Of a DNA stretch of 64,000 bases, positions 1-64,000 are shown in pieces; position 1 is the first letter of the stretch; every line of letters begins with the position of its first letter. A model generated the notes under the pieces. It worked only from the letters and a program-made list of their open reading frames with translations. It was not told where the DNA came from and did not search any database. Source of the stretch: a bacterium (GTDB lineage Bacteria > Pseudomonadota > Alphaproteobacteria > Acetobacterales > Acetobacteraceae); assembly GCA_026224825.1 (NCBI GenBank), contig JAMFRO010000050.1:1-64000 (forward strand). Direction: 5' to 3'. Made by a program: the position numbers and the translations under genes.

Positions 1-145
1 CACCCGGGTCTTGGAAAGGGATGCCCTCCACAGTGTGCTCGTGGAAAGCCCGTGCAGGGCATCCCTTTCCAAGACCCGAAGTAGTGGGGGTCTGGGGCCT
101 CAGGCCCCAGCGGGTCGAGGGCGGAGCCCCGCCTTTTCCCGTGAA
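1..145. repeat. Modular hairpin repeat, copy 1 (left edge)
   Basis: Two 23-base arms at 5-27 and 56-78 are exact reverse complements around a 28-base loop. They are followed by a GC-rich module with the palindrome TGGGGCCTCAGGCCCCA (about 93-109) and the hairpin GGCGGAGCCCCGCC. The same order of parts recurs at 56380-56515, and the start of a module occurs at the right edge of the window. The element lies just downstream of kup and could end its transcripts. A left half, if it exists, would lie outside the window. Confidence 0.75.
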
Positions 146-150
146 ACGGC

Positions 151-2034
151 TCAGACCGCGATGCGGACGCCTAGTTCGACGACGCGGTCGGACGGGATGC
201 GGAAGAATTCCGTGGCGGGGATGGCGTTGCGGGACATGAACAGGAAGAGCCAGCGGCGGATGAAGCGGAGTTTGGGGACGGAGGCTGGTACGACTGTTTC
301 GCGGCCGAGGAAGTAGCTGGCCTGCATGGGTTTGAAGTCGATGCCCATGCCGTTCAGGCTTTCCAGCTCGCGGGGAATGTTTGGGCTTTCCATGAAGCCG
401 TAATTCAGCGTGATTTTGTAGATGCCGAAGGAGGCTTCCTCGGTTTTTACGCGCTCATCCTGCATGGCTTGCGGTACTTCGAGGTTGCGGACAGTGACGA
501 AGAAGACCTGCTCGTGCAGCACCTTGTTATGTTTGAGGTTGTGCAGCAGGGCGTTGGGGACGAAATCGAGATTGCCGGTCATGAATACGGCGGTGCCGGA
601 GACGCGGACGATGCGCGATTGCGGCAGGCGGGCGAGGAAGGAGTTGAGGGGCAGGGAGTCCTGCGTCCAGCGTGCCATGATGAGGCCGCGGCCGCGGCGC
701 CAGGTGGTCATGATGAGGATGATGGTGCAGCCGATGGCCAGAGGCACCCAGCCGCCTTCGAAGAATTTAAGCGAATTGGCGGCGAAGAAGGCGAAATCGG
801 CGATGCCGATGCTGCCGAACACGGCGAGCACGGCGATGCGGCTCCAGCCGAATTGGCGGCGGTAGACGAAGGCGGCCAGGGCGTTGTCGCACAGGAAGGT
901 GCCGGTGACGGCGATGCCGTAGGCCGAGGCCAGGGCATTGCTGGAGCGGAAGGTGAGGACCAGCAGGATGACGCCGACGGCGAGGATGGTGTTGATCTGG
1001 GGTACGTAGATCTGGCCCTGCTCGGTCTCGCTGGTGTGGCGGACCTCCATGCGCGGCAGCAGGCCGAGCTGGATGCACATGCGTGAGACCGAGAAGGCGC
1101 CGGTGATGACGGCCTGGCTGGCGATGATGGTCGCCATGGTGGCGAGGATGATCATCGGCACCTGCAGCACGTGCGGGGCCATTTTGTAGAACGGGTTGTC
1201 GGCATTGGCGGGGTTGGCGATGACCAGCGCGCCTTGGCCGAAGTAATTGAGCAGCAGGCAGGGCAGGACGAAGACCAGCCAGGTGATGCGGATGGGTTTT
1301 TTGCCGAAATGGCTCATATCCGCATACAGGGCCTCGGCCCCGGTGACGGCCAGCACCACGGCGCCGAGGGTGACGAAGGCGAGCGTGTCGTGATGGATGA
1401 TGAAGGCGGCGCCGTAATACGGGCTGATGGCCTCCAGCACGAAGGGGTGGTGGATGATCTGTGCCAGGCCGAGGGCACCGAGCACGAGGAACCAGAGCAC
1501 CATGATGGGGCCGAAGGCGCGGCCGACCGTGCTGGTGCCGTGGCGCTGCACCAGGAACAGCAGCACGATGACGAAGAGTGAGATGGGTAGAACGAGATGC
1601 CCGGTTTCGGGCGAGACGACGGTGATGCCTTCGACCGCGGAGAGGATGGAGATAGCGGGGGTGATGACGCCGTCGCCAAAGAACAGACCGGCGCCGACGA
1701 TGCCGATGATGCCCAGAACATTGCGGGTGCGGGTGCTGCGGGCGACGCGGCTGGCCAGGGCCATGAGGGAGAGGGTGCCCCCCTCGCCGTTATTGTCGGC
1801 GCGCATGATGAAGGTGACGTATTTGAGCGTGACGGTGATGATGAGCGCCCAGGTGATGAGCGAAAGAACACCGAGGATATCGGCGGCGCGTAACGCGGCG
1901 TGGGGGAAATAGGAGAGGCTGGCCTGCAGTGCGTAGAGCGGGCTGGTGCCGATATCGCCATAGACCACGCCGAGAACACCGATGAGGGCGCTGGCGCGGA
2001 TCTGGGAGGAAGCGTCTTTTGCGTGGGAAGCCAT
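151..2034 (-). CDS. kup: Low-affinity potassium uptake protein Kup
   Basis: This is a K+ transporter of the KUP/HAK/KT family in the inner membrane, probably a K+/H+ symporter. Residues 25-34 read [10 protein letters not shown], the family signature. About twelve hydrophobic segments fill the first 450 residues, followed by a soluble C-terminal domain, and the length (627 aa) is normal. I chose the ATG at 2034 because the protein then opens [13 protein letters not shown] just ahead of the conserved core. The frame stays open 21 codons further upstream without family-like sequence. It is a single gene, separated from mltA by about 85 bases. Confidence 0.95.
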
Positions 2035-2118
2035 GATTACGGGAGCCGCAATGTTGCCATGGAGCCGGGCTGTAGCGTTATCCCCCCCCTCCCGCAAGTG
2101 ACATGCTGCATGTGCGGT

Positions 2119-3270
2119 CTATTGCGCCGGCGCGGCGGGCGGGGTGGGGAGCAGCACATAGAGCTGGCCCGGCTGGCGCATGGGGCCGGCGGAGGCTTCG
2201 GCATCGGGCCCGGCGCCGAAGAAGAGGTCGGCCCGGTTGGCGCCCTGGATGCCGCCGCCCGTATCCTGCGCGATGGTGAGGCGCTGGATGGGGGCGTTGG
2301 TGATGGGGTCGGTGGTGGAGAGGAAGACCGGGGTGCCGAGCGGAATGATGGATTTGTCGATGGCCAGCGAGCGGCCGGCGGTGAGCGGGACGCCGAGCGT
2401 GCCGGGGGCGCCTTGGTTGTCCGGCAGAGGGCCGAGCGGGCGCAGGAATACGTAGCGGGCGTTCTGCTCCATGATGGATTGGGCCTGGGCGGGGTTGGCC
2501 TTCAGCCAGGCGGAGATGCTCTGGAAGCTGACATCGGCGGGCTGGAGATCGCCGTTTTGCACGAGGATGCGGCCGATGGGGGTGTAGGGCTGGCCGTTCT
2601 GGCCGTCGAACCCGATGCGCAGGGTGGTGCCGTTGGGCAGCAGAATACGGCCGGAGCCTTGGATTTGCAGCATGAAGGCATCGACCGGGCTGCTGAGATA
2701 GGCGGTGACAGGAGCCTTGCGGTAGAGGGCGTTGTTGTCGATGGCGGCGCGCGGCAGGGCGGCGAGGGTGGGGTCGGCCGGTTTGGCGTAGAGCGGGACG
2801 GTGTAGCCGTGGCTTAGATTTTTGGCGCCGGGGTATTCGGGCTCGAAATAGCCGGTGACGAGGGTTTGGCCGGGGACGGTATAGACGGTGAAATTGGTTT
2901 CGAAGAATTGTCGCGCGGCGGTGTCGTCGCCGGGCGGGACGGCTTGCGCCGCGGTGCAACTGGCCTGCCAGAGACCGGCCTGGCCGGCGGTGGCTTGTGC
3001 CATGTCATCGCCGCCCAGGGCTTGGTCGGGCGGCATGTGGGCGATGGTCTGGCAGCTCAGCACGAAGGTGGCGAGGGCGGCGGCGGTGTTGTCCTGCGCC
3101 CAGCCGGGGAGGGTGGTGAAGGCGGTCTGGTTGCCGGGCGGGGCGCCGGGCGGGGTTTGCGTTGCTGGTTTCGGGGGGACGCAGGCGGTGAGGGCTGCGA
3201 GCAGGGCAATGGGCCAGAGGCCGGGTTTTAGTTTAGGCGTTGTTGAGTCAAGCATTGTTGTATCAAGCAT
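2119..3270 (-). CDS. mltA: Membrane-bound lytic murein transglycosylase A (MltA)
   Basis: MltA cleaves peptidoglycan glycan strands to 1,6-anhydro products. The 383-residue protein has a lipoprotein signal ending LLAALTAC, with Cys30 as the lipidation site. It has an MltA domain and a C-terminal 3D domain whose Asp-rich motif (DTGGGIQGANRADLFFGAG) lies near residue 333. The ATG at 3270 starts 6 bases after the stop of the Tim44-like gene, so the two are probably cotranscribed, as is common in alphaproteobacteria. A second ATG at 3255 is also possible. Confidence 0.92.
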   Translation of the reverse strand: MLDTTMLDSTTPKLKPGLWPIALLAALTACVPPKPATQTPPGAPPGNQTAFTTLPGWAQDNTAAALATFVLSCQTIAHMPPDQALGGDDMAQATAGQAGLWQASCTAAQAVPPGDDTAARQFFETNFTVYTVPGQTLVTGYFEPEYPGAKNLSHGYTVPLYAKPADPTLAALPRAAIDNNALYRKAPVTAYLSSPVDAFMLQIQGSGRILLPNGTTLRIGFDGQNGQPYTPIGRILVQNGDLQPADVSFQSISAWLKANPAQAQSIMEQNARYVFLRPLGPLPDNQGAPGTLGVPLTAGRSLAIDKSIIPLGTPVFLSTTDPITNAPIQRLTIAQDTGGGIQGANRADLFFGAGPDAEASAGPMRQPGQLYVLLPTPPAAPAQ

Positions 3271-3275
3271 GGGGT

Positions 3276-3953
3276 TCAGCCGCTGCGCGCGGCGGCGAGG
3301 CGCCATCCTGGGCCGGGGGCCTTGAGGTTGCGCTCGAAGGTCCAGAGATCTGTCAGCTCGACCACGGCCTCGGTGCCGTCGGCCGGATTGCCGCTGGCGT
3401 CGAGGGTGAGGTTCACCTGATCGGAGACGAAGCGGACGATGATGGCGGCCTGGTCGCCGAGGAGTTCGGCTTCCTCGATGCTGGTGGAAAGGATGCTCTT
3501 GATCTCGGTGCGGTGGCGCTCATTGGCCTGCTCGCGGGCGGTGATGGCGCCCTCGAATGTCGCGTAGACGTGATCCGTGAGCAGGGTTTGGAGCGTGGGG
3601 CGGTCGCCGGCGGCAAAGGCGGTGACGATGGCGCGGAAGGCGGTTTCCACCTGGTCGAGGAATTTGGGCGGGTCGAAATCCGTCGTGCGCTGGACGATCT
3701 GCATCAGGCGCTCGCCGAGGGGGGAGGCGGGGTCGGGCACGGGGCGGCCGGGGGCGGTGGGTTCGGCTTGGCCCTCGATGACCGGCCCGGGCGTGAAGGC
3801 CGGTGCGGGCGGGGGTGACTGACGTTCGAAGCCGACGCGTTTGCCGAGCACGCTGCGTAGCCGCAGGATGAGGAAAATGGCGACGCCGGCGAATAGGACC
3901 AAGGCGATCGGGAATGAGCCTAGGGATTGCAATGAATTAGTCTGCACTGGCAT
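3276..3953 (-). CDS. Tim44/TimA-domain membrane protein
   Basis: The 225-residue protein has a short N-terminus, one membrane segment (about residues 12-30), a proline-rich linker and a C-terminal Tim44-like domain (about 85-225) predicted to lie in the cytoplasm. Bacterial Tim44 homologues (TimA) are thought to act as membrane-associated adaptors, but their partners are poorly known. I chose the ATG at 3953 because the hydrophobic anchor follows directly. The frame is open for 84 more codons upstream with no domain-like content. It precedes mltA by a few bases. Confidence 0.85.
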   Translation of the reverse strand: MPVQTNSLQSLGSFPIALVLFAGVAIFLILRLRSVLGKRVGFERQSPPPAPAFTPGPVIEGQAEPTAPGRPVPDPASPLGERLMQIVQRTTDFDPPKFLDQVETAFRAIVTAFAAGDRPTLQTLLTDHVYATFEGAITAREQANERHRTEIKSILSTSIEEAELLGDQAAIIVRFVSDQVNLTLDASGNPADGTEAVVELTDLWTFERNLKAPGPGWRLAAARSG

Positions 3954-4064
3954 CCTCTGCGGTGATGAAGAGACTGCGCCAGGGGATAGAGGAAAGCAAG
4001 CCTGTGATCCAGGGGTGGTTTGGGAGCAAATGGGGCTGTAGGGTCGGGTTATGAAGGAAATACG

Positions 4065-4622
4065 ATGATTCTGCTGCGCCACGGGCAGAGCTGGTTCAAC
4101 TACCATTTTTCCGCGACGCGGCGGGATCCCGGTATTGAGGATCCTGAGCTGACCGAGGCGGGGCTGGCGCAGGCCGAGGCCGCGGCGGCGGTGCTGGGCG
4201 GACAAGGGATCACGCGGGTGATCGTCTCACCTTATACTAGGGCGTTGCAGACGGCTGAGCCGGTGCTGCGGCTGGTGCCTGATGTACAGGTGGAGGTGAT
4301 GCATGAGGTGCGGGAAAGAGCGGCGTTTGCTTGCGATATCGGCAGCCATCCAGATGTGCTGGCGGCGAGGTTTCCGGAGCAAAAATTTGGGCATTTGCCG
4401 GCGCGGTGGTGGCATGAGGGGCTGGAGCCGGAGGATGTGGTGATCGGCCGGGCGAATGCGTTCCGGGAGGTGATGGCGGCGCGGGCGGATGAGGCGACGA
4501 CGCTGCTGGTGAGCCATTGGGCGTTTATTCTGGCGCTGACGGGGAGCTCCGTGGGGAATGGCGAGATGCTGCAATATGATCCGCGCACGGTGGCGCCGGA
4601 GCGGATTGTGTGGCGGGTATGA
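4065..4622 (+). CDS. Histidine phosphatase family protein
   Basis: This 185-residue phosphoglycerate-mutase-like phosphatase carries the phospho-acceptor motif RHGQ at residues 5-8, a second conserved stretch SPYTRALQTA at 55-64, and a late SHW containing the second catalytic histidine. The ATG at 4065 follows a GAAGGAA ribosome site; an earlier in-frame start adds only nonconserved residues. Its stop overlaps the next start as ATGA, which implies translational coupling. The substrate cannot be told from sequence. Confidence 0.88.
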   Translation: MILLRHGQSWFNYHFSATRRDPGIEDPELTEAGLAQAEAAAAVLGGQGITRVIVSPYTRALQTAEPVLRLVPDVQVEVMHEVRERAAFACDIGSHPDVLAARFPEQKFGHLPARWWHEGLEPEDVVIGRANAFREVMAARADEATTLLVSHWAFILALTGSSVGNGEMLQYDPRTVAPERIVWRV

Positions 4623-5374
4623 GCTTGCTGGCAGGTGATGAGCCGGGACCGGTGGAGCTGCTGAGTGGCGGGGCGGGGGCGCGGTTTTTGCTGACGGCGG
4701 ACCATGCCGGGCGGGCGATACCGCGGGGCTTGGCGGATCTGGGGGTGAGTGCGGCGGAGCTGGTGCGGCATATCGCCTGGGATATCGGCATTGCCGGGGT
4801 GACGCGGCGGTTGAGCGCGCTGTTGGCTGTGCCGGCGGTGCTGCAGCATTATTCGCGGCTGGTGATTGATTGTAACCGGCCGGCGGGTGCGTCCGGCGCG
4901 TTTCCCGAAGTGAGTGAGGCGACGGTGATACCGGGGAATATGGCGCTGGGTGAGGACGCCAAGGCGGCGCGGCTCGCGGCGATTTTCGCGCCTTATCATG
5001 CGGCGATTGGGCGGGAGATCGAGGTTCTGGGGCGGGTGATCTATGTGGCGATGCATAGTTTTACGCCGGTTTATCTGGGGCAGGCGCGGGCGATGCATGT
5101 GGCGGTGCTGTATAACCGGAACCCGCGGTTCTCGCGGGCTTTGGCGGGGCTGCTGCGGGCGGAGCCGGGGTTGGTGGTGGCGGAGAACGACCCCTACAGC
5201 GTTAGCGATGAGAGCGATTACGGTGTGCCGGTGCATGCGGAGCGGCGCGGGCTGGATTATGTCGAGATAGAAATCAGGCAGGATTTGATACAGGATGAGG
5301 CGGGGCAGGCGGAATGGGCGGCCAGGCTGGCCAGGCTGCTGCCGCTGGCGGCGGACCGGCTGAGCCGGACATAA
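4619..5374 (+). CDS. N-formylglutamate amidohydrolase family protein
   Basis: The 251-residue protein resembles N-formylglutamate amidohydrolases (HutG/FGase-like), Zn-dependent enzymes that remove formyl groups in histidine breakdown. The supporting stretches are TADHAG near residue 27, RLVIDCNRP, AMHSFTPVY and ENDPYS, a normal order for the family. No hut genes lie nearby, so the substrate is uncertain. It overlaps the histidine phosphatase by 4 bases (ATGA), so the two are likely made together. Confidence 0.82.
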   Translation: MSLLAGDEPGPVELLSGGAGARFLLTADHAGRAIPRGLADLGVSAAELVRHIAWDIGIAGVTRRLSALLAVPAVLQHYSRLVIDCNRPAGASGAFPEVSEATVIPGNMALGEDAKAARLAAIFAPYHAAIGREIEVLGRVIYVAMHSFTPVYLGQARAMHVAVLYNRNPRFSRALAGLLRAEPGLVVAENDPYSVSDESDYGVPVHAERRGLDYVEIEIRQDLIQDEAGQAEWAARLARLLPLAADRLSRT

Positions 5375-5392
5375 CGAAGGGTTAGGGGCCGG

Positions 5393-7927
5393 ATGGCGAA
5401 GCGGGCGGCGGGCAAGACGGATAATAAGACGCTGGTAGCGGAACGCAGGCTGTTATGTTTCCTCGACCGGATAGACAATGCCGGGGTTGGCGGGTGGGCG
5501 CTGGATTTTGACCTTCCGGCCGAGAGCCTGACGATGCGGGTGCTCGTGGATGAGGTGATTGTGGATGTGGTGGCGTGTGAGCTGCACCGCGATGATGCGA
5601 GGCTGGTGAGCCTGCAGAACAGCCGGATTGGCTTTAATTACGATATTCCCGAACGCTACCATGATGGCATGCGGCATATGCTGCGTTTTGCCACGCTGGA
5701 CGGGGTGGATATGCCGATGAGCTCGCGCAGTGGGGCGGCGATGGCGGGGGTGAATTTCTGCCTGGCGAAGCCGGTGCGCATCGATGCCGTGGTGGATGGC
5801 ATGGTGGATGGGGTGATCCAGGGTTGGGCGCTGCGGGTGGATGAGCGGGCCGGGACCAAGCTCGGGGGCTTGAAGATTTTGGTGACCTACGAGGGCCAGC
5901 CGGTGGCGGAGCTGCTGGCCGACCAGTACCGGGCCGATGTGGCTGAGGTGTTGGGCTGTGAGGCGGCCTGTGGATTCACCTTTGCGCCGCCGCCGGAGAT
6001 GCGCCGGCGTGAGCGGGTGAGTTTTCGGTTTTTTGTGCTGCCAAGCCGGCAGGAGCTGCAGAGTAGCCCGCTGGAGATTCTGTACCCGGAGGAGACGGCG
6101 CGGGAACGGATTGAGGGACTGATTAAGCGGGCGGATGAGCTGTTCGCTTTTGCGTACCATTTGCGCCGGGATTTGAAGGCGGCACTGCCGCAGGACCGGT
6201 ATCTGCTGGGGGATTATACGCGCTGGGCGGCGGACTCGCTGCCTTTGGCGCTGCCCCGGGCGAGGGCGCGTTATGGGGAGGTGAAGGGGACGCCGCTGGT
6301 TTCGGTGGTTTGCCCGGTGTACCGGCCGGAGATTGGGGCGTTTCTGGCGGCGGTGGATTCGGTGCGGGGGCAGAGCTATCCGCATTGGGAGCTGCTGCTG
6401 GTGGATGATGCGAGTGGGGATGCGGCGCTGAGCAAGGCGATGCAGGCGCTGGCGGCAAAGGATGTGCGGATAAGGCTGTTGCCGCAGAAGAAGAATGGCG
6501 GGATAGCGCGGGCGACCAATGCCGGGATAAAGGCGGCGGGCGGGGCGTTTGTTGCGTTTTTTGACCATGATGATCTGTTGGAGCCTGGGGCGCTGGAGAT
6601 TATGCTGCGGGCGCAGGCGGCGACCGGGGCGAAACTGCTTTATTCCGATGAGGATAAGGTGGAGCGGGGCGGCGGGCTGTGCGAGCCGCATTTCAAGCCG
6701 GATTTCAATTACCGGTTTTTGCTGGATGTGAATTACATTTGCCATTTTGTGCTGCTGGATGCGGCGGTGCTGCGCAAGGTGGGCGGGCTGGATGCCGCAC
6801 TTGATGGGGCGCAGGACCATGATCTGCTGCTGCGGTTGTGCGAGATATTGCGCCCGGAGGAGATCCATCATGTGGCTGAGGTGCTGTATCATTGGCGCAA
6901 GTCTGGTGGTTCGACCGCGGCGGCGGGCTCTGGGGCCAAGCCGAAGGCGGCTGTGGCGGGGGCGGCGGCTGTGGCGGCGCATCTGGCGCGGCGCGGGCTG
7001 CCGGCCAGAGTGGAAGGCCGGGGTGGGCTGACCTGTTATCGGACGGGATGGGAGATCTCCGCGGCACAGCGCAAGAAAGCTGGTGTTTCCATTTTGATTC
7101 CGTTCCGGGACCATGTTGAGATGACGCTGGAATGCGTGACGGCGATACGCCGGCATACCAAGGGCGTGCCGTTTGAGATCATTCTACTGGATAATTGGTC
7201 GACCTCGCCTGAGGCGGAAAAATTCGCGGCTGAGCAGGCGAATTTGCCGCAAACCAAGGTGCTGCGGATTGCGGAGCCGTTCAATTATTCGCGGATTAAC
7301 AATATTGGTGCGCGCGCGGCGGTGCATGGGTTTTTGCTGCTGCTGAATAACGACGTGTTCGTTAGTGATGACACCTGGCTGCAGGTGATGCTGGATGAGT
7401 GCCTGGCGGATGCGCAGGTGGGGGCGGTGGGTGCAAAGCTGCTGTATCCGGGTGGGGCGGTGCAGCATGCTGGTGTTGTGTTGGGCGTGGGCGGCGTGGC
7501 GGACCATGCGTTTCGCGGGATACCGGGTGATGCGCCGGGTTATGTGATGCATGCCATGGCGGCGCAGGAGATTTCTGCTGTGACCGGGGCCTGCATGCTG
7601 GTGCGGCGGGAAGCGTTTGAGGCTGTGGGCGGGCTTGATGAGCGCGACCTGACGATTGCTTTCAATGATATAGATTTATGTGTGAAGCTGACTCAAGGCG
7701 GGTGGAAGATTATCTTTATGCCCGATGCCGTGGCGGAGCACAGGGAAAGCATGAGCCGGGGCGATGATCTGGACCCGGTGAAGATTGCGCGGTTTATGTA
7801 TGAAAATGAGGTGATGCGGCAGCGCTACCCGGCGCAACTGCCGTTTGACCCATATTACAGCAGGCATTTTTCACGCGAGGGCGGGGTTTACCGGGAACTG
7901 CGCGTGTTGCGGCCGGAAGATTGTTAG
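5393..7927 (+). CDS. Large glycosyltransferase with two GT2 domains
   Basis: The 844-residue protein has an N-terminal part (about 1-260) without a clear enzyme motif and two family-2 glycosyltransferase domains. The first begins near residue 300 (VSVVCPVYRP) and has a DHDD metal site near 390. The second begins near 564 (VSILIPF) and has LLNNDVF near 650. Such proteins usually extend cell-surface or secreted glycans at the cytoplasmic face. It is the last host gene before the prophage-like block, and only 75 bases separate it from the repressor gene. Confidence 0.88.
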   Translation: MAKRAAGKTDNKTLVAERRLLCFLDRIDNAGVGGWALDFDLPAESLTMRVLVDEVIVDVVACELHRDDARLVSLQNSRIGFNYDIPERYHDGMRHMLRFATLDGVDMPMSSRSGAAMAGVNFCLAKPVRIDAVVDGMVDGVIQGWALRVDERAGTKLGGLKILVTYEGQPVAELLADQYRADVAEVLGCEAACGFTFAPPPEMRRRERVSFRFFVLPSRQELQSSPLEILYPEETARERIEGLIKRADELFAFAYHLRRDLKAALPQDRYLLGDYTRWAADSLPLALPRARARYGEVKGTPLVSVVCPVYRPEIGAFLAAVDSVRGQSYPHWELLLVDDASGDAALSKAMQALAAKDVRIRLLPQKKNGGIARATNAGIKAAGGAFVAFFDHDDLLEPGALEIMLRAQAATGAKLLYSDEDKVERGGGLCEPHFKPDFNYRFLLDVNYICHFVLLDAAVLRKVGGLDAALDGAQDHDLLLRLCEILRPEEIHHVAEVLYHWRKSGGSTAAAGSGAKPKAAVAGAAAVAAHLARRGLPARVEGRGGLTCYRTGWEISAAQRKKAGVSILIPFRDHVEMTLECVTAIRRHTKGVPFEIILLDNWSTSPEAEKFAAEQANLPQTKVLRIAEPFNYSRINNIGARAAVHGFLLLLNNDVFVSDDTWLQVMLDECLADAQVGAVGAKLLYPGGAVQHAGVVLGVGGVADHAFRGIPGDAPGYVMHAMAAQEISAVTGACMLVRREAFEAVGGLDERDLTIAFNDIDLCVKLTQGGWKIIFMPDAVAEHRESMSRGDDLDPVKIARFMYENEVMRQRYPAQLPFDPYYSRHFSREGGVYRELRVLRPEDC

Positions 7928-8002
7928 CGCGCTCCGGGTTTTGATTTTAAAATTAGTTTTTACACACCGCGCGAAATTCGATTTCAACCCAAGGCATATG
8001 CA

Positions 8003-8335
8003 TTAACCGCGCGCGAGGCGGCGCGCGGTTTGCAGCAGGATGCGGCGGTCTTCCGGTGAGCAGGCGCGGTAGAGGCGCATGAGGGCAAGCTCGTCGCCCA
8101 GCAGTGAGCCTGTTTCACCAGAGACGAGATAGCCTAGTGAAGTGTTCAGCACTTTTGCGATGCGTTCCATATTATCGCGGACCTGACCGGCGCGATCGGT
8201 CTCCCATTGTGCGATGGCGGAACGTGACACGTTCAGCTTCGTGGCGAACTCATCCTGAGTCATGTTTGCGGCGAGGCGCAGCGCGCGGATGCGGGCGCCG
8301 ACGGTTTCCGTTGGGGGCTGTTTTTTTGCAGGCAT
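8003..8335 (-). CDS. XRE-family (Cro/C1-type) repressor
   Basis: The 110-residue protein has a helix-turn-helix at about residues 14-70, with MTQDEFATKLNVSRSAIAQWE as its core (first 20 residues given loosely here as MTQDEFATKLNVSRS then AIAQWE). It is read leftward, away from all phage structural genes. The short divergent gap holds several CTAACAT-type sites. This is the usual arrangement for a lysogeny repressor. It has no peptidase domain, so induction would not work by LexA-like self-cleavage. Confidence 0.85.
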   Translation of the reverse strand: MPAKKQPPTETVGARIRALRLAANMTQDEFATKLNVSRSAIAQWETDRAGQVRDNMERIAKVLNTSLGYLVSGETGSLLGDELALMRLYRACSPEDRRILLQTARRLARG

Positions 8336-8344
8336 AGGCTCGTT

Positions 8345-8408
8345 CTAACATGACGCCGGGCAAACTCAATGTTAGTATTACTTGACGTATAATGTTAGTA
8401 TGTCTAAC
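8345..8408 (+). promoter_or_regulatory. Divergent operator/promoter cluster
   Basis: Copies of CTAACAT/ATGTTAG lie at 8345-8351, 8369-8375 and 8392-8398. The first two form an inverted pair 17 bases apart. The third overlaps a perfect GTTAG-N5-CTAAC palindrome at 8394-8408. A TATAAT box at 8388-8393 ends 6 bases before the ATG at 8400, so transcription could start on that ATG and give a leaderless message. No good -35 is visible at normal spacing. The repressor at 8003-8335 is the likely ligand. Confidence 0.6.
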
Positions 8409-8720
8409 TATGCGGGTGTGAGAATTGAGGAGGTTTGGGTGCCACAAGCGCGGGAATGGACGGCGGCGGCGGATAGAGTGATCTTTGATATGCGGGGGAC
8501 GGGGGAAACCTGGGCGGCGATTGGGCTGAGCTTGGGGCTCTCGCGCAATACGGTGATCGAGCGCGGCCGACGGCTGCAGGCCGAGGCGCCGGTAAGGGTT
8601 GTGGTGGTGAAAGAATATGATCTGCTGGAAGACCAAAATCGAGGGCCGTTGCCGGCGGGGCATCCGCTGACCTGGGGGTTGTTGAGCAGTGAGCCATATC
8701 CGATGGGAGAGCAAAAATGA
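8400..8720 (+). CDS. Small GcrA-like DNA-binding protein
   Basis: This 106-residue protein contains EWTAAADRVIFDMRGTGE followed by WAAIGLSLGLSRNTVIERG. That order matches the N-terminal helix-turn-helix of the alphaproteobacterial cell-cycle regulator GcrA (a WT...IA..LG.SRNAVIG pattern). The C-terminal half is unrelated. It is the first gene after the operators and ends 4 bases into the next start. It may be an early activator or a terminase small-subunit substitute. I chose the ATG at 8400, though it has no ribosome site; a TTG at 8382 is less likely. Confidence 0.6.
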   Translation: MSNYAGVRIEEVWVPQAREWTAAADRVIFDMRGTGETWAAIGLSLGLSRNTVIERGRRLQAEAPVRVVVVKEYDLLEDQNRGPLPAGHPLTWGLLSSEPYPMGEQK

Positions 8721-9214
8721 GCGATACGATGCGGGCATTTAAGGAAAGCGAGCTGCTGGGCTCGGGCGCGAAAACCGGGACGATTGCGGCAACGCGAATG
8801 CCGGGGGTGACGGCGGAGGATATCGTGGCGCGGTTTGAAGCGGCGGGGGCAACCTTGCTGGCACTGCCGGGGCGGGGGTATTCGACCCAGATACGGACGA
8901 TGCGGTTTGACGTGGTGCATAGCGCGCTCGATGCCTATGGCTGGCAGGGGGCTGTTGTACGGCCGCCGATGCCGAGTGCCTCGGCGATCAGCCAGATGGA
9001 TGAGGTATTTGGCTGGCTGACGCTGATCCCGGAGGCAAAATATGTGTTGCGGCGGATTTTGGGCGCGCGGGCGCTCGTGCATCCGGTGACGTTGCGGCAT
9101 TTGTTTCCGTGGCGGCGGATTGGGACCATGCTGGGGGCTGATCATAAATCTGTACAGCGTTGGCATGGCCAGGCGGTGGAGTTGTTGCGCGAGGCCTTGG
9201 GCGGTGGCGAATAA
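8717..9214 (+). CDS. DUF6362-like phage protein, HTH-type C-terminus
   Basis: The 165-residue protein resembles the DUF6362 phage family from memory, not from a search. Its C-terminal part reads LFPWRRIGTMLGADHKSVQ RWH in context, a helix-turn-helix-like pattern. Position immediately before the terminase large subunit suggests a DNA-recognition (small terminase) or late-control role. It overlaps the GcrA-like gene by 4 bases. Confidence 0.5.
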   Translation: MSDTMRAFKESELLGSGAKTGTIAATRMPGVTAEDIVARFEAAGATLLALPGRGYSTQIRTMRFDVVHSALDAYGWQGAVVRPPMPSASAISQMDEVFGWLTLIPEAKYVLRRILGARALVHPVTLRHLFPWRRIGTMLGADHKSVQRWHGQAVELLREALGGGE

Positions 9215-9222
9215 AAGTATTT

Positions 9223-9236
9223 CTAACATTATGTTA
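9223..9236 (+). promoter_or_regulatory. Second operator-like palindrome before terminase
   Basis: CTAACATTATGTTA contains a perfect palindrome, TAACAT-T-ATGTTA (9224-9236), built from the same half-site as the divergent cluster 850 bases upstream. It lies in the 112-base gap ahead of the terminase gene. This suggests that the repressor, or another element regulator, also controls the late genes directly. Confidence 0.5.
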
Positions 9237-9323
9237 TTTTGTGATTGCCCACTTACCCCGCTTTGGCTTATAGATCTTTTCATGCTGGTTCTTCTCCCGG
9301 CGGATACAGGGTAGCGTAAAAGA

Positions 9324-10682
9324 TTGATGGCTGATGCGGGGTTTTTAGCGTTTGCCCGCCAGGTTATGGCGGACAAAGGGCAGGTTCCGGCGGCGCATCA
9401 TGAATTGTTGATCAGCCGGTTGCAGGATGTGGCAGATGGGCGCTGCGACCGGCTGATGGTGCAGATGCCGCCGGGGTCGGCGAAATCGACTTACGGGTCG
9501 ATGTTGTTTCCGGCCTGGTTCATGGCACGAAGCAATGAGCAGGTGATTGCGGTGGCGCATACAGCCTCTCTGGCGGGGTATTTTGGCCAGGGGGTGCGGC
9601 GGGTGGTTGAGGGCCATGCCGGTTGGCTTGGTGTGGGGATTGCCAAGGAGAGCAAGGCGTCTTCGCGGTTCAAGCTTGAGGGTGGCGCGGAATATTTTGC
9701 GACCGGGGTGCGGGGGCCAATTACGGGCCGCCGGGCCGATTTGATATTGATTGATGATCCGGTGAAGTCCTGGGCTGAGGCGGAGAGCCCTGTTGCCAGG
9801 GATGCGTTGTTCGATTGGTACCGGGGTGAGTTGTCGGCGCGGTTGAAGCCTGGCGGGCGGGTCGTGCTGATTATGACGCGCTGGCATGAGGATGATCTGG
9901 CGGGACGGTTGCAGGGAAACGAGGCGGGCTGGGAGTGTTTGCGTTTGCCGGCGATTGCCGAGGCTGGTGATGCGCTGGGGCGGGCGCCGGGTGAGGTGCT
10001 GTGGCCGGAATGGCAGGATGCGGCGGCGGTGGCGCGGCGCAGGCTTGAGGTGGGTGAACGGGCGTTTTCCGCGATGTATCAGCAGGCGCCGCGACCGCCG
10101 GATGCGGCGCTGTTCAGGTGTGACAGGATACGGGTGCTGGCTGAGGCGCCGGGGTTAAGGCAATGCGTGCGGGGCTGGGATTTGGCGGCGAGCCTGCCGG
10201 GGCCTGGGCGAAGCCCGGATTACACGGTGGGGCTGAAGCTGGGTGTGACTTCTGAGAACCTGCTGGTGGTGCTGGATGTGGTGCGGTTTCAGGGATCGCC
10301 GGCACAGGTTGAGGCGCGGATACAGGATGTGGCCAGGCAGGATGGGCCGGGGGTGATTGTGGCGTTGCCGCAGGACCCGGGCCAGGCCGGGATGGCGCAG
10401 ATTACGATGCTGAGCCGGGGTTTGCAGGGATACAAGATTGTTTCGTCACCGGAGCGTGAGGCCAAGGTGGTGCGGGCGATGCCGGCGGCTACGCAAATGG
10501 ATGCGGGGAATATGATGATGGTGGCGGGGCCTTGGAACGATGCGTTGCTGGCTGAGCTGAAGGCATTTCCGCATGGAGGCAAGGATGACCAGGTGGATGC
10601 GCTCTCGCGCGCGGTGAATACTTTGGCAGGTAGTGCCGCGCAGCCGGCGCGGCGGTTGAATACGTGTTTTTTAAGCCGCTGA
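9324..10682 (+). CDS. Phage terminase large subunit
   Basis: TerL packages DNA with an ATPase motor and cuts it with an RNase-H-like nuclease. In 452 residues I see Walker A PPGSAKST (49-56), Walker B LILIDDP (140-146) and the coupling motif TRWHEDDLAGRL (184-195). The nuclease aspartates follow in GWDLA (283-287) and late in DDQVDALSRAV. All key residues are present, so it looks functional. Start ATG 9324 or the adjacent ATG 9327. Confidence 0.93.
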   Translation: MMADAGFLAFARQVMADKGQVPAAHHELLISRLQDVADGRCDRLMVQMPPGSAKSTYGSMLFPAWFMARSNEQVIAVAHTASLAGYFGQGVRRVVEGHAGWLGVGIAKESKASSRFKLEGGAEYFATGVRGPITGRRADLILIDDPVKSWAEAESPVARDALFDWYRGELSARLKPGGRVVLIMTRWHEDDLAGRLQGNEAGWECLRLPAIAEAGDALGRAPGEVLWPEWQDAAAVARRRLEVGERAFSAMYQQAPRPPDAALFRCDRIRVLAEAPGLRQCVRGWDLAASLPGPGRSPDYTVGLKLGVTSENLLVVLDVVRFQGSPAQVEARIQDVARQDGPGVIVALPQDPGQAGMAQITMLSRGLQGYKIVSSPEREAKVVRAMPAATQMDAGNMMMVAGPWNDALLAELKAFPHGGKDDQVDALSRAVNTLAGSAAQPARRLNTCFLSR

Positions 10683-10698
10683 TTGACGGAAGATATGC

Positions 10699-12093
10699 AT
10701 GTTTGAAACGATTTGCGGTGTTGTTCCGGCGGATACGAGTCTGCCGCCGCGGGTGGCAAGGCTGGATGTGTTGCGGCGTGTGCTGGATGGCACGTTGTAT
10801 GATAATTTGCCGTATCAATTTCATGAAGAGCGGAATGGGGCTGGGGAGTATATTCCACTCCGGCTGCGCCGGCCCTCTGTGCGTTATGGGTTGTGCCGGA
10901 TTGTTGTTGAGGATTCGGTGGCGTTGCTGTTCAGTGCTGGGCATTTTCCGGCGCTGGAGGCTGAGGATGCAGCGTTGGTGCGGGTGCTGCAGGATGTTAT
11001 GGCCGAGGCGCGGCTAAATGAGGTGATGATCGATGCGGCGCTGCGTGGCGCGGTTGGGTCTGTGGCGATTCTGTTCCGGGTGTTGCAGGGGCGGGTGTTT
11101 TTCTCGGTGCTGGAGAGTCTGTATCTGACGCCGGTGTGGAGCGCTGTGGCGCCGGATACGTTAGCCAGCGTGACGGAGAAATATAAGGTGAGCGGCGCGG
11201 ATTTGCTGGCGCAGGGGTATACGGATGTTGATCCGGAGTCTCAGTATTGGTTCCAGCGGGTTTGGGATACGCAGGGTGAGGATTGGTATCTGCCCTGGGG
11301 TGTGAATGAGCCGTTTGCCGGGCCGGTGAAGGATGAGAGCCGGAGTGTGGTGCATGGGCTTGGGTTTGTGCCCGTGGTGTGGATTAAGAATCTGCCGGGT
11401 GGTGAGGGGGTGGATGGCGGATGTACGTTCCGATCTGCCATCGATACCAGTATTGAGATTGATTACCAGTTGAGCCAGGCGGGGCGGGGGCTGAAATATA
11501 GTTCTGATCCGACGCTGCTGATTAAGGAACCTGCGACCAGTGATACGGAGATTGTGAAGGGTGCTGGGAATGCACTCGTCGTTTCCGAAAAGGGTGATGC
11601 CAAGCTGCTGGAGATTGGCGGGACGGCGGCGGAGGCGGTGATCTCTTACGTGCGGACGCTGCGGGAGTTCGCGCTGGAGAGCGTGCATGGAAATCGTGCG
11701 AGTGCGGACCGTTTGACGGCGGCGCAAAGTGGGCGGGCGCTTGAGCTGATGAACCAGGGGCTGATTTGGCTCGCGGATAATTTGCGTATTTCCTACGGCG
11801 ATGGCGGGGTGCTGGTGCTGGTGAAAATGATCATGCGGGCTTCGCAGGTTTTTACCCTGCAGGTGAATGGTGAGCCCATTGGTACGCTGGATGTGACGCG
11901 GCGGGTGCGGCTGCGCTGGCCGCGCTGGTATCCGCTTTCCGCTGATGACCGGCTGAAGGAGGCGCAGGCCGTGGCGACGCTGGTGAATGCGGGGCAGCTC
12001 TCGAAGGGGACCGGGGTGAAATTTGTTGCCGCATCGCATGGGATTGCTGATGTGGAGGCGGAATTGAATGCGATTGATCAGGATGCACCATGA
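10699..12093 (+). CDS. Phage portal protein
   Basis: The 464-residue protein lies directly after terL and before the scaffold and capsid genes. It has the character of SPP1 gp6-type portals: an N-terminal region on receptor-like folds, a middle stretch ending VSEKGDAKLLEIGG, and a helical region with AASADRLTAAQSGRALELM-like spacing. The portal forms the dodecameric DNA channel. The stop overlaps the next start as ATGA. Confidence 0.8.
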   Translation: MFETICGVVPADTSLPPRVARLDVLRRVLDGTLYDNLPYQFHEERNGAGEYIPLRLRRPSVRYGLCRIVVEDSVALLFSAGHFPALEAEDAALVRVLQDVMAEARLNEVMIDAALRGAVGSVAILFRVLQGRVFFSVLESLYLTPVWSAVAPDTLASVTEKYKVSGADLLAQGYTDVDPESQYWFQRVWDTQGEDWYLPWGVNEPFAGPVKDESRSVVHGLGFVPVVWIKNLPGGEGVDGGCTFRSAIDTSIEIDYQLSQAGRGLKYSSDPTLLIKEPATSDTEIVKGAGNALVVSEKGDAKLLEIGGTAAEAVISYVRTLREFALESVHGNRASADRLTAAQSGRALELMNQGLIWLADNLRISYGDGGVLVLVKMIMRASQVFTLQVNGEPIGTLDVTRRVRLRWPRWYPLSADDRLKEAQAVATLVNAGQLSKGTGVKFVAASHGIADVEAELNAIDQDAP

Positions 12094-12479
12094 GTGATGG
12101 ACCAAATGATACTGAGAATTGGCAGGCGCGGGCCGAGTTGGCGGAGGCGGCGCTGAACCGGTTTCAGGCTGACGCTGACGTAAAGCTGATTCGTGCGGAG
12201 TTGAAGGCCGAGGCGGTGAAGGCGGGGATGATCGACCTTGATGGGCTGAAGTTGATTGATGCCGGCGAGGTGCGATTGAACGAGGCGGGTGAGTTGCAGG
12301 ATGCGGGGGCGGTGTTGGCGCGCTTGAAGCGAGCCAAGCCGTGGTTGTTTGGTGGTGGTGGGTCGTCCTCCGCCGCGGCGAATCCGCCGCGGCCTGAGCC
12401 GCCGCGGGCGCGCCACGCCAATGAGTTGAGCCATGAGGAATGGCAACAGGCGCGGGCGGCACTGCTCCGCCGCCGTTAG
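12090..12479 (+). CDS. Putative phage scaffold protein
   Basis: A 129-residue, highly charged, Ala/Glu-rich protein with a helical N-terminal half and a Gly/Ser/Pro linker near residue 90. Size, composition and place between portal and major capsid fit a Gp20-type internal scaffold. No protease motif is seen, so the scaffold may leave the capsid uncut. Translation is probably coupled to the portal gene (4-base overlap). Confidence 0.6.
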   Translation: MSDGPNDTENWQARAELAEAALNRFQADADVKLIRAELKAEAVKAGMIDLDGLKLIDAGEVRLNEAGELQDAGAVLARLKRAKPWLFGGGGSSSAAANPPRPEPPRARHANELSHEEWQQARAALLRRR

Positions 12480-12566
12480 GGTCAAACAGGGTTTTATTCG
12501 ATTGCCGGCCATGGGGTGCCCATTGGCGGTTGTTGAGTCACGTGTGAACGAGAGGGTTCTTTAGCG

Positions 12567-13889
12567 ATGGGTATTCAGAATTTCCCGGCTGCGCTGCAGC
12601 CGATTATTCAACAAGGGTTTTTGGAGCGGGAGTTTGAGACCGCGCTGAAATCGCGGCTGGGCTACCGGCTGGTGGCGGACCGCGAGGAGTTTGCGGTTGG
12701 TATTGGTGAGACGCTGACCAAGACCCGGGCCGGGTTGAAGCCGAGCATCACCACGCCGCTTTCGGCTTCGACCAATACGAATCTGGATAATGGTCTGACG
12801 CCGGGCAACTGGGGTGTGGAGCAATATACGATTTCGCTGAACTTCTATGCGGCGACGCAGGATTTGAACATGGTGACCAGCCGTGTTGGCATTGCCTCGC
12901 AGTTTCTGGCGAATGCTGCGATCAATGGTGAGCAGGCGGCGCGCAGCCTGGATGAGCTAGCACGCAATGCGCTGTTTGCACCATATTTTGGTGGCAATAC
13001 GCGGGTGCTCACCACGCTGGGTTCTGCCGGCTCTGCCGTGGAGGTGGATGATGTGCGCGGGTTCCAGACCGTGTTTGTGAATGGTGTGCAGCAGAGTGTG
13101 TCTGCTCTCTATCCGCTCACCGTGACGGTGGGGGCTGATGTTTATGCCGTTGTGGGCGTGACGCCGGATCCGACAAATGTTTCGACTGCGCCGAATGGTA
13201 TTTCCGGCCAATTGTTGTTTTCGAGCAGCGTGTCGGTGAGTGATGGGACGGCTGGCAATGCCGTGAAGGCGGCGACCGGGAGCTCGATTGTGCGGCCGGC
13301 GCAGCGGAACACCACGGCGGGGCTGCAAGCGACTGATTTGCTGACCATGAGCAATCTGCTTGATGCCGTGGCGCTGCTGCGGCGTAACGCCGCGCCGCTG
13401 GTGGATGGGCTTTATAATTGTTATCTCGATCCGGTTTCGGCGCGGCAGTTGTTCTCGGATGCTGATTTCAAGCAGCTCTTCCAGGGTAGCTCCTCGGCCA
13501 ATCCGGTGTTTCGCCAGGGCATGGTGAGCGATTTCCTCGGCCTGCGCTTTATTACAACGACCGAGGCCTATGTGCAGAACCATCCGAGCATTAGCGGGCT
13601 TTATGTGCGCCGGCCGATTGTGTGCGGGCAGGGGGCGCTGATCGAGGGCGATTTTGCCGGCATGACGGCTGATGATGTGGCGCCGAAGGATAGCCTGGTG
13701 AATGTGATCGACGGCGTGGCGATGGTGACGCGTGAGCCGATTGACCGGCTGCAGCAGATTATCGCGCAGAGCTGGTATTGGATTGGCGGATTTTGTGCGC
13801 CCTCCGACACCACCACGACCGCGACCACCGTGCCGACCGCGACCAATGCGAATTACAAACGTGCGGTGTTGATCGAGCACGTCGGTTAA
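12567..13889 (+). CDS. Major capsid protein
   Basis: The 440-residue protein follows the scaffold and precedes the connector genes. It shows no signal peptide or enzyme motif, and a mid-region (about 150-240) rich in Val, Thr and Gly that may be an inserted surface domain. The family is inferred from position, length and the ELARNALF/LLDAVALLRRNAAPLVDG stretches. A strong GAGAGG ribosome site ahead of the ATG at 12567 fits high expression. The 87-base gap upstream has an imperfect hairpin (about 12503-12527). Confidence 0.75.
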   Translation: MGIQNFPAALQPIIQQGFLEREFETALKSRLGYRLVADREEFAVGIGETLTKTRAGLKPSITTPLSASTNTNLDNGLTPGNWGVEQYTISLNFYAATQDLNMVTSRVGIASQFLANAAINGEQAARSLDELARNALFAPYFGGNTRVLTTLGSAGSAVEVDDVRGFQTVFVNGVQQSVSALYPLTVTVGADVYAVVGVTPDPTNVSTAPNGISGQLLFSSSVSVSDGTAGNAVKAATGSSIVRPAQRNTTAGLQATDLLTMSNLLDAVALLRRNAAPLVDGLYNCYLDPVSARQLFSDADFKQLFQGSSSANPVFRQGMVSDFLGLRFITTTEAYVQNHPSISGLYVRRPIVCGQGALIEGDFAGMTADDVAPKDSLVNVIDGVAMVTREPIDRLQQIIAQSWYWIGGFCAPSDTTTTATTVPTATNANYKRAVLIEHVG

Positions 13890-13901
13890 GGGGAGGAAGC
13901 G

Positions 13902-14210
13902 ATGTCCACTGGTGCTAACCAACCGTTCCGGCCTGCCGGAACGGCGGCTGCGGCGGCTTCCACAGCCGTAACAAATGTGACGCTGAACGGCGGTGGCGGG
14001 GCGGTGTTGATTTACAACTCTGCTGCCACCACGGCGTTCTTTCGCCTCGGCGGGGCTTCTGGGCTGACGGCGACCATTGGCGATACGCCCGTGCCTGCCG
14101 GGAGTAGAATGCTGGTGGATGCGGGGCCGTTTGTGAGCAATGTTGCGGTGATATTAGGTTCCGGATCCGGAACCGTATATTTCACATTGGGTGATGGGGA
14201 TACGTATTAA
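13902..14210 (+). CDS. Small phage head protein, possible decoration protein
   Basis: A 102-residue Ala/Gly/Thr/Val-rich protein with no helices predicted by eye, right after the capsid gene behind a strong GGGGAGGAAG ribosome site. Position and composition suggest a beta-rich decoration or head-fibre protein, but I do not recognise the family. Its 3' part includes an 18-base perfect DNA palindrome (14157-14174) that codes for a Gly-Ser repeat. Confidence 0.5.
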   Translation: MSTGANQPFRPAGTAAAAASTAVTNVTLNGGGGAVLIYNSAATTAFFRLGGASGLTATIGDTPVPAGSRMLVDAGPFVSNVAVILGSGSGTVYFTLGDGDTY

Positions 14211-14212
14211 GC

Positions 14213-14608
14213 ATGTCCGGGACTGTGGCAACGCCGTTTACCGACGCGCAAAAGGCCGATATTCGCCGGTTTTGCGGATATCCGGCCTATGGCGCGGGAG
14301 ATGCGGGATTCAACTCATGGCGGTTTTTTCAGGCTTATGGGACGCTGGAGTACAGGTTGAATAATCTGGCCCCGGCTGAGGCGGCGGTGGTGTTGCAGTA
14401 TATTTCGACACTGGCGACGATTGAGGCGGTGATACCGGCGACGTCCGATAATCTGGATACGGAAAGTGCCGCGGCCTGGACGCATAATGCTGATGAGCTG
14501 AAGGACCGGCTTAGTCTATTTGATGGGTGGCGCCGCCGGTTCTGCGGGTTTTTGGGCGTACCGCCGGGTCCGGCTTTGGGCCAACCCGGCATTCAACTGG
14601 TGGTGTAG
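14213..14608 (+). CDS. Phage connector/neck protein (hypothetical)
   Basis: 131 residues, starting 3 bases after the previous stop. It begins with a helical stretch FTDAQKADIRRFCGYPAYG, as in small head-tail connector proteins that bind the portal. The family is not recognised with certainty; the role is inferred from place between capsid and tail genes. Confidence 0.5.
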   Translation: MSGTVATPFTDAQKADIRRFCGYPAYGAGDAGFNSWRFFQAYGTLEYRLNNLAPAEAAVVLQYISTLATIEAVIPATSDNLDTESAAAWTHNADELKDRLSLFDGWRRRFCGFLGVPPGPALGQPGIQLVV

Positions 14609-14609
14609 G

Positions 14610-15254
14610 ATGGATGGCGTAAGGCTGGCGGATCGTCTGGCTTATGGGGCTGGATGTGCGGCGCGTCGTGCGGGGTTTTTGCACGACGCGTACCGGGCCG
14701 ATGGGCCGGTGCAACCTGTGGATCTTGCGAGGCGGTTTCTGCGGCTTTGCGTGGCCTTCGTGCTGCCGGGGGGGGCTGTGGGGGCGCCGGCGGGGTTTGC
14801 CGTGCCTTACCGCCAGGCCTGGGCGGATTGGAGTTATCTGCGTGCCGGGGATTATCTGGCGGGGCCGGAGGGTGTGGCGTTTATTGCCACGATTGAGCCG
14901 CCGAAGCCGATGCTGGTGGTGATGACCAATGCGGTGGTGGATTTGGTGCGGCCAGCGAAGCCGGTGCTGGCCGGGCTGAACCAGTATGGGGCGGTTACGC
15001 CTGGTACTGAAACGGTTTTGCTGGCGGGGTTTCCGGCGAGTTTGCTGGTTGGCGGGGTTGGTGACCGCACTAAAGTGGGGTTGCCGGATGATACCAGGGT
15101 GCCGGGGTTTATTGCGATGCTGCCGGTTGTGGTTGGGGTGGTGCCGCAAGTTGCTGATCTGGTGCTCGACGAGCACGGGCGGAAATATGTGGTGACCGCC
15201 GTTGAAACATTGAATGCGGTGTGGCGCTTCTCATTGGTGCAGGCGGTGAGCTGA
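14610..15254 (+). CDS. Phage head-tail joining region protein
   Basis: 214 residues, with no enzyme motif. The ATG at 14610 lies 2 bases after the previous stop; an open extension upstream only overlaps the preceding gene. Its stop overlaps the next ATG (TGATG). In order it falls where head-completion or neck proteins are found. No family is recognised. Confidence 0.5.
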   Translation: MDGVRLADRLAYGAGCAARRAGFLHDAYRADGPVQPVDLARRFLRLCVAFVLPGGAVGAPAGFAVPYRQAWADWSYLRAGDYLAGPEGVAFIATIEPPKPMLVVMTNAVVDLVRPAKPVLAGLNQYGAVTPGTETVLLAGFPASLLVGGVGDRTKVGLPDDTRVPGFIAMLPVVVGVVPQVADLVLDEHGRKYVVTAVETLNAVWRFSLVQAVS

Positions 15255-16084
15255 TGGCGGACCAGGCTGATGTGGAGACGGCGTTGGCGGCGCTGGTGGC
15301 CAATGCTTTGTATCCGAATGGCACGGCGGCTGCGAGCGTGACGGGCACGGTGTATCGTGTTTATCGCGGGTATCCGGCATCGCCGGTGCTTGATGCGGAT
15401 TTGGCGGCTGGGGTTGTGCATGTATCGGTGGCGCCGGCTGGTGGTGGGATAAAGGATGTTACGCGCTATCCGCGCGTGTGGCGTGAGGTGGCACCTGTTG
15501 TGCAGCAACTGAGCGCGACTGTGAACGGTGTGTCTGTGATGTTTTCCGGCAATTGCGCGGTGGGGCAGTTGGCGGGGGTGATGGTGGATGATGCGGCATT
15601 TCCCTATGCCGTGCAGGCCAATGATAGCCCGGCGACTGTGGCCAGTAATCTGGCGGCGCAGATAAGGCTCGCGGGCTGGATTGTGGATTATGCCGGCAGC
15701 ACGCTGGGCGTGCCTGGGGCGGAGAGATTTACCGCGCGCGTGGTGGCTGGTGCGGGAGCTTTACAGGAGATCCGGCGCCAGGTGCAGGAGTTCAGGGTTT
15801 CGATGTGGTGCCCTGATCCTGGAACGCGTGATGCGGCGGCGCCGGTGATTGATGTGGCGCTGGCTGATGCTGGGTTTATCCCGCTGGCGGATGGCTCATA
15901 TTGCCGGGCAAGATTTTCCGGCGTGACCAGCAACGATGGTGGCGCCGATGCGGATTTGTACCGGCGGGATCTGATCTATGCGGTGGAATATCCGACGACG
16001 CTGTCGCAACTGACGCCGGCGATGCTGTTTGGTACGGTTATGACGAGCATGAACGACGTTACGGTTGGCAATTTTTTGAGTTGA
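15254..16084 (+). CDS. Phage tail-terminator/neck region protein
   Basis: 276 residues, starting inside the previous stop (TGATG). The N-terminal part (ADVETALAALVANALYPNG) resembles tail-completion proteins. A Gly-rich middle part (about 75-200) is unusual for the small P2 gpR/gpS-type proteins, so it may be a fusion or a larger variant. The role is inferred from position just before the sheath gene. Confidence 0.5.
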   Translation: MADQADVETALAALVANALYPNGTAAASVTGTVYRVYRGYPASPVLDADLAAGVVHVSVAPAGGGIKDVTRYPRVWREVAPVVQQLSATVNGVSVMFSGNCAVGQLAGVMVDDAAFPYAVQANDSPATVASNLAAQIRLAGWIVDYAGSTLGVPGAERFTARVVAGAGALQEIRRQVQEFRVSMWCPDPGTRDAAAPVIDVALADAGFIPLADGSYCRARFSGVTSNDGGADADLYRRDLIYAVEYPTTLSQLTPAMLFGTVMTSMNDVTVGNFLS

Positions 16085-16091
16085 GGAAATC

Positions 16092-16232
16092 ATGACATTT
16101 CATTTGGTGGTGCTGAAGCCGTTCGACGGCCATAAGCGTGGCGATGTGATCACCGAGAGCACGGTTGTGCAGAATATTCTGGCTGGGCCGCAAGCTGGTT
16201 TTGTTGTGCGTGTCAGCGCGAAAGGAAACTGA
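16092..16232 (+). CDS. Short conserved-type phage protein before sheath
   Basis: A 46-residue gene (ATG at 16092 behind GAGGAA, stop TGA at 16230) that begins MTFHLVVLKPFDGHKRGDVI. Similar tiny proteins with an F.V..F....KGD pattern often precede sheath genes in contractile phages. Function unknown. It ends 3 bases before the sheath start. Confidence 0.65.
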   Translation: MTFHLVVLKPFDGHKRGDVITESTVVQNILAGPQAGFVVRVSAKGN

Positions 16233-16235
16233 GCC

Positions 16236-17789
16236 ATGCCGGTGTTTCAACAGGGCGCGCTGAATACGACGGCGCTGATCGTTCCTGATTTATATGTGCA
16301 GATTGTACCGCCGCAATCGCTGTTGCTGAATGGCGTGCCGACCGATGTGCTTGGCATTGTGGGGACGGCGAGCTGGGGCCCGGTGGGGGAGCCGGTGATT
16401 GTTGGCAATATGAGCGATTATGCCAGCAGCTTTGGTGCCGTGATGGCACGAAAATATGATATGGGCACGCAGGTGGCGACCGCCGTGCAGCAAGGGGCTG
16501 CGAATTTCCGTTGCGTTCGGGTGACGGATGGGACGGATACGGCGGCGGCGCTCTCGGTGCTTAACGGCGTGACGTTCACGGCGATTTATACCGGCAGTCT
16601 GGGTAATGAGCTTGCTGTGACGTTTTCGGCCGGCTCGGCAGCGAGTAGCTGGCGGTTGACGGTGGCGCTGCCGGGGCTGAGTCCTGAAGTGTTCGACAAT
16701 ATCACTGGTGCCGGGGCGGTGCTCTGGGAAAATCTGATGAATGCCGTGAATAACGGCAATGGGGTGCTGCGTGGGCCTTCGCAGCTTGTTGTGGCGAATG
16801 CCGGGGCGATGACGGCCACGCCGATTGCGGGTACGTTTGGTTTTTCCTCCGGTATTCCGGGGACGGATGGTGCCGGCAACCTGAGTGCTGCGACATTGGT
16901 GGGAAGCGATACGCTGCCGCGCCAGGGCATGTATGCGCTGAGTGGGCAGGGCTGTGAAATTGCGTTGCTTGCCGATGCGGATGATCCGACACAATGGAGT
17001 GTGCAAACCGAATTTGGCCTTGCCGAAGGCGTGTATATGATCTTGACGGGGCCGACGGGCGATAACATCGCCAATGCCGTGACCGTGAAGGCTGAGGCCG
17101 GTATTGATAGCTATGCGGCCAAGCTTATGTTTGGCGATTGGGTGTACTGGTCTGATCAGGCGAATGCGATCACCCGGCTGGTGTCGCCACAAGGCTTTGT
17201 GGCGGGGCGGTTGGCGAATCTTTCACCGGAACAATCGTCGCTGAACAAGCCGCTGTATGGCGTGATCGGGACTCAGAAATCCGGGCAGCCTGGGGGTGGC
17301 ACGGCGACGACCTATACCAGCGCGGATTTGGGTGTGCTGCTGGGGGCGGGGATTGATGTGATTGCGAACCCTCAGCCGGGGGGCAATTTCTGGGGTGTCC
17401 GCGGTGGGCATAATTCATCGTCCAATGCCGCGACGAATGGCGATAATTATACGCGGCTGACGAACTATATTGCCTATACGCTTTCCGCCGGAATGGGTGT
17501 GTATGTGGGGCAGTTGGTGAATGCGACGTTGTTTCAGAATATCCGCAGTACGCTGATGGCTTTTCTGAATGGGTTGCTGTCTCAGGGGATTCTGGGAAGC
17601 ACCGATGGCAGCCTGCCTTTCGCGGTGGTGTGCGATACCAGCAACAATCCGCAGAGCCGGACGGCGCTTGGCTATGTGCAGGCGGATGTGCAGGTGCGCT
17701 ACCAGGCCATCAATGAGAAGTTCATCGTGAATGTCCAGGGTGGGCAGACTGTGCAGGTGAGTGTGCAGACGCTCCCGGCCAGCTCTTAA
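16236..17789 (+). CDS. Phage tail sheath protein
   Basis: A 517-residue contractile sheath subunit. It has the sheath-family opening with a short strand-rich N-terminus (PDLYVQIVPPQSLLLNGVP), a central variable Gly/Ala-rich region, and a C-terminal part where sheath proteins interlock (TRLTNYIAYTLSAGMGVYVGQ). It is followed at once by a tube protein, which confirms a contractile tail (myovirus type). Confidence 0.88.
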   Translation: MPVFQQGALNTTALIVPDLYVQIVPPQSLLLNGVPTDVLGIVGTASWGPVGEPVIVGNMSDYASSFGAVMARKYDMGTQVATAVQQGAANFRCVRVTDGTDTAAALSVLNGVTFTAIYTGSLGNELAVTFSAGSAASSWRLTVALPGLSPEVFDNITGAGAVLWENLMNAVNNGNGVLRGPSQLVVANAGAMTATPIAGTFGFSSGIPGTDGAGNLSAATLVGSDTLPRQGMYALSGQGCEIALLADADDPTQWSVQTEFGLAEGVYMILTGPTGDNIANAVTVKAEAGIDSYAAKLMFGDWVYWSDQANAITRLVSPQGFVAGRLANLSPEQSSLNKPLYGVIGTQKSGQPGGGTATTYTSADLGVLLGAGIDVIANPQPGGNFWGVRGGHNSSSNAATNGDNYTRLTNYIAYTLSAGMGVYVGQLVNATLFQNIRSTLMAFLNGLLSQGILGSTDGSLPFAVVCDTSNNPQSRTALGYVQADVQVRYQAINEKFIVNVQGGQTVQVSVQTLPASS

Positions 17790-17803
17790 GGGGAAGTAGA
17801 ATC

Positions 17804-18232
17804 ATGCCGTATAATACATTCACGATTGGCAGCGATTGCCAGCTTGTGGTGATGGGTCCGTTTGGCCGGGTTGATCTGGCGCATGTGACCGGGTTTGAGG
17901 CGCATCAGTTGACGCTGGCGCTGCGGGTGGACCGGCTGGATGGTGTGCAGCTTGGGGCGGAGCTGCCGAAGGGTTGGGCGGGGGGTTTCCAGCTCGATCG
18001 CGGCTCGTCCGCGGTGGATGATTTTATTGCGCAGATCGAGCAGGCCTATCTGGCGGGGCAATCGATTTCCGCTGGGACACTCTACCAATATGTGAATGAG
18101 CCGGATGGATCGACCTCGACCTATCAGTTCAATGGGGTGGTTTTCAAATTGACTTCCGCCGGGGTGTATAAGGGCGATGCGGCTGTGACGCAGAAGCTTG
18201 ATTTTTATGCGTCCGGGAGGATCCGGGTATGA
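17804..18232 (+). CDS. Phage tail tube protein
   Basis: 142 residues, the usual size for tail tube subunits of P2-like phages. It starts behind AAGGGGAAG and follows the sheath gene directly. The C-terminal FNGVVFKLTSAGVYKGD stretch resembles the tube beta-barrel hairpin. Its stop overlaps the chaperone start by 4 bases. Confidence 0.8.
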   Translation: MPYNTFTIGSDCQLVVMGPFGRVDLAHVTGFEAHQLTLALRVDRLDGVQLGAELPKGWAGGFQLDRGSSAVDDFIAQIEQAYLAGQSISAGTLYQYVNEPDGSTSTYQFNGVVFKLTSAGVYKGDAAVTQKLDFYASGRIRV

Positions 18233-18534
18233 GGGCTGACCAGGTGCAGGACAAGGCTGGGCGGGTGATTGAGCTGCGCCGGCTGGGGGTTGTGGAGCAA
18301 CTGCGGCTGTTCAAGGTGCTGGGGCCGGAGCTTTCGGAAAACCGCGCTTATGTGGGGCTGGCGCGGGTTGCTGCGGCGGTGGCGGCGGTGGATGGCGTTC
18401 CGGTGCCGTTTCCGGGCGGTGAGGCGGGGATTGAGGCGGCGCTTGAGCGGCTGGGTGAGGATGGCGTGGAGGCTGTGGCCGCGACGCTTGCGGGGCCTGC
18501 CGTGGAGCAGGTACTGGCCGAAGCGGGAAACTGA
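18229..18534 (+). CDS. Tail assembly chaperone, short form (G-like)
   Basis: 101 residues, rich in Leu/Glu/Ala, located where lambda G or P2 E is found. The 0-frame product ends at a TGA directly after a G GGA AAC heptamer (18525-18531). The same message should yield a longer -1 product. The chaperone would guide tube assembly. Confidence 0.8.
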   Translation: MRADQVQDKAGRVIELRRLGVVEQLRLFKVLGPELSENRAYVGLARVAAAVAAVDGVPVPFPGGEAGIEAALERLGEDGVEAVAATLAGPAVEQVLAEAGN

Positions 18535-18695
18535 CCCGGCACCCCGCACTGACGGATTGTTTGTATCTTGTTGGCTGTGGGGTGCCGTATGCGGTGGCAT
18601 TTGGGTTGGATGACGCTGAGCGCATTGCTTATACTGTATGTTTTGGCACGCTCGCCGGTTTGAGTTTTGACTGGCAGAGATTGTGCTGGGATTGA
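18229..18695 (+). CDS. Tail assembly chaperone, -1 frameshift form (GT-like)
   Basis: Reading re-enters in the -1 frame at 18531 (that base read twice). It gives 54 further residues ending at the TGA at 18693, for 155 in all. The extension begins LTRHPALTDCLYLVGCGVPY and ends in Trp/Cys-rich sequence. It fills the gap to the next gene exactly, as lambda GT and P2 E' do. It lacks its own start codon and ribosome site, so the frameshift is the only obvious way to make it. Confidence 0.8.
18525..18587 (+). promoter_or_regulatory. Programmed -1 frameshift signal
   Basis: The slippery heptamer GGGAAAC is read as G GGA AAC and is followed by the stop TGA. Five bases on, 18537-18548 pairs with 18576-18587 as a 12-bp stem (one G-U pair) with a 27-base loop. 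Nine pairs are uninterrupted GC-rich ones. Heptamer, spacer and stem match known -1 signals. Confidence 0.82.
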
Positions 18696-18717
18696 TCACT
18701 TTCCGTATTGATGAGGC

Positions 18718-19419
18718 ATGATGAGCAACGTGGTGTTGACGCTCGGCGGGGTGCCTTTCCAGGATATGGAGGTGCCGGAGAAAATCAACTTCGGCGGCAA
18801 GCAGCGCGTGGCGGTGCAGAATTTGATTGGCGGCGGACGTGTGGTTTCGGCACTCGGGCTGGATGATGGCGAGATAAGTTTCGCCGGCATTTTTTCGGGC
18901 GCGGATGCTGTGTCCCGGGCGCAGGAGCTGGATGCGGCGCGGGGGCTGGGGGCACAATTGCCTTTGGTGTGGTCTGGGTTTTTCTACATTGTGGTGATCG
19001 AGAAATTTACGGCGGAATTCCGTAAGCCGACATTGATACCATTTTCGATCACCTGCCTGGTGGTGACGGATCCTTTGGCCGCGGCGGCCAATCTGGTGGC
19101 GCCGCTGGCGAATCTGGTGGGTGGTGATTTGGCTGCGGCATTAGGATTGAGTGGGCAGGCGGGGATTTCGCTGCAAGGGCTCAGCGCGACGAGTTTAAGC
19201 GGGTTTGCCGCGGTGCAGGGGCTGCTGGGGGCGGGGATCGGTTCGATGGGTTCATCGTTGGGCGCGGCGGCGTCTTCGCTGAATGGGGCTGTGACGGCGG
19301 ATGCCGGTGTGGCGGCGCTGGGAAGTCTGGGGGCTGTGTCTGGTCAGTTGGCGGGGGCGACGGCGATGCAGGGCTATGTGAGTCGGGCGGCCGTGAATCT
19401 GGGAGCGTCTTTGCTATGA
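18718..19419 (+). CDS. gpU-like tail protein with long Ala/Gly tail
   Basis: 233 residues. About the first 120 resemble P2 gpU: NVVLTLGGVPFQDMEVP, EISFAGIFSG, LPLVWSGFFYIVVIEKF and a terminal strand PFSITCLVV. The remaining 110 are almost only Ala, Gly, Leu, Ser and Val, a composition not seen in gpU. No tape-measure gene lies before it, where P2 gpT would be. ATG 18718 or 18721. Confidence 0.65.
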   Translation: MMSNVVLTLGGVPFQDMEVPEKINFGGKQRVAVQNLIGGGRVVSALGLDDGEISFAGIFSGADAVSRAQELDAARGLGAQLPLVWSGFFYIVVIEKFTAEFRKPTLIPFSITCLVVTDPLAAAANLVAPLANLVGGDLAAALGLSGQAGISLQGLSATSLSGFAAVQGLLGAGIGSMGSSLGAAASSLNGAVTADAGVAALGSLGAVSGQLAGATAMQGYVSRAAVNLGASLL

Positions 19420-19604
19420 ATGGTCAGGTTGTTGTGGTGGCCGGCGGGAATTTATTTGCGCTGGCGGCGCAGTATTTGGGCGATGCGACGCAGTGGATTC
19501 GTATTGCACAGGCAAATCAACTTTCTGATCCGTTGCTGGAAGGTGTGAATACGCTTGTGATCCCGCCGGTTGATCCGACGGCGGGGGGTGGCATTGCCTC
19601 TTGA
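19416..19604 (+). CDS. LysM-type tail protein X
   Basis: 62 residues with a LysM-like fold: a short strand, LFALAAQYLGDATQWIRIAQAN and a closing VIPP strand. P2 gpX is the counterpart; it links baseplate hub and tube. It overlaps the gpU-like gene by 4 bases and the next gene at its 3' end. Confidence 0.8.
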   Translation: MNGQVVVVAGGNLFALAAQYLGDATQWIRIAQANQLSDPLLEGVNTLVIPPVDPTAGGGIAS

Positions 19605-20577
19605 GCAGCCGCGGGCGCGGGTCAGTATTGATGGCGTGCCGGTGCCTGGGCTTGTTGAACTGGAAATTGATGCCGGAGGGTGTTTCCAGGCGGGGCGGTT
19701 TCTGGCGGCATTTGCGCTGGGTGCGGTGCCTGGGTTCGATGTGACGTATTATGCGGGGCTGACAAGCCAGAATGTGCTGATTGAGGTGGCGCCGGATGGG
19801 CTTGGTTATGTAACGATGCTAACGGGCCAAGTTGATGCTGTGCGGATTGATTGGACGAGGAGACTTGCCTCGATCAGCGGGCGCGATTTGACGGCGTTGT
19901 TGATTGATACTGAAATTGCTCAGAGTTTTGTGAATCAGACGGCGAGCCAGATTGCTCAGGGGATTGCCGGGGAGCATGGGCTGGTGCCGAACGTGATGCC
20001 GACGACGGCTTTGGTGGGGCAATATTATCAGTTGGACCATGCGCGAACCGCATTGGGGCTGAACGCACATGTGACGACAGAGTGGGAGTTGCTGACTGCT
20101 TTGGCGCTGGCTGAAGGGTATCTGGTTTCGATTACAGGAAACACGTTGAATTTTGGGCCACCGCAGGCGCCGGTGCCGGTGTTCATGACGCCGGGAAGTA
20201 TGTCTGGTTTGTCGTTTGATATGATTACCACCCTGCCGGGAGCGGCTACGGTAAAGTCGTGGAATTGCCGGAACAAATCTGTTGTGACCGAGACGCAAGG
20301 GGCGGGATTGATGGCGACGATTATACGCCCGAACCTGGTGCAGGCGCAGGCACAGGCGCTGGCGCAGGGGCATTTGCAGATATTGGGTCAGCACAGGCTG
20401 ATTATGCAGGCCAGGATGCCGGCGGATGCGGTGTTGGCACCTGGAATGCAGTTGTTTTTGGCGGGTGTGGGAGGTGCGCTGGATCAGACCTATGTGGTGG
20501 ATGCCGTGAAGCGGCGGTTAGATGGAAGGGCGGGGTTTGTGCAGGATGTGCGAGCTCATGCGGCGGCGGTGATGTGA
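19588..20577 (+). CDS. gpD-like baseplate hub protein
   Basis: 329 residues resembling P2 gpD (late control D/hub; T4 gp27 fold): EQPRARVSIDGVPVPGL, a TYYAGLTSQNVLIEV strand pair and an ISGRDLTALLIDTEI segment near 100. The start is uncertain because no ATG is available. GTG 19588 or TTG 19594 lie behind a G-rich stretch, and TTG 19570 is also in frame. The stop overlaps the next start (TGATG). Confidence 0.72.
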   Translation: MALPLEQPRARVSIDGVPVPGLVELEIDAGGCFQAGRFLAAFALGAVPGFDVTYYAGLTSQNVLIEVAPDGLGYVTMLTGQVDAVRIDWTRRLASISGRDLTALLIDTEIAQSFVNQTASQIAQGIAGEHGLVPNVMPTTALVGQYYQLDHARTALGLNAHVTTEWELLTALALAEGYLVSITGNTLNFGPPQAPVPVFMTPGSMSGLSFDMITTLPGAATVKSWNCRNKSVVTETQGAGLMATIIRPNLVQAQAQALAQGHLQILGQHRLIMQARMPADAVLAPGMQLFLAGVGGALDQTYVVDAVKRRLDGRAGFVQDVRAHAAAVM

Positions 20578-21122
20578 TGACGCATTTGCTGAACCTCATT
20601 AAGGCTGGAGCGGGCGGGTTGGACGGGCGGGCCGGGGTGGCGCGATTTGGCCTTGTTTCCAGCTTTGACCCGGCAAATTATGCGGCGCGTATTTTGTTAC
20701 AGCCAGAGAATGTGTTGACGGGATGGCTGCCTGTGCTGTCACCCTGGGTGGGGAGTGGCTGGGGGATGGCTGCACCGCTGGTGCCGGGGGCTCAGGTGCT
20801 GGTGGTGGCACAGGAAGGCGATGCCGAACAGGCCGTGGTGGTGGGGGCGGTATGGTCTACCGTTGATAAGCCCGTACCGGCGCCGGCGGGTGAGTTGTGG
20901 CTGTGTCATCAGAGCGGCAGCTTCATAAAATTACTGAATGACGGGACCATCGCACTGCAGGCTTCGCAGGTGAATGTGACGGGAAATCTTGTGGTGAGCG
21001 GTGATATTTCTGATCAGAACGGGGCGCATGGAACAGTGGCGGCGTTACGCCAGGCGCATGATCAGCATGTGCATAGCGTGCCGCAAGGTGGCGATACCGG
21101 CCTGCCCACGGAGACGGTGTGA
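20577..21122 (+). CDS. Baseplate spike protein (gpV-like)
   Basis: 181 residues with an N-terminal OB-like part (about 20-110), a strand-rich spike (GTIALQASQVNVTGNLVVSGDIS) and a C-terminal HDQHVHS. Two close histidines (HxH) near the C-terminus form the iron-binding site in P2 gpV and T4-type spikes. The start at 20577 replaces a long upstream open frame that only overlaps the hub gene. The stop overlaps the next ATG. Confidence 0.85.
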   Translation: MTHLLNLIKAGAGGLDGRAGVARFGLVSSFDPANYAARILLQPENVLTGWLPVLSPWVGSGWGMAAPLVPGAQVLVVAQEGDAEQAVVVGAVWSTVDKPVPAPAGELWLCHQSGSFIKLLNDGTIALQASQVNVTGNLVVSGDISDQNGAHGTVAALRQAHDQHVHSVPQGGDTGLPTETV

Positions 21123-21484
21123 TGGTTGATCTGGCTTTGCAGTATGGCGGGGATTTGAGCGTGGGCCCGACCGGGGATTTGGCGCTGGCCGATGGGCCGG
21201 TGCTGACACAGCAACGGGTTTTACGGCGGCTGCTGACGAATCCAGGGGATTATATCTGGCAGGTGAGCTATGGTGCGGGGTTGGGACAGTTTGTTGGACA
21301 GCCCGGTGCGCCGGCGGCGATTGCCGGTGTGACGAGAGCGCAGTTGCTGCAGGAGGCCGGGGTGGCGCCGTCGCCGCCGCCGGTGGTGACGTCCACGGTT
21401 GGCAATGATGGCACTGTGACCACGGCGTTGGTTTATACGGATGCTGCGACGGGACAGGCCTCGACACTTTCCTTCTCTGTCTAG
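21122..21484 (+). CDS. Baseplate wedge protein (gpW/gp25-like)
   Basis: 120 residues: MVDLALQYGGDLSVGPTGDLALADG, then a VLRRLLTNPGDYIWQVSYG segment typical of gpW/gp25 (T4 gp25-like lysozyme-fold wedge). No lysozyme catalytic pattern is expected in this family. ATG 21122 lies in TGATG with the previous stop. Confidence 0.75.
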   Translation: MVDLALQYGGDLSVGPTGDLALADGPVLTQQRVLRRLLTNPGDYIWQVSYGAGLGQFVGQPGAPAAIAGVTRAQLLQEAGVAPSPPPVVTSTVGNDGTVTTALVYTDAATGQASTLSFSV

Positions 21485-21492
21485 GAATATTC

Positions 21493-22617
21493 ATGCAATT
21501 ATCTCTACAGAATTTTTCCTCTCTGATGGAGGGGATGGCTTCGGCTGTGCAGGGTGCGGCGTCGAGCCTGGTGGATTTGACGGTGGGCTCGGTATTGCGG
21601 GCCATTTTGGAGGCGAATGCCTCTGTTGCGCTGTGGTTGCAGTGGCTGATTGTTGAAGTGCTCGCGGGGACGCGGCTGGCGACGAGCAGTGGCGTGGATT
21701 GTGATAGTTTTGGCGCGGATTTTGGTTTTATGCGTTTGCCCGCGGTGGCGGCTTCCGGCCAGGTTACGTTTTCACGGTTCAGTGCGACGGGGGCGGCTAT
21801 GGTGCCTGTAGGGGCGAGCGTGGCGACAACAGGGAATTCGCAGAGTTTCATTGTCGTCGGGGATGCAAGCAATGCGGCGTATAATGCGGCGACGGGCGGA
21901 TATGTGATTATGGCCGGCGTGTCTGCTGTGAATGCGACGGTTGTTGCCAATACTGCCGGCACGTCCGGGAATGTGCTGCCGGGGATGATTTCACTGATCA
22001 GCGCGGCGATGCCAGGAATAGATACGGTGACAAATGAAAATATCCTCACCGGTGGTGTGGATGCGGAAAGCGATGTGGCGTTCAAGGCGCGGTTCGGCAA
22101 TTATCTGGGCAGCCTGTCCCGGGCGACCAATGTTGCCATTGGGGCGGCGATTGATGCGATCCAGCAGGGGCTAAGTTACAGCGTTACTGAGAATTATAAT
22201 CAGGCGAGTGCCGTGCAGATGGGGCATTTTGTTGTTACGGTAGATGACGGAACCGGTTCGCCGCCTGTGACATTGCTGCAGACGGTGCAGCAGGCGGTGA
22301 ATGCGATACGCCCGGTGGGAACAAGTTTTGCGGTGCAGGGGCCTGTTGTGGTTTTGGCAAATGTCTCGGTGACGTTGGCGACGGCAACGGGTGCGAATCA
22401 TGCCGCGGCGATTACGGCGGTGGCGGCTGCATTCGAGAGCTATATTGCCTCGCTGCCGATCGGGGCGGCACTGAGTTACACCAAGCTGGCGCAACTGGCC
22501 TATGAGGCTTCCAGCGCTGTTGTGAACTTATCTGGACTGGCCTTGAACAATGGGACAACCGATCTCGTGCCGCCGTTGTTTGGCGTTGTGCGGGGCGGTG
22601 TGATGACGGTGTCCTGA
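21493..22617 (+). CDS. Baseplate wedge protein J (gpJ-like)
   Basis: 374 residues, the normal size of Mu gp47/P2 J-type wedges. I see an N-terminal helical part, SVVDLT/VGSVLRAILEANASVALWLQWL-like sequence, a Gly/Ala/Thr middle, and the ESDVAFKARFGNYLG stretch near 200 that is typical of the family. Confidence 0.82.
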   Translation: MQLSLQNFSSLMEGMASAVQGAASSLVDLTVGSVLRAILEANASVALWLQWLIVEVLAGTRLATSSGVDCDSFGADFGFMRLPAVAASGQVTFSRFSATGAAMVPVGASVATTGNSQSFIVVGDASNAAYNAATGGYVIMAGVSAVNATVVANTAGTSGNVLPGMISLISAAMPGIDTVTNENILTGGVDAESDVAFKARFGNYLGSLSRATNVAIGAAIDAIQQGLSYSVTENYNQASAVQMGHFVVTVDDGTGSPPVTLLQTVQQAVNAIRPVGTSFAVQGPVVVLANVSVTLATATGANHAAAITAVAAAFESYIASLPIGAALSYTKLAQLAYEASSAVVNLSGLALNNGTTDLVPPLFGVVRGGVMTVS

Positions 22618-22618
22618 A

Positions 22619-23275
22619 ATGAGCATTGATGTTGCACATCTGCTTGGCAGATTGAAGATGGTGCTGCCGGCACGGTGGTTTTCTGATGCCACACCGATTC
22701 TTGATGCGGTATTGACCGGTGTGGCAAGTGCCTGGGTGGAGGTGTTCTCACTGCTCGACAACACAGAGGCCCAGCGGCGTATTGCCACGGCGGGTGGCAT
22801 ATTTCTGGACATCGCCGCGCTGGATTATTTTGGGCAGGACCTGACGAGGCGGGCGGCAGAGGTTGATAGCGCGTATAGTGTGCGGATTCAGCGGGGTTTA
22901 GTGCGGCCGCGGGCGACGAGGGCCGGCGTGGTGCAGGCATTGCAGGATTTGACGGGACGTACCCCTTTGGTTTTTGAGCCGCGCAATCCCGCGGATACCG
23001 GGGGCTATAATTTGAATATGGGCTATGGGCTGGCCGGTGCTTACGGCAGCATGACGATACCGTATCAGTTTTTCGTGCATGCGTACCGCCCGAACAGCCT
23101 GCCGGTAAGCAATGCGAGTGGCTATGTGGTGGGGCCGGGCGGTTATAATGCGGCGCCGTCGTTTTATGCGGATACGTCCGACTTTCAGGGCAACATCAGC
23201 GACGCCGAGATTTATGCCAACATCGCGGCCGTGGTGCCGACCACAAGTATTGCCTGGACAAATATCTCCAACTGA
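22619..23275 (+). CDS. Tail protein I (gpI-like)
   Basis: 218 residues following the J-like gene, as in P2. RWFSDATPILDAVLTGVASAWVEV and RIATAGGIFLDIAALDYFG are typical of the gpI family, which bridges baseplate and fibres. The ATG at 22619 lies 1 base after the previous TGA. Confidence 0.75.
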   Translation: MSIDVAHLLGRLKMVLPARWFSDATPILDAVLTGVASAWVEVFSLLDNTEAQRRIATAGGIFLDIAALDYFGQDLTRRAAEVDSAYSVRIQRGLVRPRATRAGVVQALQDLTGRTPLVFEPRNPADTGGYNLNMGYGLAGAYGSMTIPYQFFVHAYRPNSLPVSNASGYVVGPGGYNAAPSFYADTSDFQGNISDAEIYANIAAVVPTTSIAWTNISN

Positions 23276-23284
23276 GGACCATTC

Positions 23285-24535
23285 ATGGATCGTAATATTG
23301 TCTATCCTGGGAGCATTCCGCAGGATTCGGATATCCTGTACCCAAATCGCAACGCAATGATTGGTATTGCGGCGCTGACGGCGGCGGCGCTGGGGACAGG
23401 AGTGGTGGTGGATGGGCTGGCTTGTACACAGGCGACACCTGCCTCTCTGACGGTTGTGGTGGGGCCAGGCAGCATTACCCAGCTCTCGAGCCTGGATGCC
23501 ACGGCCTATGGGTCGTTACCCGCGGATGTGACGGACCAGATTGTTAAGACGGGTATCAATCTGCAGGCCGTGAATTTTGTGCTGGGGGCGCCCGCAAGTT
23601 CTGGGCAGGCCATCAATTATCTCATTGAGGCGGCATTTTCCGAGACGGATACTGACCCGGTTGTATTGCCTTACGTGAATGCGGCCAATCCGAGCCAGGC
23701 ATTTTCTGGCCCCAATAATGCGGGAACAGCGCAGAATACGCAGCGTGTGCAGCGTGTGCAGCTACAGGTAAAACCGGGAGCGGCGGAACCTGCCGGTACG
23801 CAGACCACTCCGGCGGTGGATACGGGCTGGGTTGGTCTGTATGTCGTGACCGTGAATTATGGGCAAACGACGATTACCGCTTCCAACATTGCGGTGGCGC
23901 CGGGTGCGCCGTTTTTGCAGTATAAATTGCCAACGCTGCGGCCTGGTTTTGCCTCGATGCAGGTGTTCACCTCCTCCGGTAATTTTGTGGTGCCGAATGG
24001 TGTCACCACTCTGCGTGCGGAGCTGACGGGTGGTGGGGCTGCCGCCGGGTATCATGCCAGTATGCCTGGTGGTGGAGGCGGCGCCGGAGGCAAGGTGATC
24101 AGCATCATAACGGGGCTGACACCTGGGCAGGTGATTCCGGTTTTCGTGGGTGCAGGTGGCGCGGCGCTGACCAGCCCCGGGACAGGCAACAATGGCGGTA
24201 ACACGAGTTTTGCGGGCTTGGTGGCATCGGGTGGCTCTGGCGGCGCGGGAGGAACCGGGGCGGGGATTTCCAATGCGGGTGGTGCCGGTGGCGTTGCGGC
24301 GGGTGGCCAGTTGAATTTGCCTGGTTCGGATGGAACGGATTCGATTGTGGTGGCGTGCCGTGGCGGTGATGGCGGCGGCCCCGGGAATGGGCGCGGCACA
24401 AGTGGGCAGATCCAGGGCGTTGCGGCTCCCAGTTATGGCGGCGGCGGTGGTGGGGGCGGCTGTTCGTCCGGTGCTAGTCCGGCTGGCGCTGCCGGCGGCG
24501 CTGGCGGCGGCGGGTTGGTCGTAATCGAATATTGA
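23285..24535 (+). CDS. Tail fibre-type protein with glycine-rich C-terminus
   Basis: 416 residues in a tail-fibre position after gpI. The N-terminal 200 residues have no known motif. About 260-416 are strikingly Gly-rich, with GGG/GAGG blocks, and end in LVVIEY, the closing strand often seen in phage Gly-rich C-terminal domains. Host-binding role is inferred. Confidence 0.65.
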   Translation: MDRNIVYPGSIPQDSDILYPNRNAMIGIAALTAAALGTGVVVDGLACTQATPASLTVVVGPGSITQLSSLDATAYGSLPADVTDQIVKTGINLQAVNFVLGAPASSGQAINYLIEAAFSETDTDPVVLPYVNAANPSQAFSGPNNAGTAQNTQRVQRVQLQVKPGAAEPAGTQTTPAVDTGWVGLYVVTVNYGQTTITASNIAVAPGAPFLQYKLPTLRPGFASMQVFTSSGNFVVPNGVTTLRAELTGGGAAAGYHASMPGGGGGAGGKVISIITGLTPGQVIPVFVGAGGAALTSPGTGNNGGNTSFAGLVASGGSGGAGGTGAGISNAGGAGGVAAGGQLNLPGSDGTDSIVVACRGGDGGGPGNGRGTSGQIQGVAAPSYGGGGGGGGCSSGASPAGAAGGAGGGGLVVIEY

Positions 24536-24545
24536 GGGGGGAGCG

Positions 24546-25028
24546 ATGACAACGCCTGCGAACCATTTATGGCGGCCGTCCAATGCGCGATATTTGCAGA
24601 TTGATGGATTTGTAGCGACGCCACGGGGGCCGCAGGTACCGCCTGCGCAGGCTCTGGTGTGGCCGGCGAAGGATCCTGGCGATACGCTGGACTATGTGTT
24701 TGACCTGGGGCCCGCGCTGACGGCGAACCCGGGCGATGGAATCAGCACGCTGGACGTTATCATAAGCCCGAATAATCCGGGTGACCTGAGTATGGTGTCC
24801 TGCACGGCGGATGGGGCAAGGGCCGTGCTGTGGTTAAGCGGCGGGCAGGCACTGACGACGTATACTGTTACGATATCGATGACAACGCTTGGCGGAAGGA
24901 CGCTGGTGCGAAGTGTTGCATTACCGGTGATCGCACTTTCATCTGTGCCGGCGCCGCTGAATGCACTGCAGACGGCAACGGGCCAGGCGCTGACCGACCC
25001 GACCGGAACCCCGCTCACGACGATTTGA
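24546..25028 (+). CDS. Small fibre-region protein
   Basis: 160 residues with an Ig-like beta pattern (DYVFDLGPAL, STLDVIISP, TYTVTISMTT). It lies between two fibre genes; no family is recognised. It may be an accessory fibre or virion decoration protein. It ends 7 bases before the next gene. Confidence 0.55.
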   Translation: MTTPANHLWRPSNARYLQIDGFVATPRGPQVPPAQALVWPAKDPGDTLDYVFDLGPALTANPGDGISTLDVIISPNNPGDLSMVSCTADGARAVLWLSGGQALTTYTVTISMTTLGGRTLVRSVALPVIALSSVPAPLNALQTATGQALTDPTGTPLTTI

Positions 25029-25035
25029 GGTAGCG

Positions 25036-27597
25036 ATGACGACCATTGGACAATTACCGCCCGCCAGTTCTGTTTCCGATACGGACCTGGTTGCCATATA
25101 TCAGAACAGTCAGACATTATCGGCGACCCGGGCGCAGCTCTTGGCGGGCGTGCAGACTGCTTTGGCGCTGCCGCAGAATTCTTTGCTGGGTAATGCCGGG
25201 ACAGGGACTGCAGCACCAGGCCCGATTACCGTTGGTGCGAATTTAACCCTGTCGGGCAATACTTTGTCGGCCACGGCGGTGCCGTTTCAGATATCAACCT
25301 TGAATACGGGGGTGGTGCCCGGAGCGACGGACATTGTCCCGCTGGGACAGGGGGGCGCAAATACCAAGGTTTCCTACGCCAATTTTCTGGCGGGTTTGGG
25401 TAATGTGGCCGGGGTGCCGGGCGGCGGGTTGACGGCAACAGCCAGTGGCGCCACGACGGCACGGACGATTTCTGCGCTGGCATCGAATGCGGTGTCGATC
25501 GAGGATTTTGGTGCTGCCGGCGATGGTGTGACGGATGACAGTGCCGCACTTCTGGCGGCGGTTGCGAGTGGAATGCCGGTACGGCTGCAAGCGAAGACCT
25601 ATGCCATTGCCGGGGAGTGCGATATTGCCGGGGCCGTATGCACGTTGTTGGGGGTGCCGGGGCTAAGCACTCTGAAGCGCTCAGCCCAGTCCAAGATTGG
25701 AACAGCAGCGACGCCGGCCTGGATCAGTGTATCGGCCACGAGCTTTTATGCCGACGGCATTATTTTTGACGCCAACACAACCATTACAACGGCGACGATG
25801 GGCGTTGCCATCCAGGCATCCTGCACAAAATCCTCGATCACGCGCTGTGCATTCCGGAATGCCATGTCCACTGCCTATGGCAGTGGCCTCACTCTTCTGG
25901 CAAGCGATCCGGCAATCACCCAGCATCATGTAGACAATTGTGAGCTTTCAGGAAACAGCCTGCATGGCGTCTACGCTTATGCGGTGGATGCCCTCAGCAT
26001 CACAAATTGCCGCGTGCACGACAATACGGTGCATGGCATTCATGTCGATAGCCTGGATCCGACGTTTGTGCTCAAGGTTAGAGCGGTGCATATTGTTGCA
26101 AATACGGTTTGGAATAATAATGTCGGAATACTTGTAGGCAATTATATTGTCAACAACATCTACACGTTGCCTTTTTTGTACGGAAATGCAAACCCAGACG
26201 TTCTGGGAGCGATTGTTGCCTCCAACAATTGCTATTCGAATGTTGCGTACGGCATTTTTGTTTCTGGACGCAATATACTTGTCTCCGGTAATCTGTGCAC
26301 GAATAATAGCACGGGCGCATCCTATGGTGCGGGTATTATTTGCGGTACGGGCTATTGCAAGATTTCCGGCAATATGATTTCCGGACCATCGCCCTTTGGC
26401 ATTGACTGCGGCGGCTCTATTTATACCGTGGTTGACAATAACTATATAAATGGTGCGGGTATTGGTCTGAATATTGGTGGTGGGCAGAATTGTACCGCGC
26501 GGAATAATTTTATCCAGGATTCTTCCGCAATATCGATCAATGTGCTGAATGTGGAAGGAAATGGTGCGGGTGATAATTTTGGCCTGGCCTGCACGGATTT
26601 GTCTATTATCGGCAACTGGATAAATTATAGCGGCAGCACCTTTGGCATTGTGATACGTGACGGTGCGCAGAATGTATTGATTGAAGATAATATCATTGTC
26701 GTTGATGCGGGGGGGAGCCTTTTGAATGTGCTTTCAGCCTATACGGATAATATTATCATTCGCGGCAATCTTCTGAACTTCACGTCCAGATGGCCGGTGA
26801 ACCCGGCTTTGGTGAATGGTGTTTATACGCTGACGGTGCCAGATGTGGCTGATGCCGTATCTGTTTCACAATCGATATCCCCGGTCGCAAGCATGGTGAC
26901 AGCTCAGGCCGCGCTGACGGCGGGACAGATTACCTTTGTGAAAATACTGAACCCGGGCATTTCCTATTCGACTGCGACGGTCAGCTTCACGGGTACGGGA
27001 ACCGGTGCCGCGGCAACCGCCCTTATTTACAACGGGAAGATTGTTGGTGTGCAAATGACCAGCTTTGGCTCTGGTTATGGTGCGGGCACGACGGTAACGA
27101 TTACGGGCAACGGCGCTGGCGTGAGTGCCAGTGTTCAGGTAGGGTTGCCGGTTTGGGCGAATAAGCAATTGAGCGTTGACTGCCTGACAAATGTCGCGTT
27201 TGCGACGACGGGTTCGTCTCCTGTGCAAAGCAACTGGACGGGGGCGCCGATTACCGTGCCGGCGAATACGACGATAGATTGGATGGGCCGCAATACTGGC
27301 TGGATGGCGGCGCGATTCATACAAAATGATTATGTTTCGCCGAATGGTGATGGAAGCCTGACGCTCAAAACGCAGAGCGGAGATATTTCATTGCATCCTG
27401 CCGGTACTGGCGTTGTTCGGATCATTTCAGATGCGGAGGCGACGGGGGCGGTGGAGCTTATTGGCCGTGGGTCGCCGCTGAATACGATATCTGCGCCGGC
27501 GGGTTCGACGTTCCGGAATCTGAATGGGGGCGTGGGTGCTACATTCTGGGTGAAGCAGTCGGGGACGGGTTCAACCAACTGGGTCGCGGTAGCCTGA
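25036..27597 (+). CDS. Tailspike with right-handed beta-helix
   Basis: 853 residues. Residues 1-150 hold an adaptor-like module (MTTIGQLPPASSV...DLVAIYQN). Near 155 come EDFGAAGDGVTDDSAAL, the classic start of a pectate-lyase-type beta-helix. Short Asn/Gly-rich coils (NNCYSN, NNNYING) run to about 550. Such proteins bind or cut surface polysaccharide. Its sequence is richer in A/T than nearby genes. Confidence 0.82.
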   Translation: MTTIGQLPPASSVSDTDLVAIYQNSQTLSATRAQLLAGVQTALALPQNSLLGNAGTGTAAPGPITVGANLTLSGNTLSATAVPFQISTLNTGVVPGATDIVPLGQGGANTKVSYANFLAGLGNVAGVPGGGLTATASGATTARTISALASNAVSIEDFGAAGDGVTDDSAALLAAVASGMPVRLQAKTYAIAGECDIAGAVCTLLGVPGLSTLKRSAQSKIGTAATPAWISVSATSFYADGIIFDANTTITTATMGVAIQASCTKSSITRCAFRNAMSTAYGSGLTLLASDPAITQHHVDNCELSGNSLHGVYAYAVDALSITNCRVHDNTVHGIHVDSLDPTFVLKVRAVHIVANTVWNNNVGILVGNYIVNNIYTLPFLYGNANPDVLGAIVASNNCYSNVAYGIFVSGRNILVSGNLCTNNSTGASYGAGIICGTGYCKISGNMISGPSPFGIDCGGSIYTVVDNNYINGAGIGLNIGGGQNCTARNNFIQDSSAISINVLNVEGNGAGDNFGLACTDLSIIGNWINYSGSTFGIVIRDGAQNVLIEDNIIVVDAGGSLLNVLSAYTDNIIIRGNLLNFTSRWPVNPALVNGVYTLTVPDVADAVSVSQSISPVASMVTAQAALTAGQITFVKILNPGISYSTATVSFTGTGTGAAATALIYNGKIVGVQMTSFGSGYGAGTTVTITGNGAGVSASVQVGLPVWANKQLSVDCLTNVAFATTGSSPVQSNWTGAPITVPANTTIDWMGRNTGWMAARFIQNDYVSPNGDGSLTLKTQSGDISLHPAGTGVVRIISDAEATGAVELIGRGSPLNTISAPAGSTFRNLNGGVGATFWVKQSGTGSTNWVAVA

Positions 27598-27640
27598 CGT
27601 CAGGACCGCCGAGAGCAGATTAATTCAACGAAAGCTGATC

Positions 27641-29797
27641 ATGACAACCATCGCGCAATTAACGCCGGCGACTTCCGTGGGTGGGGGTGACTTGCTGCCT
27701 TTATCGCAGGCAGGGGTGCTGTACTCGGTTTCTGTATCGCAGCTCACGGCGACTTCGCAGCCGGTGATCAATATACCGTCGGGTGATCTGCTGGGACGGA
27801 ACAGTATTGGGGCTGGCGAGCCGGAGCCGGTGGTCGTTGGAACGGGTTTGGCGCTGGGTGCAGGGGCTCTGGCGGCGACCGGGGCCGATCATGCCGGGTT
27901 TCCGGTGCAGGGGAGCATGGGGCTCTCCGATGATGTTGTGGTGAGTGTAAACGGTGTGCCGGGATTATTGCCGGTGCTGGCGTTGCGGGATTTGTTCTCG
28001 GGCGGCGCTGGGGTGGCCATAGACAATAATGGTGTGATCAGCGTCACCGTTTCCTCGATAGCGGGACCGGGCGGACCGCAGGGGCCGGCTGGTGCCGCGG
28101 GTTCTGTGGGGCCCGCGGGTGCCACTGGCCCTGCCGGGGCTGGGTTGTCAGGACCGCTTGCAGGCAACGCGGCGAGCTCCGTTGGCGATTCCGATTACGT
28201 TGCGCTTTGGCAGAATGGTGCGCTGGCATGGATGCCATATGGGCAGTTTTTGGGTGGGCAGACGATTGATGAGCTGCCGGCGGCGGGGCCGGCTGGTGAT
28301 AGTGACGAGTTGCTGGTGGCACAAAACGGCAATACGCTGAGTGTGCAGAGCTTTAGTGCGATCTGGACGTATCTGCAGAGCAAACTGCCGAATGTGCAGC
28401 CAGCGGTGGTGGAGCTGACGGCGAATACCGTGCTTGATTCCACGCAGCATAACAACCGCTTTCTTGTGGCGAGTGCACCGATTACGCTGTCGGCAAATTT
28501 TACGAACATGGGGCCGGGATTCTCATGCACCCTCGTTAATCTGGCGGCGGGGCCGATAACAATGGGAACCGGGATTACGTCTGGTTCGGGCAGTACGTCT
28601 CTGCCGCCTGGTGCGTCGACCAGCCTGCTTGGGTTAAGCTATTCTGGTGGATCCTTGGTGTGGTGGAGCGGCGTGGTGCCGAATGCGCCGACCATTACGA
28701 TTGGTTCAATAGTGGGGCCGGGGTTAAATACGCCGTTTATTGTGTCGGGCGGCATATTCAATGATGCACCGACGGCGCTGGATTATTCCGTGGATGGTGG
28801 GGTGAGCTGGGTCGCAGCGGTAAGCCCGGCGATTACGACAAATGCGTATAGTTTTACGATTCCGGGTTTGACGGCTGGGGCGTATACTGTGCGCGTTCGC
28901 GATCACAATGATGTCGCGATCGTCGGGGTGTCGAACAGCTTTGCGATTGCGCCACCTTCGATCAGTATTGCGAGTCTTCCGGGAACGGAAACATTGGGTA
29001 GCGCCATTGCCGTGAGCGGTGCCGTGTCGCCGGGTGATGATGCGGTGCAAATTGGTCTTTCGGGCAGCGCGACCGTGGTGCCGACGAACTGGGTTAATGC
29101 GGTGGTGAGCGGCGGGGTGTGGACGGGCAGTTTAACGCCGGCTGCCGCGGGGACGGCTTATGTCTGGGCCCAGCAGGTTGCGGATACGGCGGTGACTGCG
29201 GTGTCCGGTGCAATTTCCGTGGTGTCGGCCTCTCTCAACATAACGGCGCCTTCGACCGGGACGGTGGCGACTGCGTTGACGGTGAGCGGGACGGTTAGCC
29301 CGATCGCTGATGCGGTTAATGTTCAGCTTGCAACGCAGAATAGTGCGGCGCCAACGAGCGGATGGACGGCGGCGGTGAATAGCGGTGGCAGCTTCTCGGT
29401 GGCGCTGACGCCTGCTGCCAGTGGCACCTATTATGCCTGGGCACAGGATGCCTCCACGGGAGTTGCGGCGGTGTCGTCCGCCATTACCGTGGCCGCGGCG
29501 CCGGCATTGACCTATGGCTTCAATAATCCAGGTGGCAGTTACGTCCATGGGGTAAGTACGATTCCGCTGAATGGGTCGGTGACGCCGGCGCAAAGCGTGG
29601 CGACGCAGGTGGCGTTTTCGACGTCGAGCACTGTGGTACCGACTACGGGCTGGGAGGCGGCGGCGATCATCTACTCGAATTCGCTGTGGGCGGTTTATTA
29701 TCCCACGCCGGCCAGTGCGGGAAATTATTACGTTTGGGCACAAACATCGGCGGGCACGAACAGTGCCGTGAGCAGCTTTACCGTGCCGGTGACCTAA
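27641..29797 (+). CDS. Tail fibre with collagen-like stretch and Ig-like repeats
   Basis: 718 residues. It opens with the same MTTI-QL-PA-SV module as the tailspike. A short collagen-like GPQGPAGAAG run (near 145) follows, then another module copy near 208 (TIDELPAAGP). From about 350 there are at least three Ig/bacterial-type repeats, each with a GxxWxA and YYxWAQ pattern. Likely receptor-binding. Confidence 0.72.
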   Translation: MTTIAQLTPATSVGGGDLLPLSQAGVLYSVSVSQLTATSQPVINIPSGDLLGRNSIGAGEPEPVVVGTGLALGAGALAATGADHAGFPVQGSMGLSDDVVVSVNGVPGLLPVLALRDLFSGGAGVAIDNNGVISVTVSSIAGPGGPQGPAGAAGSVGPAGATGPAGAGLSGPLAGNAASSVGDSDYVALWQNGALAWMPYGQFLGGQTIDELPAAGPAGDSDELLVAQNGNTLSVQSFSAIWTYLQSKLPNVQPAVVELTANTVLDSTQHNNRFLVASAPITLSANFTNMGPGFSCTLVNLAAGPITMGTGITSGSGSTSLPPGASTSLLGLSYSGGSLVWWSGVVPNAPTITIGSIVGPGLNTPFIVSGGIFNDAPTALDYSVDGGVSWVAAVSPAITTNAYSFTIPGLTAGAYTVRVRDHNDVAIVGVSNSFAIAPPSISIASLPGTETLGSAIAVSGAVSPGDDAVQIGLSGSATVVPTNWVNAVVSGGVWTGSLTPAAAGTAYVWAQQVADTAVTAVSGAISVVSASLNITAPSTGTVATALTVSGTVSPIADAVNVQLATQNSAAPTSGWTAAVNSGGSFSVALTPAASGTYYAWAQDASTGVAAVSSAITVAAAPALTYGFNNPGGSYVHGVSTIPLNGSVTPAQSVATQVAFSTSSTVVPTTGWEAAAIIYSNSLWAVYYPTPASAGNYYVWAQTSAGTNSAVSSFTVPVT

Positions 29798-29801
29798 CGA
29801 G

Positions 29802-31946
29802 ATGATGATGTTGTTTAATTTACCTGGCTCGCCAGTAATGGCAGGCTTGAGAAAACGCGTGCTGGCGGGGCCATTGCCGGCCGGCAGCGGGCCGCCCACG
29901 GGATTATTCACGGGGCCATATCCTTCAGATATCAGCGGACTATCGGGCTGGTGGGATGCCGGGGTTTTGCCTGGGCTGCTGGATGAAAACGGCCTCGTGG
30001 TTACGGCCACGAATGGTGTTGTTGGCGCGGTGCAGGATAAGTCCGGGCAACGCAATAATTTAACGCCGTATCATATCAGTGCGGATACGGCGCCGGTGAC
30101 GACGCTCGCGGCACCACGGGTGAATGGGTATTTGGGTGCTGTGGGTGCGCCCGATGCGGCGATTGTTAGTTACGGGCCGAGTTTGGATGCGGATTGGGGT
30201 TTGGCGCATCCCGGGCTGGAGTTTGGTGCGGGGGCTGCCTGGACGCGGTACTTTGTGTGGACGCGGCCGAACTGGCGGCAGGGGACGTATTACGTCAATA
30301 ATGAGCCGATTCCGCTTATTCATACGACTGCGGGATCTGGTGCTACGATTTTACAGGCGGATAGCGCTGAGGGCAGTAATTTAACGCTGTTTCCTGGTAC
30401 GGCGGGGCAGGTGGTGTTGTCCGCCAGTTTGGCGCGGCGGCATAGCCATGCGGTGATTATGCGCAATACGCCAGGCGTAGGTGTGGATGTGTGGCTTGAT
30501 GGTGTGCAGGTGGCTGCCGCCGTGACAAACCCGTTGCCGGCCAGCGTGAATGCGCCGGTGTTGTTGCTGCATGATGGGACGATCCAGGGCTCGGCGCAGT
30601 GCTGGTTTCATGAGGCGGCGGCGTGGGAACGGGTGCTGAATGCGGCTGAGGTGGCGACGCTGATTGCCGCTCAGGCGCGTTGGGTACTGGGCGCGCGCCG
30701 TGGGGTGAATCTGCTTGTCATGGGGCAGTCCAATGCGGCGTGGTTCATCAATGCGGGTGGGCCGTTGGCGCTGGCGCAGGGTATTGCCTGGTATCTGGGG
30801 GCGGCTGCCTATGGATTTACGGCAGCGATATCGGGGTCGGATATATCGCCCAATCGGTATTCGGTTATTTCTGGCCATCCGATATCGAATTCGTCGCCAC
30901 CCTTGTTTCCGCCAGGCGCAGGAAACGGAACGTTTTTGACGAATCCTGGAGATGGATCCGATCCATCGACATGGAGTGGTGGACTCGATTTTGCGGCGTT
31001 GACGGCGTATCTGACGGGCAGTGCGGCGCTTGTGAGTACGGTCGACGAAGGGGATATCGCGTTTCTGATCTGGCCGTGGACGGAGCAGGACAGCACGATG
31101 CCTTATGCCAATAAGAGCCTGTATAAGGGGACGGTGCTGCAACTGCTTTCGATGACACGCAGTCTGCTGGGACGTAGTGCTGGTCAACTGCCTTTGTTGG
31201 CCTGGAATGCGATTCCGTATGAGACCAATGACGGTGTGCAGATGGTGCGCGAATCGATTGCGGATCTCGCGGGCGTTAGCGCGAATAATATTGTTGTTTT
31301 TGCGGCGCAGACGGCGGATTCGAATCCGTTGAATTCGTCTTACGATCCGACGACGGGCCTGTTCAGCGGGGGAGACCCTGAGCACCGGGACGAGCCGGAT
31401 TTATTGCGGTATGGCCGGATTGGGGTGCATGCCGCGGGACAGGCAGCGATTACGATGGGACTGTCTGACACGATACCCGCGGTGCAATTGCCGGGGAGCG
31501 GGTTGCCGATGAAAGGCGGGCCGCAGATTGTGCATGTGTATCGGGCATCCAATACGAGCTTGATACTGACGATCTCGCATGATGCCGGCAATGATTTGCT
31601 GGTACCGTTGCAGGCGGGGAATGGTGCGGGATTTGCCGTGATGGATGGGGGATCGGTGGCGACGCCGGGCACGATCATTACGGCTGTTGCGGCAACACGT
31701 GTGGATGCAACACATGTGGAGGTGACGTTGGGTCGGTCGATTACGAACCCGTCCTCTGAAGTGCTGTTCTTCTACCCGTATGGCAGTACCCAGATTGGGC
31801 GGGGAGATGCTGTTACGGATAATTTGAGCAGCCTGGTGCCGCCGGGGAACTGGAATATCGGGAATGATCTCGGTTCTGCATGGAGTGTGAATTTTCCCTT
31901 GCAGGCCACAACTTATCCAATCGGATTATCCGATACTGCCGATTAA
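29802..31946 (+). CDS. Tail protein with lectin-like and SGNH-esterase-like domains
   Basis: 714 residues. The N-terminal 300 resemble a LamG/concanavalin-like domain (GLSGWWDAG, AAAWERVLNAAEVATL). Near 307 is MGQSN, block I of sialate-O-acetylesterase-like SGNH enzymes. The acid/histidine pair could be DPEHRDE (near 525) with H541 in VHAAG. It could deacetylate host glycan. Three ATGs lie near the start. Confidence 0.7.
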   Translation: MMMLFNLPGSPVMAGLRKRVLAGPLPAGSGPPTGLFTGPYPSDISGLSGWWDAGVLPGLLDENGLVVTATNGVVGAVQDKSGQRNNLTPYHISADTAPVTTLAAPRVNGYLGAVGAPDAAIVSYGPSLDADWGLAHPGLEFGAGAAWTRYFVWTRPNWRQGTYYVNNEPIPLIHTTAGSGATILQADSAEGSNLTLFPGTAGQVVLSASLARRHSHAVIMRNTPGVGVDVWLDGVQVAAAVTNPLPASVNAPVLLLHDGTIQGSAQCWFHEAAAWERVLNAAEVATLIAAQARWVLGARRGVNLLVMGQSNAAWFINAGGPLALAQGIAWYLGAAAYGFTAAISGSDISPNRYSVISGHPISNSSPPLFPPGAGNGTFLTNPGDGSDPSTWSGGLDFAALTAYLTGSAALVSTVDEGDIAFLIWPWTEQDSTMPYANKSLYKGTVLQLLSMTRSLLGRSAGQLPLLAWNAIPYETNDGVQMVRESIADLAGVSANNIVVFAAQTADSNPLNSSYDPTTGLFSGGDPEHRDEPDLLRYGRIGVHAAGQAAITMGLSDTIPAVQLPGSGLPMKGGPQIVHVYRASNTSLILTISHDAGNDLLVPLQAGNGAGFAVMDGGSVATPGTIITAVAATRVDATHVEVTLGRSITNPSSEVLFFYPYGSTQIGRGDAVTDNLSSLVPPGNWNIGNDLGSAWSVNFPLQATTYPIGLSDTAD

Positions 31947-31955
31947 GGAGCCAAG

Positions 31956-32282
31956 ATGGAGATTGAGACGATTACCCTGTTGCGTAGCGATATTGCGGGG
32001 TTACGTAATGATATGACTGCCATACGGCAGGATGTAGGAATTTTGGAAACGAAAGCGGATTCACTAGAGACGTGGCGCGTGCATTATCTGGCGCACGAAG
32101 ATCAGGTGATCAGCAAGCTTTTTGCAAAGGTTGATGAGTTGGTTTCAGGGTTGGGGGATGTGCGGGCGGATTTGTCGCGAATCCGTGGTGAGCGGGACGC
32201 CGAGCGGCGGATGAGTATGATGGTGATCAGCGTGTTATCCGCGGCATGCGGTGGATTGATTGCGAGTCTGTTTCATGGATAA
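31956..32282 (+). CDS. Coiled-coil membrane protein, XhlA-like
   Basis: 108 residues: a long charged coiled coil (about 5-85) and one C-terminal membrane segment (MMVISVLSAACGGLIASLF). Phage haemolysin XhlA-type proteins share this layout and act with holins. It overlaps the endolysin start by 8 bases, which supports a lysis role. Confidence 0.6.
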   Translation: MEIETITLLRSDIAGLRNDMTAIRQDVGILETKADSLETWRVHYLAHEDQVISKLFAKVDELVSGLGDVRADLSRIRGERDAERRMSMMVISVLSAACGGLIASLFHG

Positions 32283-32787
32283 TTTTGCGCGGTGTTTTGC
32301 CTTTACGTTGAGTGCGGAGGGCGGGTTTACGAAGATAGCGTCTGACCCGGGTAACTGGACCGGTGGTGCGGTGGGGCACGGTGAGCTGCGCGGGACCAAA
32401 TATGGGATAAGTGCGGCGGCATATCCGGGGTTGGATATTGAAAATCTTTCCGAACAGAATGCGGAGGATATTTACCGGCGGGATTATTATGAGCCGTTGC
32501 ATGGGGACCAGTTGAGCCTGCCGGTGGCGCTGGTGCTGTTTGATGGGGCGGTGAATGCCGGGCTGCGCAGGGCGGTGATCTGGTTGCAGCAGGCGGCAAG
32601 CCTGCTCGCGGATGGGGTGTTGGGGGCGCAGACATTGCAGGCGGTGAGCGCTGCTGATGCGTTGGTGTTGGTGCGGGAGGTGTTGGCGCGCCGGATTGAT
32701 TTTTATGCGCGTTTGCCGACCTGGCCGGATTTTGGGCTGGGGTGGAGCCGGCGGGTTATTGCACTGGCTGATGAGATTTTGCGATGA
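32275..32787 (+). CDS. Endolysin, GH108-type muramidase
   Basis: 170 residues. The N-terminal SAEGGFTK carries the catalytic Glu15 and GTKYGISAAAYPG follows, the usual GH108 layout. The insertion between GGFT and TKYGIS (SDPGNWTGG...) also agrees with the family. It cuts MurNAc-GlcNAc bonds for release. The ATG at 32275 is chosen because the frame upstream codes only for the overlapping gene. Confidence 0.88.
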   Translation: MDNFARCFAFTLSAEGGFTKIASDPGNWTGGAVGHGELRGTKYGISAAAYPGLDIENLSEQNAEDIYRRDYYEPLHGDQLSLPVALVLFDGAVNAGLRRAVIWLQQAASLLADGVLGAQTLQAVSAADALVLVREVLARRIDFYARLPTWPDFGLGWSRRVIALADEILR

Positions 32788-33104
32788 GAGGCGAGATGGA
32801 AAGGTTTTTTCAATCCCCTGAAAACCGCACGGGTTTGGCGATTTGGTTGGGGACGGCCGTGACAGCGGCGCTGCAATATTTTTGGCTGCACCAGACGGTT
32901 TCCTCGGCGGATATTCTCGGGTTGGTTCTGGGGTTGATCAAGATTTTGCAGCCGGAGAATTGTGTGACGGTGGCGCAGCTCGAGAAGGCGATTGGTGATG
33001 TTTCGGCTTTGCTGAAGACAGGGAATTCCGCCGCGGTTGGGGCCGTTGTGGCGGATGTCGAGGGGCTGGTGGCTGGTGTGGTGCAAGCGGCTCCCAAATT
33101 GTGA
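32784..33104 (+). CDS. Putative holin or lysis accessory protein
   Basis: 106 residues with one hydrophobic segment (LAIWLGTAVTAALQYFWL) and a second weak one further on, plus an Ala-rich tail. It overlaps the endolysin stop (ATGA). A second ATG at 32796 has a better ribosome site (GAGGCGAG). Holin role is inferred from position. Confidence 0.5.
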   Translation: MRGEMERFFQSPENRTGLAIWLGTAVTAALQYFWLHQTVSSADILGLVLGLIKILQPENCVTVAQLEKAIGDVSALLKTGNSAAVGAVVADVEGLVAGVVQAAPKL

Positions 33105-33118
33105 TGATGGAGATGATG

Positions 33119-33430
33119 ATGAGTGAGACAACGCAGGTTGAGAATGTTTTGAATGTGGCTGCTGGAGTTGGTGCGGCTGTGGGCGGGCCGGTTGGTGCGG
33201 CCGTGGCGGCGGGGCTGAAGGTTGGTGAGGCTGTGGTGAATTCGGTGGAGGGTAGCCAATCGGCCCATGCGACTGCGCTGGCGACGGCGAGTGCGGCGGC
33301 GAATAGTTTGGCGACGGCGGCGGCACCTGTGCTGGCGACGCTGCCGGCGCAGGATGCGGCCAAGGCGCAGGCGAGTCTGGGGCTGCTGCAGACCGTGCTG
33401 GCTGATTTGAAGAGTATTTTTGGACTTTGA
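33119..33430 (+). CDS. Small Ala-rich lysis-region protein
   Basis: 103 residues, starting at the last of several clustered ATGs (33104-33119), where GGAG sits 6 bases ahead. An Ala/Gly/Val-rich hydrophobic stretch (NVAAGVGAAVGGPVGAAVAAG) may insert in the membrane. No family is recognised. Confidence 0.5.
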   Translation: MSETTQVENVLNVAAGVGAAVGGPVGAAVAAGLKVGEAVVNSVEGSQSAHATALATASAAANSLATAAAPVLATLPAQDAAKAQASLGLLQTVLADLKSIFGL

Positions 33431-33436
33431 TGGTGT

Positions 33437-33457
33437 GGCCCGGCGATGAGCCGGGCC
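33437..33457 (+). terminator. Terminator-like hairpin after lysis genes
   Basis: GGCCCGGC-GATGA-GCCGGGCC makes an 8-bp stem with a 5-base loop; a clear U-tract is missing (CTACTT follows). A second inverted repeat, CCAGAG-GTAGT-CTCTGG, lies at 33478-33494. Together they would separate the late operon from the cargo genes downstream. Confidence 0.5.
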
Positions 33458-33518
33458 CTACTTGCTTGGATAGACAGCCAGAGGTAGTCTCTGGTGTTCG
33501 CTGGGCAAGGACGCGGCC

Positions 33519-33947
33519 ATGAGAAGATTGTGTTTGATTTTTAGCGTGGTTTTGGTGGCTTTTGCTGGGTGTGCTCGAGCGGCATCTACGGAACAGTTCA
33601 GATTTCAGGATCTTGAGTATTACTATTTGCATTATTATCTGCCGCCTGCTTCGGACGACCCAGAACAAACTCAGTTGAAGAACTATGCTGTAAAGTATGC
33701 TGAGGCACATTTTCCTCTGGGGTCATCGGCTTCGGCTGCTGTATCGGCACTGACGATGGCAGGAGCAAAATGCTCGGTGGGCGACGATCCGAATGAGCCC
33801 CCCGCTCTTATTTGCGACTGGTCAAGGCCGAGTTACGGGTTGGATTATTTTTGTTGTCAAATCGATTGGATGGCCGTGTTGGTGACAGACAAAAAATACG
33901 TGACAATTCAAGATATATGGATGAGTCGCACGGAAAGTGGTCCGTAA
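33519..33947 (+). CDS. Secreted/lipoprotein-type cargo protein
   Basis: 142 residues with a signal peptide (MRRLCLIFSVVLVAFAGC) whose Cys18 would be lipidated, then a mature part with six tyrosines and a paired Cys-Cys (DYFCCQID). It has no phage structural character and is richer in A/T than the late genes. It follows a terminator-like hairpin, so it may have its own promoter (lysogenic expression). It could be an immunity-type partner of the next gene; that is inference. Confidence 0.65.
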   Translation: MRRLCLIFSVVLVAFAGCARAASTEQFRFQDLEYYYLHYYLPPASDDPEQTQLKNYAVKYAEAHFPLGSSASAAVSALTMAGAKCSVGDDPNEPPALICDWSRPSYGLDYFCCQIDWMAVLVTDKKYVTIQDIWMSRTESGP

Positions 33948-33970
33948 ATAGCGCGGGGTGGTTTGGTTTC

Positions 33971-35326
33971 ATGGGAAAGATAGAAGTATATTTCAAAAAT
34001 CTAAATTATGCGGATGATAAAACTTACTATCATGAATTTATTGTTTGGACCCCTGATAAAGGCCCAGCCAGATTTATCCGTGGGGGGCCTGAATCAGGCC
34101 ATAACATGGGTTCGGGCAGTGGAGGCGGTAGCGGCAGTGCAGGTTTTTCTGTGGGGAAGACGGGCGTTAATGTTCCGTTTGGCGCCATAAATGTCCAAGC
34201 CGATATTTATGAAGGGGGTGCAAGAGATTGGGCAAAGCCGGGAGTCGATCCAAGTCAGACCATTATCACTGGATCAGATCAACAACTTGCATCTTACTGG
34301 CAAAAAATGGTTACCGAAGGGGCGGCAATAAATAAAGAAAATACTGGCTACGCCTTTGCCGGCCCCAATAGTAACACTGTTGTGACAACATTACTCGAAG
34401 CAGCAGGACTTCCATTGCCAAAAGACAATGGGTTGAATGGTACAACGCCTGCCCCTGGTGCAGAAATGTCATTGTTGAATCACCACTACTCGGCCGGTCT
34501 CGGTTATGAAGAGCTGGCGGAGAATACAGGAGCCAGGGGGGTGCGAGATGCCGAGCATGGTTTTGGCACGATAATGCACGACATAGGGAATGATTTTGGT
34601 GCCGCGATAGGGGCGTTTCGTAAGGCGCTCAAAACCGTGGCGGCGACGGCAAGTGCCGATATGCGAGGAATGGGGCTTTATGGTGTGGCGATGGCGGCTG
34701 GCCGGCCGGGGCTGGGCGGGTTTGCGCCGATTGCTGGCATGCCCGGGCGACAGGCGGCACAAAAATCGAGGGCTCTGGCACCCGTGGGTGAGGCGGGTGT
34801 TTTGGCCGCTGGGCTGGGTGGTGTGCAGGCCGATGCCGGGGTTTTAGCCGCGCGGCAGGGGGATGGAGCAAAAACATCCTACCGGACGGTTGTGGCACAA
34901 GCGCGGCATCAGGCGGCGGCTGGGCGGGCGCGACGGGAGGCCGATGCGGCGGAGCTGTATCTGCCGATGCGTGGGGCGGGGTTGGCGGGATTGTCTTTTG
35001 CGCCACGGGCAGGTGGTGGTGCGGCTGGTGGGAGTTCGCTTCATCCGGCGGTGCCGGGTTCCGCTGGAGCGCCTGGATTGCGCCGGCGGAACAGCGTGCA
35101 TGAGGCGGTGTCGGTGGCGGAAGCGGCTTCCTCGGATCGTGGGGAGGCGGGGGCTCAGGAATTTGCGGCTGGAGCTGAGCCTGCGCCGCCGGGGGTGATA
35201 CCTGCCGATATTGAGCGGGCGGTGGAAGATTATTTCTTCAGGCAGTCGCGTTTGCCGCCTACTGGCGGGGCGGGGTTTAATCCGCTGCTCAGCCCGGTTT
35301 GGGCGGGATTAAAAATACCGGGCTAG
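33971..35326 (+). CDS. Putative papain-like-fold cargo protein with Ala/Gly-rich tail
   Basis: 451 residues. An N-terminal part (about 1-190) has KTYYHEFIVWTPDKG and later GYAFAGPNSNTVVTTLLEAAG. That pairing of an early His and a late GPNSN recalls permuted NlpC/P60-like domains in toxin or effector proteins, recalled from memory. No cysteine is present anywhere, so it cannot be a usual Cys enzyme. The remaining 250 residues are Ala/Gly-rich. Start may be 33917. It ends in the CTAG shared with recX. Confidence 0.45.
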   Translation: MGKIEVYFKNLNYADDKTYYHEFIVWTPDKGPARFIRGGPESGHNMGSGSGGGSGSAGFSVGKTGVNVPFGAINVQADIYEGGARDWAKPGVDPSQTIITGSDQQLASYWQKMVTEGAAINKENTGYAFAGPNSNTVVTTLLEAAGLPLPKDNGLNGTTPAPGAEMSLLNHHYSAGLGYEELAENTGARGVRDAEHGFGTIMHDIGNDFGAAIGAFRKALKTVAATASADMRGMGLYGVAMAAGRPGLGGFAPIAGMPGRQAAQKSRALAPVGEAGVLAAGLGGVQADAGVLAARQGDGAKTSYRTVVAQARHQAAAGRARREADAAELYLPMRGAGLAGLSFAPRAGGGAAGGSSLHPAVPGSAGAPGLRRRNSVHEAVSVAEAASSDRGEAGAQEFAAGAEPAPPGVIPADIERAVEDYFFRQSRLPPTGGAGFNPLLSPVWAGLKIPG

Positions 35327-35871
35327 GCGAGGGGCTCTGATAGAGAGCTGATCAACGTCTCGGCTTCATCCCGGTCCAGCGCCAAGGCGCGGCGGGTGGT
35401 GGCTTGTGAGAAGCCGCCACGGGCCATGGCGGCGAGGATTTTATCCGCGGGGGCGGGGCCGAACGGGCCGGCACGGCGGCGGCGCAGATAGGCGCAGGCG
35501 GCGGCGAGTTCGCGTTCCGGATCGTCCGTCATGGTGGGGGCTTTTATCCCTTTGGCTGCCAGATGCGCCATTGTGGCCCGGCGGGATTTGCCTTCCCGGG
35601 TCAGGCGTTTCGCCCGCGAGGCGGCGAAGGCCTCGTCATTCACCACCCCCAACTCCCGCAGGCGGCTCAGCACGCCGGGGATTTCGGCCTTGGCCCGGCG
35701 CATGACGAGGGCAAGCTCCTCAGGTGCGGCCTCTTCCCCCTGCAACTTCCCCCATCGATCGATCCGGCGCGCCAGAACGCGCGCGAGGCTTACCTCCGTG
35801 GCCGCGTAGCGCGCCATGTGGTTAAGTGCCGCTTCGTACAACCTGGCCGCATCCGGCGGTTTACCTGCCAT
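35323..35871 (-). CDS. recX: Regulatory protein RecX
   Basis: 182 residues, RecX-like: three-helix repeats ([59 protein letters not shown]). RecX restrains RecA filaments. Its TAG shares a CTAG with the stop of the phage-side gene on the other strand, so the gene is complete. ATG 35871 is preferred to a further-upstream one that only adds charged residues. Confidence 0.85.
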
Positions 35872-36007
35872 GCGCGTGAGTCTGCCGCCCTTTGGGGCTC
35901 TTGTCACGGGGGGGCAGTGCCTCTATACGGCCCGCTTCACCGTAAAACGTGATGCGTGCGTGTCCGGGCCATTAGGCATGCCTGGCCGCCGCCCCGATGT
36001 TCGGGAC

Positions 36008-36025
36008 CCCCGCTTAGCGGCGGGG
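36008..36025 (+). promoter_or_regulatory. Short leader hairpin before rpmI
   Basis: CCCCGC-TTAGCG-GCGGGG forms a six-pair stem 8 bases before the ACAGGAG ribosome site of rpmI. Such hairpins may serve in L20-type autoregulation, but this one alone is weak evidence. Confidence 0.3.
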
Positions 36026-36046
36026 TTGCAGCGACAGGAGACCAAA

Positions 36047-36250
36047 ATGCCGAAGCTGAAGACCAAATCATCGGTCAAGAAGCGCTTCAAGATCACCGCC
36101 ACGGGCAAGGTTCTCGCCGGCCCGGGCAAGAAGCGCCATAATCTTTACGCCCGCAGCCAGAAGGCCAAGCGCCAGAATCGCGGCAGCCAGACACTCACCC
36201 ACGCCGACGGCATCACTGTGAAGCAGTGGGCTCCGTACGGCATCGCATAA
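36047..36250 (+). CDS. rpmI: 50S ribosomal protein L35
   Basis: 67 residues beginning [20 protein letters not shown] and ending in a basic [13 protein letters not shown] tail, a full-length L35. The ATG at 36047 has ACAGGAG ahead. It pairs with rplT 14 bases downstream. The usual infC is not directly upstream; recX is instead on the other strand. Confidence 0.97.
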
Positions 36251-36264
36251 GGGAAGAGTAAAAA

Positions 36265-36630
36265 ATGGCACGTGTAAAACGGGGCGTTACCACCCACGCC
36301 CGTCACAAAAAAGTTCTGGCACTGTCGAAGGGCTTCGTCGGCCGTTCGTCGACCAATTATCGCATCGCGCTGGAGCGCCTGGAAAAGGCCCTGCAGTATG
36401 CGTATCGCGACCGCCGGGTTAAAAAGCGCGAATTTCGCTCGCTTTGGATCCAGCGTATCAATGCTGCCGTGCGTGAGCATGGGCTGACCTATAGCCAGTT
36501 CATCTTCGGGCTGAAGCAGGCCGGGCTGGAGCTGGACCGTAAAGTCCTCTCCGCCATCGCGTTCGACGACCCGGCATCCTTTGCCGAGATCGTGCAGGCG
36601 GTTAAGGGCGTTTCCGTCGCCGCGGAATAA
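36265..36630 (+). CDS. rplT: 50S ribosomal protein L20
   Basis: 121 residues, opening [20 protein letters not shown], then [24 protein letters not shown], the L20 core that binds 23S rRNA during early large-subunit assembly and can repress its own operon. A short GC-AT inverted repeat lies at its end (36622-36637). Confidence 0.98.
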
Positions 36631-36685
36631 TATTCCGTAACTTCACTTGTCTCATGTCCGGGCGGGGCTCATCTTGAGCCTGGAC

Positions 36686-37597
36686 ATGAGACAGCCCGCC
36701 ATTCCCGAGCATATCGTACAATCTGCTTCCTTCCTCACGCCGCAGGAACGCGAGCGGCTTTGGCACGCCGCCATTGTTATGGCGGATTCCCGTGGGCTTC
36801 TGCTCCGGCTCACCGCCGTTTTTGGCCGCCGGATCGACCGGCTCCGTACCTCAATCTCACGCACCGGCGAACGCCTGGGCGGCTCGGCCTGGACCAGCCT
36901 GGTGCAGCGCGCGGCGGATATGGTCGAGGACACGCTCTGGTCCAGCTATAATTACGCCACCTTCGGGCTGGAGGCCGTGCCGGAATTCGCCCGCCCCAAA
37001 CAGCCACGCGCCAGCCGTCTGCACCGCCTGGCCACGGCCGCCAGCGGCGCCGCCTCGGGCTTTGTCGGGTTTCCGGGGGTGGTGTTCGATATTCCCTTCA
37101 CCACCATGACCATCCTGCGCTCCATCGCCGAGGTGGCGCGCGATTCCGGCGAGGATTTATCCGCCGAGGACACACGCCGCGCCTGCCTGGAGGTTCTGGC
37201 CTTCGGCGGGCCCGATAATGCGGATGACGACACAGAGCTAGGCTATTGGGCCACGCGGCTTGGCGTCAATCACCTCACCATCAATGTGCTTATCAAAAGT
37301 GCCGCCGGCCGCTTCGGCATGGTCATTTCGGATAAGATCATGGCCCAGGCCGTGCCGGTGGCGGGTGCTATCACCGGCGGGCTGTTGAATTACGCCTTCA
37401 CTGAATATTACCAGAAAATGGCACAGGTGCATTTTTGCCTGCGCGCCCTGGAGCGCCGCACCGGCGAGACGCTGGCCCTGCAGCAATGCTTCGGCCAGAT
37501 GGTGCAGGCGGCGCGCGACCGGCGGCGAGTGGGCCGCCGGGAGCAAACCCCCGCGGCGGTAAAATACCTGCCGCGGGAAGAGCTTATGCGAAGCTGA
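36686..37597 (+). CDS. EcsC family protein
   Basis: 303 residues of the EcsC family. Supporting stretches are SGAASGFVGFPGVVFDIPFTTMTILRSI in its middle (given in parts: GFVGFPGVVFDIPFTT, MTILRSI), and GAITGGLLNYAFTEYYQ near the end. EcsC proteins influence secretion in Gram-positives; function here is unknown. ATG at 36686 is favoured over TTG at 36647. Confidence 0.78.
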   Translation: MRQPAIPEHIVQSASFLTPQERERLWHAAIVMADSRGLLLRLTAVFGRRIDRLRTSISRTGERLGGSAWTSLVQRAADMVEDTLWSSYNYATFGLEAVPEFARPKQPRASRLHRLATAASGAASGFVGFPGVVFDIPFTTMTILRSIAEVARDSGEDLSAEDTRRACLEVLAFGGPDNADDDTELGYWATRLGVNHLTINVLIKSAAGRFGMVISDKIMAQAVPVAGAITGGLLNYAFTEYYQKMAQVHFCLRALERRTGETLALQQCFGQMVQAARDRRRVGRREQTPAAVKYLPREELMRS

Positions 37598-37943
37598 TCA
37601 GCTCCACATCGAAAATCAGCGTCGCACCCGGGGGGATGAGCCCGCCGGCGCCGCGCTGGCCGTACCCATGCTCAGCCGGCAGCGTCAAAGTGCGCTGCCC
37701 GCCCGGCTGCATGGTGGAAACACCGATATCCCAGCCGGAAATCACCTGGCCGACGCCGAGCTTGAAGACGAAAGGCTGGCCGCGGTCACGCGAGGAGTCG
37801 AACTTTTTGCCCTTCTCCCCATTGTCATCCAGCCAGCCGGTATAATGCACGGTCACTTGCTGGCCCTTCGTCGGCGTCTCGCCGGTACCCACCACATGGT
37901 CGACATATTTGATGCCCGAAGGCAGGGTCACGGTTTCGGTCAT
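37584..37943 (-). CDS. FKBP-type peptidyl-prolyl isomerase
   Basis: 119 residues, an FKBP single domain: VTVHYTGWLDDNGEKGKKFDSS, FKLGVGQVISGWDIGV and IPPGATLIFDVELI are the conserved core, with the Trp of GWDIG in the pocket. No signal peptide, so cytoplasmic. It starts at the ATG at 37943 behind GGAG. Its end overlaps the EcsC gene end (converging). Confidence 0.9.
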   Translation of the reverse strand: MTETVTLPSGIKYVDHVVGTGETPTKGQQVTVHYTGWLDDNGEKGKKFDSSRDRGQPFVFKLGVGQVISGWDIGVSTMQPGGQRTLTLPAEHGYGQRGAGGLIPPGATLIFDVELISFA

Positions 37944-38001
37944 TTTGCTCCCTTTCAAGGTGTAATCCGTGGCAGCCGGTTTGCCGCCCCGGATTGCAAT
38001 A

Positions 38002-38346
38002 TCAGCTTTTGGCCTGATGGAAACCGGCGGCCAAAGCGTCATCCTTGCACACATAGGCGCCATGCTTGGTCTTGCCAAAATAGCGGGAGCCGCTGGCGTG
38101 AAAACTATGGCTTTTGCTTAAGGTGGACCACACCACCGTGCTGGTCGGGCAATGTGCGCTAGCCTCAGCCAATGTACTGAATTCCGCCGCTTTGGATAAT
38201 GTGCCGGCCGGCTTGGCCACAGGCGCCGTGGCGGGTGGGGTTTGCACCGGCACCATGGCGCCGGTGGTCTGCGCCGCGGAGGGGGCCAGCCCCAAAGTGA
38301 AAGCCACACAAAAAGCGGGTATGAACCGGGTGGAAATGTTTTTCAC
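38002..38346 (-). CDS. Conserved exported protein of Rhodospirillales type
   Basis: 114 residues starting at a GTG (38346) with AGAGG ahead. A signal peptide (AFCVAFTLGLAPSAAQ) is followed by a proline-rich linker and a compact C-terminal domain. That domain has SAHCPTSTVVWSTLS and SRYFGKTKHGAYVCKDDALAAGF, a small Cys-pair pattern. Similar exported proteins are common in this order; function unknown. Confidence 0.6.
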   Translation of the reverse strand: MKNISTRFIPAFCVAFTLGLAPSAAQTTGAMVPVQTPPATAPVAKPAGTLSKAAEFSTLAEASAHCPTSTVVWSTLSKSHSFHASGSRYFGKTKHGAYVCKDDALAAGFHQAKS

Positions 38347-38525
38347 GACACCTCTTCTGCTGGGCCAGCTTTTAGCAAGCACAATTTTCTATCAATGGTT
38401 GTGTATTTATATTAATCACACGTCAAGGGCGCAGTAACATAAGCGCCAATGGCGGGGCGGGCATGATTTGCGCGGCGCGCTTTACGGGTTTAGAACCCCG
38501 GCGCCCATAAACTTGCAAGAGATGA

Positions 38526-39731
<1,206 letters not shown>

Positions 39732-39751
39732 TCTCCGGGGAACCGCCAGCA

Positions 39752-39789
39752 CCGGGCATCCCGCCGCCATCGAGCGGCAGGATGTCCGG
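39752..39789 (+). terminator. Hairpin downstream of aminotransferase gene
   Basis: Sixteen-base arms (39752-39767 and 39774-39789) pair with one mismatch and one G-U around the loop CATCGA. No U-run follows, so it may be a weak or Rho-assisted terminator. The rest of the gap to 39990 (about 260 bases) holds no other clear feature. Confidence 0.45.
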
Positions 39790-39990
39790 TTGCGCCGCTA
39801 TCGTGCGGATTTTGCGTCCCGTGACCTGTGAAAATTCTTATTCATCATTATCTGTGTTTAGGCCGTGGAATAACGGCGCCGTGGTTACGCCTGTAGATTC
39901 TGTAAAAAAATGAAGACCGGTGCCCATGGGCAAAGTCCGGAACGATTAAATAATCGCAAAAGAACAGAAGAGCACAAAAGGAAACATGGC

Positions 39991-40539
39991 ATGAAATTTC
40001 GTAATATTGTTGCGGGTGGCGCCGTTTTGTTTGGGATGGCGGCTTATGCATCGGCAGTGTCGCCGGCCTCGGCGGCGAGCCTGCAGTCCCCCGATAGCGA
40101 CGCTTTGGTCGCGGGCTATCAGGTGATCCAGTTCGACCTCAAGGAATGCGTGGCCATTACGGGAAAAACCGGTGTTTCAGCGAGTGGTTCGGGCCTGGTG
40201 TCGCCGGACGTACTGAAGGTTGCCGCTAAAATTTGTGACGACGCCCGTGCAAATCAACCCAAGCTGGAAGCGCTGGCGAAGGCCAATGATTTCGAATTGC
40301 CGGACACCCTGCCTTATACGCTGACGGCCCGTTATGCCGCGCTGATCCGTAATAACGACGCCAGGCTAGGCGCCCATTATCTGCAGGACCAGATCAGCAG
40401 CCATGAAGACGCCCTGGCCATTTTCCAGGACGAGGCGGCGAACGGCAATAATGCGGACATCAAGGCGGCGGCGGCGGAGATCATTCCCACCGTGCAGGAA
40501 AACCTCACCCTGCTGCAGCAAACCCTCGCGAAACATTAG
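39991..40539 (+). CDS. DUF4142 domain exported protein
   Basis: 182 residues with a signal peptide (FGMAAYASAVSPASA), then a helical DUF4142 (ferritin-like) domain: YQVIQFDLKECVAITG, DLKVAAKICDDARANQ, then HEDALAIFQDEAANGN. The fold is four-helical and its role is unknown (often stress related). ATG at 39991 has AAAGGAAA ahead. Confidence 0.7.
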   Translation: MKFRNIVAGGAVLFGMAAYASAVSPASAASLQSPDSDALVAGYQVIQFDLKECVAITGKTGVSASGSGLVSPDVLKVAAKICDDARANQPKLEALAKANDFELPDTLPYTLTARYAALIRNNDARLGAHYLQDQISSHEDALAIFQDEAANGNNADIKAAAAEIIPTVQENLTLLQQTLAKH

Positions 40540-40604
40540 AGCGCGATCGGTTGAGGTCCGCTCATTTTGAGTGGCCGAAACCGTGAATCGCCCTCTCAAA
40601 AATA

Positions 40605-40643
40605 GCTAGAGCATGATCGCACTTGAAGCGATCATGCTCTAGC
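40605..40643. terminator. Bidirectional 16-bp palindromic terminator/repeat
   Basis: GCTAGAGCATGATCGC (40605-40620) is the exact reverse complement of 40628-40643, loop ACTTGAA. It lies between two convergent genes, so it can terminate both. The AGAGCATGATCG core is a common intergenic repeat in alphaproteobacteria. Only one copy is seen in this window. Confidence 0.7.
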
Positions 40644-40687
40644 CGGGGGCAGATCATCCGCATGGTCCGGCCGGGCCATGCGGATAG

Positions 40688-41335
40688 TTAAAGCATGAGC
40701 GCCAGCGCCAGGCCAACCGCGGCAATCGGCAGAACCATCGGCACCAGCGCGCCTGTATACACGCAAACCCCCGCCGCCAGCGCTCCGGCAAAATACAGCA
40801 CCAGTGCCACACATTGCCGCAGCACATCCGGCGGCATCTTCCAGGCTTTGCGCGCGAATGCATCCGTCAGGGTCACCACGATATTCGTCAGCGTGCTGGT
40901 GAACACCACCGTGGGAATGCCGGACAGGTTCAACTGCCGCCCGGCGATAATCTGCGCGCCCATGGCCAGCGCCAGCAGCGCGATCACACCATCGCCGCTC
41001 ACACCGCTCGCCGGCCGGCCGGCGGCCAGCCACAGCGCCGTGCCGGCCAGCAGTAGCACCAGCTCCGCCGCCAGCAGCCGCCTCAACGCGTTGCCTTGCG
41101 CCCGGCCGCGCACCGCCCAGGCCGCGGCACCAGTCCCGATGATAAAAGCCACCAGCGCCACCACCGAGCCCAGCGCCGAAGCCGCCTCATTGCGCCCGAT
41201 ATAAAGCCCCAGCAGCGCGATATTCCCGGTCATGGCCGAGGTCAGCACCCCGCCCAACTTGGCGAAGGAGATCACATCCACCGTCCCCGCGGCGAAGGAG
41301 GTCAGCCCCAGCACCCATTCCAGTGCCCGGCGCAT
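40688..41335 (-). CDS. DUF1275 (YoaK) family membrane protein
   Basis: 215 residues with about six membrane segments in pairs (ALLGLYIGRNEAASALGSVVAL, AIYFAGALAAGVC). DUF1275/YoaK function is unknown. It begins 5 bases after the corC-like stop, so it is probably cotranscribed with it. Confidence 0.82.
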   Translation of the reverse strand: MRRALEWVLGLTSFAAGTVDVISFAKLGGVLTSAMTGNIALLGLYIGRNEAASALGSVVALVAFIIGTGAAAWAVRGRAQGNALRRLLAAELVLLLAGTALWLAAGRPASGVSGDGVIALLALAMGAQIIAGRQLNLSGIPTVVFTSTLTNIVVTLTDAFARKAWKMPPDVLRQCVALVLYFAGALAAGVCVYTGALVPMVLPIAAVGLALALML

Positions 41336-41340
41336 CGGCC

Positions 41341-42204
41341 TTAGCCCGGTTCTGGCGCTGGTTCCGGCAAGGTCTTGCGCACCCGCAGCCGGCGTATCCG
41401 CCGCGCATCCGCATCCAGCACCATGAACTCTATGCCGGATGGATGCGCGATGATCTCGCCCTTCGCCGGCACCCGCCCGGCAAGATTAAACACCAGCCCG
41501 CCGACGGTCTCGATATCGGCATCGCGCTCATCCTCGGAGAGCACCGGCCCCATCTTCACCTCGAAATCCTCCACCGGCAGGCGGGCATTGAGGTCCAGCG
41601 CCCCATCGGCCCGCTCGGTCAGCATCGGCCCCTCTATCTCGTCATGCTCGTCCGAGATATCGCCCACGATGGTCTCGACCAGATCCTCGATCGTCACCAG
41701 CCCGTCGATCCCGCCATATTCATCCACCACCAGGGCCAGATGCGTATGCGTCTGGCGCATCTGCAGCAGCAGGTCGAGCACGCCGATCTGCGGTGCCACC
41801 ATCAGCGGCTTGCGCAAAATCTTCTCCACGTCGAATTCCGCCGCCGGCCCGGTATAGGCGAACACATCCTTCAGATGCACCATGCCCTGCACATCATCGA
41901 GATGCTCGCGGTACACCGGCAAACGCGAATGCCCCTCGCGGCGCAGCAGGTCGCTGGCCTGCTCCAAGGTCACATTCGCCCGCATGGCGATAATATCCGG
42001 CCTCGGCACCATCACATCATCGGCGGTGATTTCACGCAACCGTAACACATTGGCGATCAGCGCCCGCTCCTGCGGGTTCAGCCCTACGGTGGCATCCGGT
42101 GCCGCCTCGCTGGCCGCATCCTGCACCAGCTCGGCAATGGAATCGCGCACCGATTGCTCGGTATTGCGTAAGCGGCCCAATAATCGCCCCAATGCTGAGC
42201 TCAT
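41341..42204 (-). CDS. CorC/HlyC-type protein with CBS pair
   Basis: 287 residues. A CBS domain pair (VPRPDIIAMRANVTLEQASDLL, DEYGGIDGLVTIEDLVE) is followed by the CorC/HlyC C-terminal domain (PVEDFEVKMGPVLSEDERD). Such proteins regulate Mg/Co efflux or sit with membrane repair. The ATG overlaps the ybeY stop. No DUF21 membrane domain is present. Confidence 0.88.
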   Translation of the reverse strand: MSSALGRLLGRLRNTEQSVRDSIAELVQDAASEAAPDATVGLNPQERALIANVLRLREITADDVMVPRPDIIAMRANVTLEQASDLLRREGHSRLPVYREHLDDVQGMVHLKDVFAYTGPAAEFDVEKILRKPLMVAPQIGVLDLLLQMRQTHTHLALVVDEYGGIDGLVTIEDLVETIVGDISDEHDEIEGPMLTERADGALDLNARLPVEDFEVKMGPVLSEDERDADIETVGGLVFNLAGRVPAKGEIIAHPSGIEFMVLDADARRIRRLRVRKTLPEPAPEPG

Positions 42205-42635
42205 CGCGGCTTCCACGGGTTGGGCACGCCGATGCGCGAGAGCAGCCGTGCCTCCTCAGCCTCCATCTCCCGTGCTTCGCCCACATGCTCATGCTCGAAC
42301 CCGTGCAAATGCAGCGCCCCATGCACCAGCAGATGCGCCAGATGCTGGGCGATGGTCTTGCCCTCGCGCGCCGCCTCCCGCGCCACCTGGCCAAACGCCA
42401 GCAGCATTTCCGGCGGTTGCTCGTATGTCAGCACATTGGTTGGCTTGTTCTTGCCGCGGTCGCGGTAGTTCAGCCGCTGCACGGTCCTGTCATCGGTCAG
42501 CGCCACGCTGGCCGTGCATTCCGCCACCGCCAGCGCGCGGGCGACGAGCCGCACCACATTGGGCACATGCGCCCGCCAGCGCCGGTCGGTGATCACCAGT
42601 TCGCCCCCGAAGGGGCTCGTACTTCCAGGTTCCAT
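42201..42635 (-). CDS. ybeY: Endoribonuclease YbeY
   Basis: 144 residues. H105, H109 and H115 in HLLVHGALHLHGFEHE form the Zn-binding HxxxHxxxxxH motif; the middle GKNKPTNVLTY is also typical. YbeY matures 16S rRNA 3' ends. It sits in the common phoH-ybeY-corC order. Confidence 0.95.
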   Translation of the reverse strand: MEPGSTSPFGGELVITDRRWRAHVPNVVRLVARALAVAECTASVALTDDRTVQRLNYRDRGKNKPTNVLTYEQPPEMLLAFGQVAREAAREGKTIAQHLAHLLVHGALHLHGFEHEHVGEAREMEAEEARLLSRIGVPNPWKPR

Positions 42636-42654
42636 TTGTCTTCCAGCCCCGCCA

Positions 42655-43677
42655 CTAACCTTGGCGTTCGCGGGCCTGCTCCTTCACGGCGGCATAGCGT
42701 TGATCATAGGCTTCCACAATCCGCCCGACCAGCGGGTGGCGCACCACATCGCTATTGGCAAACCGCGCCACGCCGATCCCCTGGATGCCTTCCAGCGTCT
42801 CCAGCGCATCGGCCAGGCCCGAGCGCGTGTTCGCCGGCAGGTCGATCTGGGTGAGATCGCCCGTGATCACCATCCGTGTGCCCTCGCCCATGCGCGTCAG
42901 AAACATCTTCATCTGCACGGCGGTGGTGTTCTGCGCCTCGTCGAGAATGACAAACGCATGCGCCAAGGTTCTGCCGCGCATAAACGCCAGCGGCGCGATC
43001 TCGATCTCGCCCGTCGTCATCCGCTTGGTCAACTGGTCGCCGGGCAGCAGGTCATTCAGCGCGTCGTACAGCGGGCGCAGATACGGATCGACCTTCTCCT
43101 TCATATCGCCCGGCAAAAACCCGAGCCGCTCGCCCGCCTCCACCGCCGGGCGCGAGAGCACGATGCGCTCCACCTTGCCCGAGGTCAGCATCGCCACCGC
43201 CTGGGCCACGGCAAGGTATGTCTTGCCCGTCCCCGCCGGCCCCATCGCAAACACCATCTCATGGCGCGACAGCAAATCGATATAATTCGCCTGGCCGGCA
43301 CTGCGCGGTCCCACCGGCCCCTTGCGGGTACGGATCGCCGGTAAATCAGAGAGCGGCAGACGCGGCTCATTCGCCGGGTCCATCATCCGCAACACCCCGT
43401 CCACCTTGCCCCCGTCAAGCGCCTCGCCCCGTTCCAATTGTTGGTACAAAGCGGACAAAGCCGCCTCGGCCGCCGCCACCGCCCCCGCCGGGCCGGTTAT
43501 GGCAATGCGATTGCCCCGGCACGCCAGCTTGACGCCGAGCTTCTGCTCGATCCGCGCCAGATGCCGGTCGTGATCCCCGAGCAAAAGGGACAGCAGGTTA
43601 TTGCTGCCGAAGGTCATGGTGAGGGACCGCTGCGGCGGTACCAGGGCGGAGGGTGAGGTGGAGAGGATCTGGCTCAA
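42655..43677 (-). CDS. PhoH family ATPase (PhoL)
   Basis: 340 residues, with Walker A GPAGTGKTYLAVAQAV in the middle and DEAQNTT Walker B, and a KH-like N-terminal domain (LGVKLACRGNRIAITGPAGA). It probably acts on RNA with YbeY. The start is uncertain: TTG 43677 overlaps the miaB stop and has an upstream CAGGAG; ATG 43617 gives 320 residues. Confidence 0.9.
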   Translation of the reverse strand: MSQILSTSPSALVPPQRSLTMTFGSNNLLSLLLGDHDRHLARIEQKLGVKLACRGNRIAITGPAGAVAAAEAALSALYQQLERGEALDGGKVDGVLRMMDPANEPRLPLSDLPAIRTRKGPVGPRSAGQANYIDLLSRHEMVFAMGPAGTGKTYLAVAQAVAMLTSGKVERIVLSRPAVEAGERLGFLPGDMKEKVDPYLRPLYDALNDLLPGDQLTKRMTTGEIEIAPLAFMRGRTLAHAFVILDEAQNTTAVQMKMFLTRMGEGTRMVITGDLTQIDLPANTRSGLADALETLEGIQGIGVARFANSDVVRHPLVGRIVEAYDQRYAAVKEQARERQG

Positions 43678-45032
43678 GCGGCGATTTGCTCCTGTGGTAA
43701 GAGAACTCCAACGATAGAATTGGTATTGGTCGAGGTAATTTGCACGTTACGAATTTGGCCGGTGAGCTCTTCGCCGTTTTGCACCACGACGGGCTGCAGC
43801 CAGAGCGAGCGCCCGGAAATCTGCCCCTCATAGCGGCCGCGCCCGGTGAATAGCACCGGCGTTGTCAGCCCCACGGTCGCGGCGTTGAACGCATCCTGCT
43901 GCCGCCGCAACTCCGCCTGCAGCTCATACAGCCGGGTATTTTTAACCTCATCGGCCAATTGCGGCAGCCCCGCCGCCGGCGTGCCGGGGCGCGAGGAATA
44001 GGTAAAGGAATAGGCCAGCGCAAAACCTGTCTCACGCACGAGTTTCATCGTGTCCTGAAAATCCGCCTCCGTCTCGCCCGGATGTCCCACGATAAAATCC
44101 GAGGAAAACGCGATATCCGGCCGCACATCCCGCAATTTATCCACGATCCGCCTGAAATGATCCGCATCATGCTTACGGTTCATGGCCTTCAAAATTCTAT
44201 CGGAACCCGACTGCACCGGCAGGTGCAAAAACGGCATCAATTTCGCATTATCCCGATGCGCCAGGATCAACTCATCGGGCATGTCGTTGGGGTGCGAGGT
44301 GGTATAGCGCAGCCGCTCCAGCCCATCGATCTCGGCTATCTCCGCCAGCAGCCGCGTCAGCCCCCAGGTGCGGCCATCCGGCCCCTCGCCATGGTACGCA
44401 TTCACATTCTGCCCCAGCAGCGCGATCTCCCTGGCCCCAAGTGCGACCATCCGCCGCGCCTCCGCCAGCACGCTCAAAGCCGGCCGCGAGGATTCAGCCC
44501 CCCGCGTATAAGGCACCACGCAGAAGGAGCAGAATTTATCGCACCCTTCCTGAATGGACAAATACGAGACCACCCCCTGCGGCGCCGCCACATCCGGCAG
44601 ATGATCGAATTTCTGCTCCACCGGAAACTCGGTATCGATCACCACGCCCTGCTTGCGATGCGCCTGCGCGATCAGCTCCGGCAGCCGGTGATAAGACTGC
44701 GGCCCGACCACCAGATCCACATAAGGTGCCCGCTTGGCGATCACCTCGCCCTCCGCCTGCGCCACGCAGCCGGTCACGGCGATCATCATGCCCCCCCCTT
44801 GAGCCTCCTTCATCACCCGCAACCGCCCGAGTGCGGAGAAAACCTTCTCCTCCGCCCGCTCGCGAATATGGCAGGTGTTCATGATCACCATGTCGGCACC
44901 CTCAGGCGTATCCACGGTGGTATAGCCGAGCGGGCGTAAAATATCCGCCATACGCGCACTATCGTACACGTTCATCTGGCAGCCATGCGTCACGACATGA
45001 AGTTTGCGGGTTTTAGGGTTTGTCGCGTTCAT
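43674..45032 (-). CDS. miaB: tRNA-2-methylthio-N6-dimethylallyladenosine synthase MiaB
   Basis: 452 residues. N-terminal Cys18, Cys54 and Cys89 hold one FeS cluster; the radical-SAM C164xxxC168xxC171 (CDKFCSFC) holds the other; a TRAM domain (about 385-448) binds tRNA. It adds methylthio to A37 of tRNAs. Part of the miaB-phoH-ybeY run. Confidence 0.96.
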   Translation of the reverse strand: MNATNPKTRKLHVVTHGCQMNVYDSARMADILRPLGYTTVDTPEGADMVIMNTCHIRERAEEKVFSALGRLRVMKEAQGGGMMIAVTGCVAQAEGEVIAKRAPYVDLVVGPQSYHRLPELIAQAHRKQGVVIDTEFPVEQKFDHLPDVAAPQGVVSYLSIQEGCDKFCSFCVVPYTRGAESSRPALSVLAEARRMVALGAREIALLGQNVNAYHGEGPDGRTWGLTRLLAEIAEIDGLERLRYTTSHPNDMPDELILAHRDNAKLMPFLHLPVQSGSDRILKAMNRKHDADHFRRIVDKLRDVRPDIAFSSDFIVGHPGETEADFQDTMKLVRETGFALAYSFTYSSRPGTPAAGLPQLADEVKNTRLYELQAELRRQQDAFNAATVGLTTPVLFTGRGRYEGQISGRSLWLQPVVVQNGEELTGQIRNVQITSTNTNSIVGVLLPQEQIAA

Positions 45033-45193
45033 ACGTCTAATTCCATCCGGGTGTGCCGGACGGAAAAGCGCGTGAGGCTAAGCCAGGTCAAGGTCAAATC
45101 GACAAGATCCTCCTGAACACAACGCAATTTCGCTATGCTTGGGCGCGCCGTGTCAAGACAATTCCAATGAATCTTTGGTGTAACCCCAGTATT

Positions 45194-45937
45194 TCAAGCC
45201 GGTAGCCGGCCTTGCCGCAGCGCAGCGGCCGTGGCGGCAATCTGGCACTCCAGCGCCGCCGACAAAACTTTCCTGTTCTTATACACCCCCGGCGGCACGG
45301 GCGCCCCCAGTACGATCGTCGCCCGGTAGCTGTGCCGCCGCCCCAGCCGCAGCGCATGCGGCGCGAGATCCATATCGCCATACCAGGCCAGCTCCGCCCG
45401 GTCCCCGCGCCGCACCGGCAGCCCGTCGAGCTGGTCATACACAATCGTCACCGGCTGTACCGCGGGGTTCGCCGGGCAGAACGCCAAAGTGAGAAACGCC
45501 GAGGCAAACGGCAGCACCCGGTTACCATCCGAGGTCGTGCCCTCGGGGAATAATATGATATTATCCCCCCCCGCCAGCCGCCCCTCCAGCTCGCGCTGCT
45601 CGCGCACAACCGTATCGCGCGCCCGCGACACAAAAATCGTCCGCCCCAGCCGCGCAATCGCGCCGATCACCGGCCAACCCGCCACATCCCCCTTGGCAAT
45701 GAAACAGGCCGGCAGCACAGCGCCCAGCGCCACAATATCCAACCAGGAGCTATGATTGGCGATAAACACCACCGGCCGCGAAGTGGTAAGCTCGCCGATC
45801 ACCCGCAATTTCAGCCCCAGAATCCGCGCCACGCCCCGCCAGTAAACCCGCGCGAACCGCTCCTTGCCCCGGCCGGGACATATAAGCAGCACGGCCTGCA
45901 CCGGCACGGCCAGCAGCGTCCACACCGCCACCAGCAC
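45194..45937 (-). CDS. 1-acyl-sn-glycerol-3-phosphate acyltransferase-type (PlsC)
   Basis: 247 residues from GTG 45937. NHSSWLDIVAL (HX4D-like) and FPEGTTSDGN are the acyltransferase boxes; a membrane anchor (LLAVPVQAVLLICPG) precedes. The start is uncertain because no ATG lies in frame; a CTG at 45961 would join the previous stop. It lies last in the surface cluster and may acylate a glycan or lipid. Confidence 0.8.
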   Translation of the reverse strand: MLVAVWTLLAVPVQAVLLICPGRGKERFARVYWRGVARILGLKLRVIGELTTSRPVVFIANHSSWLDIVALGAVLPACFIAKGDVAGWPVIGAIARLGRTIFVSRARDTVVREQRELEGRLAGGDNIILFPEGTTSDGNRVLPFASAFLTLAFCPANPAVQPVTIVYDQLDGLPVRRGDRAELAWYGDMDLAPHALRLGRRHSYRATIVLGAPVPPGVYKNRKVLSAALECQIAATAAALRQGRLPA

Positions 45938-45957
45938 CAGCCGGATCGCAATACGGA

Positions 45958-47007
45958 TCAGGGAGCGGAGCCCTTCAGCATGGTGCGCAGGTCCAGCAGG
46001 ATCGGGGTGGGATCGGCGCCCAGCTCTTGGCGCACCACCTCTTCCCAATCGCCCACATCTTCCACCTTGGTCGGGTTATCACGTAGCAATTCGCGCTTGA
46101 TGAAGGGAAAGCCCGTGGTCAGCAGTTGGCGCCATAAATCCGCGGTCGGGTTCAGCGGTATCCGCCGCGCCACGCGGTCGCGGATGCGCAGCGCCTGCAA
46201 TTTGCGCGTCAGCCGGATGGGATCGGCTTTCCCCATCTCCGTCTCTTCCTTCTCGAACAGATGCTCCATCCCATCGCGCCGCACCATTTTGATCAGCGCA
46301 TCATAGGTCCAGATGGCGGCACAGCTTAAGCCCCCGCGCACCATCGCCTGGGTGATGCCGATTTCATATTCCTTCACGATAAACACCTTGGCCGGCACGG
46401 GCCGCACCGCACCCCAGAACTTGCGGAAAGCCTCGGCGCGGATCGCCTTGGGGCCAAACGCGAGGAAGAAGGATTGCAGATGGTAGCGCACCTGCCAGCT
46501 CTCCGTCAGGCCCCATATATCCGCCTGGCCGTAATCCAGCCGGCGCAACGTATCGCCCAGCGGCAGCAGCGGGCCGAACACGCTGTCGTTGGCGCAGATA
46601 ATCTCCTGCGTCTCCGCGCGCGGCAGGCCGAGGTGGTCCAGCGCATCGCGCCAGGCGCCGAAATCATAGCCGATGTTCTTGCGCACGATGATACAGCGGC
46701 AGATCTCCCGCAGCAGCGCCATCGGCTCTGGCTGGATTTTTCCGGCATTGCTGACAAACACAACGTCGCGCCCGTTCTCCTTAAGCTCGCGCATGTAGTC
46801 GAATAATTGCGGCCGGACCCCGCCGCGCCCGTCGAAATGCATGAACAGCACGACTTGCGGGCCGAGCGTCACGCCGCCCTCCGGCCAGACATGCACGATC
46901 TGCCGCGTGCTGCGCAGCCGCCCGATGACCAGGCCGATGGGCACGGTGAGATACCATTTGAGGGCCCGCAGAATGGACTTGATGGCCCCGTAGACTTGAT
47001 ACCTCAT
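45958..47007 (-). CDS. RgpF-like rhamnan/glycan synthesis protein
   Basis: 349 residues. KNIGYDFGAWRDALDHLG and CANDSVFGPL are the hallmark of RgpF-type (rhamnan synthesis F) glycosyl-transferring proteins. It overlaps the upstream gene by 4 bases (ATGA). It probably builds a surface glycan with its neighbours. Confidence 0.82.
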   Translation of the reverse strand: MRYQVYGAIKSILRALKWYLTVPIGLVIGRLRSTRQIVHVWPEGGVTLGPQVVLFMHFDGRGGVRPQLFDYMRELKENGRDVVFVSNAGKIQPEPMALLREICRCIIVRKNIGYDFGAWRDALDHLGLPRAETQEIICANDSVFGPLLPLGDTLRRLDYGQADIWGLTESWQVRYHLQSFFLAFGPKAIRAEAFRKFWGAVRPVPAKVFIVKEYEIGITQAMVRGGLSCAAIWTYDALIKMVRRDGMEHLFEKEETEMGKADPIRLTRKLQALRIRDRVARRIPLNPTADLWRQLLTTGFPFIKRELLRDNPTKVEDVGDWEEVVRQELGADPTPILLDLRTMLKGSAP

Positions 47008-49484
47008 GGTTTTTTTCTGCCCTTGAGCTGCTCGCGCAAATCTTCCGGCGCATCAGGATAGGCGTCCAGGAAGGCGCGTAATATTGAAGTGGCTTCCGCG
47101 CCGCGGTTGAGCTGGTGCAGAGCGATCACCTCGCCGCGCAAAGCGGACCAGAACAGCGGGTCGGCCGGCTGGTCCTTGGGTGTCTGCTTCACCAGAGCAT
47201 CGCGCAGCCGCGCGAAACTGGCCGCGCCGCGCCGCAAATCGTCTTTCTGTTGCAGGAACAACATGCCGGCGGCGAACAGCGCATCCCACGCCACGGCGTT
47301 CAGGGGCGGGCGCAGTTTGATGAGCGCCGGGTCCACCACGGGCAGAAGTGCCCGGGCGGGTGCGTAGGCTGCCTGATTGACCAGCATCGAGAAGGCATTG
47401 AAGGCGAGTTCGGTCAGCCGCAGCTCATCCACGCCTGCCGTGCGCAACGCCTCCAGCCGGGCCGGCACATTTTCAGGCGTACCGCCGCCGGGCTGCGCGT
47501 CCAGGAACAGCAGCGAGATCAGCGCATCCAGCCGCGCCGCCGGCGGGCATAGAGCCATATAGGGCTCCAGCCCGGCGGCCAGTTCCTGTGCCTCGGCAAA
47601 GCTGCCGCTATTCACCAGCCGGATAAACCCGTCGGTATAAATCGCGGCAAGCCTTGCGGCATCGCTACCACCCTGGCTGCGCGCGGCTTGGCTACGTGCG
47701 GCCGCCTTGCGGGCGGCCTCCAGCGGGCGGCGCTGGAGCAGAAATATCAGCTCGGCCCAGCGCGCCCCCTCGGCATGGGCACCGGGCATTGTGTCCAGAT
47801 TTTGCAGCACGGGCTCGCGGGCCAGCAGCGCTTCGGCTTCATCGAGCTGCCCGGCATTGACCAGCCCGGTGAAGGCGCTGAGCAGCGCGTCATCGGTATT
47901 ATCGCCATTGGCCTGCAACGCCGCCACATAGGAGAGCGCGCGCCGCGTATCGCCGCCCTGGGCAAGGTGGAAATTCACCAGGCTGAGCAGAATATTGCGT
48001 GTCAGCCCGGCGGGAATGCTTTGTGCCGGCAGCTCCGGCAGGGTCTCCCGCAGCGCCGCCGCAACGGTAATCTCACCAGCACTCACCAGCTCCACAAAAA
48101 CCCGCCAACTGATTTCCTCATTACCCAGCGCGCTCACCTGGGCCACCACCTCCGGCCTGCCGGCCGCGGCGGCGCAGATCAGCAATTCCGTCCGCAACAG
48201 CTCACCCAGGCTGGCGGAAAGCCCATCCACCAGCGAGCGCTGGGCCAGCGCGTCCAGCAATGCATCCACCGCCTCGGCGGCCAGCCGCAGCAACGGTTCA
48301 AGCTGAGCCCGGCTCTGCCCGGCCTGGAGCAGCCGCATCGCCCGGCCGAACAGGATCATGCCAAGCCCGAGCGGCATCAGCCCGCAGAGTTCGGCGAGGC
48401 TGGTGTCGGCGGCCCCCGCCGGCAGCGCCGTCATGCTGTTCAGGTCCAGCCCGAAACGCAGCTTTACCGCCGGCAGCAATGCATCCCAGGCGGCATCGGC
48501 CGCCGCCCAATCGCCGTCATTGGCGGATTCGAAAATACCACGCCCGGCAAAGCCAAGGCGCAGATCGCTGTGCTCCGGGCTGATCCGGGCCCGCTCCACC
48601 AGATAATGCCGGTATGTCGCGCGGCGGGCCACCTGGTCCTCCAGCAGCGTGAAGGGTGCTGCGGAGGCATAAGCGACGAGCGAGGTGCCATCATGCACAA
48701 TGCGCGTATGAAAAAAGCCGGCGGCGCGCAGCGCTATATCCAGGCTTTTTTCGGTCTGCAGCACGGTATGTGCGCCGGGCGAGAGCAGCGGCAGCAGGCT
48801 TGCGGCCGGTGTTGCCGGGTTGATGAAATCGGCGTCCGGGGTCGAGAGGATCAGCACCCCGGTTTCCCCCAATGCCCGCCGCATGATGAGCAGAAAAGCG
48901 ATGGGGTAGGAAATATGCTCGAGCAGCTCCGTCGCCACCGCGACATCCCAGGGGCCGAGCTCCAGATGCCTGACGGCGAAATATTCCTGCTTCAGCGGCA
49001 GCCCAAGCTCCTGCAGGCCGAAGGCGGCGAGCGGCGAGGGGTCGTACCCCACCCCGTCCCACCCGCGCGCGCGGATGCAAAAATCCAGCCCGAAGCCGAA
49101 GGCGCCGCCGATCTCCAGCACTTTCGCGCCGCGCGGCTTGTCCAGTGCGGCGAGCTGGGCCGTGATCGGCCAGATGCCGGCGCCAAGCTGCACCTGGTAG
49201 CTGTCCCAGCCGAGCTGGATCAGCCGCTCCGTGCTGTAATCCATCATCATGGTATTATCGACAAAGCGCACCGCGCAGGCCGGGCATGTCTGCACGATGA
49301 ACCGGTGCTCGTCCTCATGCGGGTCGGGCGGGTTGAACACGATGTCCAGCATCTGCCGCACCTGCCCTTGCGTCCCGCAATTCGGGCACAAAGCCCGTGC
49401 GGTCCGTCCCTCCAGCCACTCGATCTCGATATGCGGCGAGAGGGCGATCTTGCGGCTGTCCGCCATCGGAAGAGTCGCCGTCAT
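47004..49484 (-). CDS. Zn-ribbon SAM methyltransferase with long helical repeat tail
   Basis: 826 residues. C33xxC36 and C67xxC70 form a zinc-ribbon. A methyltransferase core with VLEIGGAFGFGLDFC (about 121) and a DVAVATELLEHISYP region follows. Residues 350-826 are a helical, Ala/Leu-rich tail with TPR-like repetition. It may modify a glycan end, as in O-antigen capping proteins. It overlaps the RgpF gene by 4 bases. Confidence 0.72.
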   Translation of the reverse strand: MTATLPMADSRKIALSPHIEIEWLEGRTARALCPNCGTQGQVRQMLDIVFNPPDPHEDEHRFIVQTCPACAVRFVDNTMMMDYSTERLIQLGWDSYQVQLGAGIWPITAQLAALDKPRGAKVLEIGGAFGFGLDFCIRARGWDGVGYDPSPLAAFGLQELGLPLKQEYFAVRHLELGPWDVAVATELLEHISYPIAFLLIMRRALGETGVLILSTPDADFINPATPAASLLPLLSPGAHTVLQTEKSLDIALRAAGFFHTRIVHDGTSLVAYASAAPFTLLEDQVARRATYRHYLVERARISPEHSDLRLGFAGRGIFESANDGDWAAADAAWDALLPAVKLRFGLDLNSMTALPAGAADTSLAELCGLMPLGLGMILFGRAMRLLQAGQSRAQLEPLLRLAAEAVDALLDALAQRSLVDGLSASLGELLRTELLICAAAAGRPEVVAQVSALGNEEISWRVFVELVSAGEITVAAALRETLPELPAQSIPAGLTRNILLSLVNFHLAQGGDTRRALSYVAALQANGDNTDDALLSAFTGLVNAGQLDEAEALLAREPVLQNLDTMPGAHAEGARWAELIFLLQRRPLEAARKAAARSQAARSQGGSDAARLAAIYTDGFIRLVNSGSFAEAQELAAGLEPYMALCPPAARLDALISLLFLDAQPGGGTPENVPARLEALRTAGVDELRLTELAFNAFSMLVNQAAYAPARALLPVVDPALIKLRPPLNAVAWDALFAAGMLFLQQKDDLRRGAASFARLRDALVKQTPKDQPADPLFWSALRGEVIALHQLNRGAEATSILRAFLDAYPDAPEDLREQLKGRKKP

Positions 49485-49497
49485 GTGAACAGCCGCC

Positions 49498-51198
49498 TCA
49501 TTGGAACAGCTCGGGCACCCGTGCCTTCAGCGCCTCGTTCAGCTCCTCGCGCCGTGCCCACAGGCCGCGGTACCAGTCGCTCCGCGCTTCTACCTGGTAG
49601 GCCAGCATGCGCTTGGCGCTCACATAGGCCCGCGCCGCATCGGCCATGCGCTTCGTCGCTTCCGGATAGGCCAGCAGCCGCAGCAGCGAGCTGCGCAGCT
49701 CCGCCGGGTCGCGGAACAGCAGCCCGGTCTTGCCGTCCTGGATCACGCTGCCATACACCACCGGGCTCGCCAGTGCCGCCACGCGCGCGGCCCCGGCCTC
49801 GATGAATTTAAGGTCCGATTTGGCGCGGTTGAACACGGTATCGCCCAGCGGCATGAAGCTGATTTCCGCCTGGCAGAGCATCTTTTTATAGGTCGCGTAA
49901 TCGCCCATCGGCTCGAAGCTCTTATGCGGCGTTTCCAGCGCGTTATAGAAGCCCTCGTCGAACATCACATGGAAGCGCAAGCGTTCGCCCACGGCCCGGG
50001 AGACCTCATTAAGCACCGGCATATAGGGTGCCCAATCCGCCTGGCGGTTGAGTGCCGCGAAGAACAGCGTCATCTGCTCGGGGTTGGCAAAATTATGCGG
50101 CGCCGGCAGCTCGTACACCCCGTTGGGGAACACCGCCACCTCGGGGTTGCGCGCCACCAGCACCTCGGCCAGCGGCACCGTGCTGGTCTGCACCGCATGC
50201 ACGCCGCGGAAGCTGTACATATTGTCGATATCCAGCCCGCGCTGCTCCAGGAACATCGGGTGGTCGTCGAATTCGGTGACGATCAGATAGCCTTTGTCCA
50301 GCAGCCGGCGCAGGCGCTGCAAGCCGGCCGGGCCGGAGAGCAGCGGCCGGTGCAGCACCGCGATGCGCGGTATCTCGGGAGCGACGGGGCTGATCGCCTC
50401 CTCGCTCTGCACCGTGCTCAGCAAAGAGCTGTCGGTGCTCAGCGCGCGCATCGGCTCCACCACGCGGACATCCGAAACCCCGCCCTGCGGCGCCAGCATG
50501 GTGGCGGCGATCTCGACATGGCCGGGCGACCCCTTGCGCGCGCGCCAGATGAACTGGATCGGCCAGGCGCGCTTGAAATAATCCTGCGGGTTGACGCCGA
50601 TGGCCTGCAGCGCCGGCACCATGGCCTGGGTGAATTGCTCGGCCTTTTCCTGCGGCGCCGGGCGTGGTGTGAGATCCGCCAGCTCCAGCCCGGCGGCACC
50701 CAGCGCCGCCCCCATGGTGCGCGATGTGAACCAGCGCAGATGGGTTTTATCGAGCAGCCCCTCGCTCTCATAATCGAAGGTGCCCAGCAGCAGCCGGGCG
50801 GCAAAGCGCCAGTTCTCGATATTGGGCATGCACACCAGCACGGTGCCCTGCGGCGACAGATATTTCACATGCTCGGCCAGCAGCGCCCAGGGGTCGACCA
50901 GATGTTCCAGTATGTCGCCATAGATGATGCAGTCGATCCCGTCCGGCACCTCGAACGGCATGGGGGTGGCTTCCACATCGCCGCACGCCACCTCGGTCAG
51001 CCGCAGCCGGGCCTGTGCCGCCACCTCCTCATCCGCATCAATCCCCAGCACGCGGCAATTAGGGTTCCGGCGCAAATAGGCCGCCCCCAGCGCGCCCTGG
51101 CCGCAGCCGACATCCAGCACCGTCTTCGCGTTCAGCGGAATCTTATCCAGCAGCTCCGGATTGGCATAATCGGGATAATGCTTATGCGGGAGTTTCAA
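49498..51198 (-). CDS. Methyltransferase-glycosyltransferase fusion
   Basis: 566 residues from TTG 51198, which has GAGGAA 8 bases ahead. Residues 20-110 hold a methyltransferase core (TVLDVGCGQGALGAAYLRR); about 290-566 a GT-like domain (IAVLHRPLLSGPAGLQRLRRL, then VAVFPNGVYELP). No ATG is in frame near the core. It probably works on the same glycan as its neighbours. Confidence 0.75.
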   Translation of the reverse strand: MKLPHKHYPDYANPELLDKIPLNAKTVLDVGCGQGALGAAYLRRNPNCRVLGIDADEEVAAQARLRLTEVACGDVEATPMPFEVPDGIDCIIYGDILEHLVDPWALLAEHVKYLSPQGTVLVCMPNIENWRFAARLLLGTFDYESEGLLDKTHLRWFTSRTMGAALGAAGLELADLTPRPAPQEKAEQFTQAMVPALQAIGVNPQDYFKRAWPIQFIWRARKGSPGHVEIAATMLAPQGGVSDVRVVEPMRALSTDSSLLSTVQSEEAISPVAPEIPRIAVLHRPLLSGPAGLQRLRRLLDKGYLIVTEFDDHPMFLEQRGLDIDNMYSFRGVHAVQTSTVPLAEVLVARNPEVAVFPNGVYELPAPHNFANPEQMTLFFAALNRQADWAPYMPVLNEVSRAVGERLRFHVMFDEGFYNALETPHKSFEPMGDYATYKKMLCQAEISFMPLGDTVFNRAKSDLKFIEAGAARVAALASPVVYGSVIQDGKTGLLFRDPAELRSSLLRLLAYPEATKRMADAARAYVSAKRMLAYQVEARSDWYRGLWARREELNEALKARVPELFQ

Positions 51199-51301
51199 AC
51201 TCGTCTTTCCTCGGGGCTGGCCTCGCGGCTGGGGTTGCTGGCGAGAGGCCGCTGCGCCGTGCCGGCCACGGGTGCGAAACCGGTCTCTCGTTCGGGGTTG
51301 G

Positions 51302-52615
51302 TCACGCAGCACTCCGGCCGATGCCGGCATAGGTGAAGCCCGCCGCGCGCAAGGTGCCGGGGTCGAACACATTGCGCAGATCGACGACGACATTGCCCCG
51401 CATCAGCTCCTTCAGCCGGGCGGGCGCCAAAGCGCGGAACTCGTTCCATTCCGTTATGAGTACAAGCGCATCCGCCCCGGTCAAGGCCCCTGCGGCATCC
51501 GGTTTCAGTTGCACGCCGGCGGGCAGCAGCGCCCGGGCCGCCGTCATCGCCTCCGGATCGTATGCCTGGACGGTGGCGCCGCGCGACGCCAGCCCCAGGA
51601 TCAACGGCAGTGACGGCGCATCGCGCATGTCATCGGTCTCGGGCTTGAAGGAGAGGCCGAGCACGGCGATGGTCTTGCCCCGCACATCGCCGCCGCAGGC
51701 CGCCACCACGCGCGCGGCCATGGATTCCTTGCGCGCATCATTCACCGCCACCACGGATTGGATCAGCCGCGACGGCGCCCCCGCCTCCTCGGCGATGCGC
51801 ATCAGCGCCAGTGTGTCCTTGGGGAAGCAAGAGCCGCCAAACCCAGGCCCCGCATGCAAAAACTTGCGCCCGATCCGCCCATCCAGCCCGATCCCGCGCG
51901 CCACGTCATTCACATCCGCGCCGACTTTCTCGCACAGATCCGCCATCTCGTTAATAAATGTGATCTTCATCGCCAGAAACCCGTTGGCGGCATATTTGAT
52001 CAGCTCGGCCGTCTCCAACCCGGTGAACAGGATCGGCGTCTCGATGAGATAAAGCGGGCGGTAGAGCCGGCGCATCATCTCACGTGCCTGCTCGCCATCA
52101 GTGCCCACCACCACCCGGTCCGGGCGCATGAAATCGCCGATCGCACTGCCCTCGCGCAGGAATTCAGGGTTGGAGGCCACTTCCACGGCGAGGTCCGGGC
52201 GCAGGCGTTTGGCCATCTCCAGGATTTTCCGCCCGGTGCCGACCGGCACGGTGGATTTGGTCACGATCACGGCCGGATGGTCGAGCGCCTTGAGCACCTG
52301 TTCCACGGCGGCGAACACATAGGTCAGATCCGCATGGCCATCGCCGCGCCGGGTGGGCGTGCCGACGGCGATAAAAATGGCCTCGGCCTCGGCGATGCCC
52401 TGTTCCAGCGTGGTGGGAAAGGTCAGGCGCCCGGCGGCCGTGTTGTCCTTGACCAGCTTGTCCAGCCCAGGCTCGTAGATGGGGATCTTCCCCTCCAGCA
52501 GCATCTGCCGCTTCGTGGCATCGGCCTCCACCACCGCCACCGACACGCCGAATTCCGCGAAACACGCGCCGGACACCAGCCCGACATAACCGCCACCAAT
52601 AATCGCAATCTTCAC
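51302..52615 (-). CDS. ugd: UDP-glucose 6-dehydrogenase
   Basis: 437 residues. GGGYVGLVSG (7-16) binds NAD; Cys263 in GPGFGGSCFPKD is catalytic; the C-terminal GLSFKPETDDMRDAP is typical. It makes UDP-glucuronate for surface polysaccharides. A gap of about 100 bases separates it from the downstream fusion gene. Confidence 0.95.
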   Translation of the reverse strand: MKIAIIGGGYVGLVSGACFAEFGVSVAVVEADATKRQMLLEGKIPIYEPGLDKLVKDNTAAGRLTFPTTLEQGIAEAEAIFIAVGTPTRRGDGHADLTYVFAAVEQVLKALDHPAVIVTKSTVPVGTGRKILEMAKRLRPDLAVEVASNPEFLREGSAIGDFMRPDRVVVGTDGEQAREMMRRLYRPLYLIETPILFTGLETAELIKYAANGFLAMKITFINEMADLCEKVGADVNDVARGIGLDGRIGRKFLHAGPGFGGSCFPKDTLALMRIAEEAGAPSRLIQSVVAVNDARKESMAARVVAACGGDVRGKTIAVLGLSFKPETDDMRDAPSLPLILGLASRGATVQAYDPEAMTAARALLPAGVQLKPDAAGALTGADALVLITEWNEFRALAPARLKELMRGNVVVDLRNVFDPGTLRAAGFTYAGIGRSAA

Positions 52616-52709
52616 GCGCCGCTCTCCCGCTTGGATACTGCCTGCCGCTTCTGGCGTGGTGCCGCCACGGCGGCAAGCCCTATTGTGTTACATGCGCCCG
52701 GGAATCTCG

Positions 52710-52852
52710 CGAGGCTGTTTCAGAAGTCACTCTGGCGGCCGTCTAGCGGCGCTTTTCTGTGCGCCGGTGCTCACGTACAAACGTACGCTCCGCGCCGGTG
52801 CTCAAAAATCACCACTATACGACTCACCAGAGTGACTTCTGAAACAGCCTCG
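52710..52852. repeat. MITE-like element with 26-bp inverted ends
   Basis: 26 bases at 52710-52735 are repeated exactly inverted at 52827-52852. The inner part has two copies of GCGCCGGTGCTCA (52761-52773 and 52792-52804) and a CGTAC-AAAC-GTACG hairpin. No coding capacity. Such 140-bp elements with TIRs look like MITEs moved by an IS (IS5-like ends are a guess). No clear target duplication was seen. It fills much of the ugd/wecA-like gap. Confidence 0.75.
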
Positions 52853-52897
52853 ACCGCTCTTCAATTTTATGCCGGTTTCCGCCATGGTCCGGCGCGC

Positions 52898-53968
52898 ATG
52901 ACCATTTCATCCGTCCTGGCCCCGCTCGCTCTGCCCCGCCACCTCGCCCTCATGGGCGGGCTGGCGATCTTTTCCGCCATCATCGTCCGCATCATGATCT
53001 TCATCGGCGTGCCGGACCGCCCCAATGCCCGCAAGGCGCACACCCATACCACGCCCAAATCCGGCGGGGTCGGTATCGTCGCCGCCTTCATCCTCGGCGT
53101 GCTGCTGCTGTACTACCACGGCCAGGTCTCCCGCCTGGCGCCGGGCTATTTCATCGGCGTCATCGCCGCCGCGGTGCTCATGGCCGGTATTTCCCTGCTG
53201 GACGACATCCTCGACCTCTCCTTCCTCATCAAGCTCGCCACCCAGCTCATCGCGGCCCTCGTGGCGGTGGCCTCCGGGCTGGTGGTGCACACATTGTCTC
53301 TGCCGCATCTCGGCGTGGTGGATATCGGCTGGGCCGGCCTGCCCCTCACCGTGTTCTTCCTGCTCTTCGTCACCAATGCGATGAATTTCATCGACGGGCT
53401 GAACGGGCTGGCCTCCGGTGTCACTCTCATCGCCTGCCTGTTCCTGGCCGGTATCGCCGGGCTGTGCGGCGGGTTCTTCGTCTATACGGCGGCCTTGCTG
53501 CTGGCTGGCGGCGTGCTGGGCTTCCTGCCGTATAACTACCCGCGCGGCAAAATCTTCATGGGCGATGTCGGCAGCCAGTTCTGCGGCTTCATGCTGGCCT
53601 TGTTCGGCGTCGCCGCCACCAGGTTCGAGGGCGTGCCCCTCTCCTTCCTGCTGGTCCCCTTTCTGCTCTCTGGCGTCCTCTACGACGTTACCTTCACCCT
53701 CATCCGCCGCAGCCTGGCCCGCGAAAACATCGCCCGCGCCCATAACGGCCATCTCTACCAGGTGGTCCGCCGCGCCGGCATGGATGCCCGCCTCGTCGCC
53801 GCCATCCATTGGGGCTTTGCCATCATCGGCGGGCTCACCGCCATCGCCTTCCTGTGCACATCGGAATGGGAGCGCATCGCCATTGGCCTGGCGCCGCTTG
53901 CGGTGCAACTGGCCTGGACGGATTACGTCGTCCGCCGTGCCCGTGCGGCCAATATAGAGAAATGGTAG
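52898..53968 (+). CDS. MraY/WecA-type undecaprenyl-phosphate sugar-phosphate transferase
   Basis: 356 residues with about 10 membrane segments. LLDDILDLSFLIKLATQ, NAMNFIDGLNGLASG and IFMGDVGSQFCGF are the catalytic loops. It links a sugar phosphate to undecaprenyl phosphate, starting a surface glycan. The ATG at 52898 is chosen because the long open frame upstream lies antisense to ugd. Confidence 0.9.
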   Translation: MTISSVLAPLALPRHLALMGGLAIFSAIIVRIMIFIGVPDRPNARKAHTHTTPKSGGVGIVAAFILGVLLLYYHGQVSRLAPGYFIGVIAAAVLMAGISLLDDILDLSFLIKLATQLIAALVAVASGLVVHTLSLPHLGVVDIGWAGLPLTVFFLLFVTNAMNFIDGLNGLASGVTLIACLFLAGIAGLCGGFFVYTAALLLAGGVLGFLPYNYPRGKIFMGDVGSQFCGFMLALFGVAATRFEGVPLSFLLVPFLLSGVLYDVTFTLIRRSLARENIARAHNGHLYQVVRRAGMDARLVAAIHWGFAIIGGLTAIAFLCTSEWERIAIGLAPLAVQLAWTDYVVRRARAANIEKW

Positions 53969-53969
53969 G

Positions 53970-54689
53970 CTAAATTCCGAACACCACGATCATCACCGGC
54001 AGAAAAAGCGACGTGATCACCCCGTTCAGCCCAATGGCCAGCCCGGCGAACGCCCCGGCGGTCTCATCGATCGTCAGCATCCTTGCCGTGCCGAGCCCAT
54101 GCATCGCCACGCCGGCCGCCAGCCCGCGTGCCCGCCAATCGGTCACGCGCCCAACCCGGAACACGACCGGATAGACCAGAATCCCGAACATCGCCGTGAT
54201 CATCACGAACACGGCGGTGAGCGATGGGTTGCCGCCCAGGTCCTGCGCGATGCCCATGGCAATCGGCGTGGTTACGGATTTGGGCCCGAGCGAGATGATG
54301 ACCATGCGCGGCGCATGAAGCGCGCGCAGGATCAGCATGGCTGAGCCCGCCGCCACCATGGAGCCGGCGGTGAGCGACACGATGATGGCCAGAAAATTGC
54401 GTTTTATCACTGGCCAGTTGGCGTACATCGGCACGGCCAGCGCCACCGTCGCCGGCCCCAGCAGAAACTGGATATATTCCGCGCCTGAAAAATAGGTCTG
54501 GTAGCTGGTGTGGGTGAGCAGCAAAAGTGCGGCGGTGAGGACAATCGCCATCACGGTCGGGTTGCTCAACGCATGGTGCCCGGCGCGTATGTCGATGGCG
54601 CGCGCAACTTCCCACATGCACAAGGTGATGGTGAGCCAGAGCAGCGGCTGCGTCCGCAGATAGACCCAGATATGGAAGAAATTATGCAT
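53970..54689 (-). CDS. lrgB: LrgB-type membrane protein
   Basis: 239 residues, about six membrane segments. IISLGPKSVTTPIAMGIAQDLGG and ARMLTIDETAGAFAGLAIGLNG are LrgB/CidB signatures. With LrgA it may affect murein hydrolase release or metabolite export. The ATG overlaps lrgA by 8 bases. Confidence 0.88.
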   Translation of the reverse strand: MHNFFHIWVYLRTQPLLWLTITLCMWEVARAIDIRAGHHALSNPTVMAIVLTAALLLLTHTSYQTYFSGAEYIQFLLGPATVALAVPMYANWPVIKRNFLAIIVSLTAGSMVAAGSAMLILRALHAPRMVIISLGPKSVTTPIAMGIAQDLGGNPSLTAVFVMITAMFGILVYPVVFRVGRVTDWRARGLAAGVAMHGLGTARMLTIDETAGAFAGLAIGLNGVITSLFLPVMIVVFGI

Positions 54690-55035
54690 CGGCCGCGTCC
54701 GCGCGCCGCATAAACCGCTGCATGATAATGCCCGTGACAAGCAGCCCCAGCACGGTGGACACCGGAATGGCGATGACCAATGCCAGCGCATTTTGCTTCA
54801 GCACGGTCAGCTCGCCCACCACCCCCACACCGGCCGGCACGAACAATAGCCCCATATGCTTCAGCAGCCCCTGGCTGGTCTCCCGCAATTCCGCCCCCGG
54901 CCCGCCACGGTACAAAAACACCGCCACCAGGATCACAAACCCCAGCACCGGCCCCGGCATGGGTAGGCCCAGCGCCTGTTGCAGCACCGTGCCGGCCAGT
55001 TGGCACAGCAGTAAAATCGCCAATGCGCGAATCAT
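54682..55035 (-). CDS. lrgA: CidA/LrgA-type membrane protein
   Basis: 117 residues, four membrane segments, with PMPGPVLGFVILVAVF and LFVPAGVGVV typical of holin-like CidA/LrgA. Paired with lrgB downstream. Confidence 0.88.
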   Translation of the reverse strand: MIRALAILLLCQLAGTVLQQALGLPMPGPVLGFVILVAVFLYRGGPGAELRETSQGLLKHMGLLFVPAGVGVVGELTVLKQNALALVIAIPVSTVLGLLVTGIIMQRFMRRADAADA

Positions 55036-55105
55036 TCCGCAGCTCCTTTACTCTTGCCGGCCCAGGCCCCAGTTTGTTCAGTACCTTAGTGTTGCAGGCT
55101 AACAA

Positions 55106-56002
55106 ATGCCAAGCTGGCAGTCCTACCTCGTCCACCCGTTTCTGCGCTTTTACGTCAAACGCCGCCTGGCCCGCGCCACCTCGGCCGGTGTCGCGCGCAA
55201 CCTGCTCACCCCCGTGCCGCCCTTGCCAGGTGCCCGCTTTACGCTCGACAATCTCGGTGGCGTCCCCGGTGAATGGGTGCACGGCCTCACGCCACCTGAA
55301 GCAACCCTGCTCTACCTGCATGGCGGCGGCTATTTCACCTGCTCGCCCATCTCCCACCGCGCCATCACCAGCGCCTTCGCCTTGCGCGGCTTCGCCGTCT
55401 ACGCGCCCGATTACCGCCTGGCCCCTGAAAACCTCTTCCCCGCCGCGGTGGATGACGCTCTTGCCACCTACCGCGCCCTCATCGCGCAAACCCCGCCCGA
55501 GCGCTTGGTCATCGCCGGGGATTCCGCCGGCGGCGGGCTGGCCCTGGCCTTGGCTCTGGCCGCCAAAGCCGAAAATCTGCCTTTGCCCGGCTGCATCATC
55601 CTCTTCTCACCCTGGACCGACCTGGCCTGCACCGGCGCCTCGCTTGAAACCAATGCCACCCGCGAAAGCATGCTCTACGCCCCGCGCATGAACGAAGCCG
55701 CGGCAAACTACCTCGGCACCGCCGACCCCAAAAACCCCCTGGCCTCGCCCCTCTACGGCGACCTCACCGGTCTGCCCCCCACCCTCATCCACGTCAGCAA
55801 CCGCGAAATCCTGCTCGATGACTCCACCCGCCTGGCCACCCGCATCCGCGCGGCGGGCGGCAAAGTGGACCTCACCATCTGGCCAAACCTCCCCCATGTC
55901 TGGCAGATCAGCCAGACCATCCTGCCCGAAGCCCGCAAATCGCTCGATCAGGCCGCCAGCTTTGCCAAATCCGCCCTTGCATCTGTGGCCCTGCCGGCGT
56001 AA
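55106..56002 (+). CDS. Alpha/beta hydrolase, HSL-type esterase
   Basis: 298 residues. The HGGG oxyanion motif (72-75), nucleophile Ser140 in GDSAGGG, acid in the SNREILLDDS region (near 238) and His near 263 (LPHVWQ) form a full active site of the hormone-sensitive-lipase-like family. Substrate unknown. It diverges from the lrgAB pair. Confidence 0.9.
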   Translation: MPSWQSYLVHPFLRFYVKRRLARATSAGVARNLLTPVPPLPGARFTLDNLGGVPGEWVHGLTPPEATLLYLHGGGYFTCSPISHRAITSAFALRGFAVYAPDYRLAPENLFPAAVDDALATYRALIAQTPPERLVIAGDSAGGGLALALALAAKAENLPLPGCIILFSPWTDLACTGASLETNATRESMLYAPRMNEAAANYLGTADPKNPLASPLYGDLTGLPPTLIHVSNREILLDDSTRLATRIRAAGGKVDLTIWPNLPHVWQISQTILPEARKSLDQAASFAKSALASVALPA

Positions 56003-56062
56003 ACGCGGGCTCCTTTGCTGCCGGTCGGGATCGGCGGCGCAAAACCTATTGGAGCTGACACG

Positions 56063-56290
56063 GTGAAATCGAACATTCATCCGGACTATCACGAGGTCAA
56101 CATCATCATGACCGATGGGACGGAATTCAAAACCCGCTCCTGCATGGGCAAGGAAGGCGATACCCTCCGCCTCGATATCGATCCCAAGTCCCACCCGGCC
56201 TGGACCGGCGTGCAGCGCATCATGGACACCGGCGGCCAGGTCGCCAAGTTCAACAAACGCTTCGCCTCCATCGGCACGCGCAAGGGTTAA
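56063..56290 (+). CDS. rpmE: 50S ribosomal protein L31
   Basis: 75 residues beginning [20 protein letters not shown] from a GTG (56063) with GGAG ahead. It lacks the CxxC pair (zinc-free form), with only one Cys (RSCMGKE), as common in alphaproteobacteria. Confidence 0.93.
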
Positions 56291-56319
56291 TCCCCCGGGT
56301 GGTTTGGGGTTGGTTAAAA

Positions 56320-56512
56320 AGGCCAGGGGCTCCGCCCCTGGACCCCGCTGGGGCCTGAGGCCCCAGACCCCCGCTACTTAAGACTTAAAAAAGAGGCCTG
56401 CCTCCCCGGTGTTTCAAACACCGAAGTGGCAGGCCTCTTTTTTAAGTCTTCAACTAATGGGGTCTGGGCCTCAGGCCCAGTGGGGGTCGAGGGGGCGAAG
56501 CCCCCCGCCTTT

Positions 56513-56515
<3 letters not shown>
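56320..56515. repeat. Modular hairpin repeat, copy 2
   Basis: A nested palindrome. The outer halves (about 56330-56379 and 56451-56515) carry GGGGCCTGAGGCCCC-type boxes. The 23-base inner arms (56380-56402 and 56428-56450) are exact inverses, and their loop holds GGTGTTT-CA-AAACACC. Poly-A/T flanks suggest bidirectional termination between rpmE and proB. Confidence 0.8.
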
Positions 56516-58629
<2,114 letters not shown>

Positions 58630-58635
58630 TTACTC

Positions 58636-58663
58636 AAATAAAAAAGCCGGCTTGCGCCGGCTT
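58636..58663 (-). terminator. Rho-independent terminator after rpmA
   Basis: On the minus strand AAGCCGGC-GCAA-GCCGGCTT is followed by a T run. It ends rplU-rpmA transcription or attenuates read-through into obgE. Confidence 0.85.
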
Positions 58664-58715
58664 CTGTAGGGTGAGGCGCGAAGCGTTTTGGCGCACGCGA
58701 ACCCCGTGTGCAGGA

Positions 58716-59003
<288 letters not shown>

Positions 59004-59015
59004 TTTGTGTGCTCC

Positions 59016-59330
59016 TTAAGCCGCGTTGATGGCGGACACGCGCAGCACGGTAACGCACTGGCGATGCCCGTTCTTGCGGCGGCTGTTCTGCCGGCGGCGC
59101 TTCTTGAAGATGATGACCTTGTCCAGGCGGTCCTGGGCAATGACGGTGGCGGTGACCGAGGCGCCGGCAACCACCGGCGAGCCCAGCGTAAGGCCGCCTT
59201 CGCCGCCAATGGCCAGAACATCGGTAAAGGTGACCGTGCTACCGGCTTCCGCCTCGAGCTTCTCAACCTTCAGCACAACGTCCTGGGTGACGCGATATTG
59301 CTTGCCGCCGGTGCGGATGACTGCGAACAT
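59016..59330 (-). CDS. rplU: 50S ribosomal protein L21
   Basis: 104 residues: [23 protein letters not shown] is L21's start (first 20 are decisive) and [17 protein letters not shown] its RNA-binding end. First gene of the rplU-rpmA pair. Confidence 0.97.
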
Positions 59331-59545
59331 ATTAAAATCCTGGTCTTCAGAATGGGTCTCGACAAAACGATTGGCGCGGCAGGGCTAAAAACCCGGCCGC
59401 GAGAGTGGCGCGTTATAGCCGGGCCGCCGCCAGTGTCAATGCTGATTCGTTAAAGGGCCATCTTCGCCAAAGATGAGGGGGCAATTTCGCAATCCCCATT
59501 GCAGCGGCAAGGCGCCCCCCTTATAAGCCCGCTCCAGCGTCCGCC

Positions 59546-59635
<90 letters not shown>

Positions 59636-59651
59636 TGGATCCCCGGTTTCC

Positions 59652-59903
59652 TTATTTCTTCACCAGGAATCCCACCGCAAACGCAACCGCCGCGACAACG
59701 GCAAGTGCCGTCAATGGGCTGTCCGTCACGTTGTCACGCAGCTCGTCGGCCGCGGCGCCAAATGTCTTTTGTGCTTTTCCACAGGCCTGGTTCAATTTGC
59801 CCTTGGCCTGCGTCGCGGTGTCACCCGTCAACCCGCCGATGGCGTCCTGGACCTTGCCGCCGAGGTCGCGGGCGGTACCGGCGAATTCGTTTTCATCAAC
59901 CAT
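59652..59903 (-). CDS. CsbD/YjbJ-like stress protein
   Basis: 83 residues: N-terminal CsbD-like part (MVDENEFAGTARDLGGKVQDAIGG, decisive in its first 20), then a C-terminal hydrophobic segment (TALAVVAAVAFAVGFLVKK). The ATG at 59903 lies 6 bases after AAGGAG. It may be a membrane-tethered stress protein. Confidence 0.8.
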   Translation of the reverse strand: MVDENEFAGTARDLGGKVQDAIGGLTGDTATQAKGKLNQACGKAQKTFGAAADELRDNVTDSPLTALAVVAAVAFAVGFLVKK

Positions 59904-60036
59904 GGTCATCTCCTTTTGCTGAGACGAACACATGGTGTCGTAAGCCCTTTAGTCGAGGGAGATCAGCTCCGGCTTCCGCCGCCTAAACCAATATTAAGGC
60001 AGCGGGAATGGCGGATCGAGGGGCTTCCCTCACAGT

Positions 60037-60549
60037 TCAGCGGCTATCCACCAGCATCACCGGGGTCACGGTCACGCGGGCAACGCCCAGGCTTACCAGC
60101 CCCAACTGGGCGGCCGCCCCTTCCGAGAGGTCGAGAATCCGTCGGCCGCGCGGCATGCAATCATCCACCCGCACCACAATCGAGCGGCTGTCATCATCCA
60201 GCAGCGCCACCCGCACCTGTGTGCCGACCGGGATGGTATGAGAGGCCGCGGTCATCGCGTTTCCGCTGAACATCTCACCTGTGCAGGTCCGGTGCAGGCC
60301 AGGGCCAGGCCGGTACCAGGAGGCGGTACCGAACATCTCCGGCCCGGCATTCACCAGCGCGGGTGCCGGTGGTGCCGGGGGTAGTGCGGGTTGGGCGGGG
60401 GCAGGGGGTGCGAGGCTGGCCTGCGGTGCGGGTAGCTGGCGTGAAGCGCAAGCCGCCAGGCCCATAGCCAGGGACATGGCCAAAGCGGGCGCGAGGCGGT
60501 GGCAGCGTCTGGCTGCCGACCCGCGGGGCGTGGGCGCGGTCATTTCCAT
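60037..60549 (-). CDS. RlpA-like septal ring lipoprotein
   Basis: 170 residues with a lipobox (MGLAAC) and a proline/alanine linker, then an RlpA double-psi beta-barrel (GTASWYRPGPGLHRT, VVRVDDCMPRGRRILDLSEGAA). RlpA cuts naked glycan strands at septa. ATG at 60549 gives the signal peptide directly. Confidence 0.85.
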   Translation of the reverse strand: MEMTAPTPRGSAARRCHRLAPALAMSLAMGLAACASRQLPAPQASLAPPAPAQPALPPAPPAPALVNAGPEMFGTASWYRPGPGLHRTCTGEMFSGNAMTAASHTIPVGTQVRVALLDDDSRSIVVRVDDCMPRGRRILDLSEGAAAQLGLVSLGVARVTVTPVMLVDSR

Positions 60550-60650
60550 GGCGTTAATATGAACAACCCGTTTATCTTTTGTCCAGATGTTTTCCGCACC
60601 CGCCGGCGCCACCGGGCAAATGGTGTTCGTCCGCGAAACCATGCTAGCGT

Positions 60651-61604
60651 ATGGAAATGAGGGGTTTGAACAGATTACGGCGATTAAAACACAGAATTTA
60701 CAACCGCGTGGCCGCCCGCCGCCGCGAATTCGGCCGCGAATCCGTTAGCCTGGATGAGAGCGGGCTGGATGAGTTCGTTGCCGAGAGCGACAGGCTTGGC
60801 GGCCCAGGCACACCGGCCTGTGAAGCCTATTGGCAGGACATAAAATACCAGCCGTCCACCCAGATAAACACACAACTGGACCCGTTCGGCGCCGCATATG
60901 CCGCGGCCCAGATGGCGCTCTATGAAGAGCTGTCCGGCCATCCCTACCGGCTTGAACAGGATGAGCAGACCGCGTTCGACATCGACGGCCATGTGGCCGC
61001 CATCAACCCGTATGACCACCCGGACCCCGCGGTGATGGGGGTGCATCTGCAGCGCCTGGCCAGGGCGCTGAGCTGTGCCAAGGCAACCAAAGGCGAGTTG
61101 CTGCTGGATATGGGCTGCGGCTGGGGGCTGTCGTCCGAAGTCGCCGCTTACATGGGGCTGCAGGTCATCGGCGTGGATATAAACAGCAAATTCGTGGAGC
61201 TGGTGAACCGGCGCGCGGCGCGCACGGGCTATCCCATTGCGGCCACACATGGGAGCTTCGAGGGGTTTGCGCCGGAGCGGCCGGTCGATCTCGTTTTATT
61301 CTATGAATGCCTGCACCATGCGGTGGACCCGCTGGCGGCGGTCAGCCGCTACGCCCAGGCCCTGCGCCCAGGCGGGCGCATGGTCCTGGCGGGCGAGCCG
61401 CTCAACCATATCTGGTGGCCGCATTGGGGCCTGCGGCTCGATCCGTTCTCCATCTACTGCATCCGCAAATTCGGCTGGTTCGAGAGCGGCTGGTCGCAGG
61501 ACCATATAACGGAGGTGATGCGCCGCGCCGGTCTGGTCCCCATCGTGCATCATCATGCGGACCCGGTGGTCGGCCCGGCCATTATCGGTGAAAAACCGCT
61601 GTAA
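60651..61604 (+). CDS. Class I SAM-dependent methyltransferase
   Basis: 317 residues. LLLDMGCGWGLSSEVAAYMG (SAM site), then VIGVDINSKFVEL and FYECLHHAVDPL are motifs I-III. The C-terminal half has a Trp-rich stretch (NHIWWPHWGLRL). Substrate unknown. Confidence 0.85.
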   Translation: MEMRGLNRLRRLKHRIYNRVAARRREFGRESVSLDESGLDEFVAESDRLGGPGTPACEAYWQDIKYQPSTQINTQLDPFGAAYAAAQMALYEELSGHPYRLEQDEQTAFDIDGHVAAINPYDHPDPAVMGVHLQRLARALSCAKATKGELLLDMGCGWGLSSEVAAYMGLQVIGVDINSKFVELVNRRAARTGYPIAATHGSFEGFAPERPVDLVLFYECLHHAVDPLAAVSRYAQALRPGGRMVLAGEPLNHIWWPHWGLRLDPFSIYCIRKFGWFESGWSQDHITEVMRRAGLVPIVHHHADPVVGPAIIGEKPL

Positions 61605-61642
61605 CCATCCATGCTCACGGGCAGCAGGTCACATGCAGCAGG

Positions 61643-62659
61643 TCACGGGCAGCAGGCCGCGGGCAGAAGCAGCGGCACATCGGCCAGTGCCCGCAGCGCA
61701 TCGTTGAGATGGGTGCAGCCGGCCACACCGCGTAGCCCGTCCAGCACCGCCTCACGCAATTCGCCCAGTGTTTTGCCCACCATGCGCTGTGCATTCGCCG
61801 CCGCCGCCGGGCATTCGGCAAAGGGCAACACACGCGGCTCCGCCTCCACCGAGAGCAGTACCAGAGACACAGGGTCCGCCGTGGCACGGATGCGGTATTC
61901 ATGCAGTGCCGCGCGCGTGCCATCGGGCGTGGTCGCGCTATCCTGAAAATGCGCATCGATGTGGATCAGCGTATCGCGCCAGACATCGATGCGCCGCGCC
62001 CGCCGCATCCCCACCCCAGCTTGGGGCGGGAACTCATGCCAGCCCTCCGGGTCCGCCGGGTCACGCAACACACCGGCATCGATGCCATCGGCCGCCATGC
62101 TGAGCCCGCTGGAGCCGGTGCGTAACCCCGCGCATATATTCTCGCGGTTGAACGCGGCGGCGAAGGCAGGGTCGGCCTTGCGCGCCTGCATCTCCGCCAG
62201 CCAGTTGGGGTCCCAGCGCGACCAGGCCCAGGGCGCGATCAGGCTGCTCCCGGCAATATCATCCAGTATGAGATGCAGCGGCGTGCCACTGCGCCGCTCC
62301 TGCGGCAGTACCCGGTCGATCGCCTTGCGCAAATGCCCGCCCGCGCGTTCCCCCACCAGCGCCTGCAACCCCGCCGGGGCGGGCGTGGCACGCAGCGAGA
62401 GCAGCCGCCGCTCAGCATCGATGCTGGCCTCGAACGCCCCCTCATCGAAAACCTCGATCGCCTTGCCCCCTGGCGTAAAAACATCCCGCCCCCGCCCCAG
62501 CAGGCGCATCACCCCATTGCGCCCCTCCGGCCAATCTACATCAATGCTGGTGCTACGCCGTACTGAACCGGCCAGACGCGGCGGCGCGGCACCAGCGGGG
62601 GTTTTGGGGGGCGGGGGCAACACCTGATTACAGCGCGATATTATAGAGCCGCGCCGCAT
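61643..62659 (-). CDS. DUF2889 domain protein
   Basis: 338 residues at most. The end resembles DUF2889: CPAAAANAQRMVGKTLGEL, GCTHLNDALRALADV. Function unknown. The start is uncertain: ATG 62659 overlaps the next gene by 32 bases; GTG 62623 does not. Confidence 0.65.
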   Translation of the reverse strand: MRRGSIISRCNQVLPPPPKTPAGAAPPRLAGSVRRSTSIDVDWPEGRNGVMRLLGRGRDVFTPGGKAIEVFDEGAFEASIDAERRLLSLRATPAPAGLQALVGERAGGHLRKAIDRVLPQERRSGTPLHLILDDIAGSSLIAPWAWSRWDPNWLAEMQARKADPAFAAAFNRENICAGLRTGSSGLSMAADGIDAGVLRDPADPEGWHEFPPQAGVGMRRARRIDVWRDTLIHIDAHFQDSATTPDGTRAALHEYRIRATADPVSLVLLSVEAEPRVLPFAECPAAAANAQRMVGKTLGELREAVLDGLRGVAGCTHLNDALRALADVPLLLPAACCP

Positions 62660-63827
62660 TGCCGCCGAGCACTTTCGTGCGTTCTTCCAGGGTCAGGCCG
62701 GAGAGCCGCGCCTCCAGGTTCTCAATCGGGTAGAGCCCTGTGGGGTGCGGAAAATCAGTCTCGAACAGCACGTTATCGATCCCCACTTTCCGCAGCGTAT
62801 GCGAGATATCGTTCTTCTCGAACCAGAAGCAGGCATAGAAATTGCGCTTAAAATATTCCGAGGGTTTCAGGTCGAACTTCGTGCCCTCGGCAATCTCCAA
62901 CAACTGGTAATCCAGCGCCTCCATCAAAAACGGCACCCAACCCACGCCGCTCTCAACCGAGACAAATTTTAAGCCGGGAAACCGGTCCAGCAGTCCAGAG
63001 TAGATCAGGTTGGAAACAACCTTGCCGTTGTTGAAAAACAGCATCGCGCCCGAAATCCCCGACCGCAGATCGCGCGGCAGCGACGGCCAGCCCTGCTGCC
63101 CCATCCAGTCGATCGCCGTCTCGCTGGCACCAATATGGAAGTTCACCGGAATATTATTGCCGACGCAAACCTCCCACAGCGGATCCCAATGCGGCTTGCC
63201 GAGATCGGGGATGTACCCGCCATGATCATCCTTCTGCAGATGCGGATCGGAATTGATGTTGATCCCGCGCAACCCCATCTTCGCGCAGCGCTCGGTTTCC
63301 TTCACCGCCGCCTTCACATCCCACCAGGGCAGCAGCGCCATCGGGAACATGCGCTGGCCGGAGCTCTCCTGCAGCTCGGCCATGGCGTCGTTGTAAATCT
63401 CCACGCAAATCTGGCGCAGCTCCACATCCACCTTCGCAGAAGCCTGGCCGCCAAATCCCAGAATATTGGGGTAAACAATCTGCGCATAAACCCCGGTCTC
63501 ATCCATCACCGCCAGCCGTTCCTTCACGCTGGAAGAGCCCAGATGCACATCGGCAAACTTCAGCCCCAGGAACTTGTCCAGCACTCGCACCTTGCTGCCG
63601 TCTTTCAATATCGCGCTATTGGGATGCGCCCCGGTACCGATCGATTGATCCCCATCGATCACCCAGCTCATCTGCCCGTCATGCAGCTTCACCTGCGGCA
63701 CGCGGTCACGCCATTTCGCCGGCGCGCGGGACGTCCACAGATCATGCGGCTCTGTATAATGCGTATCCGCATCAATCACCTTAAGTGCCGTACGCGCCTT
63801 CGCCGGTGTCATGGTCGCCGTGCTCAT
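62628..63827 (-). CDS. Amidohydrolase family protein (ACMSD-like)
   Basis: 399 residues. VIDADTHYTEPHDLW, PVNFHIGASET and the C-terminal FETDFPHPTGLYP (Asp nucleophile/base) resemble metal-dependent ACMSD-like amidohydrolases/decarboxylases. The ATG at 63827 has GGGGGAAAA ahead. Substrate unknown. Confidence 0.82.
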   Translation of the reverse strand: MSTATMTPAKARTALKVIDADTHYTEPHDLWTSRAPAKWRDRVPQVKLHDGQMSWVIDGDQSIGTGAHPNSAILKDGSKVRVLDKFLGLKFADVHLGSSSVKERLAVMDETGVYAQIVYPNILGFGGQASAKVDVELRQICVEIYNDAMAELQESSGQRMFPMALLPWWDVKAAVKETERCAKMGLRGININSDPHLQKDDHGGYIPDLGKPHWDPLWEVCVGNNIPVNFHIGASETAIDWMGQQGWPSLPRDLRSGISGAMLFFNNGKVVSNLIYSGLLDRFPGLKFVSVESGVGWVPFLMEALDYQLLEIAEGTKFDLKPSEYFKRNFYACFWFEKNDISHTLRKVGIDNVLFETDFPHPTGLYPIENLEARLSGLTLEERTKVLGGNAARLYNIAL

Positions 63828-63960
63828 TGAATTTTCCCCCACCCTCATCACGTCCCAGCACCATGCCGGTTCCGCCGCATGAAGTCCGTAGCAAGCGCTT
63901 GGTTTCTAGCGCGCCCGGCCCTGCCCGTCAAGGCGAAGCCGGGTGCAAAACCGCTGGGGT

Positions 63961-64000
63961 TGGGGTGGTTCCACGGTAAAGGCTGGGGCTCCGCCCCAGA
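63961..64000. repeat. Modular hairpin repeat, copy 3 (truncated by window)
   Basis: The final bases (GGTAAAGGC then TGGGGCTCCGCCCCAGA) match the opening of copy 2 (AAAAAGGCC, AGGGGCTCCGCCCCTGGA). The remainder lies outside the window. Confidence 0.5.

What the first reader, a model, noticed from the sequence alone, without database searches (positions are those of the whole stretch)
18718..19419. No tape-measure protein; a gpU-like protein with a 110-residue Ala/Gly tail stands in its place
Seen: between the chaperone (ends 18695) and the LysM gene (19416) is just one gene of 233 codons. In P2 this gap holds the ~800-codon gpT plus U. Known: tape-measure length sets tail length. Inferred: either a very short contractile tail with a tape measure reduced to this helix-like tail, or a tail whose length is set in another way.
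Basis: partly seen in the sequence, partly recalled or inferred. Interest (0 to 1): 0.65.

Follow-up and report, generated by a model that had tools for sequence, protein, structure and literature searches.

The report
Relocated tape-measure gene with toxin-like domain
The gene that normally sets the length of a phage tail is missing from its usual place because it has moved to the other end of this inherited phage-like cluster, where it is short and appears to be joined to a toxin-like domain with its own partner gene, which would turn a ruler into a payload.

Summary
The gap is real: one 233-codon gene lies between chaperone and LysM. But the element has a tape measure. In 8 of 8 long-gap Acidocella genomes a 244-336-aa gene fills this gap; in the window's clade the gap is short and that gene's homologue is the last gene of the cluster (12 of 13 short-gap genomes; window 33812-35326, likely start 33971). 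A profile made from gap genes alone finds the window copy at E=7e-16. Terminal profiles of the family versions join them to recognised tape measures (E 1e-10 to 6e-4). The 18718 gene is an XkdP-like baseplate protein; its Ala/Gly helices also occur beside a normal tape measure. The cluster is inherited vertically across Acetobacteraceae.

Most surprising: here tape-measure genes carry exchangeable N-terminal domains (two muramidase-like), mostly preceded by an envelope-protein gene; for four domain families the upstream genes match one to one. The window copy (domain 33971-34594, partner 33519-33947) is such a pair; its genome has a second tagged gene elsewhere. I infer a short contractile particle whose tape measure doubles as toxin carrier. 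Particles, tail length and toxicity are untested.

The parts
8717..9214 (+). DUF6362 gene, first gene of the cluster
   Evidence: PF19889 E=2.3e-11; next to TerL in many relatives
9324..10682 (+). large terminase
   Evidence: PF17289 E=8.5e-14, PF03237 E=4.4e-9; dN/dS 0.18 against G014
10699..12093 (+). portal-like gene (named by position only)
   Evidence: no Pfam match; conserved in order in relatives; dN/dS 0.09
12567..13889 (+). major-capsid-like gene (named by position only)
   Evidence: no Pfam match; one match in each of 26 of 38 genus genomes, 23 of them (own included) at 83-100% identity; dN/dS 0.07
16236..17789 (+). tail sheath
   Evidence: phrog_23 E=1.3e-48
17804..18232 (+). tail tube (by position)
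   Evidence: phrog_12993, no function given
18229..18534 (+). tail assembly chaperone, 0-frame product (by position and frameshift)
   Evidence: phrog_20383, no function given
18525..18695 (+). slippery GGGAAAC and -1 frame extension (54 aa) of the chaperone
   Evidence: 89 of 90 distinct chaperone ends have a heptamer of the slippery pattern, 81 of them GGGAAAC; extension 50-65 aa
18718..19419 (+). XkdP-like baseplate/tube-fold protein with helical Ala/Gly tail; not a tape measure
   Evidence: phrog_21362 E=1.1e-37; AlphaFold2 and Foldseek; alignment A1
19416..19604 (+). LysM gene, matching the C-terminal part of the same XkdP-like profile
   Evidence: phrog_21362 positions 263-317, E=8.2e-17
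19603..20577 (+). baseplate hub (gpD-like)
   Evidence: phrog_52, phrog_177
21493..22617 (+). baseplate J
   Evidence: PF04865 E=7.2e-33
32260..32787 (+). endolysin
   Evidence: PF05838 E=7.4e-18
33519..33947 (+). ORF of 142 aa with hydrophobic, signal-peptide-like start; putative immunity partner of the domain at 33971
   Evidence: homologue upstream of the same domain in L147, E=1.4e-11, 37% identity
33971..34594 (+). variable N-terminal domain E4 of the relocated gene (ORF open from TTG 33812; ATG 33971 likely start)
   Evidence: 52% identity, E=2e-49, to L147 8084-8722, which lies at the tape-measure place of another contig; absent from the nearest relative G014 at this site and from the 37 other genus genomes searched
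34600..35326 (+). tape-measure-derived module (about 220-240 aa), relocated to the 3' end of the cluster
35189..35323 (+). conserved C-terminal 45 residues shared with the gap genes of relatives and, more remotely, with recognised tape measures
   Evidence: Ac profile E=7.4e-16; family C-terminal profile E=1.8e-5; alignment A4

Best explanation
The cluster at about 8.7-35.3 kb is a vertically inherited, head-bearing contractile phage-like particle of Acetobacteraceae. Its tape measure is short. In the ancestors of the window's Acidocella clade the tape-measure gene moved from its usual place (between chaperone and XkdP-like gene) to the end of the cluster, next to recX, so the gap now holds only the baseplate protein. 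The chaperone keeps its programmed -1 frameshift. The moved gene keeps the tape-measure C-terminal anchor, expected (from cyanophage A-1(L)) to sit at the baseplate spike/hub. In the window its N-terminus is joined to an exchangeable domain with an envelope-type partner gene upstream. Shown by sequence: the gap, the homology, the relocation, the co-segregation of domain and partner families E1-E4, the vertical inheritance. Inferred: that the module is the tail's ruler, that the tail is short (roughly 35-45 nm at about 1.5 A per residue), and that the domain is a cargo toxin acting in the periplasm with the partner as immunity protein.
For: Measured gaps are bimodal: 166-209 nt or at least 914 nt. 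Within Acidocella, 8 of 8 long-gap genomes have the gene in the gap, and 12 of 13 short-gap genomes have it at the 3' end of the cluster. Each of the 8 long-gap genomes has exactly one match to the C-terminal profile, in the gap. A profile from 6 gap genes alone finds the window ORF at E=7.4e-16 among 9350 ORFs, and a profile from the 3'-end genes finds the gap genes. In 17 clusters from 12 other genera a 254-456-aa gene lies in the gap, so the gap position is ancestral. Family N-terminal profile: 607-, 660- and 591-aa proteins at E=7.5e-9, 4.5e-8, 9.1e-8. Family C-terminal profile: E=4.1e-10, 4.3e-9 and 6.2e-4 to the same three, and 1.8e-5 to the window ORF. Those three match phrog_28 'tail length tape measure protein'. 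Capsid-portal-sheath distances follow host MiaB distances (29 genomes of 11 genera, Mantel r 0.83, 0 of 10000 permutations reach it). dN/dS against G014 is 0.07-0.18 for the structural genes and endolysin tested and 0.31 for the relocated module.
Against: The short genes match no tape-measure family directly, and their middles are variable and look rich in Ala, Pro, Arg and Gly rather than coiled coil. The link of the window's gene to recognised tape measures runs through intermediates; the C-terminal profiles trained on Acidocella alone reach the 660-aa tape measure only at E=0.02-0.07, and 2 of the 17 other-genus gap genes (L197, L198) are missed by the Acidocella profile. 1 of 13 short-gap genomes (G005, 82% complete) has no such gene in the assembly. 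The XkdP-like gene itself is interrupted in G016. A ruler whose length varies with an added domain is odd.
Confidence: 0.82

Rival explanations
1. The tape measure is truly lost and tail length is set in another way, or by the Ala/Gly helices of 18718-19419.
For: phrog_28, the tape-measure family of the relatives, has 0 matches in the own genome. The tail of 18718-19419 is predicted helical.
Against: The homologue of the gap gene is at 33812-35326. The same kind of Ala/Gly tail exists beside a 742-aa tape measure in phiKX1. Its matched length does not differ between gap classes.
Confidence: 0.06
2. The C-terminal motif is not a tape measure at all but a particle-loading tag; the gap gene of relatives is a cargo gene and the real tape measure is unrecognised.
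For: The tag occurs on 7 dispersed genes away from the cluster in 4 Acidocella genomes, several with unrelated N-terminal domains. The short genes have no tape-measure family match.
Against: In the wider family several gap genes carry a second, N-terminal motif that is also found in phrog_28 tape measures. In the 17 other-genus clusters this gene is the longest same-strand ORF listed in the gap.
Confidence: 0.12
3. The added N-terminal domains are ordinary tail-associated cell-wall lysins that help DNA entry, and the upstream envelope proteins are superinfection-exclusion proteins that recognise the tape measure, as Ltp of phage TP-J34 is reported to do; no toxin function.
For: Two domains match muramidase-type families (L250: PF01464 E=3.4e-7; L138: phrog_27932 E=2e-6). 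An envelope lipoprotein that targets a tape measure is known (reference title seen in PMC3952083).
Against: Domains and partners occur as pairs at many loci, partners are sometimes duplicated, and pairs occur as orphans with no cluster genes matched nearby. This rival differs from immunity mainly in purpose.
Confidence: 0.35
4. The cluster is a decaying prophage and the arrangement is degeneration.
For: Similar Acetobacteraceae regions were called possible degraded prophage in PMC12142844 (passages). Frame breaks occur in some copies (L147, L171, L250, and the XkdP-like gene of G016). G024 has lost the cluster except for a 78-aa remnant of this gene at the same site.
Against: dN/dS 0.07-0.18, a conserved frameshift, and co-diversification with hosts across 11 genera.
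Confidence: 0.12

Closest known systems
PBSX and PBSX-like particles of Bacillus (PMC8347963, passages)
   Same: Chromosomal, head-bearing particle with the xkd-type tail gene order (contractile: recalled); conserved across a host group; reported to package host DNA fragments and to kill related strains.
   Different: Its tape measure xkdO is in place; a repressor and sigma factor are reported there, which I did not look for systematically here. Packaging and killing are untested here.
Gene transfer agents (RcGTA, BaGTA, BhGTA; PMC9662315, passages)
   Same: Vertical co-inheritance with the host, structural and packaging genes kept under constraint.
   Different: The passages I read describe non-contractile tails for BhGTA and BaGTA; here a contractile sheath is encoded. 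DNA transfer is untested.
MuF polymorphic toxins of temperate phages (PMC5576092, passages)
   Same: A phage structural protein bears exchangeable toxin domains, and a small partner ORF goes with the toxin-bearing versions.
   Different: MuF belongs to the packaging module, with C-terminal toxins and downstream partners; here the carrier is the tape measure, the domain is N-terminal and the partner lies upstream, with signal-peptide-like or membrane segments.
Tape measures with cell-wall-hydrolase motifs (e.g. mycobacteriophage TM4, PMC1796659, search listing only)
   Same: Enzyme motif on a tape measure.
   Different: Paper not read; the listing says nothing of exchangeable domains with partner genes.
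XkdP / LysM baseplate proteins (phage Emery gp17; phrog_21362)
   Same: N-terminal domain of 18718-19419 plus LysM.
   Different: Two genes here; placed directly after the chaperone because the tape measure moved.

Membership tests
P2 gpU (PF06995) | sequence match to the family | tested here: not met
   0 matches in the own genome, 2 of 14 control genomes positive; no Pfam match for the protein
XkdP-like LysM baseplate protein (phrog_21362) | N-terminal domain followed by LysM | tested here: met
   two adjacent genes match profile positions 1-149 (E=1.1e-37) and 263-317 (E=8.2e-17)
Phage tape measure | gene between chaperone and XkdP/gpU-type gene | tested here: not met
   in the window the gap is 187 nt; met in 8 of 8 long-gap Acidocella genomes and in the 17 other-genus clusters
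Phage tape measure | homology to recognised tape measures | tested here: met
   through intermediates: window to family C-terminal profile E=1.8e-5; the same profile to phrog_28 members E=4e-10, 4e-9 and 6e-4. Direct family match: none
Phage tape measure | length determines tail length | not testable with these tools
   needs particles
Gene transfer agent | vertical inheritance under purifying selection | tested here: met
   same chromosomal neighbours in many Acidocella genomes
Gene transfer agent | no integration or replication module | tested here: inconclusive
   none seen among the cluster ORFs scanned, but not every ORF was scanned
Gene transfer agent | packages and transfers host DNA | not testable with these tools
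   needs particles
Polymorphic toxin system | constant carrier domain with exchangeable domain | tested here: met
   4 shared domain families plus 5 single sequences on the same tail
Polymorphic toxin system | cognate immunity gene adjacent | tested here: inconclusive
   partner families map one to one on domain families E1-E4, but L246 and L250, with unrelated domains, share an upstream family, and immunity itself is inferred
Polymorphic toxin system | toxicity neutralised by the partner | not testable with these tools
   needs an assay

The most novel reading that the evidence does not exclude
In Acidocella and close relatives the tape measure of an inherited contractile particle has become the carrier of a polymorphic toxin system: exchangeable N-terminal effector domains, each with an upstream envelope immunity gene, ride on a minimal tape measure anchored by its C-terminus in the baseplate. 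Because the gene moved away from the tail operon, spare tape-measure-toxins scattered in the genome can be swapped into the same particle, so that the ruler of the tail is at once its warhead.
Probability: 0.5. Interest if true: 0.88.

Novelty: new variant of a known kind. Interest (0 to 1): 0.76.

Why it matters
It explains a missing tape measure by relocation rather than loss, and shows a tail system in which the ruler gene is unlinked from the tail operon, very short and modular. If the attached domains are toxins, the tape measure is a cargo slot in a natural contractile particle, which bears on how phage tails became weapons and on what a tail's lumen can carry. The family-wide vertical inheritance of a contractile, head-bearing cluster also makes a contractile gene-transfer-agent-like or PBSX-like particle in Acetobacteraceae directly testable in named strains (Acidocella aromatica, A. 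facilis, A. aquatica, Acidiphilium rubrum).

Tried and rejected
P2 gpU identity by sequence: rejected. Ala/Gly tail as tape measure: rejected. Direct match of the short or fused genes to known families: none for the short ones; for fusions only L138 and L250 matched anything convincing. Search for relatives of the window's E4 domain in viral contigs with the single sequence found none, although L147 was already in hand; in the genus only the own genome has it. Solved structures by sequence for the XkdP-like profile, E4 and E1: no meaningful match. AlphaFold2 of E4 failed (2 sequences, mean pLDDT 39.5), so no fold search was made with it. The Foldseek list for the XkdP-like model supports only a general tube/baseplate fold (TM-scores by query length 0.25-0.39 in the 50 rows listed). 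The association of extra domains with an upstream hydrophobic-start ORF (15 of 17 against 1 of 48 loci, Fisher p=1e-11) is partly circular: the domain families were first noticed in long-gap loci. Of the 71 distinct gaps, 6 without a detected tape-measure tail were left out of that table, and 1 of the 17 (L070) appears to match only through the shared module. 'Signal peptide' and 'membrane' rest on a hydrophobicity script and reading by eye, not on a dedicated predictor; 2 of its 25 upstream ORFs (L248, L250a) had no segment over its threshold. The 3' ends of 12 further short-gap viral contigs were not examined. Of 19 non-Acidocella clusters fetched, two more distant ones (L199, L200) are not in the 17: L199 had no chaperone match, L200 has a 454-aa gap gene. 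Portal and capsid are named by position. Novelty searches in the paper library; I saw nothing on exchangeable tape-measure toxins with immunity genes in the rows listed, which are a capped part of the papers found; most subscription journals are not held.

Full report
Observation. The chaperone ends on the slippery heptamer GGGAAAC and continues in the -1 frame to 18695. This device is conserved: 89 of 90 distinct chaperone ends examined carry a heptamer of the slippery pattern (81 GGGAAAC, 6 AAAAAAC, 2 others) with an extension of 50-65 residues.

What the 18718 gene is. It matches phrog_21362 at profile positions 1-149 (E=1.1e-37), and the next gene, LysM, matches positions 263-317 of the same profile (E=8.2e-17): the two read as one XkdP-like protein in two genes. 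Pfam's gpU family does not match. The homologue in Brevibacillus phage Emery (gp17) follows directly after an annotated 999-aa tape measure. In Komagataeibacter phage phiKX1 the homologue (306 aa) keeps a long Ala/Gly/Ser tail, and a 742-aa gene matching phrog_28 lies upstream. An AlphaFold2 model from 37 sequences (mean pLDDT 75.6, pTM 0.43) shows a beta domain followed by three helices. Foldseek's best solved structures are baseplate or needle chains of phages Mu, phiCD508, Milano and 7-7-1 and of diffocin. The tail therefore belongs to a baseplate protein and does not replace a tape measure. Its matched length is the same whether or not a tape-measure gene is in the gap (224-233 aa in 8 genomes with it, 223-233 aa in 11 without; the G016 copy is interrupted and G061 was not in that search).

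Where the tape measure went. The genus is Acidocella by the record titles of same-genus contigs, e.g. JAMFRU010000040.1, whose length equals that of G014:C104. Of 38 genus genomes, 26 have a capsid match, one each. Comparing gene order shows two classes. In 8 genomes (G002, G004, G006, G009, G010, G022, G031, G032) the distance from chaperone to XkdP-like gene is 947-1351 nt and holds a 244-336-aa gene. In 13 (G000, G001, G005, G007, G013, G014, G016, G020, G023, G026, G034, G035, G061) it is 166-209 nt; G030 is cut by a contig end. In 12 of these 13, a gene with the same C-terminus lies at the 3' end of the cluster: next to recX in 11 (in G016, G020 and G023 on another contig than the gap), and at the contig end in G001; none was found in G005. 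The 8 long-gap genomes have exactly one copy each in the whole-genome scan, the one in the gap. A profile of the last 45 residues built only from 6 gap genes finds the window ORF 33812-35326 at E=7.4e-16 among 9350 ORFs; a profile from 8 3'-end genes (window included) finds the gap genes.

Is it a tape measure? Seventeen clusters from 12 other Acetobacteraceae genera have a gap gene of 254-456 aa; 15 of the 17 match the Acidocella C-terminal profile at E of 0.044 or better, L197 and L198 do not. Seven of the 17 begin with a motif like MNDAYSIGITLSLDDEVSSGI. A profile of these 7 N-termini finds a 607-aa (L094, Isosphaeraceae), a 660-aa (L037) and a 591-aa (L096, Limnoglobus) protein at E=7.5e-9, 4.5e-8 and 9.1e-8. 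The C-terminal profile of the 17 finds the same three at 4.1e-10, 4.3e-9 and 6.2e-4, and the window ORF at 1.8e-5 (11534 ORFs). The three match phrog_28, 'tail length tape measure protein' (E=2.9e-20, 1.3e-12, 9.4e-22). The short versions themselves match no family. In cyanophage A-1(L) the C-terminal 20-residue helices of the tape measure form a tripod with the central spike, and a tape measure of at least 689 residues goes with a 1045-A tail (PMC10966104, passages). By that ratio (about 1.5 A per residue) a 221-280-residue module would span about 33-42 nm. Since the gap position is found in all 17 outgroup clusters, the move to the end is derived. The own genome has no phrog_28 match.

The cluster is inherited vertically. 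In the sample of 299 Acetobacteraceae genomes, 121, in 49 of 102 genera, match the XkdP-like profile; the weaker matches include more distant, phage-type elements. For 29 genomes of 11 genera (30 shared, G031 dropped because no portal match was found in its stretch) distances of capsid+portal+sheath follow those of the host protein MiaB (Mantel r=0.83, 0 of 10000 permutations). In Acidocella the glycosyltransferase gene upstream of the window's cluster lies upstream of the cluster in 13 other genomes (11, G005, G061), and recX follows downstream in many; in G006, G010 and G031 recX was not found in the downstream stretch fetched. In G024 the site holds only a 78-aa remnant of the tape-measure C-terminus beside recX. 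Against the nearest genome, G014, dN/dS is 0.07 capsid, 0.09 portal, 0.10 sheath, 0.07 tube, 0.09 XkdP-like, 0.18 terminase, 0.31 tape-measure module; flanking host genes 0.19 and 0.06. [quoted passage not shown] I did not test whether those regions are this cluster.

The unexpected part. Searching the genus with the C-terminal profile gave further copies (27 of 38 genomes match in all, one of them, G033, only weakly at E=0.007). Seven copies in four genomes (G000, G014 twice, G026, G036 three times) lie away from the cluster. Five of the seven encode an unrelated N-terminal domain followed by the tape-measure tail, with a signal-peptide-like or membrane ORF upstream (L244, where it lies about 500 nt away, L245, L246, L248, L249); in L250 the domain and the tail are in different frames, and L247 is short and at a contig end. 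The own genome's orphan (G000:C16) shares the module with the window gene over 229 alignment positions, 39% identity, E=1.9e-31. In metagenomic contigs the same kinds of fusions occupy the normal tape-measure place, again mostly preceded by an envelope ORF. All-against-all comparison of 24 sequences gives four shared families: E1 (4 members), E2 (10), E3 (3), E4 (2), and five singles. The 25 upstream ORFs fall into families that map one to one on E1-E4; outside these, L246 and L250, whose domains are unrelated, share an upstream family. One E1 member of two scanned (L138, not L111) matches a baseplate-hub/tail-lysozyme family (phrog_27932, E=2e-6), and the L250 domain is an SLT transglycosylase (PF01464, E=3.4e-7, above its cut-off). 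The window copy belongs to E4: its domain 33971-34594 is 52% identical (E=2e-49) to that of L147, and its upstream ORF 33519-33947 is 37% identical (E=1.4e-11) to that of L147. The nearest relative, G014, has no such domain at this site (247 aa).

Interpretation. I read this as a contractile, head-bearing particle kept by its hosts, with a minimal tape measure that has become a carrier for exchangeable domains protected by partner proteins. The logic is that of MuF polymorphic toxins (PMC5576092, passages) with a different phage protein as carrier. The envelope location predicted for the partners and the two muramidase-like domains point to the periplasm. A milder reading is that the domains are entry lysins and the partners superinfection-exclusion proteins; lipoprotein Ltp is reported to target a tape measure (reference title in PMC3952083). 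Sequence cannot decide between them.

Limits. The statistics for domain and partner (15 of 17 against 1 of 48 loci) are partly circular, as the families were noticed in the long-gap loci. Genomes in the same clade are not independent. Three fusions are broken in the available contigs (L147, L171, L250). G036 has three orphan tagged genes but no capsid match, so tagged genes can persist without a particle or the particle genes are not assembled. No particle, tail length, toxicity or immunity has been shown.

Noticed in passing
G000:C16:45214-46155 (L244 7215-8156): Second tape-measure-tailed gene (313 aa) in the window's own genome, away from the cluster, with an ORF that has membrane segments about 500 nt upstream.
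   Followed up: partly
L257 8043-8279 (G024:C28): The cluster is deleted at its usual chromosomal site except for a 78-aa remnant of the tape-measure C-terminus next to recX; the genome has another, phage-type cluster with a 660-aa tape measure.
   Followed up: partly
L247, L248, L249 (G036): Three orphan tagged genes (one with the E1 domain) in a genome with no capsid match.
   Followed up: partly
L111 7298-8452, L123 3762-5337, L150 6349-7409: Partner (immunity-like) genes are duplicated in tandem upstream of the fusion.
   Followed up: no
L126 6884-7852, L140 8081-9049, L171 6352-7314: A conserved ORF of 320-322 aa with hydrophobic start near tape-measure genes, looking like a secreted phosphodiester-glycosidase-type protein (recalled, not searched).
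   Followed up: no
L094 and L096 (Isosphaeraceae, Limnoglobus): Planctomycete genome records carry the same tail cluster type with 591-607-aa tape measures.
   Followed up: no
window 25036-31946: Three large genes in a row (853, 718, 714 aa), two with weak tail-fibre matches, conserved at about 54-85% across the Acidocella stretches compared, which seems high for phage fibres.
   Followed up: no
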